A stretch of 64,000 nt of DNA, taken from NCBI GenBank assembly GCA_002011745.1, contig MTOU01000020.1, positions 1-64,000 of the forward strand. The letters are read 5' to 3'. This document shows positions 1 to 64,000 of the stretch, one piece after another. Under the pieces are notes generated by a model. The model worked only from the letters and a program-made list of their open reading frames with translations. It was not told the DNA's origin and made no database searches. A program made the translations under genes and the position numbers. Numbering within the stretch: the first letter of the stretch is position 1; each line of letters starts with the position of its first letter. The stretch is from Nitrospirae bacterium JdFR-85. GTDB lineage: Bacteria; Nitrospirota; Thermodesulfovibrionia; Thermodesulfovibrionales; JdFR-85.

Positions 1-115
1 TATTCCTCCTTCCTTAAAGTTTTAAAACCTATAAATTATATGGAGGATACACCCTCTTTTCTTTGAATTTCAATTTTACACAGAAGATTTTACATTACCG
101 TCTGGTTGCGTATTA

Positions 116-144
116 TTGACATGAAATTCTCATTTAGATATAAT
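116..144 (+). promoter_or_regulatory. sigma70-type promoter upstream of ORF 232..831
   Basis: TTGACA at 116-121, 17-nt spacer, TATAAT at 139-144; both hexamers match consensus; about 85 nt upstream of the ORF. Confidence 0.75.
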
Positions 145-231
145 TTTTTACTCTAAAATAAAATTCAGTAAAGAATCTTTATGTTGTTGTGATAATCCAG
201 AGTCAATTTATAAATAAGGAGGGGGTTAATA

Positions 232-831
232 ATGAATGCCTTTAAAATAGGAATATCAGGAGCATTAGGTGGTATTTTATGTATATTAGCCGATTTAGCT
301 CAAAAGGCCGAGGCTTCTGCTGTACTTACCATAGGTCATAATTTAGGAATGTTTTTAAAAATCCCTTATGCAAATATTTTGGCTTCTGTTACTATTGTAG
401 CTATTGCTACAGGTCTTTGTTTTATCTTTGATGTAAAGACGAAGCAAAGGGCATTCTACCTGGGTGCCAGTATTTTGGCTATTATGATGACTCTGGTTCC
501 CTATAATCCTCCTTCAAGTTTGAGTTCTATTCCACATTCTGTAAAGGTTGAGGTGATCTTAGAGACTGAAGATAATAGACCTATTAAAGAGGTGACAGTG
601 ACGTTGCTCGATAGTAATAATAGAGAAATCATGGGAAGATCAAAATTTCAAGACAGAAGTTTTTATTTTTATCAGCCTGAGGGAGACTATATAATGCGTA
701 TAGAAGTTCCTGGCTACCGCACAGTAGAGCGGGAGCTTAAGTTAGTTGAGGGTGAAGAGATAGAACCTATAAGAATCAAATTAAACCGTAGTAAACTTCC
801 TATATTTATTCAGAGGCTTTTGTTAAGATAA
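232..831 (+). CDS. Hypothetical membrane protein with C-terminal carboxypeptidase-regulatory/PEGA-like beta domain
   Basis: ORF with GGAGGGGG-type SD, N-terminal hydrophobic helices, then KVEVILETEDNRPIKEVTVTLLD...GDYIMRIEVPGYRTVEREL. Confidence 0.5.
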   Translation: MNAFKIGISGALGGILCILADLAQKAEASAVLTIGHNLGMFLKIPYANILASVTIVAIATGLCFIFDVKTKQRAFYLGASILAIMMTLVPYNPPSSLSSIPHSVKVEVILETEDNRPIKEVTVTLLDSNNREIMGRSKFQDRSFYFYQPEGDYIMRIEVPGYRTVERELKLVEGEEIEPIRIKLNRSKLPIFIQRLLLR

Positions 832-976
832 AGATCAGTTCAGAACATTCCTGCTCTTTTGTTGCTTTTTAAGTCTTCTTCGTCTTGTTTGCTTCAAAAG
901 ATTCAGGAGTTTATTGTAATAACCCCTCCAGGAGTGTTAAAATTACTGAACTCAGAAGCTTTTGAAAGGAGGCAGT

Positions 977-1498
977 ATGGTAATAGGTAAGCCCCTTTTG
1001 AGTGCAGAGGAGATTCAACATAAGGTGAAAGAGTTGGCTGACAGAATAACAATGGACTATAAGAACAAAAATCTACTTGCAGTAGGAATCCTTAAAGGTG
1101 CTTTTATGTTCTTCTCGGACCTTGTGAGACATATAAGGGTGCCCATGAGTATAGATTTTATTATTGCCTCCAGTTATGTAAAGACAGATACAACTGGTGA
1201 GGTAAAGGTATACTATGACCTGCGGGCAGATGTGAGAGACAGGGATGTGCTTCTTGTTGAGGATATAGTGGATACAGGGATTACCCTGAATTTTATAAGA
1301 GAAAGGGTACTTGCCAAAGGTCCTGCATCTTTAAAGGTATGTGCCTTGTTGGATAAAAAAGACAGACGGGTAGTTGATATTCCTATAGATTACAGGGGAT
1401 TTATAATACCAAACGAGTATGTAGTAGGATATGGTCTTGATTATGATGACCAATATAGAAATCTACCTTATATCTCAATATTCAAGAAGTCGGTCTGA
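977..1498 (+). CDS. hpt: Hypoxanthine phosphoribosyltransferase
   Basis: PRPP motif VLLVEDIVDTGITL; AAAGGAGG SD before ATG at 977 (track start 962 is probably too long). Confidence 0.9.
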   Translation: MVIGKPLLSAEEIQHKVKELADRITMDYKNKNLLAVGILKGAFMFFSDLVRHIRVPMSIDFIIASSYVKTDTTGEVKVYYDLRADVRDRDVLLVEDIVDTGITLNFIRERVLAKGPASLKVCALLDKKDRRVVDIPIDYRGFIIPNEYVVGYGLDYDDQYRNLPYISIFKKSV

Positions 1499-1600
1499 CC
1501 TGCCTCAGTCTGTAAAGATTATCAAAGCTGTGAAGGATAGAAAATTTTTGTACAGAGAAAGATGAAGGTTTTTAAAATATTTTCCTGTAGGAGGTAAGAA

Positions 1601-1972
1601 ATGTATGAACTAATGATAGAGACTACCTTCTCTGCAGCACATCAACTCAGAGGCTACAAGGGTAAGTGTGAGATGCTTCATGGACATAACTGGAAAGTGC
1701 AGGTACATGTGGTTGCAGAGAGGTTAAATGAGATAGATATTGCAATGGATTTCCATGAACTGAAGAGATACACCAATGAGGTAATCAGTCAGCTTGATCA
1801 TACCTTTTTGAACGAGGTCTTCCCCTTTACAGAGAGGAATCCCTCATCTGAGAATATTGCAAGATGGATATTTGAGTCTCTTAAGAAGAAGATTAATAAT
1901 GAAAATGTGAGGGTATCTGCTGTTACAGTCTGGGAGTCAGATACAGCTTCTGCTACATACTATGAAGATTGA
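1601..1972 (+). CDS. queD: 6-carboxy-5,6,7,8-tetrahydropterin synthase / 6-pyruvoyl-tetrahydropterin synthase family
   Basis: FSAAHQLRGYKGKCEMLHGHNWKVQV zinc-binding His motifs. Confidence 0.85.
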   Translation: MYELMIETTFSAAHQLRGYKGKCEMLHGHNWKVQVHVVAERLNEIDIAMDFHELKRYTNEVISQLDHTFLNEVFPFTERNPSSENIARWIFESLKKKINNENVRVSAVTVWESDTASATYYED

Positions 1973-3302
1973 TCTTAATGTTGCAGAGGATATGATCAAA
2001 AAGGCCAAGGTCTTGGGCGCTGACCTTGTAGAGGTATATATGGTTTCACAATCCTCTCTATCTGTAGATATTAAAGATCAGGATGTTGAAGCCCTTGAGA
2101 GTGCTACAGAGTCAGGCTATAGTGTCCGAGTTATAAAAGGTGATCGTATGGGATTTTCTTACTCCACTGAGATAAATAATTGGAAGGAGGTTGTTGAAAA
2201 CGCTGTTGAGGCATCGAGATTTACAGAAGAAGACCCTTATTTAGATATCGCAGAACAGGAGCCTCTGCCTAAGGTGAATATATTTGATCCTGCAGTCTCC
2301 ACAGTGAAAGAAGAGGATGCTATAGGGATGGCTATGTTAATAGAAAAGGAAGCAATGGGTGTAGATAAAAGGATAAGACGGATCAGGAAGGCATCAGCAG
2401 AATTCAGCACTCATGAGCTGGTGATTGTCAATTCCAAAGGACTGAGACAGTCTTTTAAAGGAACTCATGTTTCTGCCGAAGTCTCCCTTGCCGCAGAGGA
2501 GGGTTCAGAGGCACAGATGGGATGGGGCTTTTCAAGTAGCAGAAGACTGTCTGATATTGATTTTGGAGAAGTTGGCAGAGAAGCAGCAGAACGAGCCTTG
2601 AGGTTGCTTGGAGCTACAAGGACATTTACAACCAGAGGAGAGGTGTTGCTGGAGAATTCCGTGGTTGCAGAAATGCTGAGCGTGCTTGCACCTACACTGT
2701 CTTCAGAAAATGTGCAGAAGGGCAAATCACTACTTGTCAATAAAATAGATCAGAAAGTATTTTCAGATAAAATGAATCTTATTGATAGTGGACTTTTAGA
2801 CTGGAAGACAGGGAGCCGTCCCTTTGATGCAGAAGGTGTACCAAGCAGAAAGAATGTTCTCGTTCAGGAGGGTATATTAAGGGGATATCTCTATAATCTA
2901 TATACAGGCAAAAAGGAAAAAGTATCTTCCACTTCCAACGCCATCAGAGGAGGTATACACACTCCTCCCATGGTGGGTATATCCAATCTCTTTATTGAAC
3001 CTTCTTCAAAAGAGTATATCAAGGGATATAATGAGCTGATTAGACAAATAAAAAAGGGTATGATTGTGACAGAGGCGATGGGTGTTCATACAGCAAATCC
3101 TATAACTGGAGAGTTCTCTATAGGAGCCACAGGATTATGGGTAGAGGATGGAGAGATAAAGCATCCTGTAAAAGAGGCCGCTATCTCAGGTACAATTCTT
3201 GAGCTCCTCAGCAGAGTTGTCTTCTACAGTGATAGATTACGATTTTATGGTAAAATAGGTGCTCCAGATATACTGTTCGAGGGTATAGATATAAGTGGCT
3301 AA
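1962..3302 (+). CDS. pmbA: TldD/PmbA family protein (PmbA/TldE-like)
   Basis: SGYSVRVIKGDRMGFSYST, C-terminal GVHTANPITGEFSIGATGLWVEDGEI typical of PmbA/TldE. Confidence 0.85.
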   Translation: MKIDLNVAEDMIKKAKVLGADLVEVYMVSQSSLSVDIKDQDVEALESATESGYSVRVIKGDRMGFSYSTEINNWKEVVENAVEASRFTEEDPYLDIAEQEPLPKVNIFDPAVSTVKEEDAIGMAMLIEKEAMGVDKRIRRIRKASAEFSTHELVIVNSKGLRQSFKGTHVSAEVSLAAEEGSEAQMGWGFSSSRRLSDIDFGEVGREAAERALRLLGATRTFTTRGEVLLENSVVAEMLSVLAPTLSSENVQKGKSLLVNKIDQKVFSDKMNLIDSGLLDWKTGSRPFDAEGVPSRKNVLVQEGILRGYLYNLYTGKKEKVSSTSNAIRGGIHTPPMVGISNLFIEPSSKEYIKGYNELIRQIKKGMIVTEAMGVHTANPITGEFSIGATGLWVEDGEIKHPVKEAAISGTILELLSRVVFYSDRLRFYGKIGAPDILFEGIDISG

Positions 3303-3360
3303 GTACTCCCCATAAAAGTGGGAACTTACCATTTTAAAGGTTTTGTGAAGGAGGATACCG

Positions 3361-4521
3361 ATGGATTACTTTTTTACTGAAGAACAGAAGATGATTAGAG
3401 ACCTTGCGAGACAGATAGCAGAAGAGAAGATTGTACCTGTAAGGGCTGAACTGGATGAGAAGGAAGAATTCCCGAGGGAGATCATGGAGGTGTTGGCACA
3501 ATCAGATATGTTTGGAATATTTGTGCCTGAGGAGTATGGTGGACTGGGTATGGGAGCTTTAGAGCTATGTATAGCTGTTGAAGAACTGAGCAGGGCCTGT
3601 CTTGGTATCTCTACCAGTTATGCAGCAAATGCCCTTGGTACATATCCAATACTGCTTTTTGGTACAGAAGAGCAGAAGAAGAAATATCTGCCAGACATTG
3701 CTGCTGGCAGAAAACTTGTGGCCTTTGCACTGACAGAGCCTAATGCAGGCAGTGATGCTGCAGGGATTCAGACTACTGCTAAGAAAGAAGGGGATTACTA
3801 TATTCTTAATGGACTCAAGCAATGGATTACCAATGCTGGAGAGGCTGATATATATACGGTTATCGCCATCACAGACAGGGCCAAGGGTGCAAGAGGTGCA
3901 AGTGCCTTTATAGTGGAGAAGGGTATGGAGGGTTTCTCTTTTGGTAAAAAGGAGAAGAAGATGGGTATAAGGGCCTCTGTTACAAGGGAGTTAATATTTG
4001 AGAATTGCAAAGTACCGAAAGAGAATATTCTGGGTAGAGAAGGTATGGGTTTTATTGTGGCTATGAGGACACTTGATCAGTCAAGGATAGGCGTGGGAGC
4101 CCAAGGTGTAGGAGTTGCCCAAGGTGCCTTTGAGGAGGCACTCAAGTTTGCGAAGCAGAGGGTCCAGTTTGGTAAACCCATAATCAGCTTCCAGGCGGTT
4201 CAGCATATACTTGCTGATATGGCAATCCAGATAGAGGCTGCAAGAAGTCTTGTTTATTCAGTGGCAAGGTATATAGACAGTGGTGCCAAGGATATATCCA
4301 AGGTCTCAGCAATGGCAAAGGTCTTTGCCACAGATGTGGCGATGAAGGTTACCACTGATGCAGTACAGGTGATGGGAGGTGCAGGGTATATGAGGGAGTA
4401 TCCAGTGGAGAAGATGATGAGGGATGCGAAGATACTGCAGATCTATGAGGGAACAAACCAAATACAAAGGAATATAATAGGTCAGGCACTAATAAAAGAG
4501 GCCACAAAGCTTACTGGATAG
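3361..4521 (+). CDS. Acyl-CoA dehydrogenase
   Basis: FALTEPNAGSDAAGIQTTA, QVMGGAGYMREYPVEKMMRDAKILQIYEGTNQIQRNII. Confidence 0.92.
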   Translation: MDYFFTEEQKMIRDLARQIAEEKIVPVRAELDEKEEFPREIMEVLAQSDMFGIFVPEEYGGLGMGALELCIAVEELSRACLGISTSYAANALGTYPILLFGTEEQKKKYLPDIAAGRKLVAFALTEPNAGSDAAGIQTTAKKEGDYYILNGLKQWITNAGEADIYTVIAITDRAKGARGASAFIVEKGMEGFSFGKKEKKMGIRASVTRELIFENCKVPKENILGREGMGFIVAMRTLDQSRIGVGAQGVGVAQGAFEEALKFAKQRVQFGKPIISFQAVQHILADMAIQIEAARSLVYSVARYIDSGAKDISKVSAMAKVFATDVAMKVTTDAVQVMGGAGYMREYPVEKMMRDAKILQIYEGTNQIQRNIIGQALIKEATKLTG

Positions 4522-4539
4522 TTTTTCTGGAGGAGGCTA

Positions 4540-5322
4540 ATGAGGATAATTGTATGTGTTAAACAGGTTCCGGATACTGCTGAAGTAAAAATCAATCCTG
4601 AAACCAATACACTAATAAGAGAGGGTGTTTCCAGTATTATTAATCCCTATGACATGCATGCAATAGAGGCGGGCTTACAGTTAAAGGAAAAAAAAGGAGG
4701 AACCGTAACCGTTATAACAATGGGACCACCTCAGGCTGAGGAGGCCCTAAGAGAGGCGATATCCATGGGAGTGGATGAGGCGGTGCTTTTGACTGACAGG
4801 GCCTTCGCAGGTGCAGACACCCTTGCCACATCTCGTACCCTTGCAGGAGCAATCAGGAAACTCGGTTTTGATATTGTCATATGCGGAAAACAGGCTATCG
4901 ATGGTGATACAGCCCAGGTGGGGCCAGAGGTGGCAGAGTTTCTGGGAATCCCTCATGTGGCCTATGTAAAGAAGATCGAAGAGATAACAGAAGAGAAGAT
5001 TGTACTTTATAGGATGATGGAGGAGGGCTATGATGTGGTTGAGGCTCCTCTACCACTGCTTATCACAGTGGTGAAGGAATTGAATGTCCCAAGGCTTCCT
5101 TCATTAAAGGGAAAGATGAGGGCAAAGAAGGCAGAGATAAAGAGGTTTACCCATAAGGATATAGGTATTGAAGAGGACAGGGTTGGGCTTAGAGGCTCTC
5201 CCACACAGGTGAAGAATATCTTTGCACCTGAGAGAAAGAAAGAGAGAAAGATACTACAGGGAAGCCCTGAGGAACAGGTTGAGTGGCTTATTGAGGAACT
5301 TAAGAAACTGAAGTGTATCTGA
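4540..5322 (+). CDS. etfB: Electron transfer flavoprotein subunit beta
   Basis: MRIIVCVKQVPDTAEVKINPETNTL...INPYDMHAIEAGLQLKE; adjacent to ACAD and etfA. Confidence 0.92.
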   Translation: MRIIVCVKQVPDTAEVKINPETNTLIREGVSSIINPYDMHAIEAGLQLKEKKGGTVTVITMGPPQAEEALREAISMGVDEAVLLTDRAFAGADTLATSRTLAGAIRKLGFDIVICGKQAIDGDTAQVGPEVAEFLGIPHVAYVKKIEEITEEKIVLYRMMEEGYDVVEAPLPLLITVVKELNVPRLPSLKGKMRAKKAEIKRFTHKDIGIEEDRVGLRGSPTQVKNIFAPERKKERKILQGSPEEQVEWLIEELKKLKCI

Positions 5323-5335
5323 GGAGGTTATAAAG

Positions 5336-6529
5336 ATGCGCATTGTGGTGGATAAACAATTATGTACAGGATGTGAGAGTTGTATTGAGTCCTGTCCTTA
5401 TGATGCTATTGTTATGGAGGATGATAAGGCTTTTATCAACGAGTACTGTCAGCTGTGTAGAAACTGTCTTAGTGTATGTCCGGAGGGTGCAATAAAGGAG
5501 ATAGAAGATATATATGATAGGGAGCCTCCAGATGTGGGTGAGTTCAGAGGAGTCTGGGTGTTTGCGGAGCAGAGAGAGGGCAGACTGGCAGATGTGTCAC
5601 TGGAGCTGCTTGGTGTTGGCAGACGTCTTGCCGAAACCAGAAGTACAGATCTGACAGCAGTACTTTTTGGTGCTACAGACAGAGAGGCTCAAGAACTGAT
5701 AAAGTGGGGTGCAGACAGGGTGCTCCATGCAGAAGACCCTTTATTTGAGTATTTCAATGATGATCCCTATGTGCATCTGCTTTCAAGACTTATACAAGAG
5801 CAGAAACCAGAGATAGTCCTTGCAGGTGCCACAGCCATAGGCAGGTCTTTTTTTCCACGAGTTGCTGCAAGGTTAAGGACAGGTCTTACTGCTGACTGCA
5901 CTGGACTTGAGATTGATCCTGAGACAGGAAATCTCCTGCAGATAAGACCTGCCTTTGGAGGAAATATAATGGCCACTATCGTCTGTCCAAGACACAGACC
6001 CCAGATGGCCACAGTAAGGCCAAGGGTGATGAAAAAAGGCAGGTATGATGAGACGAGAAAGGGAGAGATACTGAAGGTACCCACGGATGGATTGAGTTCG
6101 AGGACCAGAGTAATTCAGACAGTAAAAGAGGAGACCGGAGTTTCTGTGAATCTCCAGGAGGTTGATGTGATAGTATCGGGTGGCAGAGGGGTTGGTGGCC
6201 CAGAGGGATTTAAGATGCTCCAGGAGCTGGCATCTCTACTTGGTGGTGCTGTTGGTGCCTCCAGAGCTGCTGTTGATGAGGGCTGGATCCCTTACAGTCA
6301 TCAGGTAGGTCAGACAGGCAAAACAGTCTGTCCAAAGCTCTATATCGCCTGTGGTATATCAGGGGCTGTTCAGCACCTTGTGGGAATGCAGTCATCAGAC
6401 ACAATTGTGGCAATAAATAAGAATCCTGATGCACCTATTTTTAATGTGGCTGATTTCGGTATTATAGGAGACCTGAAGGAGATCGTACCTCTTCTTATCA
6501 AGAAGCTGAAGGAGTTAAAGGGTCAATGA
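5336..6529 (+). CDS. etfA: Electron transfer flavoprotein subunit alpha with N-terminal 2x[4Fe-4S] ferredoxin domain
   Basis: CTGCESCIESCP...CQLCRNCLSVCP ferredoxin motifs; C-terminal GRGVGGPEGFKMLQELASLLGGAVGASRAAVDEGWIPYSHQVGQTGKTV FAD-binding motif. Confidence 0.92.
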   Translation: MRIVVDKQLCTGCESCIESCPYDAIVMEDDKAFINEYCQLCRNCLSVCPEGAIKEIEDIYDREPPDVGEFRGVWVFAEQREGRLADVSLELLGVGRRLAETRSTDLTAVLFGATDREAQELIKWGADRVLHAEDPLFEYFNDDPYVHLLSRLIQEQKPEIVLAGATAIGRSFFPRVAARLRTGLTADCTGLEIDPETGNLLQIRPAFGGNIMATIVCPRHRPQMATVRPRVMKKGRYDETRKGEILKVPTDGLSSRTRVIQTVKEETGVSVNLQEVDVIVSGGRGVGGPEGFKMLQELASLLGGAVGASRAAVDEGWIPYSHQVGQTGKTVCPKLYIACGISGAVQHLVGMQSSDTIVAINKNPDAPIFNVADFGIIGDLKEIVPLLIKKLKELKGQ

Positions 6530-7437
6530 GTATTGCATTTGTTTTTCCAGGACAGGGTGCCCAATATGTGGGAATGGGCAAAGCGGTTTATGAGAATTTT
6601 TCCGAGGCGAGAGAGGTCTTTGAGGAGGCTGCGGAGGTACTGGGCTACAGTGTAGCAGACCTCTGTTTCAATGGTCCGAAGGAGGAACTGAACCGTACAT
6701 ACAGAACCCAGCCTTGTATATTAACTGTGAGTATTGCTACCTTGAGGGTTATTCAGCAGAGGGGAATAGAGCCTGAAGTGGTTGCAGGGCATAGTCTTGG
6801 TGAGTATTCTGCACTTGTTGCTGCAGGGGTTATTGATTTCAGAGATGCGCTTCTGCTTACTGAAAAGAGGGGAAGGTTTATGCAGGATACGGTGCCCGAG
6901 GGGAGAGGGCTCATGGCTGCAATACTTGGTCTTGGAAGGGAGCAGGTGGATGAGATATGTCTTTCTGTATCTTCAGGCTATGTAGCACCTGCAAATTATA
7001 ACTGTCCTGGACAAATTGTGATTGCAGGAGAGAAAGAGGCTGTAGAGGAGGCTATCTCTCTTGCAAAGGAGATGGGGGCAAAAAGGGCAGTGCCTCTTGC
7101 AGTTAGTGCGCCTTCTCACTGTGCCTTAATGATTGATGCATCTAAACGTCTGGCAGAGGAGCTAAAGAAGATTCCCTTCAGACCACCAAAAGTGCCTGTT
7201 GTAAACAATGCTGATGCCATGTTTCTGAATACAGTAGAAAGCATAAAGGCATCTCTTATAAAACAGCTCGATAGCCCTCTGCTCTGGGAGGATTCAATAA
7301 GGGTGATAATAGATGCAGGAATAAAGACCTTCTTCGAGATAGGCCCTGGCAAGGTGCTTACTGGGTTGATTAGAAGGATTGATCCCTCTGTAACAGTAAA
7401 GAATACTGATTCAGATCTCAATGATATACTGAAATAA
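6526..7437 (+). CDS. fabD: Malonyl-CoA-ACP transacylase
   Basis: FVFPGQGAQYVGMGK, VAGHSLGEYSALVAAG. Confidence 0.95.
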   Translation: MSIAFVFPGQGAQYVGMGKAVYENFSEAREVFEEAAEVLGYSVADLCFNGPKEELNRTYRTQPCILTVSIATLRVIQQRGIEPEVVAGHSLGEYSALVAAGVIDFRDALLLTEKRGRFMQDTVPEGRGLMAAILGLGREQVDEICLSVSSGYVAPANYNCPGQIVIAGEKEAVEEAISLAKEMGAKRAVPLAVSAPSHCALMIDASKRLAEELKKIPFRPPKVPVVNNADAMFLNTVESIKASLIKQLDSPLLWEDSIRVIIDAGIKTFFEIGPGKVLTGLIRRIDPSVTVKNTDSDLNDILK

Positions 7438-8020
7438 TCATTACCCCTTCGATTATGCCGTGTCTTAGAATAACCTTCCGTGACAAATGCTGTAGTATAA
7501 AACTGAGTATCTCCTCAGGTTCTACATAAAAGAGTTCTACATCTCTGGCAGATGCCTTTGTAGAGAGAAGGTCAAAGTGAAGGGCTTCCTTTGAAAGGGA
7601 GAACAGACTCTTTAAACAGTTTTTAAAGGATTCTTTTATGCCTGGTACCTTGAGATTGAAGACTCCTATTGCGAAGGTCATATCAAACTCTTCTTTGAAA
7701 TGAGATTCTTCGATATCAATTGTTAAGAATCTCGCTTCAGGGTGTTTTTCTCTTGCCATATTTATAAAGTTTTTATTGATATCCACTCCTGTGTACTTGA
7801 GAGACAACCCCTTTTTCTTTAGAAATCCGTAAAAATCTCCCTTGCCACAGCCGAAGTCCAGGATACTCTTTCCACTGAGATTGCCTGCTACAGACAGAAA
7901 GGTCTCATATCTCAGCCTCTGACCCTCAGGCGTCCAGCGGAGTGACAGAGGAGAGTCACCAAATTCCTTCAGGTGCTTGTTGTAGAACTGAATCAGTTCT
8001 TTTTTCCCTAAATCATCCAT
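7418..8020 (-). CDS. SAM-dependent methyltransferase
   Basis: ILDFGCGKGDFYGFLKKKG motif I, VDINKNFI acidic loop. Confidence 0.8.
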   Translation of the reverse strand: MDDLGKKELIQFYNKHLKEFGDSPLSLRWTPEGQRLRYETFLSVAGNLSGKSILDFGCGKGDFYGFLKKKGLSLKYTGVDINKNFINMAREKHPEARFLTIDIEESHFKEEFDMTFAIGVFNLKVPGIKESFKNCLKSLFSLSKEALHFDLLSTKASARDVELFYVEPEEILSFILQHLSRKVILRHGIIEGVMIISVYH

Positions 8021-8107
8021 TCTTAGAATCGGATGTAATATTAGATTATATCAAGGTTTCGATATTATAACACTTGATTAAAGCTGTGTTAGCTCAAAAA
8101 TGAATCC

Positions 8108-8227
8108 TTAAAAACTTGTGGAGTTGTCTTTTGAGCTTTGTAAATATAAATCTATTTCATGAGGAAATCTTTTCTTCAAACGGACTTTTACTTTTTCTGG
8201 CCATGAGGCCTTCTTCTTTTTCTCCAT
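8108..8227 (-). CDS. Small 39-aa ORF MEKKKKASWPEKVKVRLKKRFPHEIDLYLQSSKDNSTSF; transposase N-terminal remnant or small protein
   Basis: ORF with AGAGGTGG-type SD immediately downstream of brxA; SD lies in the arm of an inverted repeat. Confidence 0.3.
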   Translation of the reverse strand: MEKKKKASWPEKVKVRLKKRFPHEIDLYLQSSKDNSTSF

Positions 8228-8228
8228 C

Positions 8229-8278
8229 GTCCACCTCTTGTGTTTTGGTAGTTTATCAATTTACACACTTAGGTGGAC
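8229..8278. repeat. Inverted repeat GTCCACCT...AGGTGGAC spanning the brxA stop codon
   Basis: 8/8 bp perfect arms at 8229-8236 and 8271-8278, plus inner GTGT/ACAC pairing. Confidence 0.6.
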
Positions 8279-9026
8279 TGCTCCAATATTTTATCATAAC
8301 AATATCCTCATCTACTCTCTGTCTGAATAATTCAAGACGTTGATTAAGTTCTAAATCTTTGTAAGTAATCATTCCTATATCAAAAGGGAAAAGAGATGGA
8401 TTCTGAGTGACAGCAGAAACTAACTGTTGCTTAAAATTTCCAGATATAAGCACCGCCTCAATTAACCATGCAGCGAGTTTTTTATCCTTAATAGACCAAG
8501 CAGCCGGTTGTTGGTAAATGCCTTTCTTTTCAGTATCACTTAGTACACCCCAATCTACAAAACAACGCAGAATGCGTCTGGTTGCCCTTGTTACTGTTTC
8601 ACGGTCTCCAAACTGTTCTTTAATCCGTCGCAGTACCTGTGCTGGTGTAAAGGAACCCTGCAGTTTTAAAAGACGGCCTGCTGTTTCTGCTACAAGTCCA
8701 AAAAAGGGATATACTGTCATTGTCATTCCCCAGTGAACAGAGATACGCTCATCTATTGAAAGCCTCTTAAGATGCTTAAGTGCATCATCACGAAAAGGCC
8801 TCAAGTGTTTTGGTGGTGTTACCCAAATCTTTAGAAGAATTGATATAGCCTTCTCACGTGCCCCACGTTTTGTGTTGTGCCCAATTGATAACTGATTTTT
8901 GAGTAGCTCATCCAATAAAGATTTTATTTCCTTTTCTGTTTTACCTGAAAGAAACTGCTCTGCTGTATATTCAAGCCATTCGAGCCGAATACGCTGGCTA
9001 AAACCTACAGTTTTTTTACTCCTCAC
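8256..9026 (-). CDS. brxA: BrxA-like protein (last gene of BREX type 3 operon)
   Basis: 256-aa helical protein following pglZ with ATGA start/stop overlap; position and size match brxA of type 3 BREX. Confidence 0.65.
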   Translation of the reverse strand: MRSKKTVGFSQRIRLEWLEYTAEQFLSGKTEKEIKSLLDELLKNQLSIGHNTKRGAREKAISILLKIWVTPPKHLRPFRDDALKHLKRLSIDERISVHWGMTMTVYPFFGLVAETAGRLLKLQGSFTPAQVLRRIKEQFGDRETVTRATRRILRCFVDWGVLSDTEKKGIYQQPAAWSIKDKKLAAWLIEAVLISGNFKQQLVSAVTQNPSLFPFDIGMITYKDLELNQRLELFRQRVDEDIVMIKYWSSPPKCVN

Positions 9027-11032
9027 CCTGTCCTCCTTTCAAACTGAACGAAAGGAACTATCAATTCTTCTACAGTAATTCCACCATGTACTACAACTGT
9101 TTCACCTTCACTGACAAAGGCTGATCGTCCAGCAGCTAAAAGCGGAAGATAATTATCAGGCAGCCCAATATTAGGCCAATCAATTGCATCAGGAAACCTC
9201 TCCTTGGTCTGTCTTCTTAGAAGAACATCTGAATAGATTCTAACTCTCTCTCCTCTGAGATCAGCAACTGAGCCTTCAGAGGGGCAGCCACATCCTTTTG
9301 CTTCAATATTGCCATGGTCTGATGTCAAAAAGACACTGAACTCATGTTCAATAAGAAGATTGAGTAGGTCAATCATAAAACCCTGTTCAAGCCACTGCCT
9401 AACCTGATTGTACATTCCAGCAGTGCCAAGCTCCATTCCGTGCATGATTTTGTCTATCTTATCAACTATTATACCAACAACCCGTATCTTGGGATGTGAA
9501 ATAATCTCTTCAACCAACTCCAGTTTGCCATCTCTGATTCCCTTCACATAACCCACTTCCACCTTTGACAACCCTTGATCAATCCAGAAACTACTCCAGT
9601 GCTCCATTTCCCGGTTTGTTGTATGAATACTTTCAGGGAAATAAATGGGTGGTTTTCCAGCAAATATTGACTGTCTGGAAACTGGGGTAATCGTAGGAAT
9701 CCATGCAAAAACCGCCCTTTCACGAACTTGCAGTTCAGGAAGTTGCTGTGCAACTTTATTCCGCAATATTATCCACTGGTCAAAGGCCATACCGTCAATC
9801 AGAACTAAAGCGACTTTCCCTTTATCTGTGTGTTCAAGATTTCTTGCCATAACCTTTGGCACATGGTGTAACATAACCGGAGGTATGGGTGGTTGATTGT
9901 GAAGTCCAGTGTATCGTTTCTTAACCCAAGACTGAAAATCTCCATCTATTCTTTCCTGTAAAAATAGAAACCTCTCCTTCAGATTGTCTGATGGTCCTAT
10001 TTCATAAAAAAGTGTGATCAATTCTGTCCAGCGAGGAGCAAATGAGAGCCAGTCATGGTATCTGGAATGGATAGAAGGAATTGTGGTTTCAATGCTCTTT
10101 AACAGTCTTTCCATCCGGCGTTGAGCATCTCTGGCAGGATCTATCATTAATCCTACTGAAACCCATTTATCTGAGAGTCTCTCTGCATTAGGATGTTGAA
10201 CAGGACGTAATATTCCCTCTAAAAAGAGGTTGTCAATATAAACACGGATATCGTCGTGATCAAAGGGAATATCTTTTGGGCCTGAAAACCTCAGATAAGG
10301 TTCTTGCAATTCGCTTAATTTATCTACCTCACCTGCAACCATCTTATCAAGAAATATTGGCCACCGTTCCTGAAGAAAAGAGAAGAATGCCTCACGATCT
10401 GGAATGATTTGCTCAAGGGGCCAGTCATTAAATCTTTTGTTTTGGCGAATAATCTGAATAAACCTTTCATCTATAATGGAAGGAATACGCTGGCCCTTAT
10501 AGTGTCGCCTAAGTAGAACTCTGAGCAGGTCAGATGGTTGATTAATCAACTCAGGAGCAATCCCAAATACATGCCTTAAAACAAAATCCTTTGTAGCATT
10601 ATCACCAAGATTGTCTGGTTTATACTGTATCTGGGCTCTGTAAAGTGCATCAAGATCACTGCGGTCCAGCGATTCTACCACAGGATAACTCAGATTCGGA
10701 AAAATCTCTCCAAGATTAAATGAGAGAATTCTGCCTGCCTGTAAGAGGTCATATGGAAGGGTAGTCAGATCATTGGTTGGCACTCTAACAGCTACCACAA
10801 GCTCTGTCAGTTCACCTCTGTCCCATTTTGACCGGTATTTTGACTCATAGGAGTATCTAAAGGCTATTGGATCTTCAAATTCAAGTAGTTCAAACCCTCT
10901 TTCTCGCAATGCAGCGATAATTCCCTCCTCAGCCATTAATCCATCTGGATCAGAAACAAGTGTTAACCTTGCAACACCAGGTATAAACTCCTTCAGAATA
11001 TATTCACGCCAGCTATTCATATTTTTAGACAC
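9023..11032 (-). CDS. pglZ: BREX phosphatase PglZ (type 3)
   Basis: Alkaline-phosphatase-superfamily features VALVLIDGMAFDQW, ITPVSRQSIFAGKPP, FLTSDHGNIEAKG, VVVHGGITVEELIVPFVQF; operon position. Confidence 0.88.
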   Translation of the reverse strand: MSKNMNSWREYILKEFIPGVARLTLVSDPDGLMAEEGIIAALRERGFELLEFEDPIAFRYSYESKYRSKWDRGELTELVVAVRVPTNDLTTLPYDLLQAGRILSFNLGEIFPNLSYPVVESLDRSDLDALYRAQIQYKPDNLGDNATKDFVLRHVFGIAPELINQPSDLLRVLLRRHYKGQRIPSIIDERFIQIIRQNKRFNDWPLEQIIPDREAFFSFLQERWPIFLDKMVAGEVDKLSELQEPYLRFSGPKDIPFDHDDIRVYIDNLFLEGILRPVQHPNAERLSDKWVSVGLMIDPARDAQRRMERLLKSIETTIPSIHSRYHDWLSFAPRWTELITLFYEIGPSDNLKERFLFLQERIDGDFQSWVKKRYTGLHNQPPIPPVMLHHVPKVMARNLEHTDKGKVALVLIDGMAFDQWIILRNKVAQQLPELQVRERAVFAWIPTITPVSRQSIFAGKPPIYFPESIHTTNREMEHWSSFWIDQGLSKVEVGYVKGIRDGKLELVEEIISHPKIRVVGIIVDKIDKIMHGMELGTAGMYNQVRQWLEQGFMIDLLNLLIEHEFSVFLTSDHGNIEAKGCGCPSEGSVADLRGERVRIYSDVLLRRQTKERFPDAIDWPNIGLPDNYLPLLAAGRSAFVSEGETVVVHGGITVEELIVPFVQFERRTG

Positions 11033-13808
11033 CTTCTATACGAATTAGAAGTATAGGTACCATCTCAGGACTAATTTCAGCCATTTTCCTGATCTTTTCT
11101 TGCCAGGCTTTTTCCTGCTCTGATAGTTGTGTGAGACGGTATTGCCTGACCTGTGGTAGACCTATCCGCTCTATATTCCGCTGACGGGCCCGAAAGGCAT
11201 ATTCTCCTTTCTCTCGCTCTCGGGCAATCCATTCCTGATGCATCCTGAGGAGTTTTTCGTATATAGGTCTTCCATGCACTTCTGCAGCATTTACCATCCG
11301 ATTAAAGATATCTGCTGATTCCTCGCCGCTCAGGTGGCTGTGTATCTTTTCCATGCCTGAAAGTATTCTTTCCCAGATATGCCGCGCTGTTGGTAAAAGA
11401 ACCCTGCCATCATCGTGTAGGAAAAACGGCATTATCCTTTGTTTTTTCCAATCAATAGCCTGAATTGTTATTCTCCACAAAGACCAGAAACCATGAACAT
11501 CCTCTGGAAGTCCTGTAAGTTTAACACAGGGAATTGGCTGTCCTGGTGCAAACCGAGGAAGGCTCATCACCAACCCTCTTATCCGACTATCTTCCAGTGT
11601 TAATTTCTGTGCTGAAGTAGCAACTTCGGCATCCCAGTTTGTAAATACAACCTCTTGCATTGTGTCTCCATCTGGCCAGGTAAGATTCCATACATTTCCC
11701 TGCTTCTCTGCCTTACCTCCATGAGATCTAAGATAGCTTACTGTCATATTTTCAACCCAATATGGTAGAGGATGTTCTATTAATCGTTTTGCCTCGGCAG
11801 GATCAGGATTATCTTCTGTTCCAAGACTAGCTGCACTTTCACGAATAATCTTCACCTGTTCTTTTACCTGATTTATCTTAGATTCAACTATATCTTCAAC
11901 TCTTTCAGGTTGGAGAATAGATTCAATGTATAAGTCACCAAATATCCTCTCTGCCTGGGCTGAGTCAAGAACATCACCAGTTTTGTCTACTCCAAACTCC
12001 TCAAAAATTTTAGTGAGTTTTTCTTCAAGCACCTCTCTTACTCTATGCTCAACAGTTTCCTGAAGGACAAAATTTATAGCACGAACTGTATGAGTCTGTC
12101 CAATACGGTCAACACGGCCTATGCGTTGCTCAAGTCGCATTGGATTCCAGGGGATATCATAGTTAATTACCACATGACAGAACTGTAAATTCAGTCCTTC
12201 ACCTCCTGCATCTGTTGAGATTAATATGCGAGCATCTCTGGAGAACGCCTCCTGAACCTTCTGACGCTCCTCCATTGTCATTGACCCATTAAGACAGACA
12301 ACAGAGAAGCCTCTTTCAGTAAGAAACTCATACAACATCTCCTGTGTAGGAACAAATTCAGTAAAGACTATAATCTTAAGCTCGGGATCACCTTCTTCTT
12401 GTTGAAGTTTATAGATCCAATCAAGGAGCGTCTCAGCCTTTGCATCTGGGCCACTAAGTTCTGTCCGTTTTGCTGCTTCAAGCAATAGTTTTACCTCTTC
12501 CCTCTCGTTTTTTAAGGCTTTCAGACGTGCATTAATGAATGTATCTACCAATTGTTGGCCGTCAAGATCTGCCCACTCTTCCTCAGAAAGCATAGGAAAT
12601 AAGCTGAGTTGCTCATCCGGAGCCTGAAGGATCTCAAGCCTTCTCTCAAGAGTGATGCGAATTGCCCGTGTTGAAGAAGTAACAAGTCGTTGAAAGAGGA
12701 TCATTAAAAAACCGATATAGGTCTTTTTCTCCTTTAATGCCTGGTTATAGCCCTCACGAACATACTCTGTTACGGCATTGTATAGAAGTTGTTGCTCTCT
12801 GTGTCGTTCTGTCCATGAGATAGGTTCCAGCCGTATCTGTCGTGGTTTAAAAAGTGGATTTCCCTTTGCATCTATAGCCTGCCGTTTTTCTGTTCTTATA
12901 ACATAGGGCTTTACTCTTTCTCTTTTTATACTCTCTGGATCAGGAAAAGTAGAAGAATCCAGCAGAGATATCAGACGGTAAAAGGACTCTGTTTTCCCTT
13001 GGTGTGGTGTAGCTGTAAGCAGTAAAAGATATGGCGCTGCTTTGGATAATGCCCTGCCAAGTTTATATCGTGCAACCTGGTCAGAGCTTCCTCCCAAACG
13101 GTGTGCTTCATCCACAATAATTAGATCCCATCCTGCGGAAATCAGGTCTTCAAATCGCTCACGATTATATTCAGCAATCTGTTCCTTTGACCATCCCCGA
13201 CGCCCATCAGTTGGCTTTACAGAATCTATAGGGCATACTATCTGGTCGTATGCCTGCCATATATTTCTCTCAGGTAAAATTCTCTTGTAAACAGAAAAAT
13301 CACCAGGGATGATAAGCTGAAACTCCTCATTAAAATGAGTCTTCATTTCTGCCACCCATTGAGTAACCAGACCCTTTGGAGCTACAACAAGCGTTCTCTT
13401 TACAAGCCCACGGAGTTTAAGTTCCTTCATAATGAGTCCTGCTTCTATGGTCTTACCAAGCCCTACCTCATCAGCAAGGAGATATCTAACTCTGTCTCCT
13501 GAAATTGCACGCGATAGAGTTCGAATCTGATGGGGTAGTGGAATTACCGAAGACTCTAAGGGAGCAAGCAGAATATCCTGAGTTAATGCATCAGCTATAC
13601 GGGCAGCAGAGGCTATATAAACAATATAATCTCTATTGGTTATATCTAATTCTTCGAGAGGCTTTAACCTGTCGGCTCGGAGTCGTACAACAGAATCTTT
13701 CCCTGGAAGCCATACAAGGTAGAATGTATCTCCCCAGAGTGTTTGGGAGTCAATGATTTTACAAGTCTGATTATGTTCAGTACTCCAGACCCATTCGCCT
13801 GTGTTCAT
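11025..13808 (-). CDS. brxH: SNF2/DEAD-like helicase (BrxHII-type)
   Basis: LADEVGLGKTIEAGLIMKEL (Walker A), IIVDEAHRLGG, LLLTATPHQGKTE, QRIGRVDRIGQTHTVRAINF. Confidence 0.9.
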   Translation of the reverse strand: MNTGEWVWSTEHNQTCKIIDSQTLWGDTFYLVWLPGKDSVVRLRADRLKPLEELDITNRDYIVYIASAARIADALTQDILLAPLESSVIPLPHQIRTLSRAISGDRVRYLLADEVGLGKTIEAGLIMKELKLRGLVKRTLVVAPKGLVTQWVAEMKTHFNEEFQLIIPGDFSVYKRILPERNIWQAYDQIVCPIDSVKPTDGRRGWSKEQIAEYNRERFEDLISAGWDLIIVDEAHRLGGSSDQVARYKLGRALSKAAPYLLLLTATPHQGKTESFYRLISLLDSSTFPDPESIKRERVKPYVIRTEKRQAIDAKGNPLFKPRQIRLEPISWTERHREQQLLYNAVTEYVREGYNQALKEKKTYIGFLMILFQRLVTSSTRAIRITLERRLEILQAPDEQLSLFPMLSEEEWADLDGQQLVDTFINARLKALKNEREEVKLLLEAAKRTELSGPDAKAETLLDWIYKLQQEEGDPELKIIVFTEFVPTQEMLYEFLTERGFSVVCLNGSMTMEERQKVQEAFSRDARILISTDAGGEGLNLQFCHVVINYDIPWNPMRLEQRIGRVDRIGQTHTVRAINFVLQETVEHRVREVLEEKLTKIFEEFGVDKTGDVLDSAQAERIFGDLYIESILQPERVEDIVESKINQVKEQVKIIRESAASLGTEDNPDPAEAKRLIEHPLPYWVENMTVSYLRSHGGKAEKQGNVWNLTWPDGDTMQEVVFTNWDAEVATSAQKLTLEDSRIRGLVMSLPRFAPGQPIPCVKLTGLPEDVHGFWSLWRITIQAIDWKKQRIMPFFLHDDGRVLLPTARHIWERILSGMEKIHSHLSGEESADIFNRMVNAAEVHGRPIYEKLLRMHQEWIAREREKGEYAFRARQRNIERIGLPQVRQYRLTQLSEQEKAWQEKIRKMAEISPEMVPILLIRIEGV

Positions 13809-13860
13809 AGTATTTTAAATTTAAAATACTGTAAGAAAAGAATAGGATAACACCAAAGAA

Positions 13861-14217
13861 TCATAATTGCCTTATTCTTATCTTTTTTGTGGTTACTACA
13901 GTAAACTTGTTATACAATTTAGCTCCATATTTACTAATCAGCCTTATTAAAGAAGAAGAAATTTTCTCTAATTCTTCAGCATTATAACGCAAATAAATGA
14001 CACCCGTTGCACTCTCTTTATGTGCAAAAATCCATTCTCCAAAATCTCTGTCTTCAGTAATTAGTATCGCATTATGTTTTATTGCAGTATTTAGTACATC
14101 TCTATCATTTATACCAGGACAATCCTCTAATATAGATTTAATTTCAAAACCTTTCTTTCGTAGACTTTGAACAATTCTAAAATCAAGACACTCATCGGCA
14201 AGAAGTTTAAGATGCAA
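13861..14217 (-). CDS. DUF5615-type PIN-like toxin
   Basis: LKLLADECLDFRIVQSLRKKGFEI...AILITEDRDFGEWIF; overlaps upstream DUF433-like gene. Confidence 0.8.
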   Translation of the reverse strand: MHLKLLADECLDFRIVQSLRKKGFEIKSILEDCPGINDRDVLNTAIKHNAILITEDRDFGEWIFAHKESATGVIYLRYNAEELEKISSSLIRLISKYGAKLYNKFTVVTTKKIRIRQL

Positions 14218-14455
14218 TCACTTCCTCCTGGGATATGACATCTGCGGAATAGGAGATAGCTGCCATTATGTCTTCTTTTGTTAAGTGAGGATACGCATTA
14301 AGTAATTCATCATATGACATCCCTTCTGCAAGCTTCTTTAAGATTAGTTCTACGGTTATACGAGTGCCTTTGATTATTGGCTTACCAAGCATTATGTTGG
14401 GATCTGAAATTATCCTTTCTTTATAATGTTTTTCCATAACTATATCCACCTCCAA
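14207..14455 (-). CDS. DUF433-type antitoxin
   Basis: RIISDPNIMLGKPIIKGTRITVELILKKLAEGMSYDELLNAYPHLTKEDI. Confidence 0.85.
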   Translation of the reverse strand: MEVDIVMEKHYKERIISDPNIMLGKPIIKGTRITVELILKKLAEGMSYDELLNAYPHLTKEDIMAAISYSADVISQEEVIAS

Positions 14456-14673
14456 ATTGTCGTCTAAAATAATTATACCAGTTTCCTAAATTAAAGATTT
14501 CTTCAAAGTAACACTCCTTCTTTTTCTCCAGTCATTGCCAGCAATGAAGACCTTTCAAGGGAATTTTCTATATTAACAATCACATCCCTTGTTTATTATA
14601 TCATGAAGTAAGCATTAACATGTTTTAGATATTCAATCAGATTTTTTAAAATCCATGTTTTTAAGTACTGCAA

Positions 14674-15504
14674 TTATATCACAAAAAAGTCTTCCAACTT
14701 TTGAAGATGAAAACTCATAAAATCTGATATTTCTGCATATCCTTCTGGAGGAGTATATTCAATTGAGTAATCAATAAGTTTTTGACTCCCATCTGGATAT
14801 TGCACTATACTTACTCTTTTCTTGCGATTAAGATACTTAGTATCACTATCAAACATTCTACAACGACGAGTATCTGGAAAATATGACGGTGTTGTTTTTG
14901 GAGCTACCACAAGATAAGGAGTTTTCTGTATCGATTTACCAAGCTTATGTGCTTCAAAACCTTCTGATGTTGTAATAACCATTCTGTGAACTAAATGGTG
15001 TCTATACTCTCGAATGTCCTTTAACCATGAAAGATGTTTATTTATTACATTAAAAAAGTGACTATTTTTATTATTTTTCTCGACAAGTTTTATGAAAGTT
15101 CTTATTGATTCAGTGTTTACCCCTTTCAGATAATGACTACAAGCTGTAGCAATAAAGTCCACTGAACTTTTCATTGCCTCAAAAAAAGCAGCAAGTTCGT
15201 ATATAAAATGATCTGCTGTTTTAAGGACTGTAATCTTAGCCTTTTCGGGAAGTTGATCATTATTTTGTATATCTGAAGATTCAACCTCATTATTGAAGTC
15301 ATCTATTAACTGTTTAACTCTTTCGAGATGATAGCACACAGCTCTGTACTTTCTAAAAGCGTACATCAATATTGATTCATATCTTTCTTTCTCTTTTTCA
15401 TCTAAAAAAACTGAATTTTGGCCTATGCAGGCTTGGTCCATTTTAGAAAAATAGTCTTCTAATGAATCAAATACTTTTGAGTGATTCTTCATTTTTGTTT
15501 TCAT
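14674..15504 (-). CDS. HEPN-like helical protein
   Basis: IREYRHHLVHRMV fits a HEPN R-x4-H motif within an alpha-helical context; ATGA overlap with upstream ORF. Confidence 0.5.
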   Translation of the reverse strand: MKTKMKNHSKVFDSLEDYFSKMDQACIGQNSVFLDEKEKERYESILMYAFRKYRAVCYHLERVKQLIDDFNNEVESSDIQNNDQLPEKAKITVLKTADHFIYELAAFFEAMKSSVDFIATACSHYLKGVNTESIRTFIKLVEKNNKNSHFFNVINKHLSWLKDIREYRHHLVHRMVITTSEGFEAHKLGKSIQKTPYLVVAPKTTPSYFPDTRRCRMFDSDTKYLNRKKRVSIVQYPDGSQKLIDYSIEYTPPEGYAEISDFMSFHLQKLEDFFVI

Positions 15505-16241
15505 TTAGTATTTAATTCCTCAATTCTGCCATTGGTTATATCAAAGAGAAAGACCCTATCAAAATTTGAAGTATATCTAAAATTTAAAGTTTCTTCTGTT
15601 ATTTTGGCTGCCGATGAAAGTTCACACACTGACACAATAAGAAGCCAAAGAGAGCTAAAACTACCTCTATAATTAGACACTTTAGTATTCTTTTTATTAA
15701 TAATTTGTTGAATTCTTTCTGGAGTACAATCACATATAAAATCACCATAGGAATTGTGCCAATCGTTTTCCGTAAATTCTTCTATGCGATAAATACGAAT
15801 TGCAGCAATTTCATCTGATAAAGAACCATACTCTTCGAGCTCTACAGATTCTCCAATCTCTGGGATTTTATTAAATATAAGTGATTTTAAGTTATCAGAA
15901 ATTCTATCAACTAATCCTTTATTTATCTCAACACCTGCTGACCAAATAATAGATACAATGAGGGGTGGATTCTCCTCTTCCTCATACTTTCTTTTAGATT
16001 TTAAAATAATCATTTCTTTTAAACTTTCTTGAGCCTGTAAAGCTGAAGATGAAAAACCTTCTTCTTGATAGAATCTTGTGATTTCGATACCAATATCACC
16101 ATGATCATTAGTGATCACTATATCAGGTTCTATTTGGGGAATGCCGATTCTTAATTTTCCGTCTGGAAAATTCGAATAATGTCTTTTAAAATAATTTGAG
16201 ATGTATTCATTAAACTGTTTATGCCCAGGATTTTCTTTCAT
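15501..16241 (-). CDS. Hypothetical protein with possible PD-(D/E)xK-like core
   Basis: IEPDIVITNDHGDIGIEITRF resembles PD...(D/E)x(K/T) core; 5 bp after upstream TM gene. Confidence 0.35.
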   Translation of the reverse strand: MKENPGHKQFNEYISNYFKRHYSNFPDGKLRIGIPQIEPDIVITNDHGDIGIEITRFYQEEGFSSSALQAQESLKEMIILKSKRKYEEEENPPLIVSIIWSAGVEINKGLVDRISDNLKSLIFNKIPEIGESVELEEYGSLSDEIAAIRIYRIEEFTENDWHNSYGDFICDCTPERIQQIINKKNTKVSNYRGSFSSLWLLIVSVCELSSAAKITEETLNFRYTSNFDRVFLFDITNGRIEELNTK

Positions 16242-16246
16242 TATAA

Positions 16247-16837
16247 CTATTCAAACCAATTTGTTCTTTTTAAATTTCTCTTTAGCTTAGCCCATTTAAT
16301 AAACAAATATATCAGACATAAAAGTATTGAAACTATGACAATCGTCACAATTATATTAGTAGGTAAATATATAAATGGGTAATTCAACATCAATAATATA
16401 GTAATAGATATTATGGTAAAAAATAACAAAGTAAAGCGAAAGAAAATTTTAGAAAGTTTACCCGAAGTTTTTACCATTTCTAAATATTCCATTGCTTTAA
16501 CGTACTCATCCTCTCCATTTTCTGGATTATTTGTACTAATAGATTTCTTCATACAATACTTATAAAGCTTTCTTTTGAGATTCCAAGAGTAAAAATTAAT
16601 TAGACATAACAATGCAGTTGCAATAGGAATAAAATAGAGAAATGATAAGCTTCTTGTTTTTTCTAATTGGAATAAAGCGTAAAATACACCAGATGATAAA
16701 ACAATAATTGTTGTCATTAAGCCAAAATACATTTTTATAGAATCATAGATCGATTCTTTTATCTTTTCGAATTCTTTTTTGTTTTGTTCTTTGTTCATTA
16801 TAATTTTTTCATTAAATTTATTTTCTTCATTTCTCAC
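16247..16837 (-). CDS. Predicted 4-TM membrane protein
   Basis: Four hydrophobic segments (MTTIIVLSSGVFYALF, FLYFIPIATALLCLINFY, FFRFTLLFFTIISITILLML, NIIVTIVIVSILLCLIYLFI). Confidence 0.6.
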   Translation of the reverse strand: MRNEENKFNEKIIMNKEQNKKEFEKIKESIYDSIKMYFGLMTTIIVLSSGVFYALFQLEKTRSLSFLYFIPIATALLCLINFYSWNLKRKLYKYCMKKSISTNNPENGEDEYVKAMEYLEMVKTSGKLSKIFFRFTLLFFTIISITILLMLNYPFIYLPTNIIVTIVIVSILLCLIYLFIKWAKLKRNLKRTNWFE

Positions 16838-16926
16838 TCCTTACTTCTTCTATTTAACATGTCCTTCTCTTCAAGAAATCCATCAAGCACTTTTTTCTCC
16901 TTAATCTCGTAAACTTGTACAATACA

Positions 16927-16974
16927 GTACAGGGGCCAGGCTATGACTGCACCAGCCTCAATGATGGCCCGTAC
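16927..16974. repeat. Interrupted inverted repeat (hairpin) GTAC/GGGCC/AGGCT ... AGCCT/GGCCC/GTAC
   Basis: Paired blocks 16927-16930, 16933-16942 with 16954-16958, 16966-16974. Confidence 0.6.
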
Positions 16975-17058
16975 TATGTGTTTACTGGTAAAGCAATTAA
17001 TTTATCGACTACATTCATTTCTTTGTATTTTATAATCTTATTCAAAGCACAAAACATA

Positions 17059-17080
17059 TTTAGTGACAATTGTTACTAAA
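17059..17080. promoter_or_regulatory. 22-nt near-perfect palindrome TTTAGTGACAATTGTTACTAAA
   Basis: Symmetric except one pair; AT-rich intergenic location; operator-like. Confidence 0.4.
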
Positions 17081-17157
17081 TCAACATATGTCTGTCGATG
17101 GCTTCAATTCTAAAGAGTTCATTAGTTTATCCTTACTTTTAAGAATGTTAAATAAAA

Positions 17158-20100
17158 TTATGGATTCCAATATGAACTATAACGATGAATGTGTTTATAG
17201 TTAGACCACAAATCGCGAAGGCTTTCTAACAATGTAAAATCTGTCCGGTGCTTAAAATTGCGTTCTCCCCAAAGAAGCCACACTAAGGTTTGACGAGAGT
17301 TTAAATAGCGTCTCATCAAATCAGCACGAAGATAAAATAAATAAGAGCGGAATGTATCCTCATCGCTTTTAAATTCTCGATATATTGTAGCAATGCGTCC
17401 CTCAAGATCGTAGAGATCCCATTCACCTCGACGATTACATAAACTTAATTGCTCGCAAAGTGCAGGGGCAGGAACAATTATCCCACTTACTTGGTTGAGT
17501 GCGCTGTGGTATCTCTCCCAAGCAAATCTATACACAGGCACCTCTACAGGAATTCCTCCAGACAGCCCCTGTTTACCAGCATGCCGTGCAAAGGCTTCTC
17601 TAATGTCACGCCTTGCCTTGCCATTCGATTCTCGAATGGTTTTCCCGAAATGTAGTGACCATGGAATTTCACCTGCATAAGTATAATATTCTTCTAATGG
17701 TTCTGGAATTTCCATGTTGCCTGGATACTCAACCGCTTTGAAAGTTGCTAACAGATTCTCTACTTGGTCGTGTTCCACGAGCAAGCCTCGTAGAAACGTA
17801 AATATCATCCTATCGTCATTTTTGGAAGACTGTTCGATGTAACCATCCAAAAGCACCCATGGACCAGGTTGGTCGTCTACCTCTTCAGGGTATAACAAAT
17901 GTTTGTAATTTGGTGTGGGGCCATCCGTGATCCACGACCGAGGTTCGGCAGGAGCTTCAGTGAATAAATCAGGTAGCGTAGGTTGCCATATGCGTGGACG
18001 TCCTGGGAAACTGGGATCAATATCAACTTCGGGTGGGCGTCTGTCAACTCGCCACTCTGGCAAAGCACCTTTATTGAGTCTAATTCCATACATCTCGAAA
18101 TAAGCAATCCAAGAATATTTCTTACCATACCGGTCTGTTTTCGGATTCCCCCGTCTTTCAGCCTCCCATGAGGCAGTACCAATCTCCCTATCTATCTCAG
18201 CAAACTGACTTGACTTATACCCCAATTGCACAATTCTATATTCAATCTGGCGCCGAACCTCGCGGTATATGGGATTATCAAAGTCATAGTTATGTCTGTC
18301 GGGAATTAGCCCGCCTATGGTATAATTTCCAAAATCCATGCGTATGGTACCTTCAGCCTCAGTTAGGTCATTATCATCTATTTCGCTTGGTGTTGGAAAT
18401 GGCGAAGGAATATGATTGAATGGTGGTTTTAGGTAATCCTGCTTTTCATCTGATATACATCCCGGCACGACGCGATTGGCTAAATCTATCACACCAAGAG
18501 CATAGTCCCTCATTAAGACATGGTGCGTGGAATGCGGAGCTCCAGGGACAAACATCTCGTCTATTAGTATGTTTGCAAAGCCAGGTAGTTCTTTACGTAA
18601 CTGATCACCTCGAGGATCTGCCCAGAGCGTCATCGCCACCCCATAGCATGCTGCAAGCATGCGTTCAGGAACATAGGGATCGTTTATATCAAGCGAGTTG
18701 AGTGTCATTTCAAACAGAGCTTTAGGATCACGGCAGCCAAACCAATATAAGGCACGCGTGGCGTGATCACGTAGCAGACGGACTGTGCTTGTGAGGATCC
18801 ACATCACCCACCATGCCCGAAGCTGATCTCGTTGATTTAGTGACTGATCCGACTGCCAGTGCTTCTCCAACCGTTTTATATCTTTAAGTACTTCTTCTTG
18901 CCTGCGGCGGATCCATTCTGTCCATCGGAGATCTCGCTCTGCCATCGACATTGAACGAAGAACTTCATCCAAGAATTCCATATTGAGGGGATGTGATTGG
19001 GCTGCACGGGTACTCCAGAGCCGATCAAAAAGATCACGACGATCCATTGGTGCAGCTGCCACAAGATTAGCCAACTGTCTCACTGTCTCACTATCAAGAT
19101 ACTCTTTATCCAGCCAAGCTGCCTCATAAAGAGCCTTAGTTCGCAGCGGCTCATCCAATAAAGGCCAAAGTTGTCGTCTGTACATCCGACGAGGTGCAAG
19201 TCCTACCAGTGCACGGAATATGTCACTTGCAAGAGGATGACGTTGATCAAAGTCCCCTGTTAATGCTGAAATTGTGTCTGGGTTACGTATCCAAGATTCG
19301 AAATTGGTTCTTCCGTAAGTATCAAGCAGTGCATCTGCTATGAGGTGTCCTGCTAATGCATCATACATTATGGAAATGTGATTACCACTAAGCCGGTGGT
19401 CAGATACTTTGATAAGTACGCCTTCCTGCTCTAAAGCCCGTACAATACTTTTATCCCAGGAACGTTGGTTGTCTTCAAGGACTCGTCGAAGTTCCTCGAT
19501 ATTAAGGCTCCGGGATCTTGCATCCCACAAACATTGTCCGATCTTGCTAAGCGCAGTGCGAACATCCGATTCATAGTAACGCCAAGCACGGGATGATAAT
19601 TCTGCTATGCGCTCCGCGACCAGATCGAGGTATCTCTCAAACAGGGAGGTAAGCGATCCTGGCATGGCTTCGACACCTACGGTCCGATTGCGTTTGGGAT
19701 TTGTCACTTCACAAAACATCCGCAGTTTTAAAGGATGTTGTAGCAGTCTCCATGGCAACTTTGCATCTCTTGAATCGATCCGATAATATTGGAAATACCG
19801 CCGCACAGCATCAACGGTGTTTTGCTCAAAACCAGGAATCTCCAGTCGTTCAACTTCATCGGGTAGTGCCTCTTTAACAAAATCTGGACGTAGAGTGCAT
19901 ACAACCAACACATATTGATATTGATCCAATAATGTACTCAACGAGGCAAGCTGACCCTTCCAGTCACGAGGATCTTCTGCTTCGTTCAAGCCATCAATAA
20001 CGATAGGTAATCGCCGACCGGCACGCTGACCGGCAGCATCAACAGCTTCAACTAATGCCTCAAAGCTTTGCAACGGCCTTCCATGAATGACAATTCTCTT

Positions 20101-21204
20101 AGCAAGTTCATTAAGGGTTCCTCCAGATGCCAAATTGCTTCCATGTAGTAGAATGCCAGCAGGCCGTTTATCAGTAGGAGCAGTGAGTTGAGCAGCTAAA
20201 TGTGTTTTGCCGCATCCCCAATCCGCGACGACTGCAATCAGTCGTTTATTCAGAGAATTAAGAAGATCATCTATGAGTCGATATGCATCGTAAATATAGG
20301 CCACCATATTGGTAACTGACAGAACAACTGGATAACGTCCAGATCTCAATCGACGGAGTAAGACTTTCCACGTTGGATTAGGGCTACTTCTGTTGGTAAG
20401 TGCTTGCCGGACAACCTCATAATCTCCTCTCGCCAGAGTAGTATATATCTGGGTCAAAAAGTTTGCGATGCTATCAGCAGCTTTGGCTAATTTATTAACC
20501 TCTTCGCCAAGATTTGCTGGTAAATCTGACAGCTCATTCCTGATAGCTGTTGCACCAGCCTGAAGCCGACTTGCAACCTCGGTCAGTTCGGACCAAGCTT
20601 CCTCCTCCCCCAATATACGCCGAAGCGAGCGTTCAGCATCCACAACTTGGTGTACCTCGGGAAGCCATCTTCGCCTGATGGGGGCAACCGATTCATTATG
20701 CTTTTCGCTGAGCAATTCCGGCGTTAGAACAAGTTCTCCGAAATATGTGCCGCGAAGGATTTCTGCAGGTCCACTTAGATATTCTTCAATCTCTGTGAGT
20801 GTCCAGAGGTGTAACCTCATGTCTGTTTCTATGTTGTAAAACCATTCTTGAACACTTTTTGTTAGTGGATATTTTGTCCAAAGTACCCAATCGGTCAACC
20901 CTGGAAGAAATTTTTCCGTTTTCCGGATAGCATCCTCAATATCTTTTCGCCTGCTTGTTCCGATAGGCCGTCCACTCGGTAGGTCGTACCATTTACATTG
21001 CCAGCCATACCACCGTCCTGGTTCACCGAGAGGACACGATGAATGTAACTTCAAATGAAACTCAACACCTGGTTGATTGGCTAAAGCACGAAAATCACCG
21101 AATTGTCCATAATGGCGGCGAATGATCGCTCGACACAACAATTCAAAGTTCCTTGCTTTATCACCAGGTAATTCTACAAACTTTTCCCAATTCACTTCCG
21201 GCAT
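17158..21204 (-). CDS. Large STAND/NACHT-like NTPase with N-terminal restriction-endonuclease-like domain
   Basis: N-term FELLCRAIIRRHYG...GVEFHLKL...WYGWQCKWYD (Mrr-like (E)...QxK pattern); VVADWGCGKTHLA Walker A; LPIVIDGLNEAEDP Walker B; LVVCTLRPDF sensor. Confidence 0.7.
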   Translation of the reverse strand: MPEVNWEKFVELPGDKARNFELLCRAIIRRHYGQFGDFRALANQPGVEFHLKLHSSCPLGEPGRWYGWQCKWYDLPSGRPIGTSRRKDIEDAIRKTEKFLPGLTDWVLWTKYPLTKSVQEWFYNIETDMRLHLWTLTEIEEYLSGPAEILRGTYFGELVLTPELLSEKHNESVAPIRRRWLPEVHQVVDAERSLRRILGEEEAWSELTEVASRLQAGATAIRNELSDLPANLGEEVNKLAKAADSIANFLTQIYTTLARGDYEVVRQALTNRSSPNPTWKVLLRRLRSGRYPVVLSVTNMVAYIYDAYRLIDDLLNSLNKRLIAVVADWGCGKTHLAAQLTAPTDKRPAGILLHGSNLASGGTLNELAKRIVIHGRPLQSFEALVEAVDAAGQRAGRRLPIVIDGLNEAEDPRDWKGQLASLSTLLDQYQYVLVVCTLRPDFVKEALPDEVERLEIPGFEQNTVDAVRRYFQYYRIDSRDAKLPWRLLQHPLKLRMFCEVTNPKRNRTVGVEAMPGSLTSLFERYLDLVAERIAELSSRAWRYYESDVRTALSKIGQCLWDARSRSLNIEELRRVLEDNQRSWDKSIVRALEQEGVLIKVSDHRLSGNHISIMYDALAGHLIADALLDTYGRTNFESWIRNPDTISALTGDFDQRHPLASDIFRALVGLAPRRMYRRQLWPLLDEPLRTKALYEAAWLDKEYLDSETVRQLANLVAAAPMDRRDLFDRLWSTRAAQSHPLNMEFLDEVLRSMSMAERDLRWTEWIRRRQEEVLKDIKRLEKHWQSDQSLNQRDQLRAWWVMWILTSTVRLLRDHATRALYWFGCRDPKALFEMTLNSLDINDPYVPERMLAACYGVAMTLWADPRGDQLRKELPGFANILIDEMFVPGAPHSTHHVLMRDYALGVIDLANRVVPGCISDEKQDYLKPPFNHIPSPFPTPSEIDDNDLTEAEGTIRMDFGNYTIGGLIPDRHNYDFDNPIYREVRRQIEYRIVQLGYKSSQFAEIDREIGTASWEAERRGNPKTDRYGKKYSWIAYFEMYGIRLNKGALPEWRVDRRPPEVDIDPSFPGRPRIWQPTLPDLFTEAPAEPRSWITDGPTPNYKHLLYPEEVDDQPGPWVLLDGYIEQSSKNDDRMIFTFLRGLLVEHDQVENLLATFKAVEYPGNMEIPEPLEEYYTYAGEIPWSLHFGKTIRESNGKARRDIREAFARHAGKQGLSGGIPVEVPVYRFAWERYHSALNQVSGIIVPAPALCEQLSLCNRRGEWDLYDLEGRIATIYREFKSDEDTFRSYLFYLRADLMRRYLNSRQTLVWLLWGERNFKHRTDFTLLESLRDLWSNYKHIHRYSSYWNP

Positions 21205-21231
21205 GATTCCATCCCTCCTGCGATAAGAAGA

Positions 21232-21633
21232 TCATCGTCCGTATCCAGTATCTGGATAGTCATGAGCCGAATATACTTTTACTCGAGCACCTTTATCAAG
21301 CAAAACCTTCAGAAATGCTGACACATCTATTTCATCAGTGGTTATAACAACTTTGTTGCTTTCAACACTAACGCGAACATCGTAAAGAAACTGCTCCAGT
21401 TCTGCCGGAGCAAGACTATATACATTTACTGATCTTAAAAGTTCCGATATCGCATCTGTAAAGCGGTCCTGTGGAACTGTGTTTTCTTGATCCATGTCTG
21501 CATCGTTAGCCACCTGTTCAATAAGTTTGTCAATCACCCTTTTGGCTTCTTCAGCATCACGGACTTCCTTGAATTCTCCAATCATTACAAGGTTCATGGA
21601 ATGCTCTGAGCCATACCCTTTCCAAATTTTCAT
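21232..21633 (-). CDS. 133-aa protein with conserved-looking N-terminus MKIWKGYGSEHSMNLVMIGEF (possibly DUF6375-like)
   Basis: ORF between rSAM and NTPase genes with gaps of 11 bp and 27 bp; family name from memory only. Confidence 0.5.
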   Translation of the reverse strand: MKIWKGYGSEHSMNLVMIGEFKEVRDAEEAKRVIDKLIEQVANDADMDQENTVPQDRFTDAISELLRSVNVYSLAPAELEQFLYDVRVSVESNKVVITTDEIDVSAFLKVLLDKGARVKVYSAHDYPDTGYGR

Positions 21634-21644
21634 GAGATTACCTC

Positions 21645-22547
21645 CTATAAATGTTCAAGCATGTTCAAAGCATGCAATACCCCTTCTGGACCAATAGTTA
21701 CACCATTTTCATCAAATGACGAGCGTTTGATGACACCTGTAGAATCAATATGTGCATACGCCCGAAGTCCAGTTTCATGCCTGAATGCCGTGCATACAGT
21801 AAAGCCCTCGCTCGCCACTTCACTTATGCTTATTGGAATTCCTCCTTGATACGAATTTACCCATTCACGTAATTTTTGCATAGTTTGCCTATCAATCCCC
21901 CTTCGGCCCCGTACAGGTTGTTCAGGTATTAGCAAAAGTTCTGATGCACCATATTCAGTTGCGACTGTAACTGCCGCATCCAAATCAGGCAGGGTAAGTT
22001 TGTTGACAAGGTAGTTGATACCAAATGGAGCAATATCTCGGATCAGCTCAAATCGATTCAGTAACGAGGCGAAACGCCTTTTGCGAATTTTCTCATATGT
22101 AGCCCCTACACCATCCATGCTCACGCGAATGAAGTGGACATTCCCCTTTAAAGCAGCAACGAGCCGATTATCTATATAGTGTCCGTGTGTTGTGAATGTC
22201 ACGGCTAAGTCAGTGTTCTGGGCAGCGTATCTGCACACATTTGGCAACTCATGGTACAGCGTTGGCTCACCTCCTCCAAAGCCAATACCAATACAACCAC
22301 TTGCATCAAGCTCATTTAACCAAGTGAGCAAACGCTTAACATCAAGCTTGGCTGGATATTTTGGAGCAAAACAATGTGGACAGTCGAGGTCACATGCGTT
22401 CGTTAGCGCGATCGAGACATGGCGTGGCGCTGTAGCCCATAACTTTTGGGGTATTTTGATCTCATCGATAAGAATGTTTATCCCTGTATCACGATTGAAA
22501 AGAAGAATGCCGTCTGGCCCCATTCGTATTTTGAACTGACGTTGCAT
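21645..22547 (-). CDS. Radical SAM protein
   Basis: CDLDCPHC (CxxxCxxC), GIGFGGGEPTLY, FIRVSMDGVGATYEKIRK. Confidence 0.88.
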   Translation of the reverse strand: MQRQFKIRMGPDGILLFNRDTGINILIDEIKIPQKLWATAPRHVSIALTNACDLDCPHCFAPKYPAKLDVKRLLTWLNELDASGCIGIGFGGGEPTLYHELPNVCRYAAQNTDLAVTFTTHGHYIDNRLVAALKGNVHFIRVSMDGVGATYEKIRKRRFASLLNRFELIRDIAPFGINYLVNKLTLPDLDAAVTVATEYGASELLLIPEQPVRGRRGIDRQTMQKLREWVNSYQGGIPISISEVASEGFTVCTAFRHETGLRAYAHIDSTGVIKRSSFDENGVTIGPEGVLHALNMLEHL

Positions 22548-22594
22548 TCTTTATAAATTAACTTCATTTAGTTTTTTGCGACTCAATTGTGTGG

Positions 22595-25500
22595 TTACTC
22601 TCCCCCCATTCTTGTTACTGCCTGATCATACCACATCAGCAACTTTGGGTCTTCCTGTAATACTGATTCTGGAATTTTGCGGGCTACGGAGATGATAGTG
22701 GCGTAGTCACGCTCCTGCCAGGCTTTTTTGAAGCCAGCGCGGACGGCTTCAAGGCGGAAGACCTTCAGTCGCTTTTGTTTAGACTGTTTATACTCTTCAA
22801 ACTCCCGCAGTAATGCCTTCTCACGCAGTTTTTCTAAGTCTGATGCCTTATTAGGGTCAGGCACATACCAGCGGTCTTTTGCACGGGTTATGAGTTTCTG
22901 GTTTTGGGTTCTGAGTTGGCCGTTTTCTTCAGTGGCACGGCCTGTGGCTAATTCTTCCTCTATGGTTTTTCTGAGTTCAGCACTCTGGTGCATCCAGGAG
23001 ACAATTTGTTGTGGAATGGGGCCTTTGCCATCGTACCGGAGAAAGTTCTGTTCTAAAAGTTCCAAAAGTTCCAGAGGTTTTTCATGCTTTTGCCAGCCGC
23101 TGATTTCTTTTAAGAACTGTGGATGTAGTTCCTGAAATGTCTGTGGTTTCTTTGTGAGTTGCTGCTTAAGCCACTGGATAGCAGATGATTCGTCTTTTAT
23201 CCAGATTTCTAACTGTAGAACCTCTTTAGTTTTCAATCGTCTCTTATCATATTCTGCCACCTGTTCAGGCAGAAAATACATACCATCTCGTTCCGGAAAT
23301 CGCTGAGCAAGCCCTGCATAGAACTCAGCCGCAGACATTGGCACAGTCACACCACGCTGAACATGGAAGGCAACCATGCGGTCGTAGAGGAGATAGTTTT
23401 GCCTTTCGGCAACTATCTCCAGTTTTGAGTTCAGTGTTCCTGGTTCTTGATTAGATTTTGAACCTGAAACTCCGAACCCTGAACCCCGAACCACAACAGT
23501 AGGCAGTTGCCTCAAATGAGTACGGATAAAGTCCCATACCCCTTCTTCAGTACCAGCACTCAGTTTGAATCTCTCCTCAAGTCCGCCATTGGGTTTGTAG
23601 GCGGAGATAATGAGGTCCTGTTTAACAGCACCTCCACTTGTTACTTGCTTAAAGGTTCCCAAACCTTTATCTAAAGTCCTTACGTCTGCTACTACAAATC
23701 CTGCATGTTGTAATGCTTCTTGAATCGCATTCCAAATAATGTTCTTAGAATTGTGAAATTCAACAGTCATCCATCGTCCGGGTTTAAGAATACGAAAATA
23801 TTCCTTGAAACATAGAGTCATTAATTCTTTATATTCAAATAACCCTTTACCTTGAACTTTGTTTTCTATTGCCTCGCTTTTATTGTTAGTATATACCTTT
23901 AGCCATGCCTCCCAAAGAAAATTAAGTTCCGAGTACATCAGGTTCCCCCCGAAAGGAGGATCGGTAAAGATATAATCAATAGAATTGTCTTTCATATCAA
24001 CAATATCAGTTGAATTTGTAAAAATAAATGACCTACCAACCACTTCAGAATAGGCTTTAACCATACGGCTTATCTTATTTGTGTAAGCATTAAAAATATT
24101 GGCTTCAGAAATTTGTGAACCAACATACAGCGTGCCACTTAGAGGGTTGTATGGAAAGGAAACTCCAGGTCTATAGCGATTTAATCTGGATATATTAATA
24201 AGTTGACTATTGAACATAAGAAGGATTTGTGGAATCTTACAATGTTTTCGAATTGCTCCCAACACCCACAAATTCCTCTTTGTATAAAAATGGTGTACAT
24301 GAGTTAGGCCGATGTCATCGTTGCGTCGGGATTCTTCGCCTTCCGGCATCCTGTCAGTCGGAAACCAATAAGGGATGTCCATTTGTTCTATCTTTTCAAT
24401 CAACGCAAGGTCAAAGGCATCGGGTGTCTTTTCAAAGCGCTTTTTCTCAACACTGTAATTAATAAGCACAGGTACCTGCTTTGCCTGACGAATAGTCTTG
24501 CCTATGGCTTTATCGTATTTTGTTACCCATGCTCGTTCCATTCTCTGTTTAGTAAGCACTGCATCACAATGTGGGCATGGAAATTCCTTATGAACCTTGC
24601 CTGCTGCTTTATCCACAGCTACATCCCAGAAGATAATCTCATTGGTGCATTCAGGGCAGACAAACACATCAGACCAGACAGTGTAGTTGATTTTGCCCAA
24701 TGTAACGGTAGGGGTTTTGAGTTCTGGGTTGTGGGTTTTGAGTTCTGGGTTCTGGGTTTTGAGTTGGTTTATGAAATTTCTGCATTCTTCAGGGCTTTTA
24801 CATCTCATAAGATCTTTTGCCAATTGTTCAACCTCTTCATCCTTTAACCCCTGAACCCTGAACCCCGAACCCTGAACTTCCCTTGCCAGCGTGGCATACA
24901 TCCATCCGCACTCCTCTTCCACCTCCTTGAGAATCCTCTTTGCCTCACGCTCAAATTCCTCTACATCAACAGGTGTGTTGTAGTTGTAGGCAATAAAGGT
25001 AGCCGCAGGTGAAAGGTCATTAAGTATTGCATACCGTGCACCAAGTCTGGAAAAGGGCTTCCAAACTGTTTTGCCATTTTCGTCGGTTTCCTGCTGGTAG
25101 ATGATTCCTTTGTCATCAACCCTGTAGCCAAGTGACTCTACAGCCTTACGGTCACCACAGAGTTGTGCAGCAACACCAGTCATCCCTGTCCCACAAAAGC
25201 CATCAAACACCAAATCTCCTGGCTCGGTATAATGCAGTATGTACCGCATGATCGCCTTATGAGGAACCTTGGTGTGGTAGGAATGGGCATTATAGATTGG
25301 ATCGTTCTTTCCCTCGCTAACATCTGCAGCAAAGGGCTCACGCTGATAGGGTTCCTGGTTCTGGGTTGTGGGTTCCTGGTTGGAAGAATCCCGAATCCTG
25401 AATTCTGAACCCTGAACTTTAAACTCTGAACCCTGAACTACCGATTTTTGCTCCTGCAAATGACAGATAAAATCAACAATGAATGGGTTTGGACAGGCAG

Positions 25501-25888
25501 TGTAGTAAGGTGGGTCGGAGAGTCTCAGGATGTCTTCAATTTCACCATGAGGAAAACCAACCTGATCTTTCCAGAGCTGGAGCAGGTCTTTGTCCCGCTC
25601 CTGACGATGCTCTGCCCACATACGCTCAGCCAGTTCACGCAGGCGTTTTTCATCTCCCATGGGCCACTTTTTAATTGACTTCATCTTCTCAACAGCATCT
25701 TCTACTGTAGTAAAGGGCACGCCACCAAGTTTCTCATGAAGTTCCTCCAGCCCTTCACGCAGTTTTGTAAGAAAATACTCCCGCCTCGCCTCATCATTCT
25801 CGAAGGTCATACCAAGGCAGTAAATAAATTCTTTGTGTTCAGGGTTCTGAGTTTTGAGTTTTGAGTGGAATAGGAGGTCTTGTTTCAT
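22595..25888 (-). CDS. pglX: BREX type 3 DNA adenine methyltransferase (PglX-type, DUF1156/COG1743-like) with internal Zn-ribbon
   Basis: VFDGFCGTGMTGVAAQL, YIFTDPPFGGNLMYSELNFLWEAWL, CPECTNEI...CPHCDAVL; operon context. Native start may be internal (MTFENDEARREYFLTKL). Confidence 0.88.
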   Translation of the reverse strand: MKQDLLFHSKLKTQNPEHKEFIYCLGMTFENDEARREYFLTKLREGLEELHEKLGGVPFTTVEDAVEKMKSIKKWPMGDEKRLRELAERMWAEHRQERDKDLLQLWKDQVGFPHGEIEDILRLSDPPYYTACPNPFIVDFICHLQEQKSVVQGSEFKVQGSEFRIRDSSNQEPTTQNQEPYQREPFAADVSEGKNDPIYNAHSYHTKVPHKAIMRYILHYTEPGDLVFDGFCGTGMTGVAAQLCGDRKAVESLGYRVDDKGIIYQQETDENGKTVWKPFSRLGARYAILNDLSPAATFIAYNYNTPVDVEEFEREAKRILKEVEEECGWMYATLAREVQGSGFRVQGLKDEEVEQLAKDLMRCKSPEECRNFINQLKTQNPELKTHNPELKTPTVTLGKINYTVWSDVFVCPECTNEIIFWDVAVDKAAGKVHKEFPCPHCDAVLTKQRMERAWVTKYDKAIGKTIRQAKQVPVLINYSVEKKRFEKTPDAFDLALIEKIEQMDIPYWFPTDRMPEGEESRRNDDIGLTHVHHFYTKRNLWVLGAIRKHCKIPQILLMFNSQLINISRLNRYRPGVSFPYNPLSGTLYVGSQISEANIFNAYTNKISRMVKAYSEVVGRSFIFTNSTDIVDMKDNSIDYIFTDPPFGGNLMYSELNFLWEAWLKVYTNNKSEAIENKVQGKGLFEYKELMTLCFKEYFRILKPGRWMTVEFHNSKNIIWNAIQEALQHAGFVVADVRTLDKGLGTFKQVTSGGAVKQDLIISAYKPNGGLEERFKLSAGTEEGVWDFIRTHLRQLPTVVVRGSGFGVSGSKSNQEPGTLNSKLEIVAERQNYLLYDRMVAFHVQRGVTVPMSAAEFYAGLAQRFPERDGMYFLPEQVAEYDKRRLKTKEVLQLEIWIKDESSAIQWLKQQLTKKPQTFQELHPQFLKEISGWQKHEKPLELLELLEQNFLRYDGKGPIPQQIVSWMHQSAELRKTIEEELATGRATEENGQLRTQNQKLITRAKDRWYVPDPNKASDLEKLREKALLREFEEYKQSKQKRLKVFRLEAVRAGFKKAWQERDYATIISVARKIPESVLQEDPKLLMWYDQAVTRMGGE
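22891..22920. repeat. Heptamer-like repeat island in pglX
   Basis: tgagtttctggttttgggttctgagttggc; encodes QLRTQNQKLI. Confidence 0.6.
23421..23494. repeat. Heptamer-like repeat island in pglX
   Basis: ttttgagttcagtgttcctggttcttg...aacctgaaactccgaaccctgaaccccgaacc; encodes VRGSGFGVSGSKSNQEPGTLNSKLE. Confidence 0.7.
24716..24775. repeat. Heptamer-like repeat island in pglX
   Basis: ttttgagttctgggttgtgggttttgagttctgggttctgggttttgagttgg; encodes QLKTQNPELKTHNPELKTP. Confidence 0.8.
24846..24881. repeat. Heptamer-like repeat island in pglX
   Basis: aacccctgaaccctgaaccccgaaccctgaacttcc; encodes VQGSGFRVQGL. Confidence 0.8.
25350..25440. repeat. Heptamer-like repeat island in pglX
   Basis: gttcctggttctgggttgtgggttcctggttgg...gaatcctgaattctgaaccctgaactttaaactctgaaccctgaacta; encodes VVQGSEFKVQGSEFRIRDSSNQEPTTQNQEP. 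Confidence 0.8.
25835..25866. repeat. Heptamer-like repeat island at the pglX 5' end
   Basis: gtgttcagggttctgagttttgagttttgag; encodes LKTQNPEHKE. Confidence 0.65.
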
Positions 25889-26274
25889 TTGTATTTTGCT
25901 CCTTTATATTCGGATGTTGATAGATAGCGAATAAAACCACCGATTAAATTACCGGTTAGTTCTGCAAGACTGTAAAGTTGTTGAAATTGTTCTTTTGTGA
26001 TGTGACCTGCATCCAAAGCTATGTAGAGTTGGGACTGTAGTTCTGACACAGAACCTTTAGCCACTGAAAGAAACTGTATGAATTCTCTATTACCTCCACG
26101 ACCAAATCCTTCAGCTATATTCGACATAACTGACATTGCAGCACGGCGTATTTGATCGCGAAGGCTAAAATCTCTGACAAAAGATTCTTGATTTGTGACA
26201 CGGTATATTTCTCTCGTCAGATCACGAGCCTTTTGCCAAGCTTCAATATCCTCAAACTTCTCTATTTTTGACAT
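25885..26274 (-). CDS. Four-helix bundle protein (23S rRNA intervening-sequence protein / S23 family)
   Basis: FEDIEAWQKARDLTREIYRVT...RDQIRRAAMSVMSNIAEGFGRGGNREFIQFLSVAKGSVSELQSQLYIALD; ATGA overlap with pglX. Confidence 0.88.
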   Translation of the reverse strand: MSKIEKFEDIEAWQKARDLTREIYRVTNQESFVRDFSLRDQIRRAAMSVMSNIAEGFGRGGNREFIQFLSVAKGSVSELQSQLYIALDAGHITKEQFQQLYSLAELTGNLIGGFIRYLSTSEYKGAKYK

Positions 26275-26280
26275 GATATT

Positions 26281-26323
26281 TCCAGAACAAAGAACCCCGA
26301 ACTATGAACCCAGAACCCTCTAT
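26281..26323. repeat. Intergenic copy of the same heptamer-like repeat
   Basis: gaacaaagaaccccgaactatgaacccagaaccctc. Confidence 0.6.
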
Positions 26324-26424
26324 GAGTCTTTTCAAAAAGATGATCCTGACCTGATGGGTCCCTGAACAAGCGTTTCATTTTTATAGTTAACCCCTTTCCT
26401 GTTTAATCTATCTAACTAATAGAA

Positions 26425-26460
26425 TGACCAAGTTGCCTATCCCTCTCAAGAACTTGGTCA
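26425..26460. repeat. 10-bp perfect inverted repeat TGACCAAGTT-N16-AACTTGGTCA
   Basis: Arms 26425-26434 and 26451-26460. Confidence 0.7.
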
Positions 26461-26527
26461 GTGATCAAGCTAAAATTATTCATATATAGATTTTTGCCAT
26501 TTATTGTGTCGCTATTTTGTATAAATG

Positions 26528-26600
26528 ACATAACGACCAACCTCACCTACCGCTATGTAGTGCCAGCAGAATAGCAGTCAGGTGTTGCGTCTTGTTATGT
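26528..26600 (-). mobile_element. attC-like recombination site (integron cassette)
   Basis: Minus strand ACATAAC-AA-GAC-G-CAAC-ACCT...AGGT-GAG-GTTG-GTC-GTTATGT: 73-nt imperfect palindrome with perfect 7-bp ends, extrahelical bases and an inner CTGCTAT/ATAGCGG stem; 17 bp after the ORF stop. Confidence 0.6.
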
Positions 26601-27616
26601 GTTGTCTTTGTTCATATTCATAACTGGGATATATCTAACTCATCAACAAATGTATTTAGTAGATATTTTTGATATTCATTTTGGGGCTTGTTGATTTCTT
26701 TAATAACATTTGCCCATGAACTTTTGAGACTTACCTTTTTGTAAAAATTTATCACCTCTTTCTTTGCTGGAAAAGCCCAATTGTCCGAGGATTGCATCAT
26801 AACCTCAAATAATGTTAACCAAATAAGCCAATATTTATCATCTTCAAATTCAGAAATTATGCGTTCAAGTAGTGGGTTACTGTTTGGTGTCAGAAATTTA
26901 CAATAACTAAGTAGCCCTATTCTTAAAGTGTGAATATGATGTTCTATTACAAATTTATTATTTGAATTTGATTTTGCGAGTTTTATTGCAATCTCTATTA
27001 ATTCAGTCACCTCGTTTTTTTGCTCCTCATATTCCTTATTTAAATCCAAAAACCAGAGAGCATCAAAGTATCTGTAATTTGACCAAAAAGTAAATGTTGA
27101 ATTTTCATAAAGAATACTCTTAATCTCTGCGTTCCAATTGAACACTTGCTCATTCTTATTTTGGGGATCCGCAATCAATAGCCGCGCTCCTTTAATCTTG
27201 CTTTCCATTTTCGCAGAATGTACAAGAGCCGGGCTAATAATAAAATTTTTAGAAAGATTAGGTGCTTCCACTCGATTTTGTATGTCAACCATTCCGTATG
27301 AAATGCCGCCACGCGGTAAAAGGAAATATTTTGATAAGTCAAAGTCATACGCATTATTTTTCTTCAAACACTCCCTATATATTTCAGTAATCACATTTAC
27401 CAATAGAGCAGGATTATTTGAATAAGCTAAAAGGCTATCTGAAAATAAAATACCTTTTACTTCTTTGTTTTTTTTAATGATTCTATAGGTAATATTGTAA
27501 AAATCATTTAATATTTCTTTTGAACGAGTTGGATTATTAGCCACCATCTGACTAAAACCCAACAAATCAATAAACGCTAAAGCCTGCATGCTTTGTCTCC
27601 TATTTATTCACCATAA
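26534..27616 (-). mobile_element. Putative single-gene integron-type cassette (1083 bp)
   Basis: Bounded by direct repeats of GTTATG (minus strand; + CATAAC at 26529-26534 and 27612-27617), one ORF filling the unit, attC-like site 3' of it. Confidence 0.55.
26618..27589 (-). CDS. Class III adenylate/guanylate-cyclase-fold protein (activity uncertain)
   Basis: MQALAFIDLLGFSQMV (metal Asp), KGILFSDSLLAYS (second Asp about 41 aa later), LPRGGISYGMV, SPALVHSAKMESKIKGARLLIA correspond in order to FxDIxGFT / GDxxxA / RIGIHxG / VNxAxRLExxA. Confidence 0.6.
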   Translation of the reverse strand: MQALAFIDLLGFSQMVANNPTRSKEILNDFYNITYRIIKKNKEVKGILFSDSLLAYSNNPALLVNVITEIYRECLKKNNAYDFDLSKYFLLPRGGISYGMVDIQNRVEAPNLSKNFIISPALVHSAKMESKIKGARLLIADPQNKNEQVFNWNAEIKSILYENSTFTFWSNYRYFDALWFLDLNKEYEEQKNEVTELIEIAIKLAKSNSNNKFVIEHHIHTLRIGLLSYCKFLTPNSNPLLERIISEFEDDKYWLIWLTLFEVMMQSSDNWAFPAKKEVINFYKKVSLKSSWANVIKEINKPQNEYQKYLLNTFVDELDISQL

Positions 27617-27638
27617 CATTCTATATTACATTTACCCC

Positions 27639-30600
27639 TCACTCCAAAACTATCCTGACCTTTTGAGGTTCTTTGCCTCTTATCTGTTCGTTTAGATATT
27701 CCTCAAAACGTCGTTTCATCTCCTCTGGAGCCACTGGAGACCCTCCAGAAAGCAGGGCAGACTTGAGATCGTCTATCTTAATAGTTACTTTTATAAGCCC
27801 TGAAAGCACTTCTTTTAAAGCCTGGATAAAGTTTTGAGAAAGATTATCAGGAAGTTGACGACTATTTATAAAGGATTCAATTAGTTTTCTCTGTTTTGGT
27901 TTAAGGAGCTCAAGATTTTGACGAACTGTTGGATCATCAAGATTTAGCAGTAATGTTTTGATCCAGCTATCAAGTAGTTTATCCAATTCGGAATCAAGGC
28001 CATTAAGGACAATGGCTGCAGGAACAGAGATATCCTCTGCATTAGGCATAAATTGACAGTGTGGACAAACTGGTGAATCATCAAGATCCTTATCAGTAAG
28101 TGCAAAGCAACTCTTCAAGCCAGCAAGTTTTTCTTGAAAGTCTTTGAGGTGTTGAACAGGCATCAGTTCAATTGTAGAAAGCTTGTTGAGAATGTTGAGC
28201 CTTTCGTCTTTCAACAATTCACTTTTACGCCTGTCTTCATTCACTCCAAGGCGTGCCTTTTTATGCAGGTTAAGATATACCTGTTTGTATCTCTTTTTGA
28301 GATCTGTAAGATCATTTATAATCTTTTGATAGAAGGAACTGGATATCCGTTTCGTTTGTTTTGAAATTTTTTCCAGCATCTTCTCCCGTGTTGTTTTTAT
28401 CCGATCTGTCAGGACATGTTCTGGAGGCAAGATCGCCTCTGCACTGGAAAGATATGATGATAGAGGCCCCAGGTGGTCAACTATCTCTTGCAGAGATTTA
28501 ATTTCACCAAGGGCTTTCAGGCCATCTTTGTGTCTGTTAATCTCCTGAACAGTATAACGAAAATTCTTGAGTTTACCGGGTGTATTATAGACCTGAAGAG
28601 ACTCCAAAAAAGTCTTGGTTTTTTTAAGTTGTTCAAGAAGTTTTTGAGATTCTTGATCTGATAATAAATCCTTCCCCCAGAGCTTCAATTCCTGTTGCAA
28701 TGTCTGCTGCGCATGAAGAACATCCTCTACCAGTTTTGATATTATTGTCTGTAGTTGTTGTATAGGTTCATCCTTACCCTGAGTGATGAGTTGTGCCATG
28801 CCTGGTGTGAGACCAAGCAGTTCGAAGAGTGCCTTTAGTGCTGGCAGATTCCAGTCGCGTGGTTGTTCTATGTGTTTGAAGTTGACAAGTTCATCGAGAG
28901 ATATTTTATAGAGTTCCTGGATAGTTGAGGCATCAATCTTTTTGCTTGTAACTGAAAGGACTATATCACCTGAATATACCAGCGCGCCAAGCACAACAAC
29001 AATCAGTTCTGGCTCAAGACGATAGTTGGTGGGTGCCATATACTCAACACCAGATTCATCCTGGATAATTTCAGACCTGTTTACAACCTGTCCGTGTCCT
29101 TTATGTTTAAGGATTTCAAGTATATATTGGGCATACCTGGATTTATAGGGATCAATTTTTTCTCCATCTAATAGTTCTAATGCATCAAGAATGGCTGTTG
29201 CCTGTCTGGTTCTTATTCCATTGGCAAGTGTTTTTAGGGCATCCTGAACTGCCTGTGACAGGTTCTGAGAGGTAATGGGTATTGAAAAATATGGATATTC
29301 AGGTGCCTTTTCTGCAAAGTATTCTTTAAGACAAATTCCTGCTATTGTATTTATCAGGTCTCTGAAATTAATGCGTTCATTAGGGGATAAGCCAGAAAGT
29401 TCTCTAATTGAATGACCTTTAGCCCATTCAATCAATGTTTTCTTTCGTCCCTGATAGGTAACTTCAAATACCGAAGTCATATGTTCACGGAGCCAGGTAA
29501 CTAATTGACGAAGGAAGTGGTTTGCCTTTGCCTCGTAAGTGGATTTGGAATGACCAGAGGATGTTGAGGCCAGATCAAGGGCTGCTGCATAGTTTTTAAG
29601 GGTAGTGTGAAAGGCTTCATCGGCTCCTTTCAGGTAAAAGAAGACCTCATCGGCTCTTTTTTCATCTTTAAAATGTGGTGGGTCATAGGGCTGGATAAAA
29701 TACAGATAGAACTCACGAGGTGGAACAGCGGTAGATCGCTCATTAGGTGAGCCGAAGAACAGATAACCAAGGCGAAATGCTTTACGCTCTGGCCACTGAA
29801 GTTCGTGTTGCCAGATGCGATAACCAGTAACATAGGTCTGGTCTGTACACTCCATCACACGTTTAAGAGCCTCATAATAGTAGCGATCAAGTTGTGAAGG
29901 ATCAAGGGTCTCAGCACGTTTTTCAATGAGTGCGTCGTAATCCTCTGTCTTTTTCAGGTCAAGATAATACTGCTGATTGTCAGGATTAAAGGAAATAAAT
30001 TGACCGCTTACTGTCTTATGTATCTCACGGAGAACTGTTTCTACCAGTGTTAGAAGATCATCAGCAGGTTCTCCCCCAAGGTCCTCTATGCCTGGTTGAT
30101 AAAGACATAGTGTGTCTCTTAGTTCTTCTGCGGTGGCGCCAATATTAGAATAAATGTCCCCTGTTGTTAGACGATGTACGGATAGGGCGTGTATAATTCT
30201 CAGTGCCATAGGTTTATAAGCAGGTCTGGTGAATGCCTGTTCAATGCGGGATTCAAGCACCTGGCTACAGTCTATAACTGCCTTTATATCAGGCACAGCA
30301 CGAAAGGAGGGATTTCCCTTTAGCGTGTTCCAGTATGTATCGTAGGCAATGAGGCCAGGGTATTCTTCCGGCACATTCTGGTCTAACAATTTTTTCATTT
30401 CATTGGATAGTGTTTTAAGAACCTCGCGTTTTTCAATAACTGTTACCCTTTCAAAGGTATCTATATAATCAGGATGTACAGGAAAGAGATTTACAAATTC
30501 ATCCATACGTTCGTTCATGTTGCCATAGAATTTTGCAAAGGGTGTGAGATACTCTCTTATCTTTGCCTGTTGCTCTCTATTCTTTTTAAGCAAACGCTCT

Positions 30601-31367
30601 GAGACAACAAACTTTACATCCTTGCGGGCAATAAGGATCTGTTCAAATCTGTCTTTTACACGCCTAATACTGTCAGATACAAAAGAGAACCTGGGACTGT
30701 CAAAAATAGCCTCCTGAACACCGGCGATGAAACGGAAACGGAGGTCTTTACATACCTCCCCAATCTCTCTTAGGAAATTCAGATCAAGTATGAGCTCCTG
30801 ATCTTTCCTTGTTCGGAGATAATCCAGAAGTTCATCCACCACAAGTAAAAGCCCGTGGTCAGGATACTTATCATGAAAAGCAGCCATCATGTCTTCAAAT
30901 GCAGGCTTATTGCTGGGGATTTTACTGATTGGAGGGAAATTATATTCTACTCCCATAAGGCTCAGGCGTTCCTCAAGCACTCCTGTCAGAATTTCTCGCA
31001 GAGACATTGTGGTAGCACCAATTTCTGTGCGGATTACCTTAAATTTACCTGCTATTGTTGCTGCAGCTTCTGCAACAGTGGAGTTGGTAAGATCATCAAC
31101 AAGTTCTGCATGTTCTGCAATAGAAGATATTACTGACATAAGATGAGATTTACCTGTGCCATAGTTTCCAACTACTAAGAGCGCTTTATTGTCTGTTGGT
31201 TGTTCAAACTGAAGTTGAGGAAATACTATTGCAGTGAGTCTTTCTGCCATCTCCTCAGAGATTACATAGGTGCGGACGAGCTCCTTTGCCCTCGCCTTTT
31301 CATCAGCATGACGAAGTTCTATTACTGTCTCAATAGGCTCAAATTGTATTAGGTCTTTATATTTCAT
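27639..31367 (-). CDS. brxC: BREX type 3 BrxC/PglY-type ATPase (DUF6079-like)
   Basis: [24 protein letters not shown] Walker [21 protein letters not shown]; large coiled-coil C-terminus with VCPHCQF; operon context. Confidence 0.88.
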
Positions 31368-31848
31368 CTCTATCTGTTAAAGAATCAGGACTTACAACCA
31401 GAAAATCTGTCACAGGATATCGCTTATATTCTACATGACCTGGCTCTGCATAAATCAAATGATTTTTCTCTATCTTTCCATTCCACATTGCCACAATAGT
31501 TTTATTCCGTGAAAGGCCCTGAAGCAGACGTAGTGGATCCTGTTTTAGTGATACATCAAAGAGTATTTCTATATTATCAAGGAGAACAATATCGTTATCA
31601 ATCTCGCTAATCATATCTTTCAGTATATAGGGAACGCGTAGTGCACGTTGCTGCTTTGCAAGATCAAGAAGTCGTTCTGAAAGATGTAGATTAATATTTA
31701 TTATTGGCAGATTGAGCTGTTTACTAACATCCTGTAGAGCTTCGGTTTTACCTGCACCTGATGGGGCCACAACTAAAACTAGACGATAGTATAGAGCACA
31801 TGCTTGCTTGATTGCGTTTATTATCTGTTGAGATAGAGGCTCTATCAG
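31357..31848 (-). CDS. brxF: BREX type 3 BrxF P-loop NTPase
   Basis: Extended [61 protein letters not shown]; tracked GTG start at 31770 truncates strand beta1 of the P-loop. Confidence 0.75.
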
Positions 31849-31924
31849 AACTTTGTCCTCTCTCCTAATATGAGTTTATCTTCCAACAGAGTTAATCCTA
31901 TCAAATACACCCTCAACATAATTA

Positions 31925-31953
31925 AAATTACACAACAAGGATTTCTCTGTCAA
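31925..31953 (-). promoter_or_regulatory. Putative promoter of the BREX operon
   Basis: Minus strand TTGACA (31953-31948), 17-nt spacer, weak -10 TAATTT (31930-31925). Confidence 0.35.
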
Positions 31954-32280
31954 CATTACCCTCTTCCTCATTATGGAAGGTTTGCTCAGGAAGTCTTTTT
32001 GTCGTTGCTCTTAGTTTGTTCTTTCTGAGGGTAAAATTCTTCCATTGCCTGTCATCTAGTAATGTTTGGTGTAGTCTTAACCCTCTAAGAGAACTTCTAT
32101 ACTATAGATGCTATAAACCCTCGGCTATGTACTTCGATATGCACACCTTACACCATCCCACAAAAAACACGCCGTTGTAGTTCTCAGTTAGGCTATAAAT
32201 TTAGACTCCAGTCAAGTTCACACAAACCTCACAATAAGAACAACGGTGAGGACACGAATGATATGTTAAATGAAAATTAT

Positions 32281-32328
32281 GAAGCCACCTAATGGAGTCG
32301 AACCTCCAACACGTTGATTACGAATCAA
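32281..32328 (-). pseudogene. Truncated tRNA-Thr(CGT)-like 3' half
   Basis: Minus strand TTGATTCGTAATCAACGTGTTGGAGGTTCGACTCCATTAGGTGGCTTC: anticodon loop TTCGTAA, T-loop GGTTCGACTCC, 3' acceptor strand; no D-arm or 5' acceptor adjacent. Confidence 0.55.
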
Positions 32329-32604
32329 AAAAGAAATTTATATTTCCTACAATTTACTGAATTATGTAATTTGTTGAAATTATAAGATTTCTTGCCTATA
32401 TTTTTAACAAATTTTACTTTTTATTTTTAGAGACTTAAGCCACAGATCTAATGCGGAGGCTTGACACTCAAGGCATACAGTAAGGTATGATAGATAAATG
32501 GCCTGATAAAGACAGGTGTTTATCCAATCTGTATCTATTTTTGTAAGATTCTTCCGGGAAGTAACAGAAAATTCTTTTTAGATAGAGGGACAAGAGGAGG
32601 ACAA

Positions 32605-33360
32605 ATGGCCGGCCACAGTAAATGGGCCCAGATAAAGCATAAAAAGGCTGTAGTTGATGCGAGGAGGGGGAAGCTCTTTTCCAAACTTGCAAGGGAGATA
32701 TCAGTCGCAGCAAAGCTTGGTGGTGGTGACCCTTCTATGAATCCAAGACTGAGGGTTGCGATAGAGAAGGCAAAGAGTGCGAATATGCCACAGGAGAATA
32801 TAAAGAGGGCAATACAGAAGGGTACAGGTGAGTTACCAGGCACCTCTTATGAAGAGGTTTTTTATGAGGGTTATGGGCCTGGAGGGGTGGCCCTTATGAT
32901 ACATGCCCTTACTGATAACAAAAACAGGACTGTTGCTGAACTGAGACATCTTTTAAGTAAACACGGTGGTAGCCTTGGTGAAGCAGGCTGTGTTTCCTGG
33001 ATTTTTGAAAAGAAGGGTTATATTCTGGTAAATAAGACAGATATTGATGAAGACACACTGATGGGTATTGTGATTGATGCAGGTGCAGAGGACCTCCGGA
33101 ATGATCCCAAAGAGGACAATTACGAAGTGATTACTTCTTTGGAGGACTTTCAGAAAGTAAAGGATGCGATTGTGGCCGCTGGGATTACACCCCAGGCTGC
33201 AGAGATAACAATGTTACCAAAGAGCTATATAAAGATAGAAGGGGAGACAGCAGAGAAGATGATAAAACTAATGGAAGTCCTTGAAGACCATGATGATGTC
33301 CAGAATGTGTATGCAAATTTTGATATGCCAGAAGAAATCATGGCTAAGGCAGAAGTATGA
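32605..33360 (+). CDS. yebC: YebC/PmpR family translation/transcription factor
   Basis: [32 protein letters not shown]. Confidence 0.95.
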
Positions 33361-34433
33361 ACAGTCCTGCTAAGGAAGGCTTGTTTAAAGGGGGACTGGG
33401 GGTTTTAATTATATTCTGTTATTGCCTTTTTTATCCTGCTATTGTCTCTGCCTTAACTCCAGAAGAAAAGATAAATATAAAGGTATACAGAGAAGCAAGC
33501 CCTTCAGTAGTTAATATAACCACCACAACACTGATCAGAGATTTCTTCTCTATATATCCTCAACGAGGGGCAGGTTCTGGTTCTATAATTGATCCAAGGG
33601 GTTATATCCTGACTAATTACCATGTGGTTGAAGGGGCACAGCAGATAACAGTTACAATGTTTGATGGAAGGAAATATCCTGCCGTCTTTGTTGGTGCAGA
33701 CCCTGATAATGATATTGCCATAATAAAGATTAAACCTGACAGACCTCTCAAGCCCTTAAAACTTGGTGATTCAGATACACTGCAGGTCGGTCAGAAGGTG
33801 TTTGCGATCGGAAATCCCTTTGGCCTGAACTCTACCCTTACCACAGGTATAATCAGTGCTTTAGGAAGACCCCTTACCACGGAGGAGGGTAGAGTTATAG
33901 AGAATGTGATACAGACAGATGCCCCTATCAATCCTGGCAACTCTGGTGGTCCACTGCTTAATACCTCAGGTGAGATGATAGGAATAAATACTGCCATCTT
34001 TACTCCTTCTGGTGGTAATATTGGGATCGGGTTTGCCATTCCAGTGAATACTGCAAAGGAGCTTATTCCTGATCTGATAAAGTACGGGAAAGTCCGCAGA
34101 CCATGGCTTGGAATAGTGGGTGTGCCTCTCTGGCCTGATCTGGCAAGGGCATTAAGGATTCCTGTAGAGGAGGGGATTCTTGTTTCAGAGGTGATCAGGG
34201 GCAGTCCTGCAGATAAGGCAGGTATAAGAGGAGGCAGTATACCAGTAGAGATCAGTGGTACCATTGTGTATCTTGGAGGGGATATTATTGTTGAAATAAA
34301 TAATAGAAAGGTAACATCTATGGAGGAAATAAAAAAGGCTATAAAGGGACTCAGGGAAGGTAGTCGGGTAAAAGTGGTTGTTATGAGGGGGGACAGATTA
34401 CTGAAGCTCTCTGTGGAGGTAATGTTGAGATGA
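33357..34433 (+). CDS. HtrA/Deg-family serine protease with PDZ domain
   Basis: [32 protein letters not shown] catalytic triad motifs. Confidence 0.93.
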
Positions 34434-35821
34434 AGAGACCTCTCTGGATTGTGGTGCTTGCAGCAGGACTGGGCACGAGGATGCGTTCAGGTATTCCAAA
34501 GGTTCTTCACAGGTTAAATGGCCGTCCAATGCTTCAATGGGTTCTTGATGCTGCAGAGAAGTTACACCCTGAGAAGGTTGTTGTGGTCTGTAACAGATCA
34601 AATATTGGACCTATCCAGAATGCTATGTCTCAGAATAGAGTAGAATTTGTTATCCAGTCAAGACCTCTTGGTACAGCCCATGCCCTTCTTTCAGCCAAAA
34701 GACTTATTGATGAATTCAGTGGGGATATCCTTGTGCTCAATGGGGATACACCCCTGATAAGCCCTGATACCTTAAAAAGGTTTTTGCAGAGACACAGGAG
34801 GGCAAAAAACTCTTTAAGTATTCTCTCCTTTGAGATAGATAATCCCTCTGGTTATGGCAGGATTATCAGGGATAGTGCTGGAAATCCTATAATGATAAAG
34901 GAAGAGACAGACCTTACTGAAGAGGAGTCTCAGATTAGAGAGGTTAACAGTGGGATTTATCTAATGGGCCAATCAGCCTTTAAGCTTTTGAGAAGAATTA
35001 AAAAGAACAGCAGAAAGGGAGAGTACTATCTTACAGATATACTTGCCCTTGCCACTAAGAAAGGACTCAGATGTGGTGTATACAAGATGGGTGATGAAGT
35101 GGAGTTTATAGGGATCAATACAAAGGAGGAACTCCAGAAGGCACAGAGGCTTATGAGGCAGAAGATAGTAAGGGTATGGTTACAGAAGGATGTGGAAATG
35201 ATGGATGAGCAGAGGGTCTATATAGGACCTGATGTAACTATTGGTGAGGGAACATATATCTATCCTGATGTCTATATTGAAGGTAAGACCTCCATAGGTA
35301 GAAACTGTATTATATATCCCAATGTAAGAATCGTGGATTGTAAGATTAATGATAATGTAACCATAAGAGAGTGCTCATCACTTGAGGAATCAGTAGTTGA
35401 GTCAAAAGCCACAGTTGGTCCTTTTGCCAGATTGAGGCCAGGTACATTCTTGAAAAAGGGGGCGAAGATTGGTAACTTTGTTGAAGTGAAGAACTCTCTT
35501 GTGGGAGAAGGTACAAAGGCTTTGCATCTTAGCTATATTGGGGATGCGGAGATAGGAAGGAATGTAAACATTGGTGCAGGAACAATAACATGTAACTATG
35601 ATGGTATAAGAAAGAACAGAACAATTATTGAAGATAATGTTTTCATAGGGAGTGATACACAGCTTATTGCTCCTGTAAAGGTGAAGAGGGGTGCCTATGT
35701 GGGAGCAGGTTCCACAATAACCAAGGAAGTACCAGAAGGTGCTTTGGCCCTTAGCCGGACAGAACAGTGTAATATAGAAGGTTGGGTCAAAAAGAGGTTT
35801 AAAAAGAAGAGGAAGAGTTAA
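34430..35821 (+). CDS. glmU: Bifunctional UDP-GlcNAc pyrophosphorylase / glucosamine-1-P acetyltransferase
   Basis: LAAGLGTRMRSGIPKVLHRLNGRPML; C-terminal left-handed beta-helix NVNIGAGTITCNYDG. Confidence 0.95.
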   Translation: MKRPLWIVVLAAGLGTRMRSGIPKVLHRLNGRPMLQWVLDAAEKLHPEKVVVVCNRSNIGPIQNAMSQNRVEFVIQSRPLGTAHALLSAKRLIDEFSGDILVLNGDTPLISPDTLKRFLQRHRRAKNSLSILSFEIDNPSGYGRIIRDSAGNPIMIKEETDLTEEESQIREVNSGIYLMGQSAFKLLRRIKKNSRKGEYYLTDILALATKKGLRCGVYKMGDEVEFIGINTKEELQKAQRLMRQKIVRVWLQKDVEMMDEQRVYIGPDVTIGEGTYIYPDVYIEGKTSIGRNCIIYPNVRIVDCKINDNVTIRECSSLEESVVESKATVGPFARLRPGTFLKKGAKIGNFVEVKNSLVGEGTKALHLSYIGDAEIGRNVNIGAGTITCNYDGIRKNRTIIEDNVFIGSDTQLIAPVKVKRGAYVGAGSTITKEVPEGALALSRTEQCNIEGWVKKRFKKKRKS

Positions 35822-37648
35822 ATGTGTGGCATCATTGGTTATACAGGCAAGGATGACGCCTTAGAAATTGTTATAGAAGGCTTAAGACACTTAGAGTATC
35901 GGGGCTATGACTCTGCAGGTGTGGCCTTCTTTAATGGTACAGGATTTGATATTATGAGGTGTAAGGGCAAGATAAGAGACCTTGAGGTACATCTGTCTGA
36001 TATTAAAACAACCTCGTCCATAGCAATTGGCCACACCCGGTGGGCCACTCATGGTATTCCCTCAGATCATAATGCACATCCCCATAGTTCTGATACAGTA
36101 GTGCTTGTTCATAATGGAATTATTGAGAATTATATGGACCTGAAGGGAGAACTTATCTCCCTGGGATATCAATTTACTTCAGAGACAGATACTGAGGTTA
36201 TTGCTCATCTTATTGATCTATATCATAAGGAGAAGGATTTTGAGGAGTCTGTGAGACTGGCTCTGAAAAGACTTAGGGGGGCTTTTGCCTTAGTTATGTT
36301 ATCAAAGAGGTATCCCCATATGATGATAGGTGTTAGAAAGGACAGCCCTCTTGTGTTTGGTATTGGTGATGATGGTTATTATCTTGCATCTGATGTGCCG
36401 GCCTTTATGCAGAGAACCCGAAGAGTGATATTCCTCGAGGATGGTGAAATGGTGATAGTCACATCTGAAGGTTACAGGATAACCAATTTTGATGGTGTGC
36501 CTTTAGAGAAAGAGGTTCAGCAGATCAACTGGTCTCCAACAATGGCTGACAAGGGCGGGTATAAACATTTTATGCTGAAAGAGATACATGAGCAGCCGAG
36601 GGCTATAGCCGATACCATTATGGGAAGGATTAACTACAATACAATGAGTGTAAAGACTGAGGAGTTCATGTTGGCTACGGATACTTTAAGAAGTATTAAA
36701 AGGATCTTTATAGTAGCCTGCGGTACATCCTGGCATGCAGCCCTTGCAGGTAAGTATATGATAGAGCAGCTTGCAAGAGTTCCTGTTGAGGTAGATCTTG
36801 CCTCAGAGTTCCGGTATAGATTACCAATAATAGAGGAAGGAGATCTATTTATAGCCATAACCCAGTCAGGTGAGACAGCAGATACTCTTGCTGCTCAGAG
36901 AGAGGCAAAAAGACTTGGAGCCAAAACGCTTAGTATATGTAATGTACTTGGAGCAACCTCTGCAAGAGAGGCTGATGCTGTGTTCTATACACACTCTGGG
37001 CCTGAGATAGGAGTGGCCTCTACAAAGGCCTTCACCTCACAACTTGTGTCCCTCTATCTTTTCAGTATAGCACTGGCAGAGGCAAGAGAGAAACTGGGTA
37101 GAGACAGATGCAGAACCCTGATTGATGACCTCCTTAAGATACCAGAGAAGGTGGAGTGGATCCTGAAAAGAGAAGAAGAGATAGAACGCTTAGCAAAGAT
37201 ATACAGTAATGTTAAGAACTTTCTCTACCTGGGTAGAGGAATACTTTATCCAATAGCACTGGAGGGTGCCCTCAAGTTGAAAGAGATATCCTATATTCAT
37301 GCAGAAGGGTACGCTGCGGGAGAGATGAAGCATGGACCTATTGCACTTGTGGATGAATACTTACCTTCGGTTTTTCTGGTACAGGCAGGTGAGTTAAGGA
37401 AGAAAGTTCTCTCAAATATAGAAGAAATAAAAACGAGAGGTGGAAAGATTATTGTTCTTAAGAGTTCGGCAGTAGTTGACCCTCTGCCAGAAGTGGACAA
37501 TATCATTGAGGTGCCTGAGACGAATGAGTACTTAGAGCCAGTATTGATGGTGGTGCCACTACAACTGTTGGCTTATTATATAGGGGTTAGGAGGGGGTAT
37601 GACGTGGATCAGCCGAGAAATCTTGCTAAAAGCGTGACTGTGGAGTAA
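35822..37648 (+). CDS. glmS: Glutamine-fructose-6-phosphate aminotransferase
   Basis: MCGIIGYTG; SIS domains; C-term DVDQPRNLAKSVTVE. Confidence 0.97.
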   Translation: MCGIIGYTGKDDALEIVIEGLRHLEYRGYDSAGVAFFNGTGFDIMRCKGKIRDLEVHLSDIKTTSSIAIGHTRWATHGIPSDHNAHPHSSDTVVLVHNGIIENYMDLKGELISLGYQFTSETDTEVIAHLIDLYHKEKDFEESVRLALKRLRGAFALVMLSKRYPHMMIGVRKDSPLVFGIGDDGYYLASDVPAFMQRTRRVIFLEDGEMVIVTSEGYRITNFDGVPLEKEVQQINWSPTMADKGGYKHFMLKEIHEQPRAIADTIMGRINYNTMSVKTEEFMLATDTLRSIKRIFIVACGTSWHAALAGKYMIEQLARVPVEVDLASEFRYRLPIIEEGDLFIAITQSGETADTLAAQREAKRLGAKTLSICNVLGATSAREADAVFYTHSGPEIGVASTKAFTSQLVSLYLFSIALAEAREKLGRDRCRTLIDDLLKIPEKVEWILKREEEIERLAKIYSNVKNFLYLGRGILYPIALEGALKLKEISYIHAEGYAAGEMKHGPIALVDEYLPSVFLVQAGELRKKVLSNIEEIKTRGGKIIVLKSSAVVDPLPEVDNIIEVPETNEYLEPVLMVVPLQLLAYYIGVRRGYDVDQPRNLAKSVTVE

Positions 37649-37709
37649 AGAGGTTGGTATGGCTTTGAAAAAACAATAACAATTATCGTAAAATAATAAG
37701 GAGAGGGCG

Positions 37710-39818
37710 ATGAGTAAAGATGACCTAATTGAATGCCTCAATCCTCAACAGAAAGAGGCTATCCTTTACACACAAGGTCCACTTCTCGTACTTGCAGGTG
37801 CTGGAAGTGGAAAGACAAGAGTTATAGCTCACAAATATGCCTATCTAACAAAAGAAGAGAAACTCTCCCCTGATTCTATCCTGACTGTAACCTTCACCAA
37901 TAAGGCAGCAAATGAGATGAAAGAGAGAATTTCGGCACTGTTGGAGAAAAGCCTCAACAGTTGCTGGATAGGTACTTTTCATTCTCAATGTTGTAGGATT
38001 CTACGTAGAGAGATTAAGGCACTTGGGTATAAACCAGACTTTATTATTTATGATGAAGATGACAGAGAATCCCTCATAAGGCATATCTTGAGAGAGCTTA
38101 ATATCTATGAGGCCCTCTACAAAGGTGTTGCATCCCGTATAAGTAACCTTAAAGCAGCACTGGTAACTCCAGAGGAGTTTCTGTCCACTGGAGATGGATT
38201 CAGTTTTGATGAAAAGCTTGCCAAGGTATATATAAGATATCAGGATGAACTGAAAAGGTGTAATGCCCTTGATTATGATGACCTTATAATGCTTACTGTC
38301 CGATTATTCAGAGAGTTTCCAGAGGTACTTGAGAGATACCAAAGGGAGTTTAGATATATACTGATAGATGAGTTTCAAGATACCAATACAGCCCAGTATG
38401 AGCTTATAAAGTTGCTCGCCGCTGCTCATAGGATGATTTCTGCAGTAGGGGATGATGACCAGAGTATATATAAATTCAGAGGGGCAGAGGTAAAGAATAT
38501 TCATAAGTTTGAGAAGGATTTTCCTGATGTGAAAGTGGTCAAGCTAGAGCAGAACTACAGGAGTACCCAGAACATACTTAATGTTTCTGGTTCAGTGATT
38601 GCGAAGAATCCCTTGAGAAAGGAGAAAAGGCTTTGGACAGAGAGAGACAAGGGGGAAAAGGTATTCTTTTACTGGTTGCAGACTGAAGAGGATGAGGCAA
38701 AATATGTAGCAAAGAATATAAGGGATGTATATCTAAAGGGGGATTACTCCTATGGCGATATCGCAATTCTCTTCAGGATAAACCTCCAGTCAAGGGCTTT
38801 AGAAGAGGCCCTTAGAAAGGAACGTATACCTTACAGGATTGTAGGTGGTACAAGCTTTTATGAGAGAAAAGAGATTAAAGACCTCATCGCCTATCTCAGA
38901 CTTATCCAGAATCCTCATGACAATGTGAGTCTGAGGAGGATTATAAATGTTCCTTCCAGAGGAATTGGGGTATCCACACTCACAAAGATTGAACAGGAAT
39001 CCAAGAAAAAGGGTATAAGTCTCTATGAGGCTATAAAGAATATATGTGCCAAAAAGAGTTCATCTCAGTCTGTGGTAGAAAGGCTAAAGTCTCTTCTTGG
39101 CTTGATAGATGAGTTGAAAAAGAGGAAAAAAAGTTCTGTCTCCGAAATTCTCAAGGCTGTTCTGGATTTGACAGGATATGCAGACTCTCTTGAAGAGGAC
39201 AGAATCCAGAATATAGCAGAACTTCTCGCCTCTACAGAGAATGTAAGATTAGAGGAATTCTTAGAGAATGTATCCCTTATCACGAAACTCGATGATGAAT
39301 GTTCTCCAGACAGTGTATCTCTCATGACTATACATATGGCAAAGGGGCTTGAGTTTCCTGTAGTATTTATTGTAGGACTGGAAGAAGGGTTGATGCCTTA
39401 TTTTAAGGCACTGAAGAACGAGGAAGACCTTTCAGAGGAGAGGAGACTTTTTTATGTGGGTATGACCCGTGCAAAAGATCTCCTGTTTCTTACAGGTGTA
39501 AAAAAGAGGCGGGTGTTCTCAAAACTCCAAGAACAGGAACCCTCAAGATTCCTGAGAGATATCCCAAGACAGTATTGTTGCTGGATAGAGAAGACTCCTT
39601 GTAGGATCACAACCACTGATAATGGACATAAGAGACTGAAGACCTTTAAGGTTACCACACCCTATAAAACAGGTTGCAGAGTAAGACATCCAAAATGGGG
39701 GGTAGGGGTTATAAGGGAGTGTTATGGTGAGGGGGATGACATGAAGGTATGTGTAAACTTTCCGAAGGTAGGTCTTAAGAGGCTTGCACTGAAATATGCA
39801 CAACTTGAGAGGTTGTAG
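37710..39818 (+). CDS. UvrD/PcrA-family DNA helicase
   Basis: LLVLAGAGSGKTRVI, LIDEFQDTN, VGDDDQSIYKFRGA, TIHMAKGLEFPVVF. Confidence 0.95.
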   Translation: MSKDDLIECLNPQQKEAILYTQGPLLVLAGAGSGKTRVIAHKYAYLTKEEKLSPDSILTVTFTNKAANEMKERISALLEKSLNSCWIGTFHSQCCRILRREIKALGYKPDFIIYDEDDRESLIRHILRELNIYEALYKGVASRISNLKAALVTPEEFLSTGDGFSFDEKLAKVYIRYQDELKRCNALDYDDLIMLTVRLFREFPEVLERYQREFRYILIDEFQDTNTAQYELIKLLAAAHRMISAVGDDDQSIYKFRGAEVKNIHKFEKDFPDVKVVKLEQNYRSTQNILNVSGSVIAKNPLRKEKRLWTERDKGEKVFFYWLQTEEDEAKYVAKNIRDVYLKGDYSYGDIAILFRINLQSRALEEALRKERIPYRIVGGTSFYERKEIKDLIAYLRLIQNPHDNVSLRRIINVPSRGIGVSTLTKIEQESKKKGISLYEAIKNICAKKSSSQSVVERLKSLLGLIDELKKRKKSSVSEILKAVLDLTGYADSLEEDRIQNIAELLASTENVRLEEFLENVSLITKLDDECSPDSVSLMTIHMAKGLEFPVVFIVGLEEGLMPYFKALKNEEDLSEERRLFYVGMTRAKDLLFLTGVKKRRVFSKLQEQEPSRFLRDIPRQYCCWIEKTPCRITTTDNGHKRLKTFKVTTPYKTGCRVRHPKWGVGVIRECYGEGDDMKVCVNFPKVGLKRLALKYAQLERL

Positions 39819-39821
39819 CTT

Positions 39822-40109
39822 ATGAAGATCACCCTTAAAGAGGTAGAGCATATAGCAAGGCTTGCAAGGCTTAAACTAACAGAAGAGGAAAAGATACTCT
39901 ATTCAGAACAACTTAGTAAGATTTTGGACTATATAGAGAAACTGAATGAGCTTGATACAACTGATGTAGAACCTACCAGTCATGTTCTGCCTATAAAGAA
40001 TGTTTTTCGTGAAGATACCCCAGAGCCTTCCCTTTCAACAGACGAGGCGCTTAAGAACGCCCCACAAAGGGCAGGTCCATATTATAGGGTACCCCGGATT
40101 ATTGAGTAG
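39822..40109 (+). CDS. gatC: Asp-tRNA(Asn)/Glu-tRNA(Gln) amidotransferase subunit C
   Basis: VEHIARLARLKLTEEEKILYSEQLSKILDYIEKLNELDT. Confidence 0.93.
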   Translation: MKITLKEVEHIARLARLKLTEEEKILYSEQLSKILDYIEKLNELDTTDVEPTSHVLPIKNVFREDTPEPSLSTDEALKNAPQRAGPYYRVPRIIE

Positions 40110-40111
40110 AA

Positions 40112-40474
40112 ATGTTCAGGTGCGTTCTTTGCTCCAAAATACACATGGCAAAGGTGACAGAGTGTCAGCCTCATTATGAGGGCAGTATTACAGTGGATGA
40201 GGAACTTATTGAGGCTGCTGGTATGCATCCCTATGAACAGGTTCATGTGAGCAACTTTAGTAATGGTGAACGTTTTATAACCTATCTCATTCCTGGCAAG
40301 AGGGGGAGCAGAGAGATTATTCTGAATGGCCCTACTGCAAGGCTGGCACTGCCTGGTGACAGAATAATAATCTTCTCATACGGATGGATAGAGGAGGAGA
40401 GATTGAAAGGTCATAAGACCAGGATACTTATAATGGATGAAGAAAACAATATTCAGTCAATCAGAGAGGTCTAA
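40112..40474 (+). CDS. panD: Aspartate 1-decarboxylase
   Basis: KIHMAKVTECQPHYEGSITVDEELIEAAG with G-S self-cleavage site; NGPTARLALPGDRIIIFSYG. Confidence 0.93.
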   Translation: MFRCVLCSKIHMAKVTECQPHYEGSITVDEELIEAAGMHPYEQVHVSNFSNGERFITYLIPGKRGSREIILNGPTARLALPGDRIIIFSYGWIEEERLKGHKTRILIMDEENNIQSIREV

Positions 40475-41560
40475 GTGGAACTCAAGAGTGAGAGGGTATT
40501 GATGAGGGGGAATGAAGTTATTGCAGAGGCAGCCATACAGGCAGGTTGCCGTTTTTATGCAGGATACCCCATTACTCCCCAGAATGAGATTCCTGAGTAT
40601 ATGGCTAAAAGAATGCCAGAAGTAGGGGGGGTATTTATTCAGGCAGAGAGTGAGCTTGCAGCAATAAACATGGTTTATGGTGCTTCAGCAGCAGGAGCAC
40701 GTGCCATGACTTCATCCTCTTCACCGGGTATTAGTCTCAAGCAGGAAGGTATATCCTTTTTGGTTGGAGCAGAGCTTCCTGCTGTTATTGTTAATATGCA
40801 ACGTGGAGGCCCTGGACTGGGAAATATCTCAGGTAGTCAGCAGGACTATTTTCAGGCAGTAAAGGGCGGAGGACATGGAGACTACCGTATGCTGGTCTAT
40901 GCACCTTTCAGTCACCAAGAGCTGTGGGATCTAACTATGAAGGCCTTTGATAAGGCAGATCTTTACAGAAATCCTGTAATGATTCTAAGTGACGGTATCC
41001 TTGGGCAGATGATGGAGCCCTTTGTGCCTACAGCCTATGAACCAGGTACACTTCCCCCAAAGGACTGGATTCTGGATGGATGTGAGGGGCGGGAACCAAG
41101 AGTGATTAAATCTCTCTATATGGGTGAGGGTGAGCTTGAACAGAAGAACTTGGGATTCAAGCAGAAGTATGATAGGATGAAGGCATCTGAGGTGCTTTAT
41201 GAGGAACACTTTATGGAAGATGCAGATGTGGTACTTGTTGCCTTTGGGATTGCTGCAAGGGTTTGTCTCAGTTCATGCAGGCTATTAAGACAGAAGGGTA
41301 TTAAAGCAGGTCTATTCAGGCCTATAACACTCTTTCCCTTTCCAGATGAGGCATTAAGAGAACTTACAGATAGGGTATCTGTTCTTGTTGTGGTGGAGTT
41401 GAACCTTGGCCAGATGGTTGAAGATGTGAGGCTGGCTGTGGAAGGCAGAACAAAGGTCTTCTTTTATGGAAGGACAGGTGGGGCAGTGATGTTTCCTGAA
41501 GAGGTAGCCCTGAAAATTGAAGAGTTTTATTCTTCAAGAACCACAAGATTGTCGCGATGA
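40475..41560 (+). CDS. 2-oxoacid:acceptor oxidoreductase subunit alpha
   Basis: GNEVIAEAAIQAGCRFYAGYPITPQNEIPEYMA...ESELAAINMVYGASAAGARAMTSSSSPGISL. Confidence 0.9.
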   Translation: MELKSERVLMRGNEVIAEAAIQAGCRFYAGYPITPQNEIPEYMAKRMPEVGGVFIQAESELAAINMVYGASAAGARAMTSSSSPGISLKQEGISFLVGAELPAVIVNMQRGGPGLGNISGSQQDYFQAVKGGGHGDYRMLVYAPFSHQELWDLTMKAFDKADLYRNPVMILSDGILGQMMEPFVPTAYEPGTLPPKDWILDGCEGREPRVIKSLYMGEGELEQKNLGFKQKYDRMKASEVLYEEHFMEDADVVLVAFGIAARVCLSSCRLLRQKGIKAGLFRPITLFPFPDEALRELTDRVSVLVVVELNLGQMVEDVRLAVEGRTKVFFYGRTGGAVMFPEEVALKIEEFYSSRTTRLSR

Positions 41561-42624
41561 ATTACTTCATCAGAATAGTTATATCCTAAGGCCTTTTCTA
41601 TTTCTGAAGTCCGGAGACCTTTTATCTTCTCAATCTCTTCTGAGGAATAATTGGTAAGTCCTTTGGCAAGACGCTTTCCAGAGGAGTCAACACAGTAGAC
41701 AGCATCTCCTGCATCAAAATTTCCCTCCACAGAGATGATCCCAGAAGGTAGCAGACTCTTCCCCTTCTTGAGAATAGCCTCCTTGGCACCATTGTCAATC
41801 ACTATAGAGCCCTTTGCCCTTGCTCCAAAGGCTATCCATCCCTTTCGGGCTGTTACTCTCTTTCCAGAAGGAATAAATTCTGTACCAACCTCTTCTCCTT
41901 TTATAACTCTCTGTATAAGCCCTTTTTTTCTTCCACTTATTATGTTTACAGGTATCCCATACTGGAGTGTCCTTTTTGCAGCGAGCACTTTTGAGTACAT
42001 TCCACCAGTGCCATGGACTCCTGTGGTAGGTCTTGCAAGATTGATTATATCATCTGTCAACTCCTCAACCTTAGATATAAGTTTCGCATTTTTATCTTTA
42101 GAGGGATCAGCAGTATACAGGCCCTCTACATCAGACAGAATTATGAGCCTGTCTGCATTAATCAGGCCTGCAACCATTGATGCCAACTGGTCATTGTCTC
42201 CAAACCTTATTTCATCCACAGCAACAGTGTCATTCTCATTTATTATAGGTATAACATTATAGTCGAGCAGAGTAAGAAGGGTGTTCTTTGCATTTATATA
42301 CCTCTTTCTATCCCCGAAGGCATCCCTTGTGAGCAGTACCTGTGCTACCTTTTTATCATACTTTGAGAAACTCTTCTCATATGCCCACATGAGAGAGCTC
42401 TGTCCTACTGCTGCAGCTGCCTGTTTGTGCCTTATATCCTGAGGTCTCTTTTTCAAACCCAGTTTTTTCATACCTGCGGCGATTGCTCCAGAGGATACTA
42501 CAAGTACACTATGTCCCATGGAATGCACCTCGGATATATCAGCAACTAATCGGCTGAGGCTTCGTCCGTCCAGACCTTCCTCAGAGGCAAGAAGATTGCT
42601 TCCTATTTTTATAACAAGTTTCAT
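41527..42624 (-). CDS. proB: Glutamate 5-kinase (with PUA domain)
   Basis: VIKIGSNLLA, VSSGAIAAGM, NENDTVAVDEIRFGDNDQLASMVA. Confidence 0.95.
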   Translation of the reverse strand: MKLVIKIGSNLLASEEGLDGRSLSRLVADISEVHSMGHSVLVVSSGAIAAGMKKLGLKKRPQDIRHKQAAAAVGQSSLMWAYEKSFSKYDKKVAQVLLTRDAFGDRKRYINAKNTLLTLLDYNVIPIINENDTVAVDEIRFGDNDQLASMVAGLINADRLIILSDVEGLYTADPSKDKNAKLISKVEELTDDIINLARPTTGVHGTGGMYSKVLAAKRTLQYGIPVNIISGRKKGLIQRVIKGEEVGTEFIPSGKRVTARKGWIAFGARAKGSIVIDNGAKEAILKKGKSLLPSGIISVEGNFDAGDAVYCVDSSGKRLAKGLTNYSSEEIEKIKGLRTSEIEKALGYNYSDEVIHRDNLVVLEE

Positions 42625-42658
42625 ACCATATACATTAGGAAGAGATTAAACTATACTC

Positions 42659-43681
<1,023 letters not shown>

Positions 43682-43738
43682 TTACTTAATTATAAAAGAT
43701 TTGGAGATCCTTGAGGAGAGAGTCAGGATACAGGTAAA

Positions 43739-44623
43739 TCAGAATACATATGCATAAGAATAGATTCTCTCCTGATGGGGGGCAACAATCTGCCAGGATT
43801 CTTTCGAGTTTATAAGGGTTTTGAGAAACTTTATATGGGATGAATGTCCCGCCTTCTCTGCAATTATATGCCCCTCTATGGGGTAACCGATGAGGCTCAT
43901 ATCGCCTATAAGATCGAGTATCTTGTGTCTCACAAATTCGTTCTCGAAACGTAATCCTGATTCATTGAGGATTCCATTGTCATCAATAACAATGGCATTG
44001 TCAAGAGAGCCTCCCAGTGCAAGACCATTCGCTCTTAAGGTCTCTACATTCTTCAGGAAACCAAAGGTCCTTGCGGGTGCTATCTCCTTTATAAAGGACT
44101 CTTCAGTTAGTTCTATCGTAAGGGTTTGGCTACTGAAGAGGGTATGTTTAAAATGTATTGTATAGGTTATTTTTCGTCCATTGTAAGGAAGGGCCATGAT
44201 TGTAGAATGACCGTCCTCTATGTATATAGGTCTTGTTATCTTTATATAACTCTTTGGAGGTGACAGTTGGGATATTCCAGCATTGAGGATGATCTCAACC
44301 AACTCTGTAGAACTTCCATCCAGAATCGGTATCTCTGGACCCTCAACCTCTACAATCACATTGTCTATCCCAAGACCTCCAAAGGCAGAAAGTAGATGCT
44401 CTACTGTCTTTATCCTTGTGCCATTGTATCCAATAGTGGTTGCAAAGGCTGTATCAACAACACTTTTGATGGTTGCCTTGATTACTGTATCCCTGTCTGT
44501 TCTTACAAATACAATTCCAGTATCACGTGGAGCAGGCCTTAGGGTTACCTTTGTCTTTCTCCCTGTATGAAGTCCTATCCCTTTGAATGTTATCGCCTTC
44601 TTTAGGGTCCTTTGATATCTCAT
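43739..44623 (-). CDS. lpxC: UDP-3-O-acyl-N-acetylglucosamine deacetylase
   Basis: QRTLKKAITFKGIGLHTGRKTKVTLRPAP; TVEHLLSAFGGLGIDN; HKILDLIGDMSLIG; start chosen at MRYQRTL. Confidence 0.93.
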   Translation of the reverse strand: MRYQRTLKKAITFKGIGLHTGRKTKVTLRPAPRDTGIVFVRTDRDTVIKATIKSVVDTAFATTIGYNGTRIKTVEHLLSAFGGLGIDNVIVEVEGPEIPILDGSSTELVEIILNAGISQLSPPKSYIKITRPIYIEDGHSTIMALPYNGRKITYTIHFKHTLFSSQTLTIELTEESFIKEIAPARTFGFLKNVETLRANGLALGGSLDNAIVIDDNGILNESGLRFENEFVRHKILDLIGDMSLIGYPIEGHIIAEKAGHSSHIKFLKTLINSKESWQIVAPHQERIYSYAYVF

Positions 44624-44750
44624 AATCAGAATTATAAGGTAAGCAAGATTAGTGCCAGTCAGAATATGGTTGAAAATTAACAACCCCTTTTGAAGGATAT
44701 TGACATCATAGCAACAATTATGTGGTATATTTTACACAATTTTTATATTA

Positions 44751-46136
44751 TTATTTTATCTCACCACCAACCACCATGTCAGGAATCAGCAGTGTAGGCA
44801 GTGCATCAGCTACAGGCACACCCTGTCCATCCTTCCCACAGGTACCGATACCAAATCCAAGGTCTGTCCCCACCATCTCTATTGACCGTAATACCTCAGG
44901 TCCATTGCCGGTAAGTATTGCTCCCCGTACTGGAGTATCAATCCCTCCATTTTTGATGAGATAGCCCTCTTGGACCTCAAAGACAAAGTCTCCGTTTATA
45001 GTATTCACCTGCCCTCCTCCCATCTTTTTTACAAAGAGTCCTTTCTGAACACTGTTTATAATCTTCTCAGGAGAATGTGGTCCAGGAGCAACCATTGTAT
45101 TGGTCATTCTCGGGATGGGCCGATGTTTGTAAGACTGGCGTCTTCCATTGCCTGTGGATGTTTTGTTGTCTTTAATTGCGTAAAGCCTGTCATACATGTA
45201 GTTGATAAGAATGCCCTTTTCTACCAGAATGGTTTTCTGGGCAGGGGTTCCCTCATCATCAAAACTGAAGGAACCTCTCTTGTTAAGAATGGTGGCGTCA
45301 TCTATTACTGTTACTACAGGTGATGCCACTTGTTGACCGATCCTCCCAGAGTATACAGACAAACCCTGTAATGCCAGATCAGCCTCCAGACCATGTCCTA
45401 TTGCCTCATGGATCATTGTGCCTCCTGCCTCAGAAGATATAACGACGGGCATCCTTCCAGCAGGGGCCCTTGGTGCCTTGAGCATCATAACAGCCCTTGA
45501 GGCTGCCTTTGATGCGATCTCCTCTGGTGGGTTTTTCTCGAATATCTCAAATCCTATAAGCCCACCTACAGGCTCATATCCTGTCTGTATCACTCCATCC
45601 TCAGCAGCAACCACCTGTACAAGTGCAAGTGTATAAACCCTATGGTCATCAGCAATCTGTTCCTCGCTGTTTGCAATCCTTACGTTCTGAATACTTTCTC
45701 TGTAGATGACGAGAACCTGTTTTATACTGGAGGAGTATTCCCTTGCTACACGGTCCATTATCCTGATAAGGTTTATTTTTCTCTCTGTAGATACACCTGT
45801 GGGATGTATCCTGTAGGGATGGGTAATATCTGCTGAAGCTTTCTGCAGGGAAATATCCTCTTCTAAAAGGTCTTCTTTTGCAGCCTTTCTCACAAGCGAG
45901 GCGAGCTCAAGAAGGTCTTTGTGAAAGAAAGAGTTTGTGTAACCATAAAAGGTTTTACCCTTGAAGATGAGCCTGAGACCTACACCTGAATCAGTTCCCT
46001 TTATTAACTTTTCTATCTTCTGGTCTTCTAACTGGGCTGAGAAACTATCCTTTTTTTCTACAAATACCTCTGCATACTCACCTCCATTCTTCATTAACTC
46101 CTTCAACACCTTCTGCAATAGTTCTTCAGAAATCAT
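44751..46136 (-). CDS. tldD: Metalloprotease TldD
   Basis: GGTMIHEAIGHGLEADLA (HExxxH) and C-terminal GTCGKDGQGVPV. Confidence 0.95.
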   Translation of the reverse strand: MISEELLQKVLKELMKNGGEYAEVFVEKKDSFSAQLEDQKIEKLIKGTDSGVGLRLIFKGKTFYGYTNSFFHKDLLELASLVRKAAKEDLLEEDISLQKASADITHPYRIHPTGVSTERKINLIRIMDRVAREYSSSIKQVLVIYRESIQNVRIANSEEQIADDHRVYTLALVQVVAAEDGVIQTGYEPVGGLIGFEIFEKNPPEEIASKAASRAVMMLKAPRAPAGRMPVVISSEAGGTMIHEAIGHGLEADLALQGLSVYSGRIGQQVASPVVTVIDDATILNKRGSFSFDDEGTPAQKTILVEKGILINYMYDRLYAIKDNKTSTGNGRRQSYKHRPIPRMTNTMVAPGPHSPEKIINSVQKGLFVKKMGGGQVNTINGDFVFEVQEGYLIKNGGIDTPVRGAILTGNGPEVLRSIEMVGTDLGFGIGTCGKDGQGVPVADALPTLLIPDMVVGGEIK

Positions 46137-46303
46137 CCATCCTCCCTTTTGTATATCCTATTTTTGGTATAATTATTTTACTCCCTTCAGGGCAAGGGAA
46201 TCAAAGGCTGGAAGGAGGGGTTAGAATGGGGAAGAGGTTTTGTTTTATTATTATATGGTTTATAATATTGGGTTTTAATTCCTATGGAAAGGAGGTAAGA
46301 AAG

Positions 46304-46924
46304 ATGGTTGAAAATATTCATTGGCTCGGTCATGATACCTTTAAGATTGTTGGAAAGGATGTGGTGGTGTTTACAGATCCTTTTCAATTAAAGAGCCCTG
46401 ACAGAGCGGATATTATACTCATTACCCATGAACACTATGATCATTGCTCTCCCGAGGATGTACAGAAACTGCAGGGGCCTGATACAGTGATAGTTGCTAC
46501 TGCTGACTGTGCAGCAAAGCTGTCTGGTCAGGTTAAGACGGTTAAACCTGGAGACAGACTTACTGTCAAGGGTGTTGAGATTGAAGCAGTGCCAGCCTAC
46601 AATACCAATAAACAGTTTCATACAAAGGACAAAGGATGGGTGGGTTATATATTTACAGTAGACGGCAAAAGGATCTACATTGCTGGTGATACAGACTATA
46701 TACCAGAGATGAAGACCTTTAAGGATATTGATATAGCCCTTCTGCCAGTAAGTGGCACATATGTTATGACTGCTGATGAGGCGGTGCAGGCAGCTCTTGA
46801 TATAAACCCGAAGGTTGCCATCCCTATGCATTATGGTGCTATTGTGGGAGACCTCAGGGATGCAGAACACTTTGCAGAGGCGCTCAAGGGCAAGGTTGAG
46901 GTGGTTATTCTGAAGAAGGAATAA
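46304..46924 (+). CDS. MBL-fold metal-dependent hydrolase (UPF0173/UlaG-like)
   Basis: ITHEHYDHCSPED, GDTDYIPEM; AAAGGAGGT SD before ATG at 46304 (track start 46226 is likely too long). Confidence 0.88.
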   Translation: MVENIHWLGHDTFKIVGKDVVVFTDPFQLKSPDRADIILITHEHYDHCSPEDVQKLQGPDTVIVATADCAAKLSGQVKTVKPGDRLTVKGVEIEAVPAYNTNKQFHTKDKGWVGYIFTVDGKRIYIAGDTDYIPEMKTFKDIDIALLPVSGTYVMTADEAVQAALDINPKVAIPMHYGAIVGDLRDAEHFAEALKGKVEVVILKKE

Positions 46925-47571
46925 TGGGAGATCCAAAGAAGATTATAGAATTACTTCTGGAAAAGTATCCTAAGCCAAAGATTGAGCTGAATTTCAGTAA
47001 TCCCCTTCAGCTGCTTGTGGCAACCATTCTTTCGGCACAGTGTACAGACAGAAAGGTGAATGAAGTAACAAAGAGTCTCTTCAAAAAATACAGAAGAACG
47101 GAAGACTATGCAGAGGCAGACCCAGCAACGCTTGAGAAAGACCTAAAAGGGATAACCTTTGCCAATCGTAAGGCAGAGCAGATAGTAAAGGCATGTAGAA
47201 TTCTCGTGGAGAAACATAGGGGTCAGGTGCCTGACAGTATGGAGGCACTTACGGAGTTGCCCGGAGTTGGCAGAAAAACGGCCAACGTGGTGCTCGGAAG
47301 TGCTTTTGGTCGTCCTGCAATAGCAGTGGATACTCATGTACTTAGGGTGAGTAACCGTCTGGGACTTGTAGAATCGAAGGACCCTGAGAGGGTAGAGGAG
47401 GTCTTAATGAGAGAGATACCCAGAGAGAAATGGACTCCTGTAAATCTTGCAATGATTCTTCATGGCAGATACACCTGTAAGGCAAAGAATCCCCTCTGTG
47501 AGGAGTGTATACTCTATGAAGAGTGTGAGTGGGATGAGAAGGAGAGATATAGACAGAGGAGGAAGGGATAG
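46924..47571 (+). CDS. nth: Endonuclease III
   Basis: [29 protein letters not shown]-terminal CxxxxxxCxxCxxxxxC FeS motif. Confidence 0.95.
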
Positions 47572-47573
47572 TT

Positions 47574-48758
47574 ATGAAAATCGTTCTTGCATACTCTGGT
47601 GGGCTTGATACATCTGTGGCAATAGCATGGCTTAAAGAGACATATAAAGCTGAGATAATAGCCTTCTGTGCAGACCTTGGTCAGGGTGAAGACCTTGAGG
47701 CTATAAAAGATAAGGCCCTACGTACAGGTGCATCAAAGGTCTATATGGACGATCTGAGAGAGGAGTTTGTCCGTGATTATATATTCCCTATGCTCAGGGC
47801 CAATGCAGTCTATGAGGGGTTCTATCTCATGGGCACCTCCATTGCCAGACCCCTTATTGCGAAACGTCAGATAGAAATAGCAGAAGCAGAAGGAGCGGAT
47901 GCTGTTGCCCATGGTGCTACTGGTAAGGGTAATGATCAGGTGAGGTTTGAACTTACATACTATGCCCTGAAGCCTGGTATAAAGGTTATAGCACCCTGGC
48001 GACAGTGGCCTTTTAAGTCAAGGGCTTCGCTTATTGATTATGCCAGATCAAAAGGGATTGAGGTGCCTGTTACAAAGGAGAAACCCTACAGTATGGACAG
48101 AAATATATTCCATATAAGTTATGAAGGAGGGATACTTGAAGATCCTTGGCAGGAACCCCCTGAAGATATGTTTACAATGATGGTTCCTCCTGAGAAGGCT
48201 CCAGACAGTCCAACCTATATTGAGATTGAGTATGAGGAAGGCAATCCTGTGGCACTAAACGGTGAGAGAATATCTCCTTATGAACTTCTATCAAGGCTGA
48301 ACAGGATTGCAGGTGACAATGGAGTAGGAAGAGTTGATATTGTTGAGAACCGTTATGTGGGAATAAAATCCAGAGGAGTCTATGAGACTCCTGGAGGCAC
48401 TGTGCTTCATATTGCTCATAGGGCAATTGAATCCATAACCCTTGACAGGGAGGTTCTACATTTAAGGGATTCTCTTATACCCAGGTATGCAGAGTGTATC
48501 TACTATGGGTATTGGTTTTCTCCAGAAAGGCAGGCACTTCAGAGTCTTATAGATGAGATACAGAAGAATGTTACAGGAACAGTGAGGTTGAAGCTCTACA
48601 AAGGGAATTGTCTTGTAGTAGGAAGAAAGTCTCCTGTTAGTCTGTACAGTATGGAGCTTGCCACTTTTGAAGAAGAAGAGGTTTATAATCAGAAGGATGC
48701 TGAAGGTTTTATCAAATTGAATGCGTTAAGGCTGATTGCGGGAAAGAAGAAACACTGA
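47574..48758 (+). CDS. argG: Argininosuccinate synthase
   Basis: [20 protein letters not shown]. Confidence 0.97.
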
Positions 48759-48774
48759 CCCTTGAAAAATCTCA

Positions 48775-49860
48775 ATGAGTGAGACCCGATACCTTGTGGC
48801 CCTCTCTCTGATAAGGGAGATCGGGCCAAAAACCCAGAAGAGACTGCTGAAGAGATTTAAGGCTGCAGAGGCTGTATTCAGTAGCAGCAGGGATGATCTG
48901 TTGTCTGTTGAAGGTGTTGGGCCCACAAGGGCAGAGGCGATTCAGAGTTTTAAGGATTGGAAGAGAGTAGATAAGATTCTGGAAGATGCCGAGAAGGGAG
49001 AGATTGAAATTATTAGCATCAATGATGAAGAATATCCTGTACCATTAAGAGATATGGAGGATGCACCGATAATAATTTACAAAAGAGGAAGCCTCAGGGA
49101 GGATGACCGATTTGCCATTGCAGTGGTGGGATCAAGAAGACCTACAGAGTATGGACTTAGGGTTACAGATATTATAGCAGGTGAGCTTGCTGAGGCGGGG
49201 TTTACAATTGTTAGTGGCCTTGCAAGAGGTATTGATACTCAGGCACACAAAGCCGCGCTGCTGCGAAAAGGACGGACAATAGCAGTGCTCGGCTCTGGTA
49301 TTGATATCCCCTATCCACCAGAGAACCTCGGTCTGATGAGAAGGATTGAACAGTCAGGAGCTGTTATTACAGAGTTTCCACCTGGCACAAAGCCAGAGAA
49401 GGGAAATTTTCCTATAAGAAATCGGATCATCAGTGCACTGGCAATGGGTGTACTTGTAGTAGAGGCTCCTTCTGACAGTGGTGCCCTTATTACAGCCCGG
49501 TTTGCTATGGAGCAGGGAAAAGAGGTCTTTGCTGTACCTGGTATGATAACTACCGGTAGCTTTCAAGGAGTCCATAGTCTTCTGAAACAGGGAGCCATAC
49601 TTGTAGAGAGTGGTTCTGATATTATCAGGGAGCTTGCCCCTCAGTTGAAGGGTTTTATAAAAGAGAGCCGAAAAAGGAAGATAGAGTTGACAGAAGAGGA
49701 GAAGATATTGGTGAAATACCTCTCTAAGGAGCCTATACATGTGGATATATTGACAAGACAGAGCAGATTGCCTCTTAATAAAGTATTGAGTATAATCACA
49801 ACCTTAGAGCTAAAAGGGGTTGTAAGACAGGCAGAAGGAAAGAGATTTTATCTTGTATAG
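48775..49860 (+). CDS. dprA: DNA processing protein DprA
   Basis: FAIAVVGSRRPTEYG, IVSGLARGIDTQAHKAAL, VLGSGIDIPYPPEN. Confidence 0.95.
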   Translation: MSETRYLVALSLIREIGPKTQKRLLKRFKAAEAVFSSSRDDLLSVEGVGPTRAEAIQSFKDWKRVDKILEDAEKGEIEIISINDEEYPVPLRDMEDAPIIIYKRGSLREDDRFAIAVVGSRRPTEYGLRVTDIIAGELAEAGFTIVSGLARGIDTQAHKAALLRKGRTIAVLGSGIDIPYPPENLGLMRRIEQSGAVITEFPPGTKPEKGNFPIRNRIISALAMGVLVVEAPSDSGALITARFAMEQGKEVFAVPGMITTGSFQGVHSLLKQGAILVESGSDIIRELAPQLKGFIKESRKRKIELTEEEKILVKYLSKEPIHVDILTRQSRLPLNKVLSIITTLELKGVVRQAEGKRFYLV

Positions 49861-49869
49861 GAGGTCGAG

Positions 49870-50154
49870 TTGATAAAGAAGTTTCTTGATTTTATCAAAA
49901 CGCTCACTGATGAAGTATTAAGAGAGGGTAAAGAAGTGGATGAACTGATTGCCCAGATTGATACCTCTGAGATTAATCTATTCAGAGTGAACGAAGAACT
50001 GGAAGAGCTTCTCAGAAAGGGATTGATAGATGAGGAGGAGGCAGATACTGTAAAGTCAATATTGGTTTATATATTTATGAAGAATACAGATATAGATCCG
50101 GAAGACATTTATGCTCTTGTCTTTGGAGAAGGTAAGAGATTGAGTTGGCATTGA
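49870..50154 (+). CDS. Hypothetical protein
   Basis: 94-aa ORF with GGAGG SD, TTG start, tightly between dprA and topA. Confidence 0.55.
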   Translation: MIKKFLDFIKTLTDEVLREGKEVDELIAQIDTSEINLFRVNEELEELLRKGLIDEEEADTVKSILVYIFMKNTDIDPEDIYALVFGEGKRLSWH

Positions 50155-50163
50155 GGAGGAAGG

Positions 50164-52473
50164 ATGAAGACCCTTATTATTGTAGAATCTCCTGCAAAGG
50201 CGAAGACAATAAATAAGATCCTGGGGAAGAGTTTTGCTGTTAGGGCCTCTATAGGTCATGTAAGAGACTTACCAGAGAAGGAGCTTGGTGTTGATATAGA
50301 TAATAACTTCAAGCCCAAATATATTATCATTCCTGGCAAGGAGAAGATTATAAAAGAACTGAAAGAAGCAGCAACAAAGGCAGATGTTATATACCTTGCT
50401 CCTGACCCTGATCGTGAGGGTGAGGCGATTGCATGGCATATATCAGAGCTTTTGAAGAATGGAAAGAAGGACTCGGTTAGTGGAGACAGAATATTCAGGA
50501 TAACATTTAATGAGATCACAGAGAAGGCTGTTAAGGAGGCTATAAAGAAGCCCGGGAAAATTGATATGAACAAGGTAGATGCCCAGCAGGCAAGGAGGAT
50601 CCTTGATAGACTGGTTGGTTACAAATTGAGCCCCCTTTTGTGGAAGAAGATCAAAAAGGGTCTTAGTGCAGGTAGGGTGCAGTCTGTTGCAGTAAGACTG
50701 GTTGTTGAGAGAGAAAGAGAGATTGAGGCATTTGTGCCAAAAGAGTACTGGAGCATTACAGGTGTCTTTGAAGGTTCTACTCCTCCTTCATTCAAGGCGA
50801 GGTTGTTTAAGTATAAAGGTAAATATGTTATAAACAGAGAGAAAGAGGAATTCCTGATACAGAATGAGGCTGAAGCCGAGAAGTTGATAAAAGAGTTGGA
50901 AGGTTACAGGTATACCCTCTCAAAGGTTGATAAAAGGCTGAGAAAGAGAAATCCCCCACAACCATTTATTACCAGTACATTACAACAAGAGGCATCAAAG
51001 ACTCTGAGGTTTTCTCCCAAAAAGACGATGATGATTGCCCAACAACTTTATGAAGGTGTAGAGATAGGAGACGAAGGTTCTGTTGGACTTATTACATATA
51101 TGAGGACAGACTCCACAAGGGTTGCTGAAGAGGCACAGGAGGCTGCAAGGGAACTTATCAAAAACCTCTACGGAGAGAAATATGTTCCCAAAGATGCTGT
51201 CAAGAAGACAAAAAAGGCCACAAAGGCAAAGGTACAGGATGCCCATGAGGCGATAAGGCCAACCTATCTGACACGTCCTCCTGAGAGTGTAAAGAAGTTT
51301 CTGAGCAGGGATCAGTATCTCCTTTACAGACTTATCTGGATAAGATTTCTGGCATCCCAGATGGCTCCTGCAGAGATTGAACAGACCACCTTTGTAATCT
51401 CTGATACTGATAGTAAGGTGGAGTTCAGAGTGACAGGCGATGTATTAAGATTTGATGGTTTTCTTAAACTCTACAGTTATTCAGAAGAGGGCGATAGAGA
51501 GGCTCAAGAAGAAGGTCAACTACCACCCCTTAGGGAAGGTGAGCTGTTGAATCTCTCTGAGCTTATCCCAAAACAACACTTTACTCAGCCACCACCGAGA
51601 TATACTGAGGCTACTCTGATAAAGGCACTTGAAGAGAAAGGGGTGGGCAGACCAAGTACCTATGCCACGATACTGTCTACAATCCAGGAGAGGAGATACG
51701 TGAAGAAAAGAGAGGGTAAGTTGGTTCCTACGGAGCTTGGTAGGCTGGTAAATGACTATCTCGTTGAGAGATTTCCAGAGCTGATAGATGTAGGCTTTAC
51801 TGCCAAGATGGAGGATGAGCTTGACAAGGTAGAAGAAGGCAATCTCAACTGGCTCAAGGTAGTGAAGAGTTTTTATAGACCTTTCAGTAAAGATCTTCAG
51901 AAGGCCTTTGAGACCTCGGATAAGGCAATAGAGGATCAACCTACAGAGCTTACCTGTGAGCTCTGTGGTCGTCAGATGGTAAAGAGATGGGGTAGACACG
52001 GATGGTTTTATGCATGTACAGGTTTTCCTGAATGTAAGAATACAAAACCTATAAATAACACAGAAGACAAAGAGCATGAGGAAGTCGCTGATCAGAGATG
52101 TCCAGAGTGTGGTTCTGAGATGATTATAAAACAGAGTAGATTTGGAAGATTCATTGCATGTTCAAGATATCCTGAATGTAGAACTACATTGCCCCTTTCC
52201 ACGGGAGTAAAATGTCCTTTAGATGGAGGAGATATTATTGAAAGAAGAAGCAAGAAGGGAAAATTGTTTTGGAGTTGTAGTAACTGGCCTAAATGTAAAT
52301 TTACCTTATGGTCAAGACCAATAAATGAGGCCTGTCCAAAATGTGGCTCACCCTATTTATTGGAGAAGACTCAGAATTCTAAGAGACAGATTGTGTGTCC
52401 TGAGAAGGGGTGTGATTATAAGAGAATAGAAAGAGAGGAGAAGACTGAAGAGGCTGTGGTATCAAAGGAGTAA
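50164..52473 (+). CDS. topA: DNA topoisomerase I
   Basis: MKTLIIVESPAKAKTINKILGKSFAV; YMRTDSTRVAEEA; C-terminal Zn-ribbons. Confidence 0.97.
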   Translation: MKTLIIVESPAKAKTINKILGKSFAVRASIGHVRDLPEKELGVDIDNNFKPKYIIIPGKEKIIKELKEAATKADVIYLAPDPDREGEAIAWHISELLKNGKKDSVSGDRIFRITFNEITEKAVKEAIKKPGKIDMNKVDAQQARRILDRLVGYKLSPLLWKKIKKGLSAGRVQSVAVRLVVEREREIEAFVPKEYWSITGVFEGSTPPSFKARLFKYKGKYVINREKEEFLIQNEAEAEKLIKELEGYRYTLSKVDKRLRKRNPPQPFITSTLQQEASKTLRFSPKKTMMIAQQLYEGVEIGDEGSVGLITYMRTDSTRVAEEAQEAARELIKNLYGEKYVPKDAVKKTKKATKAKVQDAHEAIRPTYLTRPPESVKKFLSRDQYLLYRLIWIRFLASQMAPAEIEQTTFVISDTDSKVEFRVTGDVLRFDGFLKLYSYSEEGDREAQEEGQLPPLREGELLNLSELIPKQHFTQPPPRYTEATLIKALEEKGVGRPSTYATILSTIQERRYVKKREGKLVPTELGRLVNDYLVERFPELIDVGFTAKMEDELDKVEEGNLNWLKVVKSFYRPFSKDLQKAFETSDKAIEDQPTELTCELCGRQMVKRWGRHGWFYACTGFPECKNTKPINNTEDKEHEEVADQRCPECGSEMIIKQSRFGRFIACSRYPECRTTLPLSTGVKCPLDGGDIIERRSKKGKLFWSCSNWPKCKFTLWSRPINEACPKCGSPYLLEKTQNSKRQIVCPEKGCDYKRIEREEKTEEAVVSKE

Positions 52474-52512
52474 TTACTGAGATTTATTTTTGCCACCCCT
52501 GAAAACAAGCGT

Positions 52513-53604
52513 ATGTTATTAATAAAAGAAGGTAAGATAATACTCTATAAGCTTTTTGATGTAGCAGCAGAGATAGATCTGGCACTGATAGAGAAGAAGG
52601 CAAAAAGAGGTGTGAAAAGATTAAGGCTTTCCCGGCATCCCTATATGAAGGCCTTAGAATTCAAGAATCCCCCTTTAAGCTTTGAACTGAAAGGATTTGA
52701 CAAGAAGATCCTTGATGAGGATTTTCACTTTAATGTAATTGCAAAGGCCTTTGACTTTGGAGTTGTTTCTATTGCTTATGAAATAAAGCTTTCAGACTTT
52801 TCATTTAAAAAATTGGAAAGGATTGCTATTGCCCTTGACAAAGATACCTCTTTTGATTCAATTGCGGTAGAGTATATAAAGCAACTACTCTCTACATTCC
52901 AGGAGGCTATAGAAGAGCCCTACATTAAAGAAGAGTTTATAGAAGAGTATACTGTTTTTTTTATAAAATCCCTCAACAAAAATATAAATGCAGATGAATT
53001 TCTTAAAGAGTATGATCCTTCAAAGCTTCTCCTTTATGAGACACGCCAGATAAGCACCTACACCAGGGAAGAGACGTTGAAAAACAGATTCAGTTACTAT
53101 CCTGAAGATCTGGTGATTCTGCATCTGGACAATGCCTTTATACTTGAGCCATCAGGTAGTAATGATATAGCTGACATACTGGAGTTTGCCAATGCACAGT
53201 TACTGGAACTAAGGTACTATGACAGTCTGCTTGACAGGGAACTGCAGTGGATTTACGGAGAGTTAACCAGAAGAGGAGGTGTTTCGGTATTCAGGTTGAG
53301 GGAGTATGAGAGGCTTGCAAGAAAGATTACTGAGACGGTTACAGATCTGACTGAGGTGACAGAGAGAGTGAATAATGCACTGAAGGTCACAGAGGATGTA
53401 TACTATGCAAGGATTTACAGGACAGCCATGATGTTGCTGAGGAGTAAGGACTGGGAGGAGAGTATAAATGATAAACTCCGTATTGTTACAAACACCTACA
53501 AGATGATTTATGATGAGATTTCTACAAAGAGGGAACAGTTGATAGAGCTTGGTATCTTTTTACTAATAGTTATTGAGATATTTCTTGCAATTCTGTTTGG
53601 TTGA
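52513..53604 (+). CDS. RMD1/YagE family (DUF155-like) protein
   Basis: Size, YYPEDLVILHLDNAFILE...LLDRELQWIYGEL and C-terminal TM helix after NTYKMIYDEISTKREQLIELGIFLLIVIEIFLAIL. Confidence 0.7.
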   Translation: MLLIKEGKIILYKLFDVAAEIDLALIEKKAKRGVKRLRLSRHPYMKALEFKNPPLSFELKGFDKKILDEDFHFNVIAKAFDFGVVSIAYEIKLSDFSFKKLERIAIALDKDTSFDSIAVEYIKQLLSTFQEAIEEPYIKEEFIEEYTVFFIKSLNKNINADEFLKEYDPSKLLLYETRQISTYTREETLKNRFSYYPEDLVILHLDNAFILEPSGSNDIADILEFANAQLLELRYYDSLLDRELQWIYGELTRRGGVSVFRLREYERLARKITETVTDLTEVTERVNNALKVTEDVYYARIYRTAMMLLRSKDWEESINDKLRIVTNTYKMIYDEISTKREQLIELGIFLLIVIEIFLAILFG

Positions 53605-53783
53605 TTTTATTACAATGTCTCTTGCCAAAAGCCTCGAAGTCAATAATTTCTTCTCTTTGTCGGAAGTTCGCCTTTGAGATAGATTGGTTGAGAGACTCCA
53701 CTTCTTCTGAGTTTAGAATCCCTTTATTAATTTCACTTGATAGGTTATAATTTAGAAAACAAAATTTAATAGGATTACATAAT

Positions 53784-56700
53784 ATGGTAAGGCTCAGATT
53801 AGTATTCAAGTTACTGATAATATATGTAGTCTTTACCTTTGCACTTCTGGTCCCTATCTTCCTCAATATTTACAAGCTCTTAAAACAAGAAGGAATACTC
53901 AATGAAGAGGTTCTCGAAAAATTTTATTCTGATATTGCAGGTATTGTATTTTATGCATTTTTCATAGCCTTTATTATCTCTCTTGTTTTTGCAAGAAAGA
54001 TTCTGCTTCCTGTGAAGATGTTAAAAGATGCAGCTGTGAAGGTTAAAGAAGGAGACCTTAATGTCCAGGTAGAAAGAATCTCTGATGACGAGATAGGAGA
54101 GGTTACAGAAGTTTTTAATCAAATGGTTAGAAACCTTCGAGAAAAGACTGAAGAGTTAAGTAAAAAAGACCTATATGTAAATACCATGATGGATGCGCTC
54201 TGGGTTATTGATGAGAATAACAGAATTATGGACATTAATCCTGCCTTTACAAAAATATTTGGATACTCCAAGGAAGAGGTAATAGGTATATCAATATATG
54301 AGTTTTTTGATGAACAGGGGCAGAGGGCTGTAGCCAGAGAGTTAGAGACAAAGTGGGCCAGAGGCGAACACTCCACATACAAGGTACAGATGTTTACAAA
54401 AGATGGCAGAAGAGTACCTGTGATGATAACAGGTGCTCCTATAATGAAAGATGATGTGGTTATAGGGAAGATAGGAGTTATAAAAGATATAAGTGAAGTA
54501 GAGAGACTCATGAAGGAGATTGAGTCTTCAAAGGAGCACTTAGAGACGATTATAAATAGTATAGAGGAGTCATTTATAGTAATAGACAGAGATTACAGAA
54601 TTCTTAGAACAAATATTGAAGCTCGGAGAAGATATGGTGAGGATATAGTGGGGAGGAAGTGTTTTGAAGTACTGCATTTTGAGTCAAGGCCCTGTTGGAT
54701 GGAAGGAGAGTACTGTCCTGTACATGCTATATTCTCAGACAGAATGGCCTTCAGAGGTATACATCAACATTATGATACAGAAGGACATCTGCATTTTGAA
54801 GAATTTGTCTGCTCACCTGTTAGAGACGAACTTGGTAATGTGGTTGAGGTTATTCAGTTGTTGAGAGATGTAACAGAGAGAATAAAGAAAGAGGAGGAAC
54901 TAAAGAAGAGAAATGCAGAACTTGAACTTCTAAATAGACTTTCTTCCATACTTGCGAGTTCTCTGAAGGCAGACGATGTGTTTTCAAAGGTTCTTGACCA
55001 TCTTATAGAGACTTTTGATATGGATGGAGGAGGATTTTTCTTGCTTGATGAGAAGACAAAGATATTAACCTGTGAGTATCACCGAGGGATATCAGAAGAG
55101 TTTGTGAGAGAGGCTGGGAGAGTAAGACTTGGTGAGGATATACCTGGTAGAGTTGCCCTGACAGGTCAGCCTGTTGTGTCTTATGATGTAAGTACAGATG
55201 AAAGAGTCATCCATAGCCTGCTCAAATATTCTGGTATAAAGGGTTACTGTTGTATGCCTGTAAAGGGGAAGGAGAGGATTCTGGGGGTCTTCTGTCTATT
55301 CAAATTCAGAGAGCGTCATTTCACCTCGGATGAGGAGAGAATTCTTGCTTCAATAGGTGAGATAACAGGACTCGCCCTTGACAATATTAAGCTCTATGAT
55401 CAGATGAGATCACTATTTGAAGTACAACGACAGCGGAGGATAACTCAGCAGTCTGTGCTTTTAAAGCTGTCCTCTTCTCTTTCTGCTGCAGTTGATATAA
55501 ATGAGGTGATTGAGTCTACAGTCTCAATAATGAGCGAGTATCTCATGGGAGACGCAATTGTTTTCTGGGAATTAAAAACCCCTGAAGTTCTTCAGGTGAG
55601 ATACTCTAAGGGTATCTCTATGGGTGAGATTCAACAGAATATGGATATTCTCTCACCCGAAACCAATGCAATTAAAAATAAGAAGGTATATTTTATTTAT
55701 GATATAAATGAGGAGGGTCTTCTGTATTACATAAACAATGAAGTAAAGCAGAAGGGCTTTAAGTCTCTTCTCTGTTGTCCTGTAATGATTGGTGACAGAG
55801 CATTAGGAGTTCTTACTATTCTTAACAGAATGAGTAAGAGCTATCAAGAAGAGGAAATACATTTCATAAGAACCATTGTCAGCCTCTTTGCGGTGGCCTA
55901 TGAGAGGAGTCTCTTTTATGAAAAGAGCATTATAGAGAAGAGTCTTGCTGAGTCCATCCTCAATTCTATTTCGGATGGTGTCTGTACAATCGATACCAAG
56001 GGCAAGATACTCAGTGCTAACAGGGCAGTTGCTCATATTTTAGAGAAACCTCTTACCACTATTGTTGGAAAAAATTATAAAGAGGTGTTGGGGGAATTTG
56101 TTGATAACTGTCCTGTAGAGGAGGCTCTTAAGGGAAACAATGCCTCTGGTGAAATGGTTTTTGATAAAGACGGAAAAAGGAGGATTATCCAAGTAAATGC
56201 CATTCCTCTTGTTGACTCAAATGAAAGGGTTTATGCAACAGTACAGGTTTTAAGGGATGTGACACGTGAGAAGGAGCTGGACAGGGTTAAGACCGAGATT
56301 ATACGATTGGTATCTCACGAGTTTAGAACTCCTCTTTCTGCTATTGTAGGATTGACAGAGATGCTAATTGATGGAGAGGTGTCTGACAGCAGGGCCATCA
56401 ACTATTTAAGAATAATTTATGAAGAAGGCCTGAGGTTGTCAGAAATGGTTTCCCAGTTACTTGATATATCTAAGCTGGAAAGTGGTGTGATTGTACCAAC
56501 TCTAACACCTATAGACTTTAGAGAAATAGTAGAGATAATCAAAAAGAGATTTGCCGAAAGATTTGAGAAGAAGAAAGCAAGGTTTGAGTATCTACTTCCA
56601 GATGAGGCCGAATTTCTTAAAGCTGATAAGGAAATGATACTACAACTGCTATCGAATTTAATAGATAATTCATTGAAGTACTCAGATGAGGGCTGCCATA

Positions 56701-56993
56701 TTACTTTGAAAGTGGGAAATTATGAGGATTATGTTATAATAGAGGTGACTGATACAGGATGGGGAATAGACGAAAAGGATTTAAAGAATCTTGGAGAGAA
56801 GTTTTATAGGGGCAAACATGGAGAGAAAACTAAGGGTACAGGACTTGGACTTGCCCTTTGTAGAGAGATTATTAAACATCTCAGTGGAAAGATGGACATT
56901 GAGAGTGCTGTTGGTATAGGAACCACAGTAAGACTCTATATCCCAAAGGAACCCTATAAGATATTTCAGCATTCTACAGAAGATTTAGATTGA
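53784..56993 (+). CDS. Membrane sensor histidine kinase (HAMP-PAS-GAF-HisKA-HATPase)
   Basis: 2 TM helices, PAS repeats, GAF-like domains, LVSHEFRTPLSAIVGLTEML, N/G boxes DTGWGIDEKDL, GTGLGLALCREI. Confidence 0.93.
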   Translation: MVRLRLVFKLLIIYVVFTFALLVPIFLNIYKLLKQEGILNEEVLEKFYSDIAGIVFYAFFIAFIISLVFARKILLPVKMLKDAAVKVKEGDLNVQVERISDDEIGEVTEVFNQMVRNLREKTEELSKKDLYVNTMMDALWVIDENNRIMDINPAFTKIFGYSKEEVIGISIYEFFDEQGQRAVARELETKWARGEHSTYKVQMFTKDGRRVPVMITGAPIMKDDVVIGKIGVIKDISEVERLMKEIESSKEHLETIINSIEESFIVIDRDYRILRTNIEARRRYGEDIVGRKCFEVLHFESRPCWMEGEYCPVHAIFSDRMAFRGIHQHYDTEGHLHFEEFVCSPVRDELGNVVEVIQLLRDVTERIKKEEELKKRNAELELLNRLSSILASSLKADDVFSKVLDHLIETFDMDGGGFFLLDEKTKILTCEYHRGISEEFVREAGRVRLGEDIPGRVALTGQPVVSYDVSTDERVIHSLLKYSGIKGYCCMPVKGKERILGVFCLFKFRERHFTSDEERILASIGEITGLALDNIKLYDQMRSLFEVQRQRRITQQSVLLKLSSSLSAAVDINEVIESTVSIMSEYLMGDAIVFWELKTPEVLQVRYSKGISMGEIQQNMDILSPETNAIKNKKVYFIYDINEEGLLYYINNEVKQKGFKSLLCCPVMIGDRALGVLTILNRMSKSYQEEEIHFIRTIVSLFAVAYERSLFYEKSIIEKSLAESILNSISDGVCTIDTKGKILSANRAVAHILEKPLTTIVGKNYKEVLGEFVDNCPVEEALKGNNASGEMVFDKDGKRRIIQVNAIPLVDSNERVYATVQVLRDVTREKELDRVKTEIIRLVSHEFRTPLSAIVGLTEMLIDGEVSDSRAINYLRIIYEEGLRLSEMVSQLLDISKLESGVIVPTLTPIDFREIVEIIKKRFAERFEKKKARFEYLLPDEAEFLKADKEMILQLLSNLIDNSLKYSDEGCHITLKVGNYEDYVIIEVTDTGWGIDEKDLKNLGEKFYRGKHGEKTKGTGLGLALCREIIKHLSGKMDIESAVGIGTTVRLYIPKEPYKIFQHSTEDLD

Positions 56994-57003
56994 GGATAGC
57001 GGA

Positions 57004-57372
57004 ATGTCAAAGAAGATAATGGTTATAGATGATGAGCCCTTCATTTTGATGATGATAGAGGATAAATTCAAAAGGGCAGGCCTTGAGGTGATTACCCTCA
57101 GAGAGAGTAAAGATGCATTAGATATTATAAGAAGAGAGAAGCCTGACTTAATAATACTTGATTGGATGATGCCTGAGGTCAGTGGTATAGAGTTATGTAA
57201 ACTTATCAAGGAAGACCCCGATATCTCTTCAATTCCTGTGTTTATGCTTACTGCAAAGGGGCAGGAGGATGACGAGAAGTTAGGCCTTAGGTGTGGGGTT
57301 GACAGATACATAACAAAGCCATTCAGCCCCCGAATGTTACTGGAGGTAGTGCTTGAAAGACTCGGAGATTGA
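57004..57372 (+). CDS. Response regulator receiver protein
   Basis: MVIDDEPFILMMI, LIILDWMMPEVSG, TAKGQ, KPFSP. Confidence 0.95.
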   Translation: MSKKIMVIDDEPFILMMIEDKFKRAGLEVITLRESKDALDIIRREKPDLIILDWMMPEVSGIELCKLIKEDPDISSIPVFMLTAKGQEDDEKLGLRCGVDRYITKPFSPRMLLEVVLERLGD

Positions 57373-58483
57373 AAGATTAAAAGGAGACCTCCAGGCAACC
57401 ATAAGAGAGTTAAGTAGTACCTACGAGGAGCTTTCCCTCCTTTATAAGTTATCAGAGGAGTTTGCAGGATTAAGTGTGGAAGAGATATGTGATGTTATGT
57501 TATCTGAGATCACCTCTCTGATAAATGTAGAACTTGCTGTGATTCTGTTCTGGGATGAAGAGAGTGAGTCTTTTCTTCTGAAAAAATCGAAAGGTATTTT
57601 GGATGACTCATTTATTAAAGGAAAGCTTAATAGTCTATTTTACGAAAGTATGAAAAAACCGCGTCCTACAGTTATATGTCATATAAAAGAAAAAATAGAA
57701 CCTTTTGATTTTCCTGTAAGATCTCTGCTTCTTATTCCTTTCAAGGGTAAGAAGAGGCTTATAGGACTTCTATTGGTGGCGAACAAAAGGGATGCGGATG
57801 AGTTCTTCTCAGGTGAGATAAAACTCCTTCAGAGTATAACCTCTTTGGCAGGAGTTTTTATTGAGAATGCCCTTCTTAGTGAGCAGATGCAGGAGTTTCT
57901 GCTTGGAGCTATAAAGGCCTTTGTGAAGGCCTTAGAGTCTACATCAGCATGGACAGCAGGACATACAGAAAGGGTAACAGAGTATTCACTGGCAATTGGA
58001 AGATTAATGAATCTCTCTATGGATGATTTAGAGAAATTGAGGATATGTGCCCTTCTGCATGATATAGGAAAGATAGCAACCCCTAATGAGATTCTTAATA
58101 AGATTGGGAAATTAGAAGAGCATGAATGGAGAGAGATAAGGAGACATCCTATTATTGGCTCTGATATCCTTTCAGAGATGACCCAGTATATAGATGTGAT
58201 CCAGTGTATAAGGTATCACCATGAACGCTATGATGGTACAGGACTTTTGGGGCTGAAAGGTGAGCAGATACCCCTTTTTGCAAGAATTCTTGCTGTTGCT
58301 GATGCCTTTGATGCGATGACATCGGACAGACCCTATAGAAAGAGATTTCCTGTAGAGAAAGCAGTTAGTGAGATAGCCAGAAATGCCGGAAAACAGTTTG
58401 ACCCAGAAGTGGTAAAGGCATTTCTTAAGTGGGTTAAGTCAGCCTACAATATTGAACTTCCTCAATCTGAAGTTCACTCCTAA
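57353..58483 (+). CDS. GAF + HD-GYP domain protein
   Basis: GHTERVTEYSLAIG, ALLHDIGKIATP, IRYHHERYDGTGL. Confidence 0.93.
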   Translation: MKDSEIERLKGDLQATIRELSSTYEELSLLYKLSEEFAGLSVEEICDVMLSEITSLINVELAVILFWDEESESFLLKKSKGILDDSFIKGKLNSLFYESMKKPRPTVICHIKEKIEPFDFPVRSLLLIPFKGKKRLIGLLLVANKRDADEFFSGEIKLLQSITSLAGVFIENALLSEQMQEFLLGAIKAFVKALESTSAWTAGHTERVTEYSLAIGRLMNLSMDDLEKLRICALLHDIGKIATPNEILNKIGKLEEHEWREIRRHPIIGSDILSEMTQYIDVIQCIRYHHERYDGTGLLGLKGEQIPLFARILAVADAFDAMTSDRPYRKRFPVEKAVSEIARNAGKQFDPEVVKAFLKWVKSAYNIELPQSEVHS

Positions 58484-59806
58484 CTCTGAGGCAATTCTCT
58501 TACAGCTCTCTATATCTACTCCTTCCACATCCACTACGGTAACGGTCACCTCAGGAATATAGATTTTTGCCTCTTTAATGAAATCTATTACAGCCTTAAA
58601 TGCATTTTTTACAAGAGGTTTACATATACTGTTATAGGTCTTTTCATCATGGGCATCCATGCTTATAGATATGGAATCTACTATACCCCTTAGCTCTGGA
58701 AGGATATTTCTTTCATGAATCAGATTGCCGTGTCCATTAGTATTAATCCTAACCCTGCCCCCTTTGTCTTTTATCCACTTAGCAAGTGTCTTCACCAGTT
58801 CAAGCCTAAGAAGAGGTTCTCCATAGCCGCAGAATACCACCTCTTTGAACTCTGTAGGGTTTCCTATCGCCTCTTTTAATTCCTCAATATCAGGTTCTTT
58901 TTTGAGACGAAGGTTATGTCCTTTCACATAATCCGTATGGAATCTCACACAGAATGTACAAGCATTAGTACACCTGTTAGTGATATTCAGATATAAGGAA
59001 TCTCTTATCTTGTAGGCTATGGTACCTTCCTCGGGTAGACTTCCTATCCCAAATAGTCTTTTTGCATTAACCGTAGTTATTCTTGCAATATCTTCAAGTT
59101 TTACCCCTCTAAGGGTGGCCACCTGTTTTGCTGTATGAAGAAGATAGGAGGGTTCATTTCTTTTGCCCCTATAGGGTGCTGGGGTAAGATAAGGGGCATC
59201 TGTTTCTATCAGGATATACTCATCAGGTATTGTCTTAGCGATCTCTTGCAGTCTCTTTGCATTTTTAAATGTTACTGGTCCGGCAAAGGAGATATAAAAT
59301 CCCATTGCCATAGCCTGCTCAGCCATGTCTATATCACCAGAGAAACAGTGCATCACTCCTCTGGTGATGCCACTGTCTTTAATAAGTTTAAGCGTGTCAG
59401 CCTTTGCCTCCCGACTGTGTATTATTACAGGAAGGTCTAATTCCTTTGCCAGTGACAGCAATCTGGAGAAGACCTTTTGCTGAGTTTTCTTAGGTGAATG
59501 GTTATAATGATAATCAAGGCCAATTTCTCCAATAGCCACTACTTTTTCTTCTTTTGCAAGCCTTTTAAGGAGGTCCTCTGTGTTTTTGTTAAACTCTTTT
59601 GCATCGTGTGGATGTAATCCTACAGATGCATAGATGCTTTCATGAGTTTTTGCCAGTTCAACAGCCTTTTCTGAAGATTCCTCATCGGCACCTACGGTGA
59701 TTATGGTCTTCACCCCAGCGCTATCTGCCCGTACAATCACATCGAGAAGGTCATCCTTAAACTGGGGCATATCAAGATGACAGTGGGTGTCTATAAGCTC
59801 TATCAT
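58439..59806 (-). CDS. Fusion of TatD-family nuclease and radical SAM domain (TatD-linked rSAM)
   Basis: N-term [16 protein letters not shown]...[12 protein letters not shown]...ETDAPYL (TatD); C-term [21 protein letters not shown] (CxxxCxxC). Confidence 0.93.
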
Positions 59807-61029
59807 GCTCCGTATTTTTTTAGTCTTCCAGAATTGGCCAAGGCAAGAGGTAGTATATATTTTGCTGGAAAGATTCCAAGTTCTCCTTTAAGACACTCTC
59901 TCTCGGTGAATGATGAAGATGTGCCACCAAGCACATATGGGGCATGAAGTATTACAGGTACAGGATGCCAGCTGTGACTCTTCAGCAGACAGGGTGTACT
60001 ATGGTCACCTGTAATGATCAGCACATTAGGCTTGAGTTCGAGGATTCTCGGCAAGTATTTATCAAACTCTTCTATCTTCTTTACTTTTCCATCAAAATTG
60101 CCATCCTCTCCAAAAGAGTCAATCTTTTTAATATGTACAAAGAAGAAGTCATAATCATTGAACTTCTGGACAAGAAAATCAATCTCCTCTTTTATATCTC
60201 CTTCGACTGCTGGAGTATCCATACCTACAAGGCTTGCGAGTCCTCTGTACATGGGATATATTGCGATAGCCAATGCCCTGAGACCGAAATTCTCTTCAAA
60301 GGATGGTATATGAGGTACCTGTGAGAAACCTCTGAGGAGCACATAGTTTGCCCTCTGTTGGTTTCTCAAAACCTCACTTGCCCTGTTAATAAGTTTCTCA
60401 GCTACTTTGGCTACTCTTTCAGAGTTTTCGTTCATTGGCTGAGGCTTCAATGGAGGTTTTCCTATCTTCTGCGGGTCTGTATCATTGACCATGGCCGAAT
60501 CTTCTTTTAAGGGTTCAGGGAATCTCATGACCACGGCAAATCGGTACTCCATACCCTGTCTGAAGATTATCTCCACACCATCTATAGACCTTATCTCATT
60601 CTGAAGCATTTCTGTAAGCATTTGGGCCTCTTCTGTTGGGATTCTGCCTGCCCTTCTGTCCTGTATAATACCGTCTTTAACAGTGGCATAGTTTCCTCGC
60701 ATTGCAACATCTGTATTTTTTAATTCTATACCAAGACCCAATGCCTCCAGAACCCCTCTTCCAATCTGGTATTCCAACGGGTCATATCCAAAGATGCCGA
60801 GATGTCCAGGGCCACTGCCTGGTGTTATCCCATAGCTTACAGGGATATGCAGTCCTGTGGCAGAGATCCTTGCAAGGGCATCAAGATTAGGGGTGGAGGC
60901 TGCTTCCAGTTCTGTCTTTCCATTTATAGGAAGCCCGCCCAGTCCATCAAGGACCACCATCACAATCTTCGTTTCATTTCTCTGTACAAGCTCTTCAAAC
61001 CACTGCTTCATATGGTTATATTCTATCAA
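59803..61029 (-). CDS. apgM: Cofactor-independent phosphoglycerate mutase (archaeal ApgM type)
   Basis: [45 protein letters not shown]. Confidence 0.92.
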
Positions 61030-61097
61030 AAATCCTTTTTAATATGCTATATAGAGTTGATTCATCAGAGATTGATAAGTTAGTATTTTATTTATCT

Positions 61098-62471
61098 ATG
61101 GAAATCCTTAAAAGAAATAAGGCCCTTGAAGAGGCTGATCTCCGGTATATCTGGCATCCTTTTACCCAGATGAAACAGTGGATTGAGGAGAAACCACTTG
61201 TGATAGAAGAGGGTAGGGGATGTTATCTTAGAGATATATATGGTAGATGGTATCTGGATGGAGTATCCTCTTTATGGGTGAATATCCACGGACACAGGTG
61301 TAGAGAGATCGATGAGGCTATAAAGGAGCAGATAGATAGACTCTCACACAGTACTCTTCTTGGACTTGCAAATGTACCTTCTATCAAGCTGGCAGAAAGG
61401 CTCGTCCAGATAACGCCTGAGCCACTTAGCAAGGTCTTTTACTCTGATAATGGCTCCACCTCTGTGGAGGTTGCCCTCAAGATGGCCTTTCAGTACTGGA
61501 TACATAGAGGTGAGAAGAACAGATACGCCTTTGTCTGTCTTGAAAACGCCTATCATGGAGATACCATAGGCGCAGTTAGTGTGGGAGGTATAGATATCTT
61601 TCATGAGACCTTCAGACCCCTTTTATTTAAGACCTACAGGGTACCTTCGCCCTATTGTTACAGATGTTCACTGGGACTAAAGCATCCTGGATGTGGATTT
61701 GCCTGTCTTGAGAGATTAGAAGAGTTACTGGAGACAAAGGCGGATGAGATTGCCGCACTGATTGTAGAGCCGATGCTCCAGGGCGCAGGCGGGATGATTG
61801 TCTTCCCAGAGGGGTATATGAGAGGGCTGTACGAGATAACAAGGAAGCATAGAGTTCTGCTTATTGCAGATGAGGTGGCAGTGGGTTTTGGAAGAACAGG
61901 AAGGATGTTTGCCTGTGAACATGAGGATATAAGGCCAGACTTCCTCTGCCTATCAAAAGGCTTAACAGGTGGATATCTTCCTCTCGCAGCTACCCTTACT
62001 ACAGAGGAGATATTTGATGCCTTTCTCGGAGAGATACAGGAACTCAAAACCTTCTTCCATGGTCATTCTTATACGGGTAATCCATTGGGATGTGCTGCTG
62101 CCTTGGCTTCTCTTGAGCTCTTTGAAAAAGAGGGTCTTCTTGAGAAGGTGAGAGATAAGGAGAGCATTCTAAAGAATTGGCTACAAGAGATAAAAGAGCT
62201 TAAACACGTGGGTGATGCACGAGGTATAGGTCTTATAGGTGGTGTAGAACTCGTAAAAGACAAAGAGACAAAGGAACCCTACCCCTATGAGGAACAGATG
62301 GGTTATAGGGTCTGCTGGAGGGCAAGAGACAAAGGTCTTCTTATACGCCCTCTAGGTAATGTTATAGTGATAATGCCTCCACTTGTTATAAACGACTCTG
62401 AGTTTGAGAAGATGTTAGAGATAATAAAGGAATCCATTGTAGAGGTTACGGAAAAGGACATGTCCACTTAA
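61098..62471 (+). CDS. bioA: Adenosylmethionine-8-amino-7-oxononanoate aminotransferase
   Basis: ADLRYIWHPFTQMKQW; FYSDNGSTSVEVALKMA; LLIADEVAVGFGRTGRMFACEHEDIRPDFLCLSKGLTGGYLPLAAT; start chosen at 61098. Confidence 0.92.
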   Translation: MEILKRNKALEEADLRYIWHPFTQMKQWIEEKPLVIEEGRGCYLRDIYGRWYLDGVSSLWVNIHGHRCREIDEAIKEQIDRLSHSTLLGLANVPSIKLAERLVQITPEPLSKVFYSDNGSTSVEVALKMAFQYWIHRGEKNRYAFVCLENAYHGDTIGAVSVGGIDIFHETFRPLLFKTYRVPSPYCYRCSLGLKHPGCGFACLERLEELLETKADEIAALIVEPMLQGAGGMIVFPEGYMRGLYEITRKHRVLLIADEVAVGFGRTGRMFACEHEDIRPDFLCLSKGLTGGYLPLAATLTTEEIFDAFLGEIQELKTFFHGHSYTGNPLGCAAALASLELFEKEGLLEKVRDKESILKNWLQEIKELKHVGDARGIGLIGGVELVKDKETKEPYPYEEQMGYRVCWRARDKGLLIRPLGNVIVIMPPLVINDSEFEKMLEIIKESIVEVTEKDMST

Positions 62472-62597
62472 ATCATAGAAACTCTACCTTAACATATGGA
62501 GTTTTTTCACAATTTTTGTTTTTTAAAGGTAAAGTATTAAAATATTAAACCAGTGCAAGTGAAAGAATTTTTTGCTTCTGAAAGGGAGGTCTTATAG

Positions 62598-63797
62598 ATG
62601 ATGGAGCCAGAAAGACAATTGGAGTTGATAAAAAGAGGTGCTGTGGAGATTATCTCTGAAGAGGAACTGATCGAGAGACTCAGAGAGGGCAGGCCCTTAA
62701 GAGTGAAGGCAGGATTTGATCCTACTGCTCCGGATCTACATCTTGGACACACTGTGTTAATTGAGAAGATGAGACAGTTTCAGCAGCTGGGTCATGAGGT
62801 TATATTTCTTATAGGGGATTTTACAGGTATGATTGGTGATCCCTCGGGAAAGAGTGAAACACGGAAACCGCTTACAAAAGAAGAAGTTCTGGAGAATGCA
62901 AAGACTTATAAAGAACAGATATTTAAAATCCTTGATCCTGAGAAGACGCGTATAGAGTTCAACTCTCGCTGGATGTCATCAATGAGTGCTGAGGAGTTAA
63001 TAAAACTTGCTGCTCAGTATACTGTTGCAAGAATGCTTGAACGGGATGACTTTAAACAGAGATGGCAAAAGCAGAACCCTATTGGTATCCATGAGTTTAT
63101 ATATCCTTTGATTCAGGGATATGACTCTGTGATGTTACAGGCAGATATAGAACTGGGAGGAACTGATCAGAGGTTTAATCTCCTGGTAGGTAGAGAAATA
63201 CAGAAGGCCTATGGTCAGAAGCCCCAGGTGGTTCTAATGATGCCTCTGCTTGAGGGAACAGATGGAGTCAAAAAGATGAGCAAGAGTCTTGGTAATTATA
63301 TAGGTATTACAGAACCACCTAATGAGATGTTCGGGAAGCTGATGTCCATCTCTGATGAGCTGATGTTGAGATACTATGAGCTTCTGAGTCATATAGGCAA
63401 TGAAGAGCTGCAGGAGTTAAAAGAGGGAATAAAGACAGGAAAGATTCATCCAAAGGATGCCAAAATAAGGCTTGCCTTTGAGATAGTGGGGAGATACTGG
63501 GGTAGTGAGAAGGCAGAAGCAGCAAAGAGAGAGTTTGAGAGGGTCTTTTCTCAGAAGGCCCTTCCAGAAGATATACCCGAATGTGTTGTGGAATGGGATG
63601 GCGATGATCTCTGGTTACCTCAGATATTGAGAGACACCGGGCTCTGTAAGAGTACAAGTGAAGCAACAAGGTTGATAAAACAGGGTGGTATCAGTGTTGA
63701 TGGTAGAAAAGTGACGGATACAAATGTGAGACTCTCTCCCGGTGAATATTTAATAAAAGTGGGGAAGAGAAGGTTTCTTAGGGTAAGACCCAAATAA
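62598..63797 (+). CDS. tyrS: Tyrosyl-tRNA synthetase
   Basis: [24 protein letters not shown] (HIGH-like); [10 protein letters not shown]-term S4 domain. Confidence 0.95.
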
Positions 63798-63801
63798 GTA
63801 T

Positions 63802-64000
63802 ATGATAAGTCCCTATGAAGCTATAATAAGGCTTCTGCTTGGAGCTGTCTTTGGTGGTATAATAGGTTTTGAAAGGCAGAGCCACGGTAGACCGGCTGGA
63901 TTCAGAACCCATCTGCTGGTTTGTGTTGCCTCGGTATTGATAATGATGGTCTCAGTTGATTACTACAGGCTCTCTTCAATAGACAATACCTTTATAAGGA
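63802..64000 (+). CDS. MgtC/SapB family membrane protein (partial, runs off the window)
   Basis: MISPYEAIIRLLLGAVFGGIIGFERQSHGRPAGFRTHLLVCVASVLIMMVS. Confidence 0.88.
   Translation, partial: MISPYEAIIRLLLGAVFGGIIGFERQSHGRPAGFRTHLLVCVASVLIMMVSVDYYRLSSIDNTFIR

Follow-up and report, generated by a model that had tools for sequence, protein, structure and literature searches.

A radical SAM enzyme and a DUF6375 protein encoded with an Avs2-like STAND nuclease in a putative antiphage operon

Gene organization and protein families

Three tightly spaced minus-strand genes were found in the window (the whole 64-kb stretch of DNA that was analyzed), as the original prediction had described, with spacers of 11 bp between the radical SAM (rSAM) gene and the DUF6375 gene and 27 bp between the DUF6375 gene and the Avs2-like gene. 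The motifs named in that prediction were likewise present, namely CDLDCPHC (a CxxxCxxC motif) and GGGEP in the rSAM enzyme and GVEF...WQCKW, a P-loop (GCGKT) and DGLNE in the 1348-aa protein. The genes and features, with conservation among 71 aligned relatives, are as follows.

21645..22547, minus strand: rSAM gene, 300 aa, first in the operon (PF04055, 51 bits)
22371..22394, minus strand: CDLDCPHC [4Fe-4S] cluster motif (C52, C56 and C59), 100% conserved in 71 relatives
22263..22277, minus strand: GGGEP SAM-binding motif, at least 97% conserved in 71 relatives
21232..21633, minus strand: DUF6375 gene, 133 aa, in the middle (PF19902, 169 bits)
21592..21633, minus strand: DUF6375 N-terminal segment, residues 1-14, the best conserved stretch and the proposed rSAM target or docking site
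17158..21204, minus strand: Avs2-like gene, 1348 aa, with an Mrr/PD-(D/E)XK-like nuclease, a STAND NTPase and a C-terminal sensor
20992..21069, minus strand: nuclease core GVEF...WQCK, residues 46-71 (E48, W68 and Q69 100% conserved)
20203..20226, minus strand: Walker A (GCGKT), with G330, G332 and K333 100% conserved in 71 relatives
19981..20007, minus strand: Walker B (IVIDGLNE), with D404 and E408 100% conserved in 71 relatives
18115..18132, minus strand: RYGKKY motif of the C-terminal sensor region, common to canonical Avs2 (ERIGKKY)

The predicted site between pglX and brxH was also borne out. BREX genes flank the trio, with pglX (22595-25888) directly upstream and brxH (11025-13808) downstream past three other small genes, and the surrounding BREX locus also has brxC, pglZ and brxA. 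The flanks of other trio loci (up to 8-12 kb each) contained no BREX gene and gave generic helicase matches only. The BREX setting is therefore regarded as incidental, and a role of the trio as a BREX accessory or BREX type 3 component was ruled out on the same ground. In 40 relatives of the host, pglX was not found. The surroundings look like a mobile defence island, in which the trio travels as a separate passenger.

The same region carries other low-GC genes. A three-gene cassette (GC 0.25-0.32) at 14674-16837 of the window is separate from the trio and located between it and brxH. One of its products has an RxxxxH HEPN-like motif, another possibly a PD-(D/E)XK motif, and the third is a membrane protein. 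None of the three has an above-cut-off match in Pfam or NCBIfam, and the HEPN-like protein also has none in PADLOC. Between pglX and brxC lies a low-GC gene of 323 aa (window 26618-27589), the product of which starts MQALAFIDLLGFS and by eye resembles a nucleotidyl-cyclase-type domain; no family match was found for it.

The 1348-aa protein had been described as a STAND NTPase with a nuclease-like N-terminal part. The STAND nuclease was verified, but the protein could be placed as a full-length divergent relative of Avs2. Its best PADLOC match was the Avs2 model PDLC02164 (E = 2e-128, residues 1-965). Comparison with the Avs2 structure PDB 9o4e (E = 3e-37, residues 319-964) showed a homologous STAND core and an extra weak C-terminal stretch around GKKY. 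Because the profile-profile match (hhalign) to canonical-type Avs2 spans residues 3-1329 against 14-1480 (Prob 100), the protein is considered Avs2-like along its whole length; the same alignment lines up GVE...WQ(A/C)K and GKKY. All 71 relatives have K or R at residue 71. The NCBIfam Avs2 equivalog (NF041813) scored 306 bits and its cut-off of 1000 was not reached, nor did the E. coli trio STAND (276 bits) reach it; the canonical-type Avs2 proteins L136 and L137 of the 296-genome sample (957-967 bits) are themselves just under this cut-off. As judged from sequence, the STAND protein retains every part of the Avs2 architecture, and strict selection acts on its nuclease and ATPase residues. In a tree with four outgroup proteins only, the trio STANDs formed a single clade (support 100/100), and a branch of 1.5 changes per site separates them from other Avs-type proteins. 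Host phyla were mixed within the trio-STAND tree, as is expected of a system moving horizontally.

The rSAM enzyme fits no curated family. When its model was compared with solved structures by Foldseek, the nearest were the RiPP maturases SkfB and SuiB, with viperins close behind. The original prediction had called the enzyme a non-viperin, and this was sustained on curated cut-offs: the NCBIfam viperin model gave 48 bits against a cut-off of 180, and a viperin identity was thus ruled out. The pVip models of PADLOC match at 60-70 bits, over the generic core only (residues 44-154). Among 71 relatives, the only rSAM cysteines conserved at 97% or more were C52, C56, C59 and C105, and no SPASM auxiliary-cluster cysteines were conserved C-terminally. 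Cysteines of the SPASM cluster are present in many peptide-modifying rSAM enzymes.

The 133-aa protein begins as had been quoted, but it is a member of an existing family, DUF6375 (PF19902), scoring 169 bits against a gathering score of 27.5. Pfam lists this family as one of unknown function, and no mention of DUF6375 was found in the literature search. The AlphaFold model is a small alpha/beta domain (pLDDT 86) with a mostly confident core at residues 15-125. Foldseek against the PDB returned weak ferredoxin-like matches only, none below E 0.001, and a sequence search of the PDB gave nothing credible. The N-terminal tail (residues 1-10) has a pLDDT of about 40, below 50, and is predicted to be disordered. 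Its consensus is MKIWxGYGSEHS, and the mean majority-residue fraction is 0.81 for residues 1-14 versus 0.55 for the rest. M1, I3, W4, H11 and S12 are invariant even when the most distant members are added. No Cys is conserved in DUF6375.

Co-occurrence and spread of the trio

When 85,462 species genomes were scanned with a DUF6375 alignment, 108 loci were returned, which is a lower bound because the scan relies on short peptide patterns. The best 80 of the 108 were analyzed and come from about 18 phyla, as labelled in the sequence records. These include Bacillota, Pseudomonadota, Thermodesulfobacteriota, Cyanobacteriota, Actinomycetota, Planctomycetota, Verrucomicrobiota, Bacteroidota, Acidobacteriota and Chloroflexota. 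Among these best 80, an rSAM orthologue was found immediately upstream on the same strand at 78 of the 79 DUF6375 loci with enough contig, and an Avs2-like STAND immediately downstream also at 78 of 79. Three of the 78 upstream rSAM genes have a broken frame (L038, L054 and L068). The one contig that begins at DUF6375 (L049) and the one that stops at it (L086) come from the same set. Neither partner was present at L081, which comes from a metagenome-assembled genome and in which the end of DUF6375 is damaged. At 59 of at least 80 loci, there is a 4-nt overlap between the rSAM stop and the DUF6375 start. The recurrence of this gene order at nearly all DUF6375 loci found shows that the tight spacing did not arise by chance. 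Co-occurrence of the homologues elsewhere, on which the original prediction hinged, was thus observed at all but one informative locus.

Presence and absence were also compared within one taxonomic order (296 genomes), counting rSAM orthologues above 300 bits and STANDs above 1300 bits. DUF6375, rSAM orthologues and trio STANDs occurred in the same four genomes, adjacent to one another; the four include the centre genome, which was picked for having the trio. Three more Avs2-type STANDs in this sample scored 147-177 bits to the trio profile, and their genomes contained no rSAM orthologue or DUF6375, with no such partners at the loci themselves.

Among 72,556 plasmids, rSAM orthologues and DUF6375 were located on the identical 16 records, after which the rSAM matches fall from E = 1e-79 to 1e-10. 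The trio is carried by plasmids of Vibrio, Deinococcus and cyanobacteria, some of them conjugative; on the D. peraridilitoris plasmid, the STAND is missing behind an insertion sequence. In E. coli, the trio is chromosomal and present in 26 of 5426 complete genomes, and the two loci inspected are islands with integrase genes nearby. The 125 genes flanking trio loci, for which there was no control set, include Gabija GajA, DpdE-like, type I restriction and McrBC genes and integrases. A search of 50,697 named phages gave no rSAM or DUF6375 match.

The distance matrices of 71 complete trios were correlated at 0.72 (DUF6375 and rSAM), 0.80 (DUF6375 and STAND) and 0.86 (rSAM and STAND), and 500 permutations never exceeded 0.13. 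The sequence comparisons show that the three genes are inherited together, and the trio is almost certainly one functional unit.

An rSAM-DUF6375 pair that lacks a STAND was present in two viral contigs. In L093 (IMG/VR 3300028571_002227, 7992-9256), a Mu-like phage, the rSAM gene is followed by DUF6375 near transposition genes, and the pair is possibly a decoy, an antidote or a separate defence. In L090 (IMG/VR 3300047160_003887, 6886-9271), a phage contig, the order is reversed, with a divergent DUF6375-like gene preceding the rSAM gene; the pair is flanked by a DUF2971 gene on one side and a type III restriction-modification system on the other, and its effector may have been swapped. DUF6375 M1, W4, H11 and S12 are kept in the STAND-less pairs too. 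Because the pair is separable from the STAND receptor, DUF6375 is taken to be the rSAM's own partner.

Proposed mechanism and alternative explanations

We propose that the trio would act as one antiphage system, in which a divergent Avs2-type receptor is coupled to a dedicated protein-modifying pair. An antiphage role is very probable from homology and mobile setting alone. The rSAM enzyme would act on DUF6375, probably placing a SAM-radical mark on the exposed N-terminal segment, with W4, Y7 and H11/S12 as candidate sites. As a subunit with a regulatory or co-sensing role, DUF6375 would bind the STAND protein, which the mark would license. Upon phage infection, the C-terminal region would recognize a phage protein, the STAND core would then oligomerize, and the N-terminal nuclease would degrade DNA and abort the infection. 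Terminase and portal are examples of the packaging proteins sensed by the Avs1-Avs4 receptors. All four are nuclease receptors for phage packaging proteins (PMC12931631).

DUF6375 is the likely rSAM substrate because its N-terminal tail is the best conserved part and yet predicted to be disordered, and because STAND-less pairs exist. The combination of a folded domain bearing a conserved unstructured N-terminus and an rSAM resembling peptide maturases is suggestive of an enzyme and its substrate. A thioether of the sactipeptide type is unlikely because DUF6375 lacks a conserved Cys. The tail may instead be a docking strand and not a substrate, since a low N-terminal pLDDT also marks segments that fold only on binding. 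The original prediction that the rSAM may modify the 133-aa protein thus gained indirect support from the disordered conserved tail and the STAND-less pairs, and its nucleotide alternative gained little. Modification of DUF6375 by the rSAM is considered somewhat more probable than its absence, and the full sequence of events, in which the rSAM marks DUF6375 and DUF6375 licenses or tunes the Avs2-like nuclease, is given about an even chance.

In the complete genome of Halomonas sp. A40-4 (L054, 7060-8010), the rSAM gene has an in-frame stop, and DUF6375 and the STAND gene are intact. Unless this is a sequencing error, the rSAM is therefore not an essential restraint. A toxin-antitoxin style restraint is disfavored by this single case, and the reading that the mark arms rather than restrains the nuclease is slightly favored. 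A tentative extension, which we hold to be plausible but rather doubtful, is that the rSAM mark on the DUF6375 tail would be the licensing signal of an NLR-like nuclease and that phage rSAM-DUF6375 pairs would exploit, decoy or re-target this mark.

Viperins make ddh-nucleotides, and the rSAM could similarly make a small molecule that DUF6375 carries or senses, with the Avs2-like protein as the receptor or an independent second effector. The viperin length of this small rSAM, its lack of SPASM cysteines, the pVip matches to its core and the Foldseek rank of viperins close behind SkfB and SuiB agree with this explanation. It is nevertheless unlikely, given a viperin score far under the curated cut-off and pVip matches confined to the generic core. 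Moreover, viperins need no small partner, whereas plasmid rSAM orthologues were never found without DUF6375. Another explanation is a guard pair. Here, a SAM-dependent mark on DUF6375 would signal that the SAM pool is intact or that the rSAM is active, and the nuclease would be set free once the mark is lost, for instance when a phage anti-restriction enzyme degrades SAM. This arrangement would account for SAM chemistry tied to an abortive nuclease and for phage-borne pairs as decoy or antidote. Strict restraint, however, predicts lethality with a broken rSAM, and L054 combines an rSAM nonsense codon with an intact STAND; the sensor region of the trio STANDs is also still Avs2-sensor-like, which suggests direct sensing of a phage protein. 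The guard pair is accordingly rated as quite improbable.

It is also decidedly unlikely that the rSAM modifies the STAND itself, or both proteins, with DUF6375 serving as a stoichiometric structural adaptor. Within the trio clade, conservation is strong in several STAND regions, and the highest distance-matrix correlation was that of rSAM and STAND, which is weak support because longer proteins give less noisy distances. Where rSAM-DUF6375 pairs occur without a STAND, however, the STAND is not needed as a substrate. Finally, the PADLOC models name the large gene Avs2, as would be expected of an ordinary AVAST type 2 gene with two unimportant hitch-hiking neighbors. This explanation is hardly credible in view of the near-perfect co-occurrence and constant gene order across about 18 phyla (best 80 of 108 loci), the correlated trees, the separate trio-STAND clade and the canonical Avs2 loci of the same taxonomic order that lack rSAM and DUF6375. 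Simple hitch-hiking was rejected on the co-occurrence, the shared genomes and the correlated distances.

Relation to described systems and significance

Searches of PADLOC, NCBIfam and the literature, the last with few subscription papers or bioRxiv preprints, turned up no named system pairing an rSAM, DUF6375 and an Avs2-like STAND, and the original suggestion of an undescribed cassette agrees with these searches. AVAST type 2 (Avs2; 9o4e, NF041813, PDLC02161-02166) shares the nuclease, the STAND NTPase and a sensor with R-x-GKKY. However, Avs2 is a single-gene system, whereas the trio STANDs form a separate clade on a long branch, in an obligate operon with an rSAM and DUF6375 that are absent at canonical Avs2 loci. 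The trio is filed as an Avs-kind variant because it would work in an Avs2-like manner but lies outside Avs2 proper by curated cut-off and gene content.

AVAST type 1 (Avs1) also has an Avs-family STAND receptor with operon partners. In Avs1, these are a metallo-beta-lactamase-like protein and others, and the N-terminal effector is unlike that of the trio STAND, the partners of which are the rSAM and DUF6375. In one Sphingobacterium genome, an Avs1-like pair (by eye, a metallo-beta-lactamase-like protein and a STAND) lies about 15 kb from an rSAM trio on one contig, on which the loci are L134 (3851-9336) and L135 (4131-9763).

Prokaryotic viperins (pVip) are antiviral rSAM enzymes with a core fold that resembles the trio rSAM. 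They differ in that viperin models cover only the generic core of the trio rSAM, far under the curated cut-off, and in that the trio rSAM appears to work with a small protein partner. SkfB and SuiB have the nearest solved folds, but the trio rSAM lacks auxiliary-cluster cysteines, and its putative substrate is not a short precursor peptide but a 133-aa protein made up of a folded domain and an N-terminal tail. In FtsH ternary conflict systems, an rSAM is predicted to modify a peptide effector (PMC7159879). These resemble the trio in concept only, in that an rSAM and a small protein belong to a conflict system centred on an NTPase; they are based on vWA-MoxR/FtsH with other genes and no Avs-type STAND, and are likewise only predicted (PMC7159879).

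No description of post-translational licensing of Avs receptors was found in the literature searched. In bacteria, these receptors correspond to the NLR immune receptors, and their presumed trigger is direct contact with a phage protein. The trio in E. coli offers a tractable version of the system. If the proposed mechanism is true, DUF6375 would gain a function, and an rSAM family that defence catalogues miss or could mistake for viperin would be explained. A chemical mark would then control a bacterial immune receptor, adding a post-translational licensing step to its activation.
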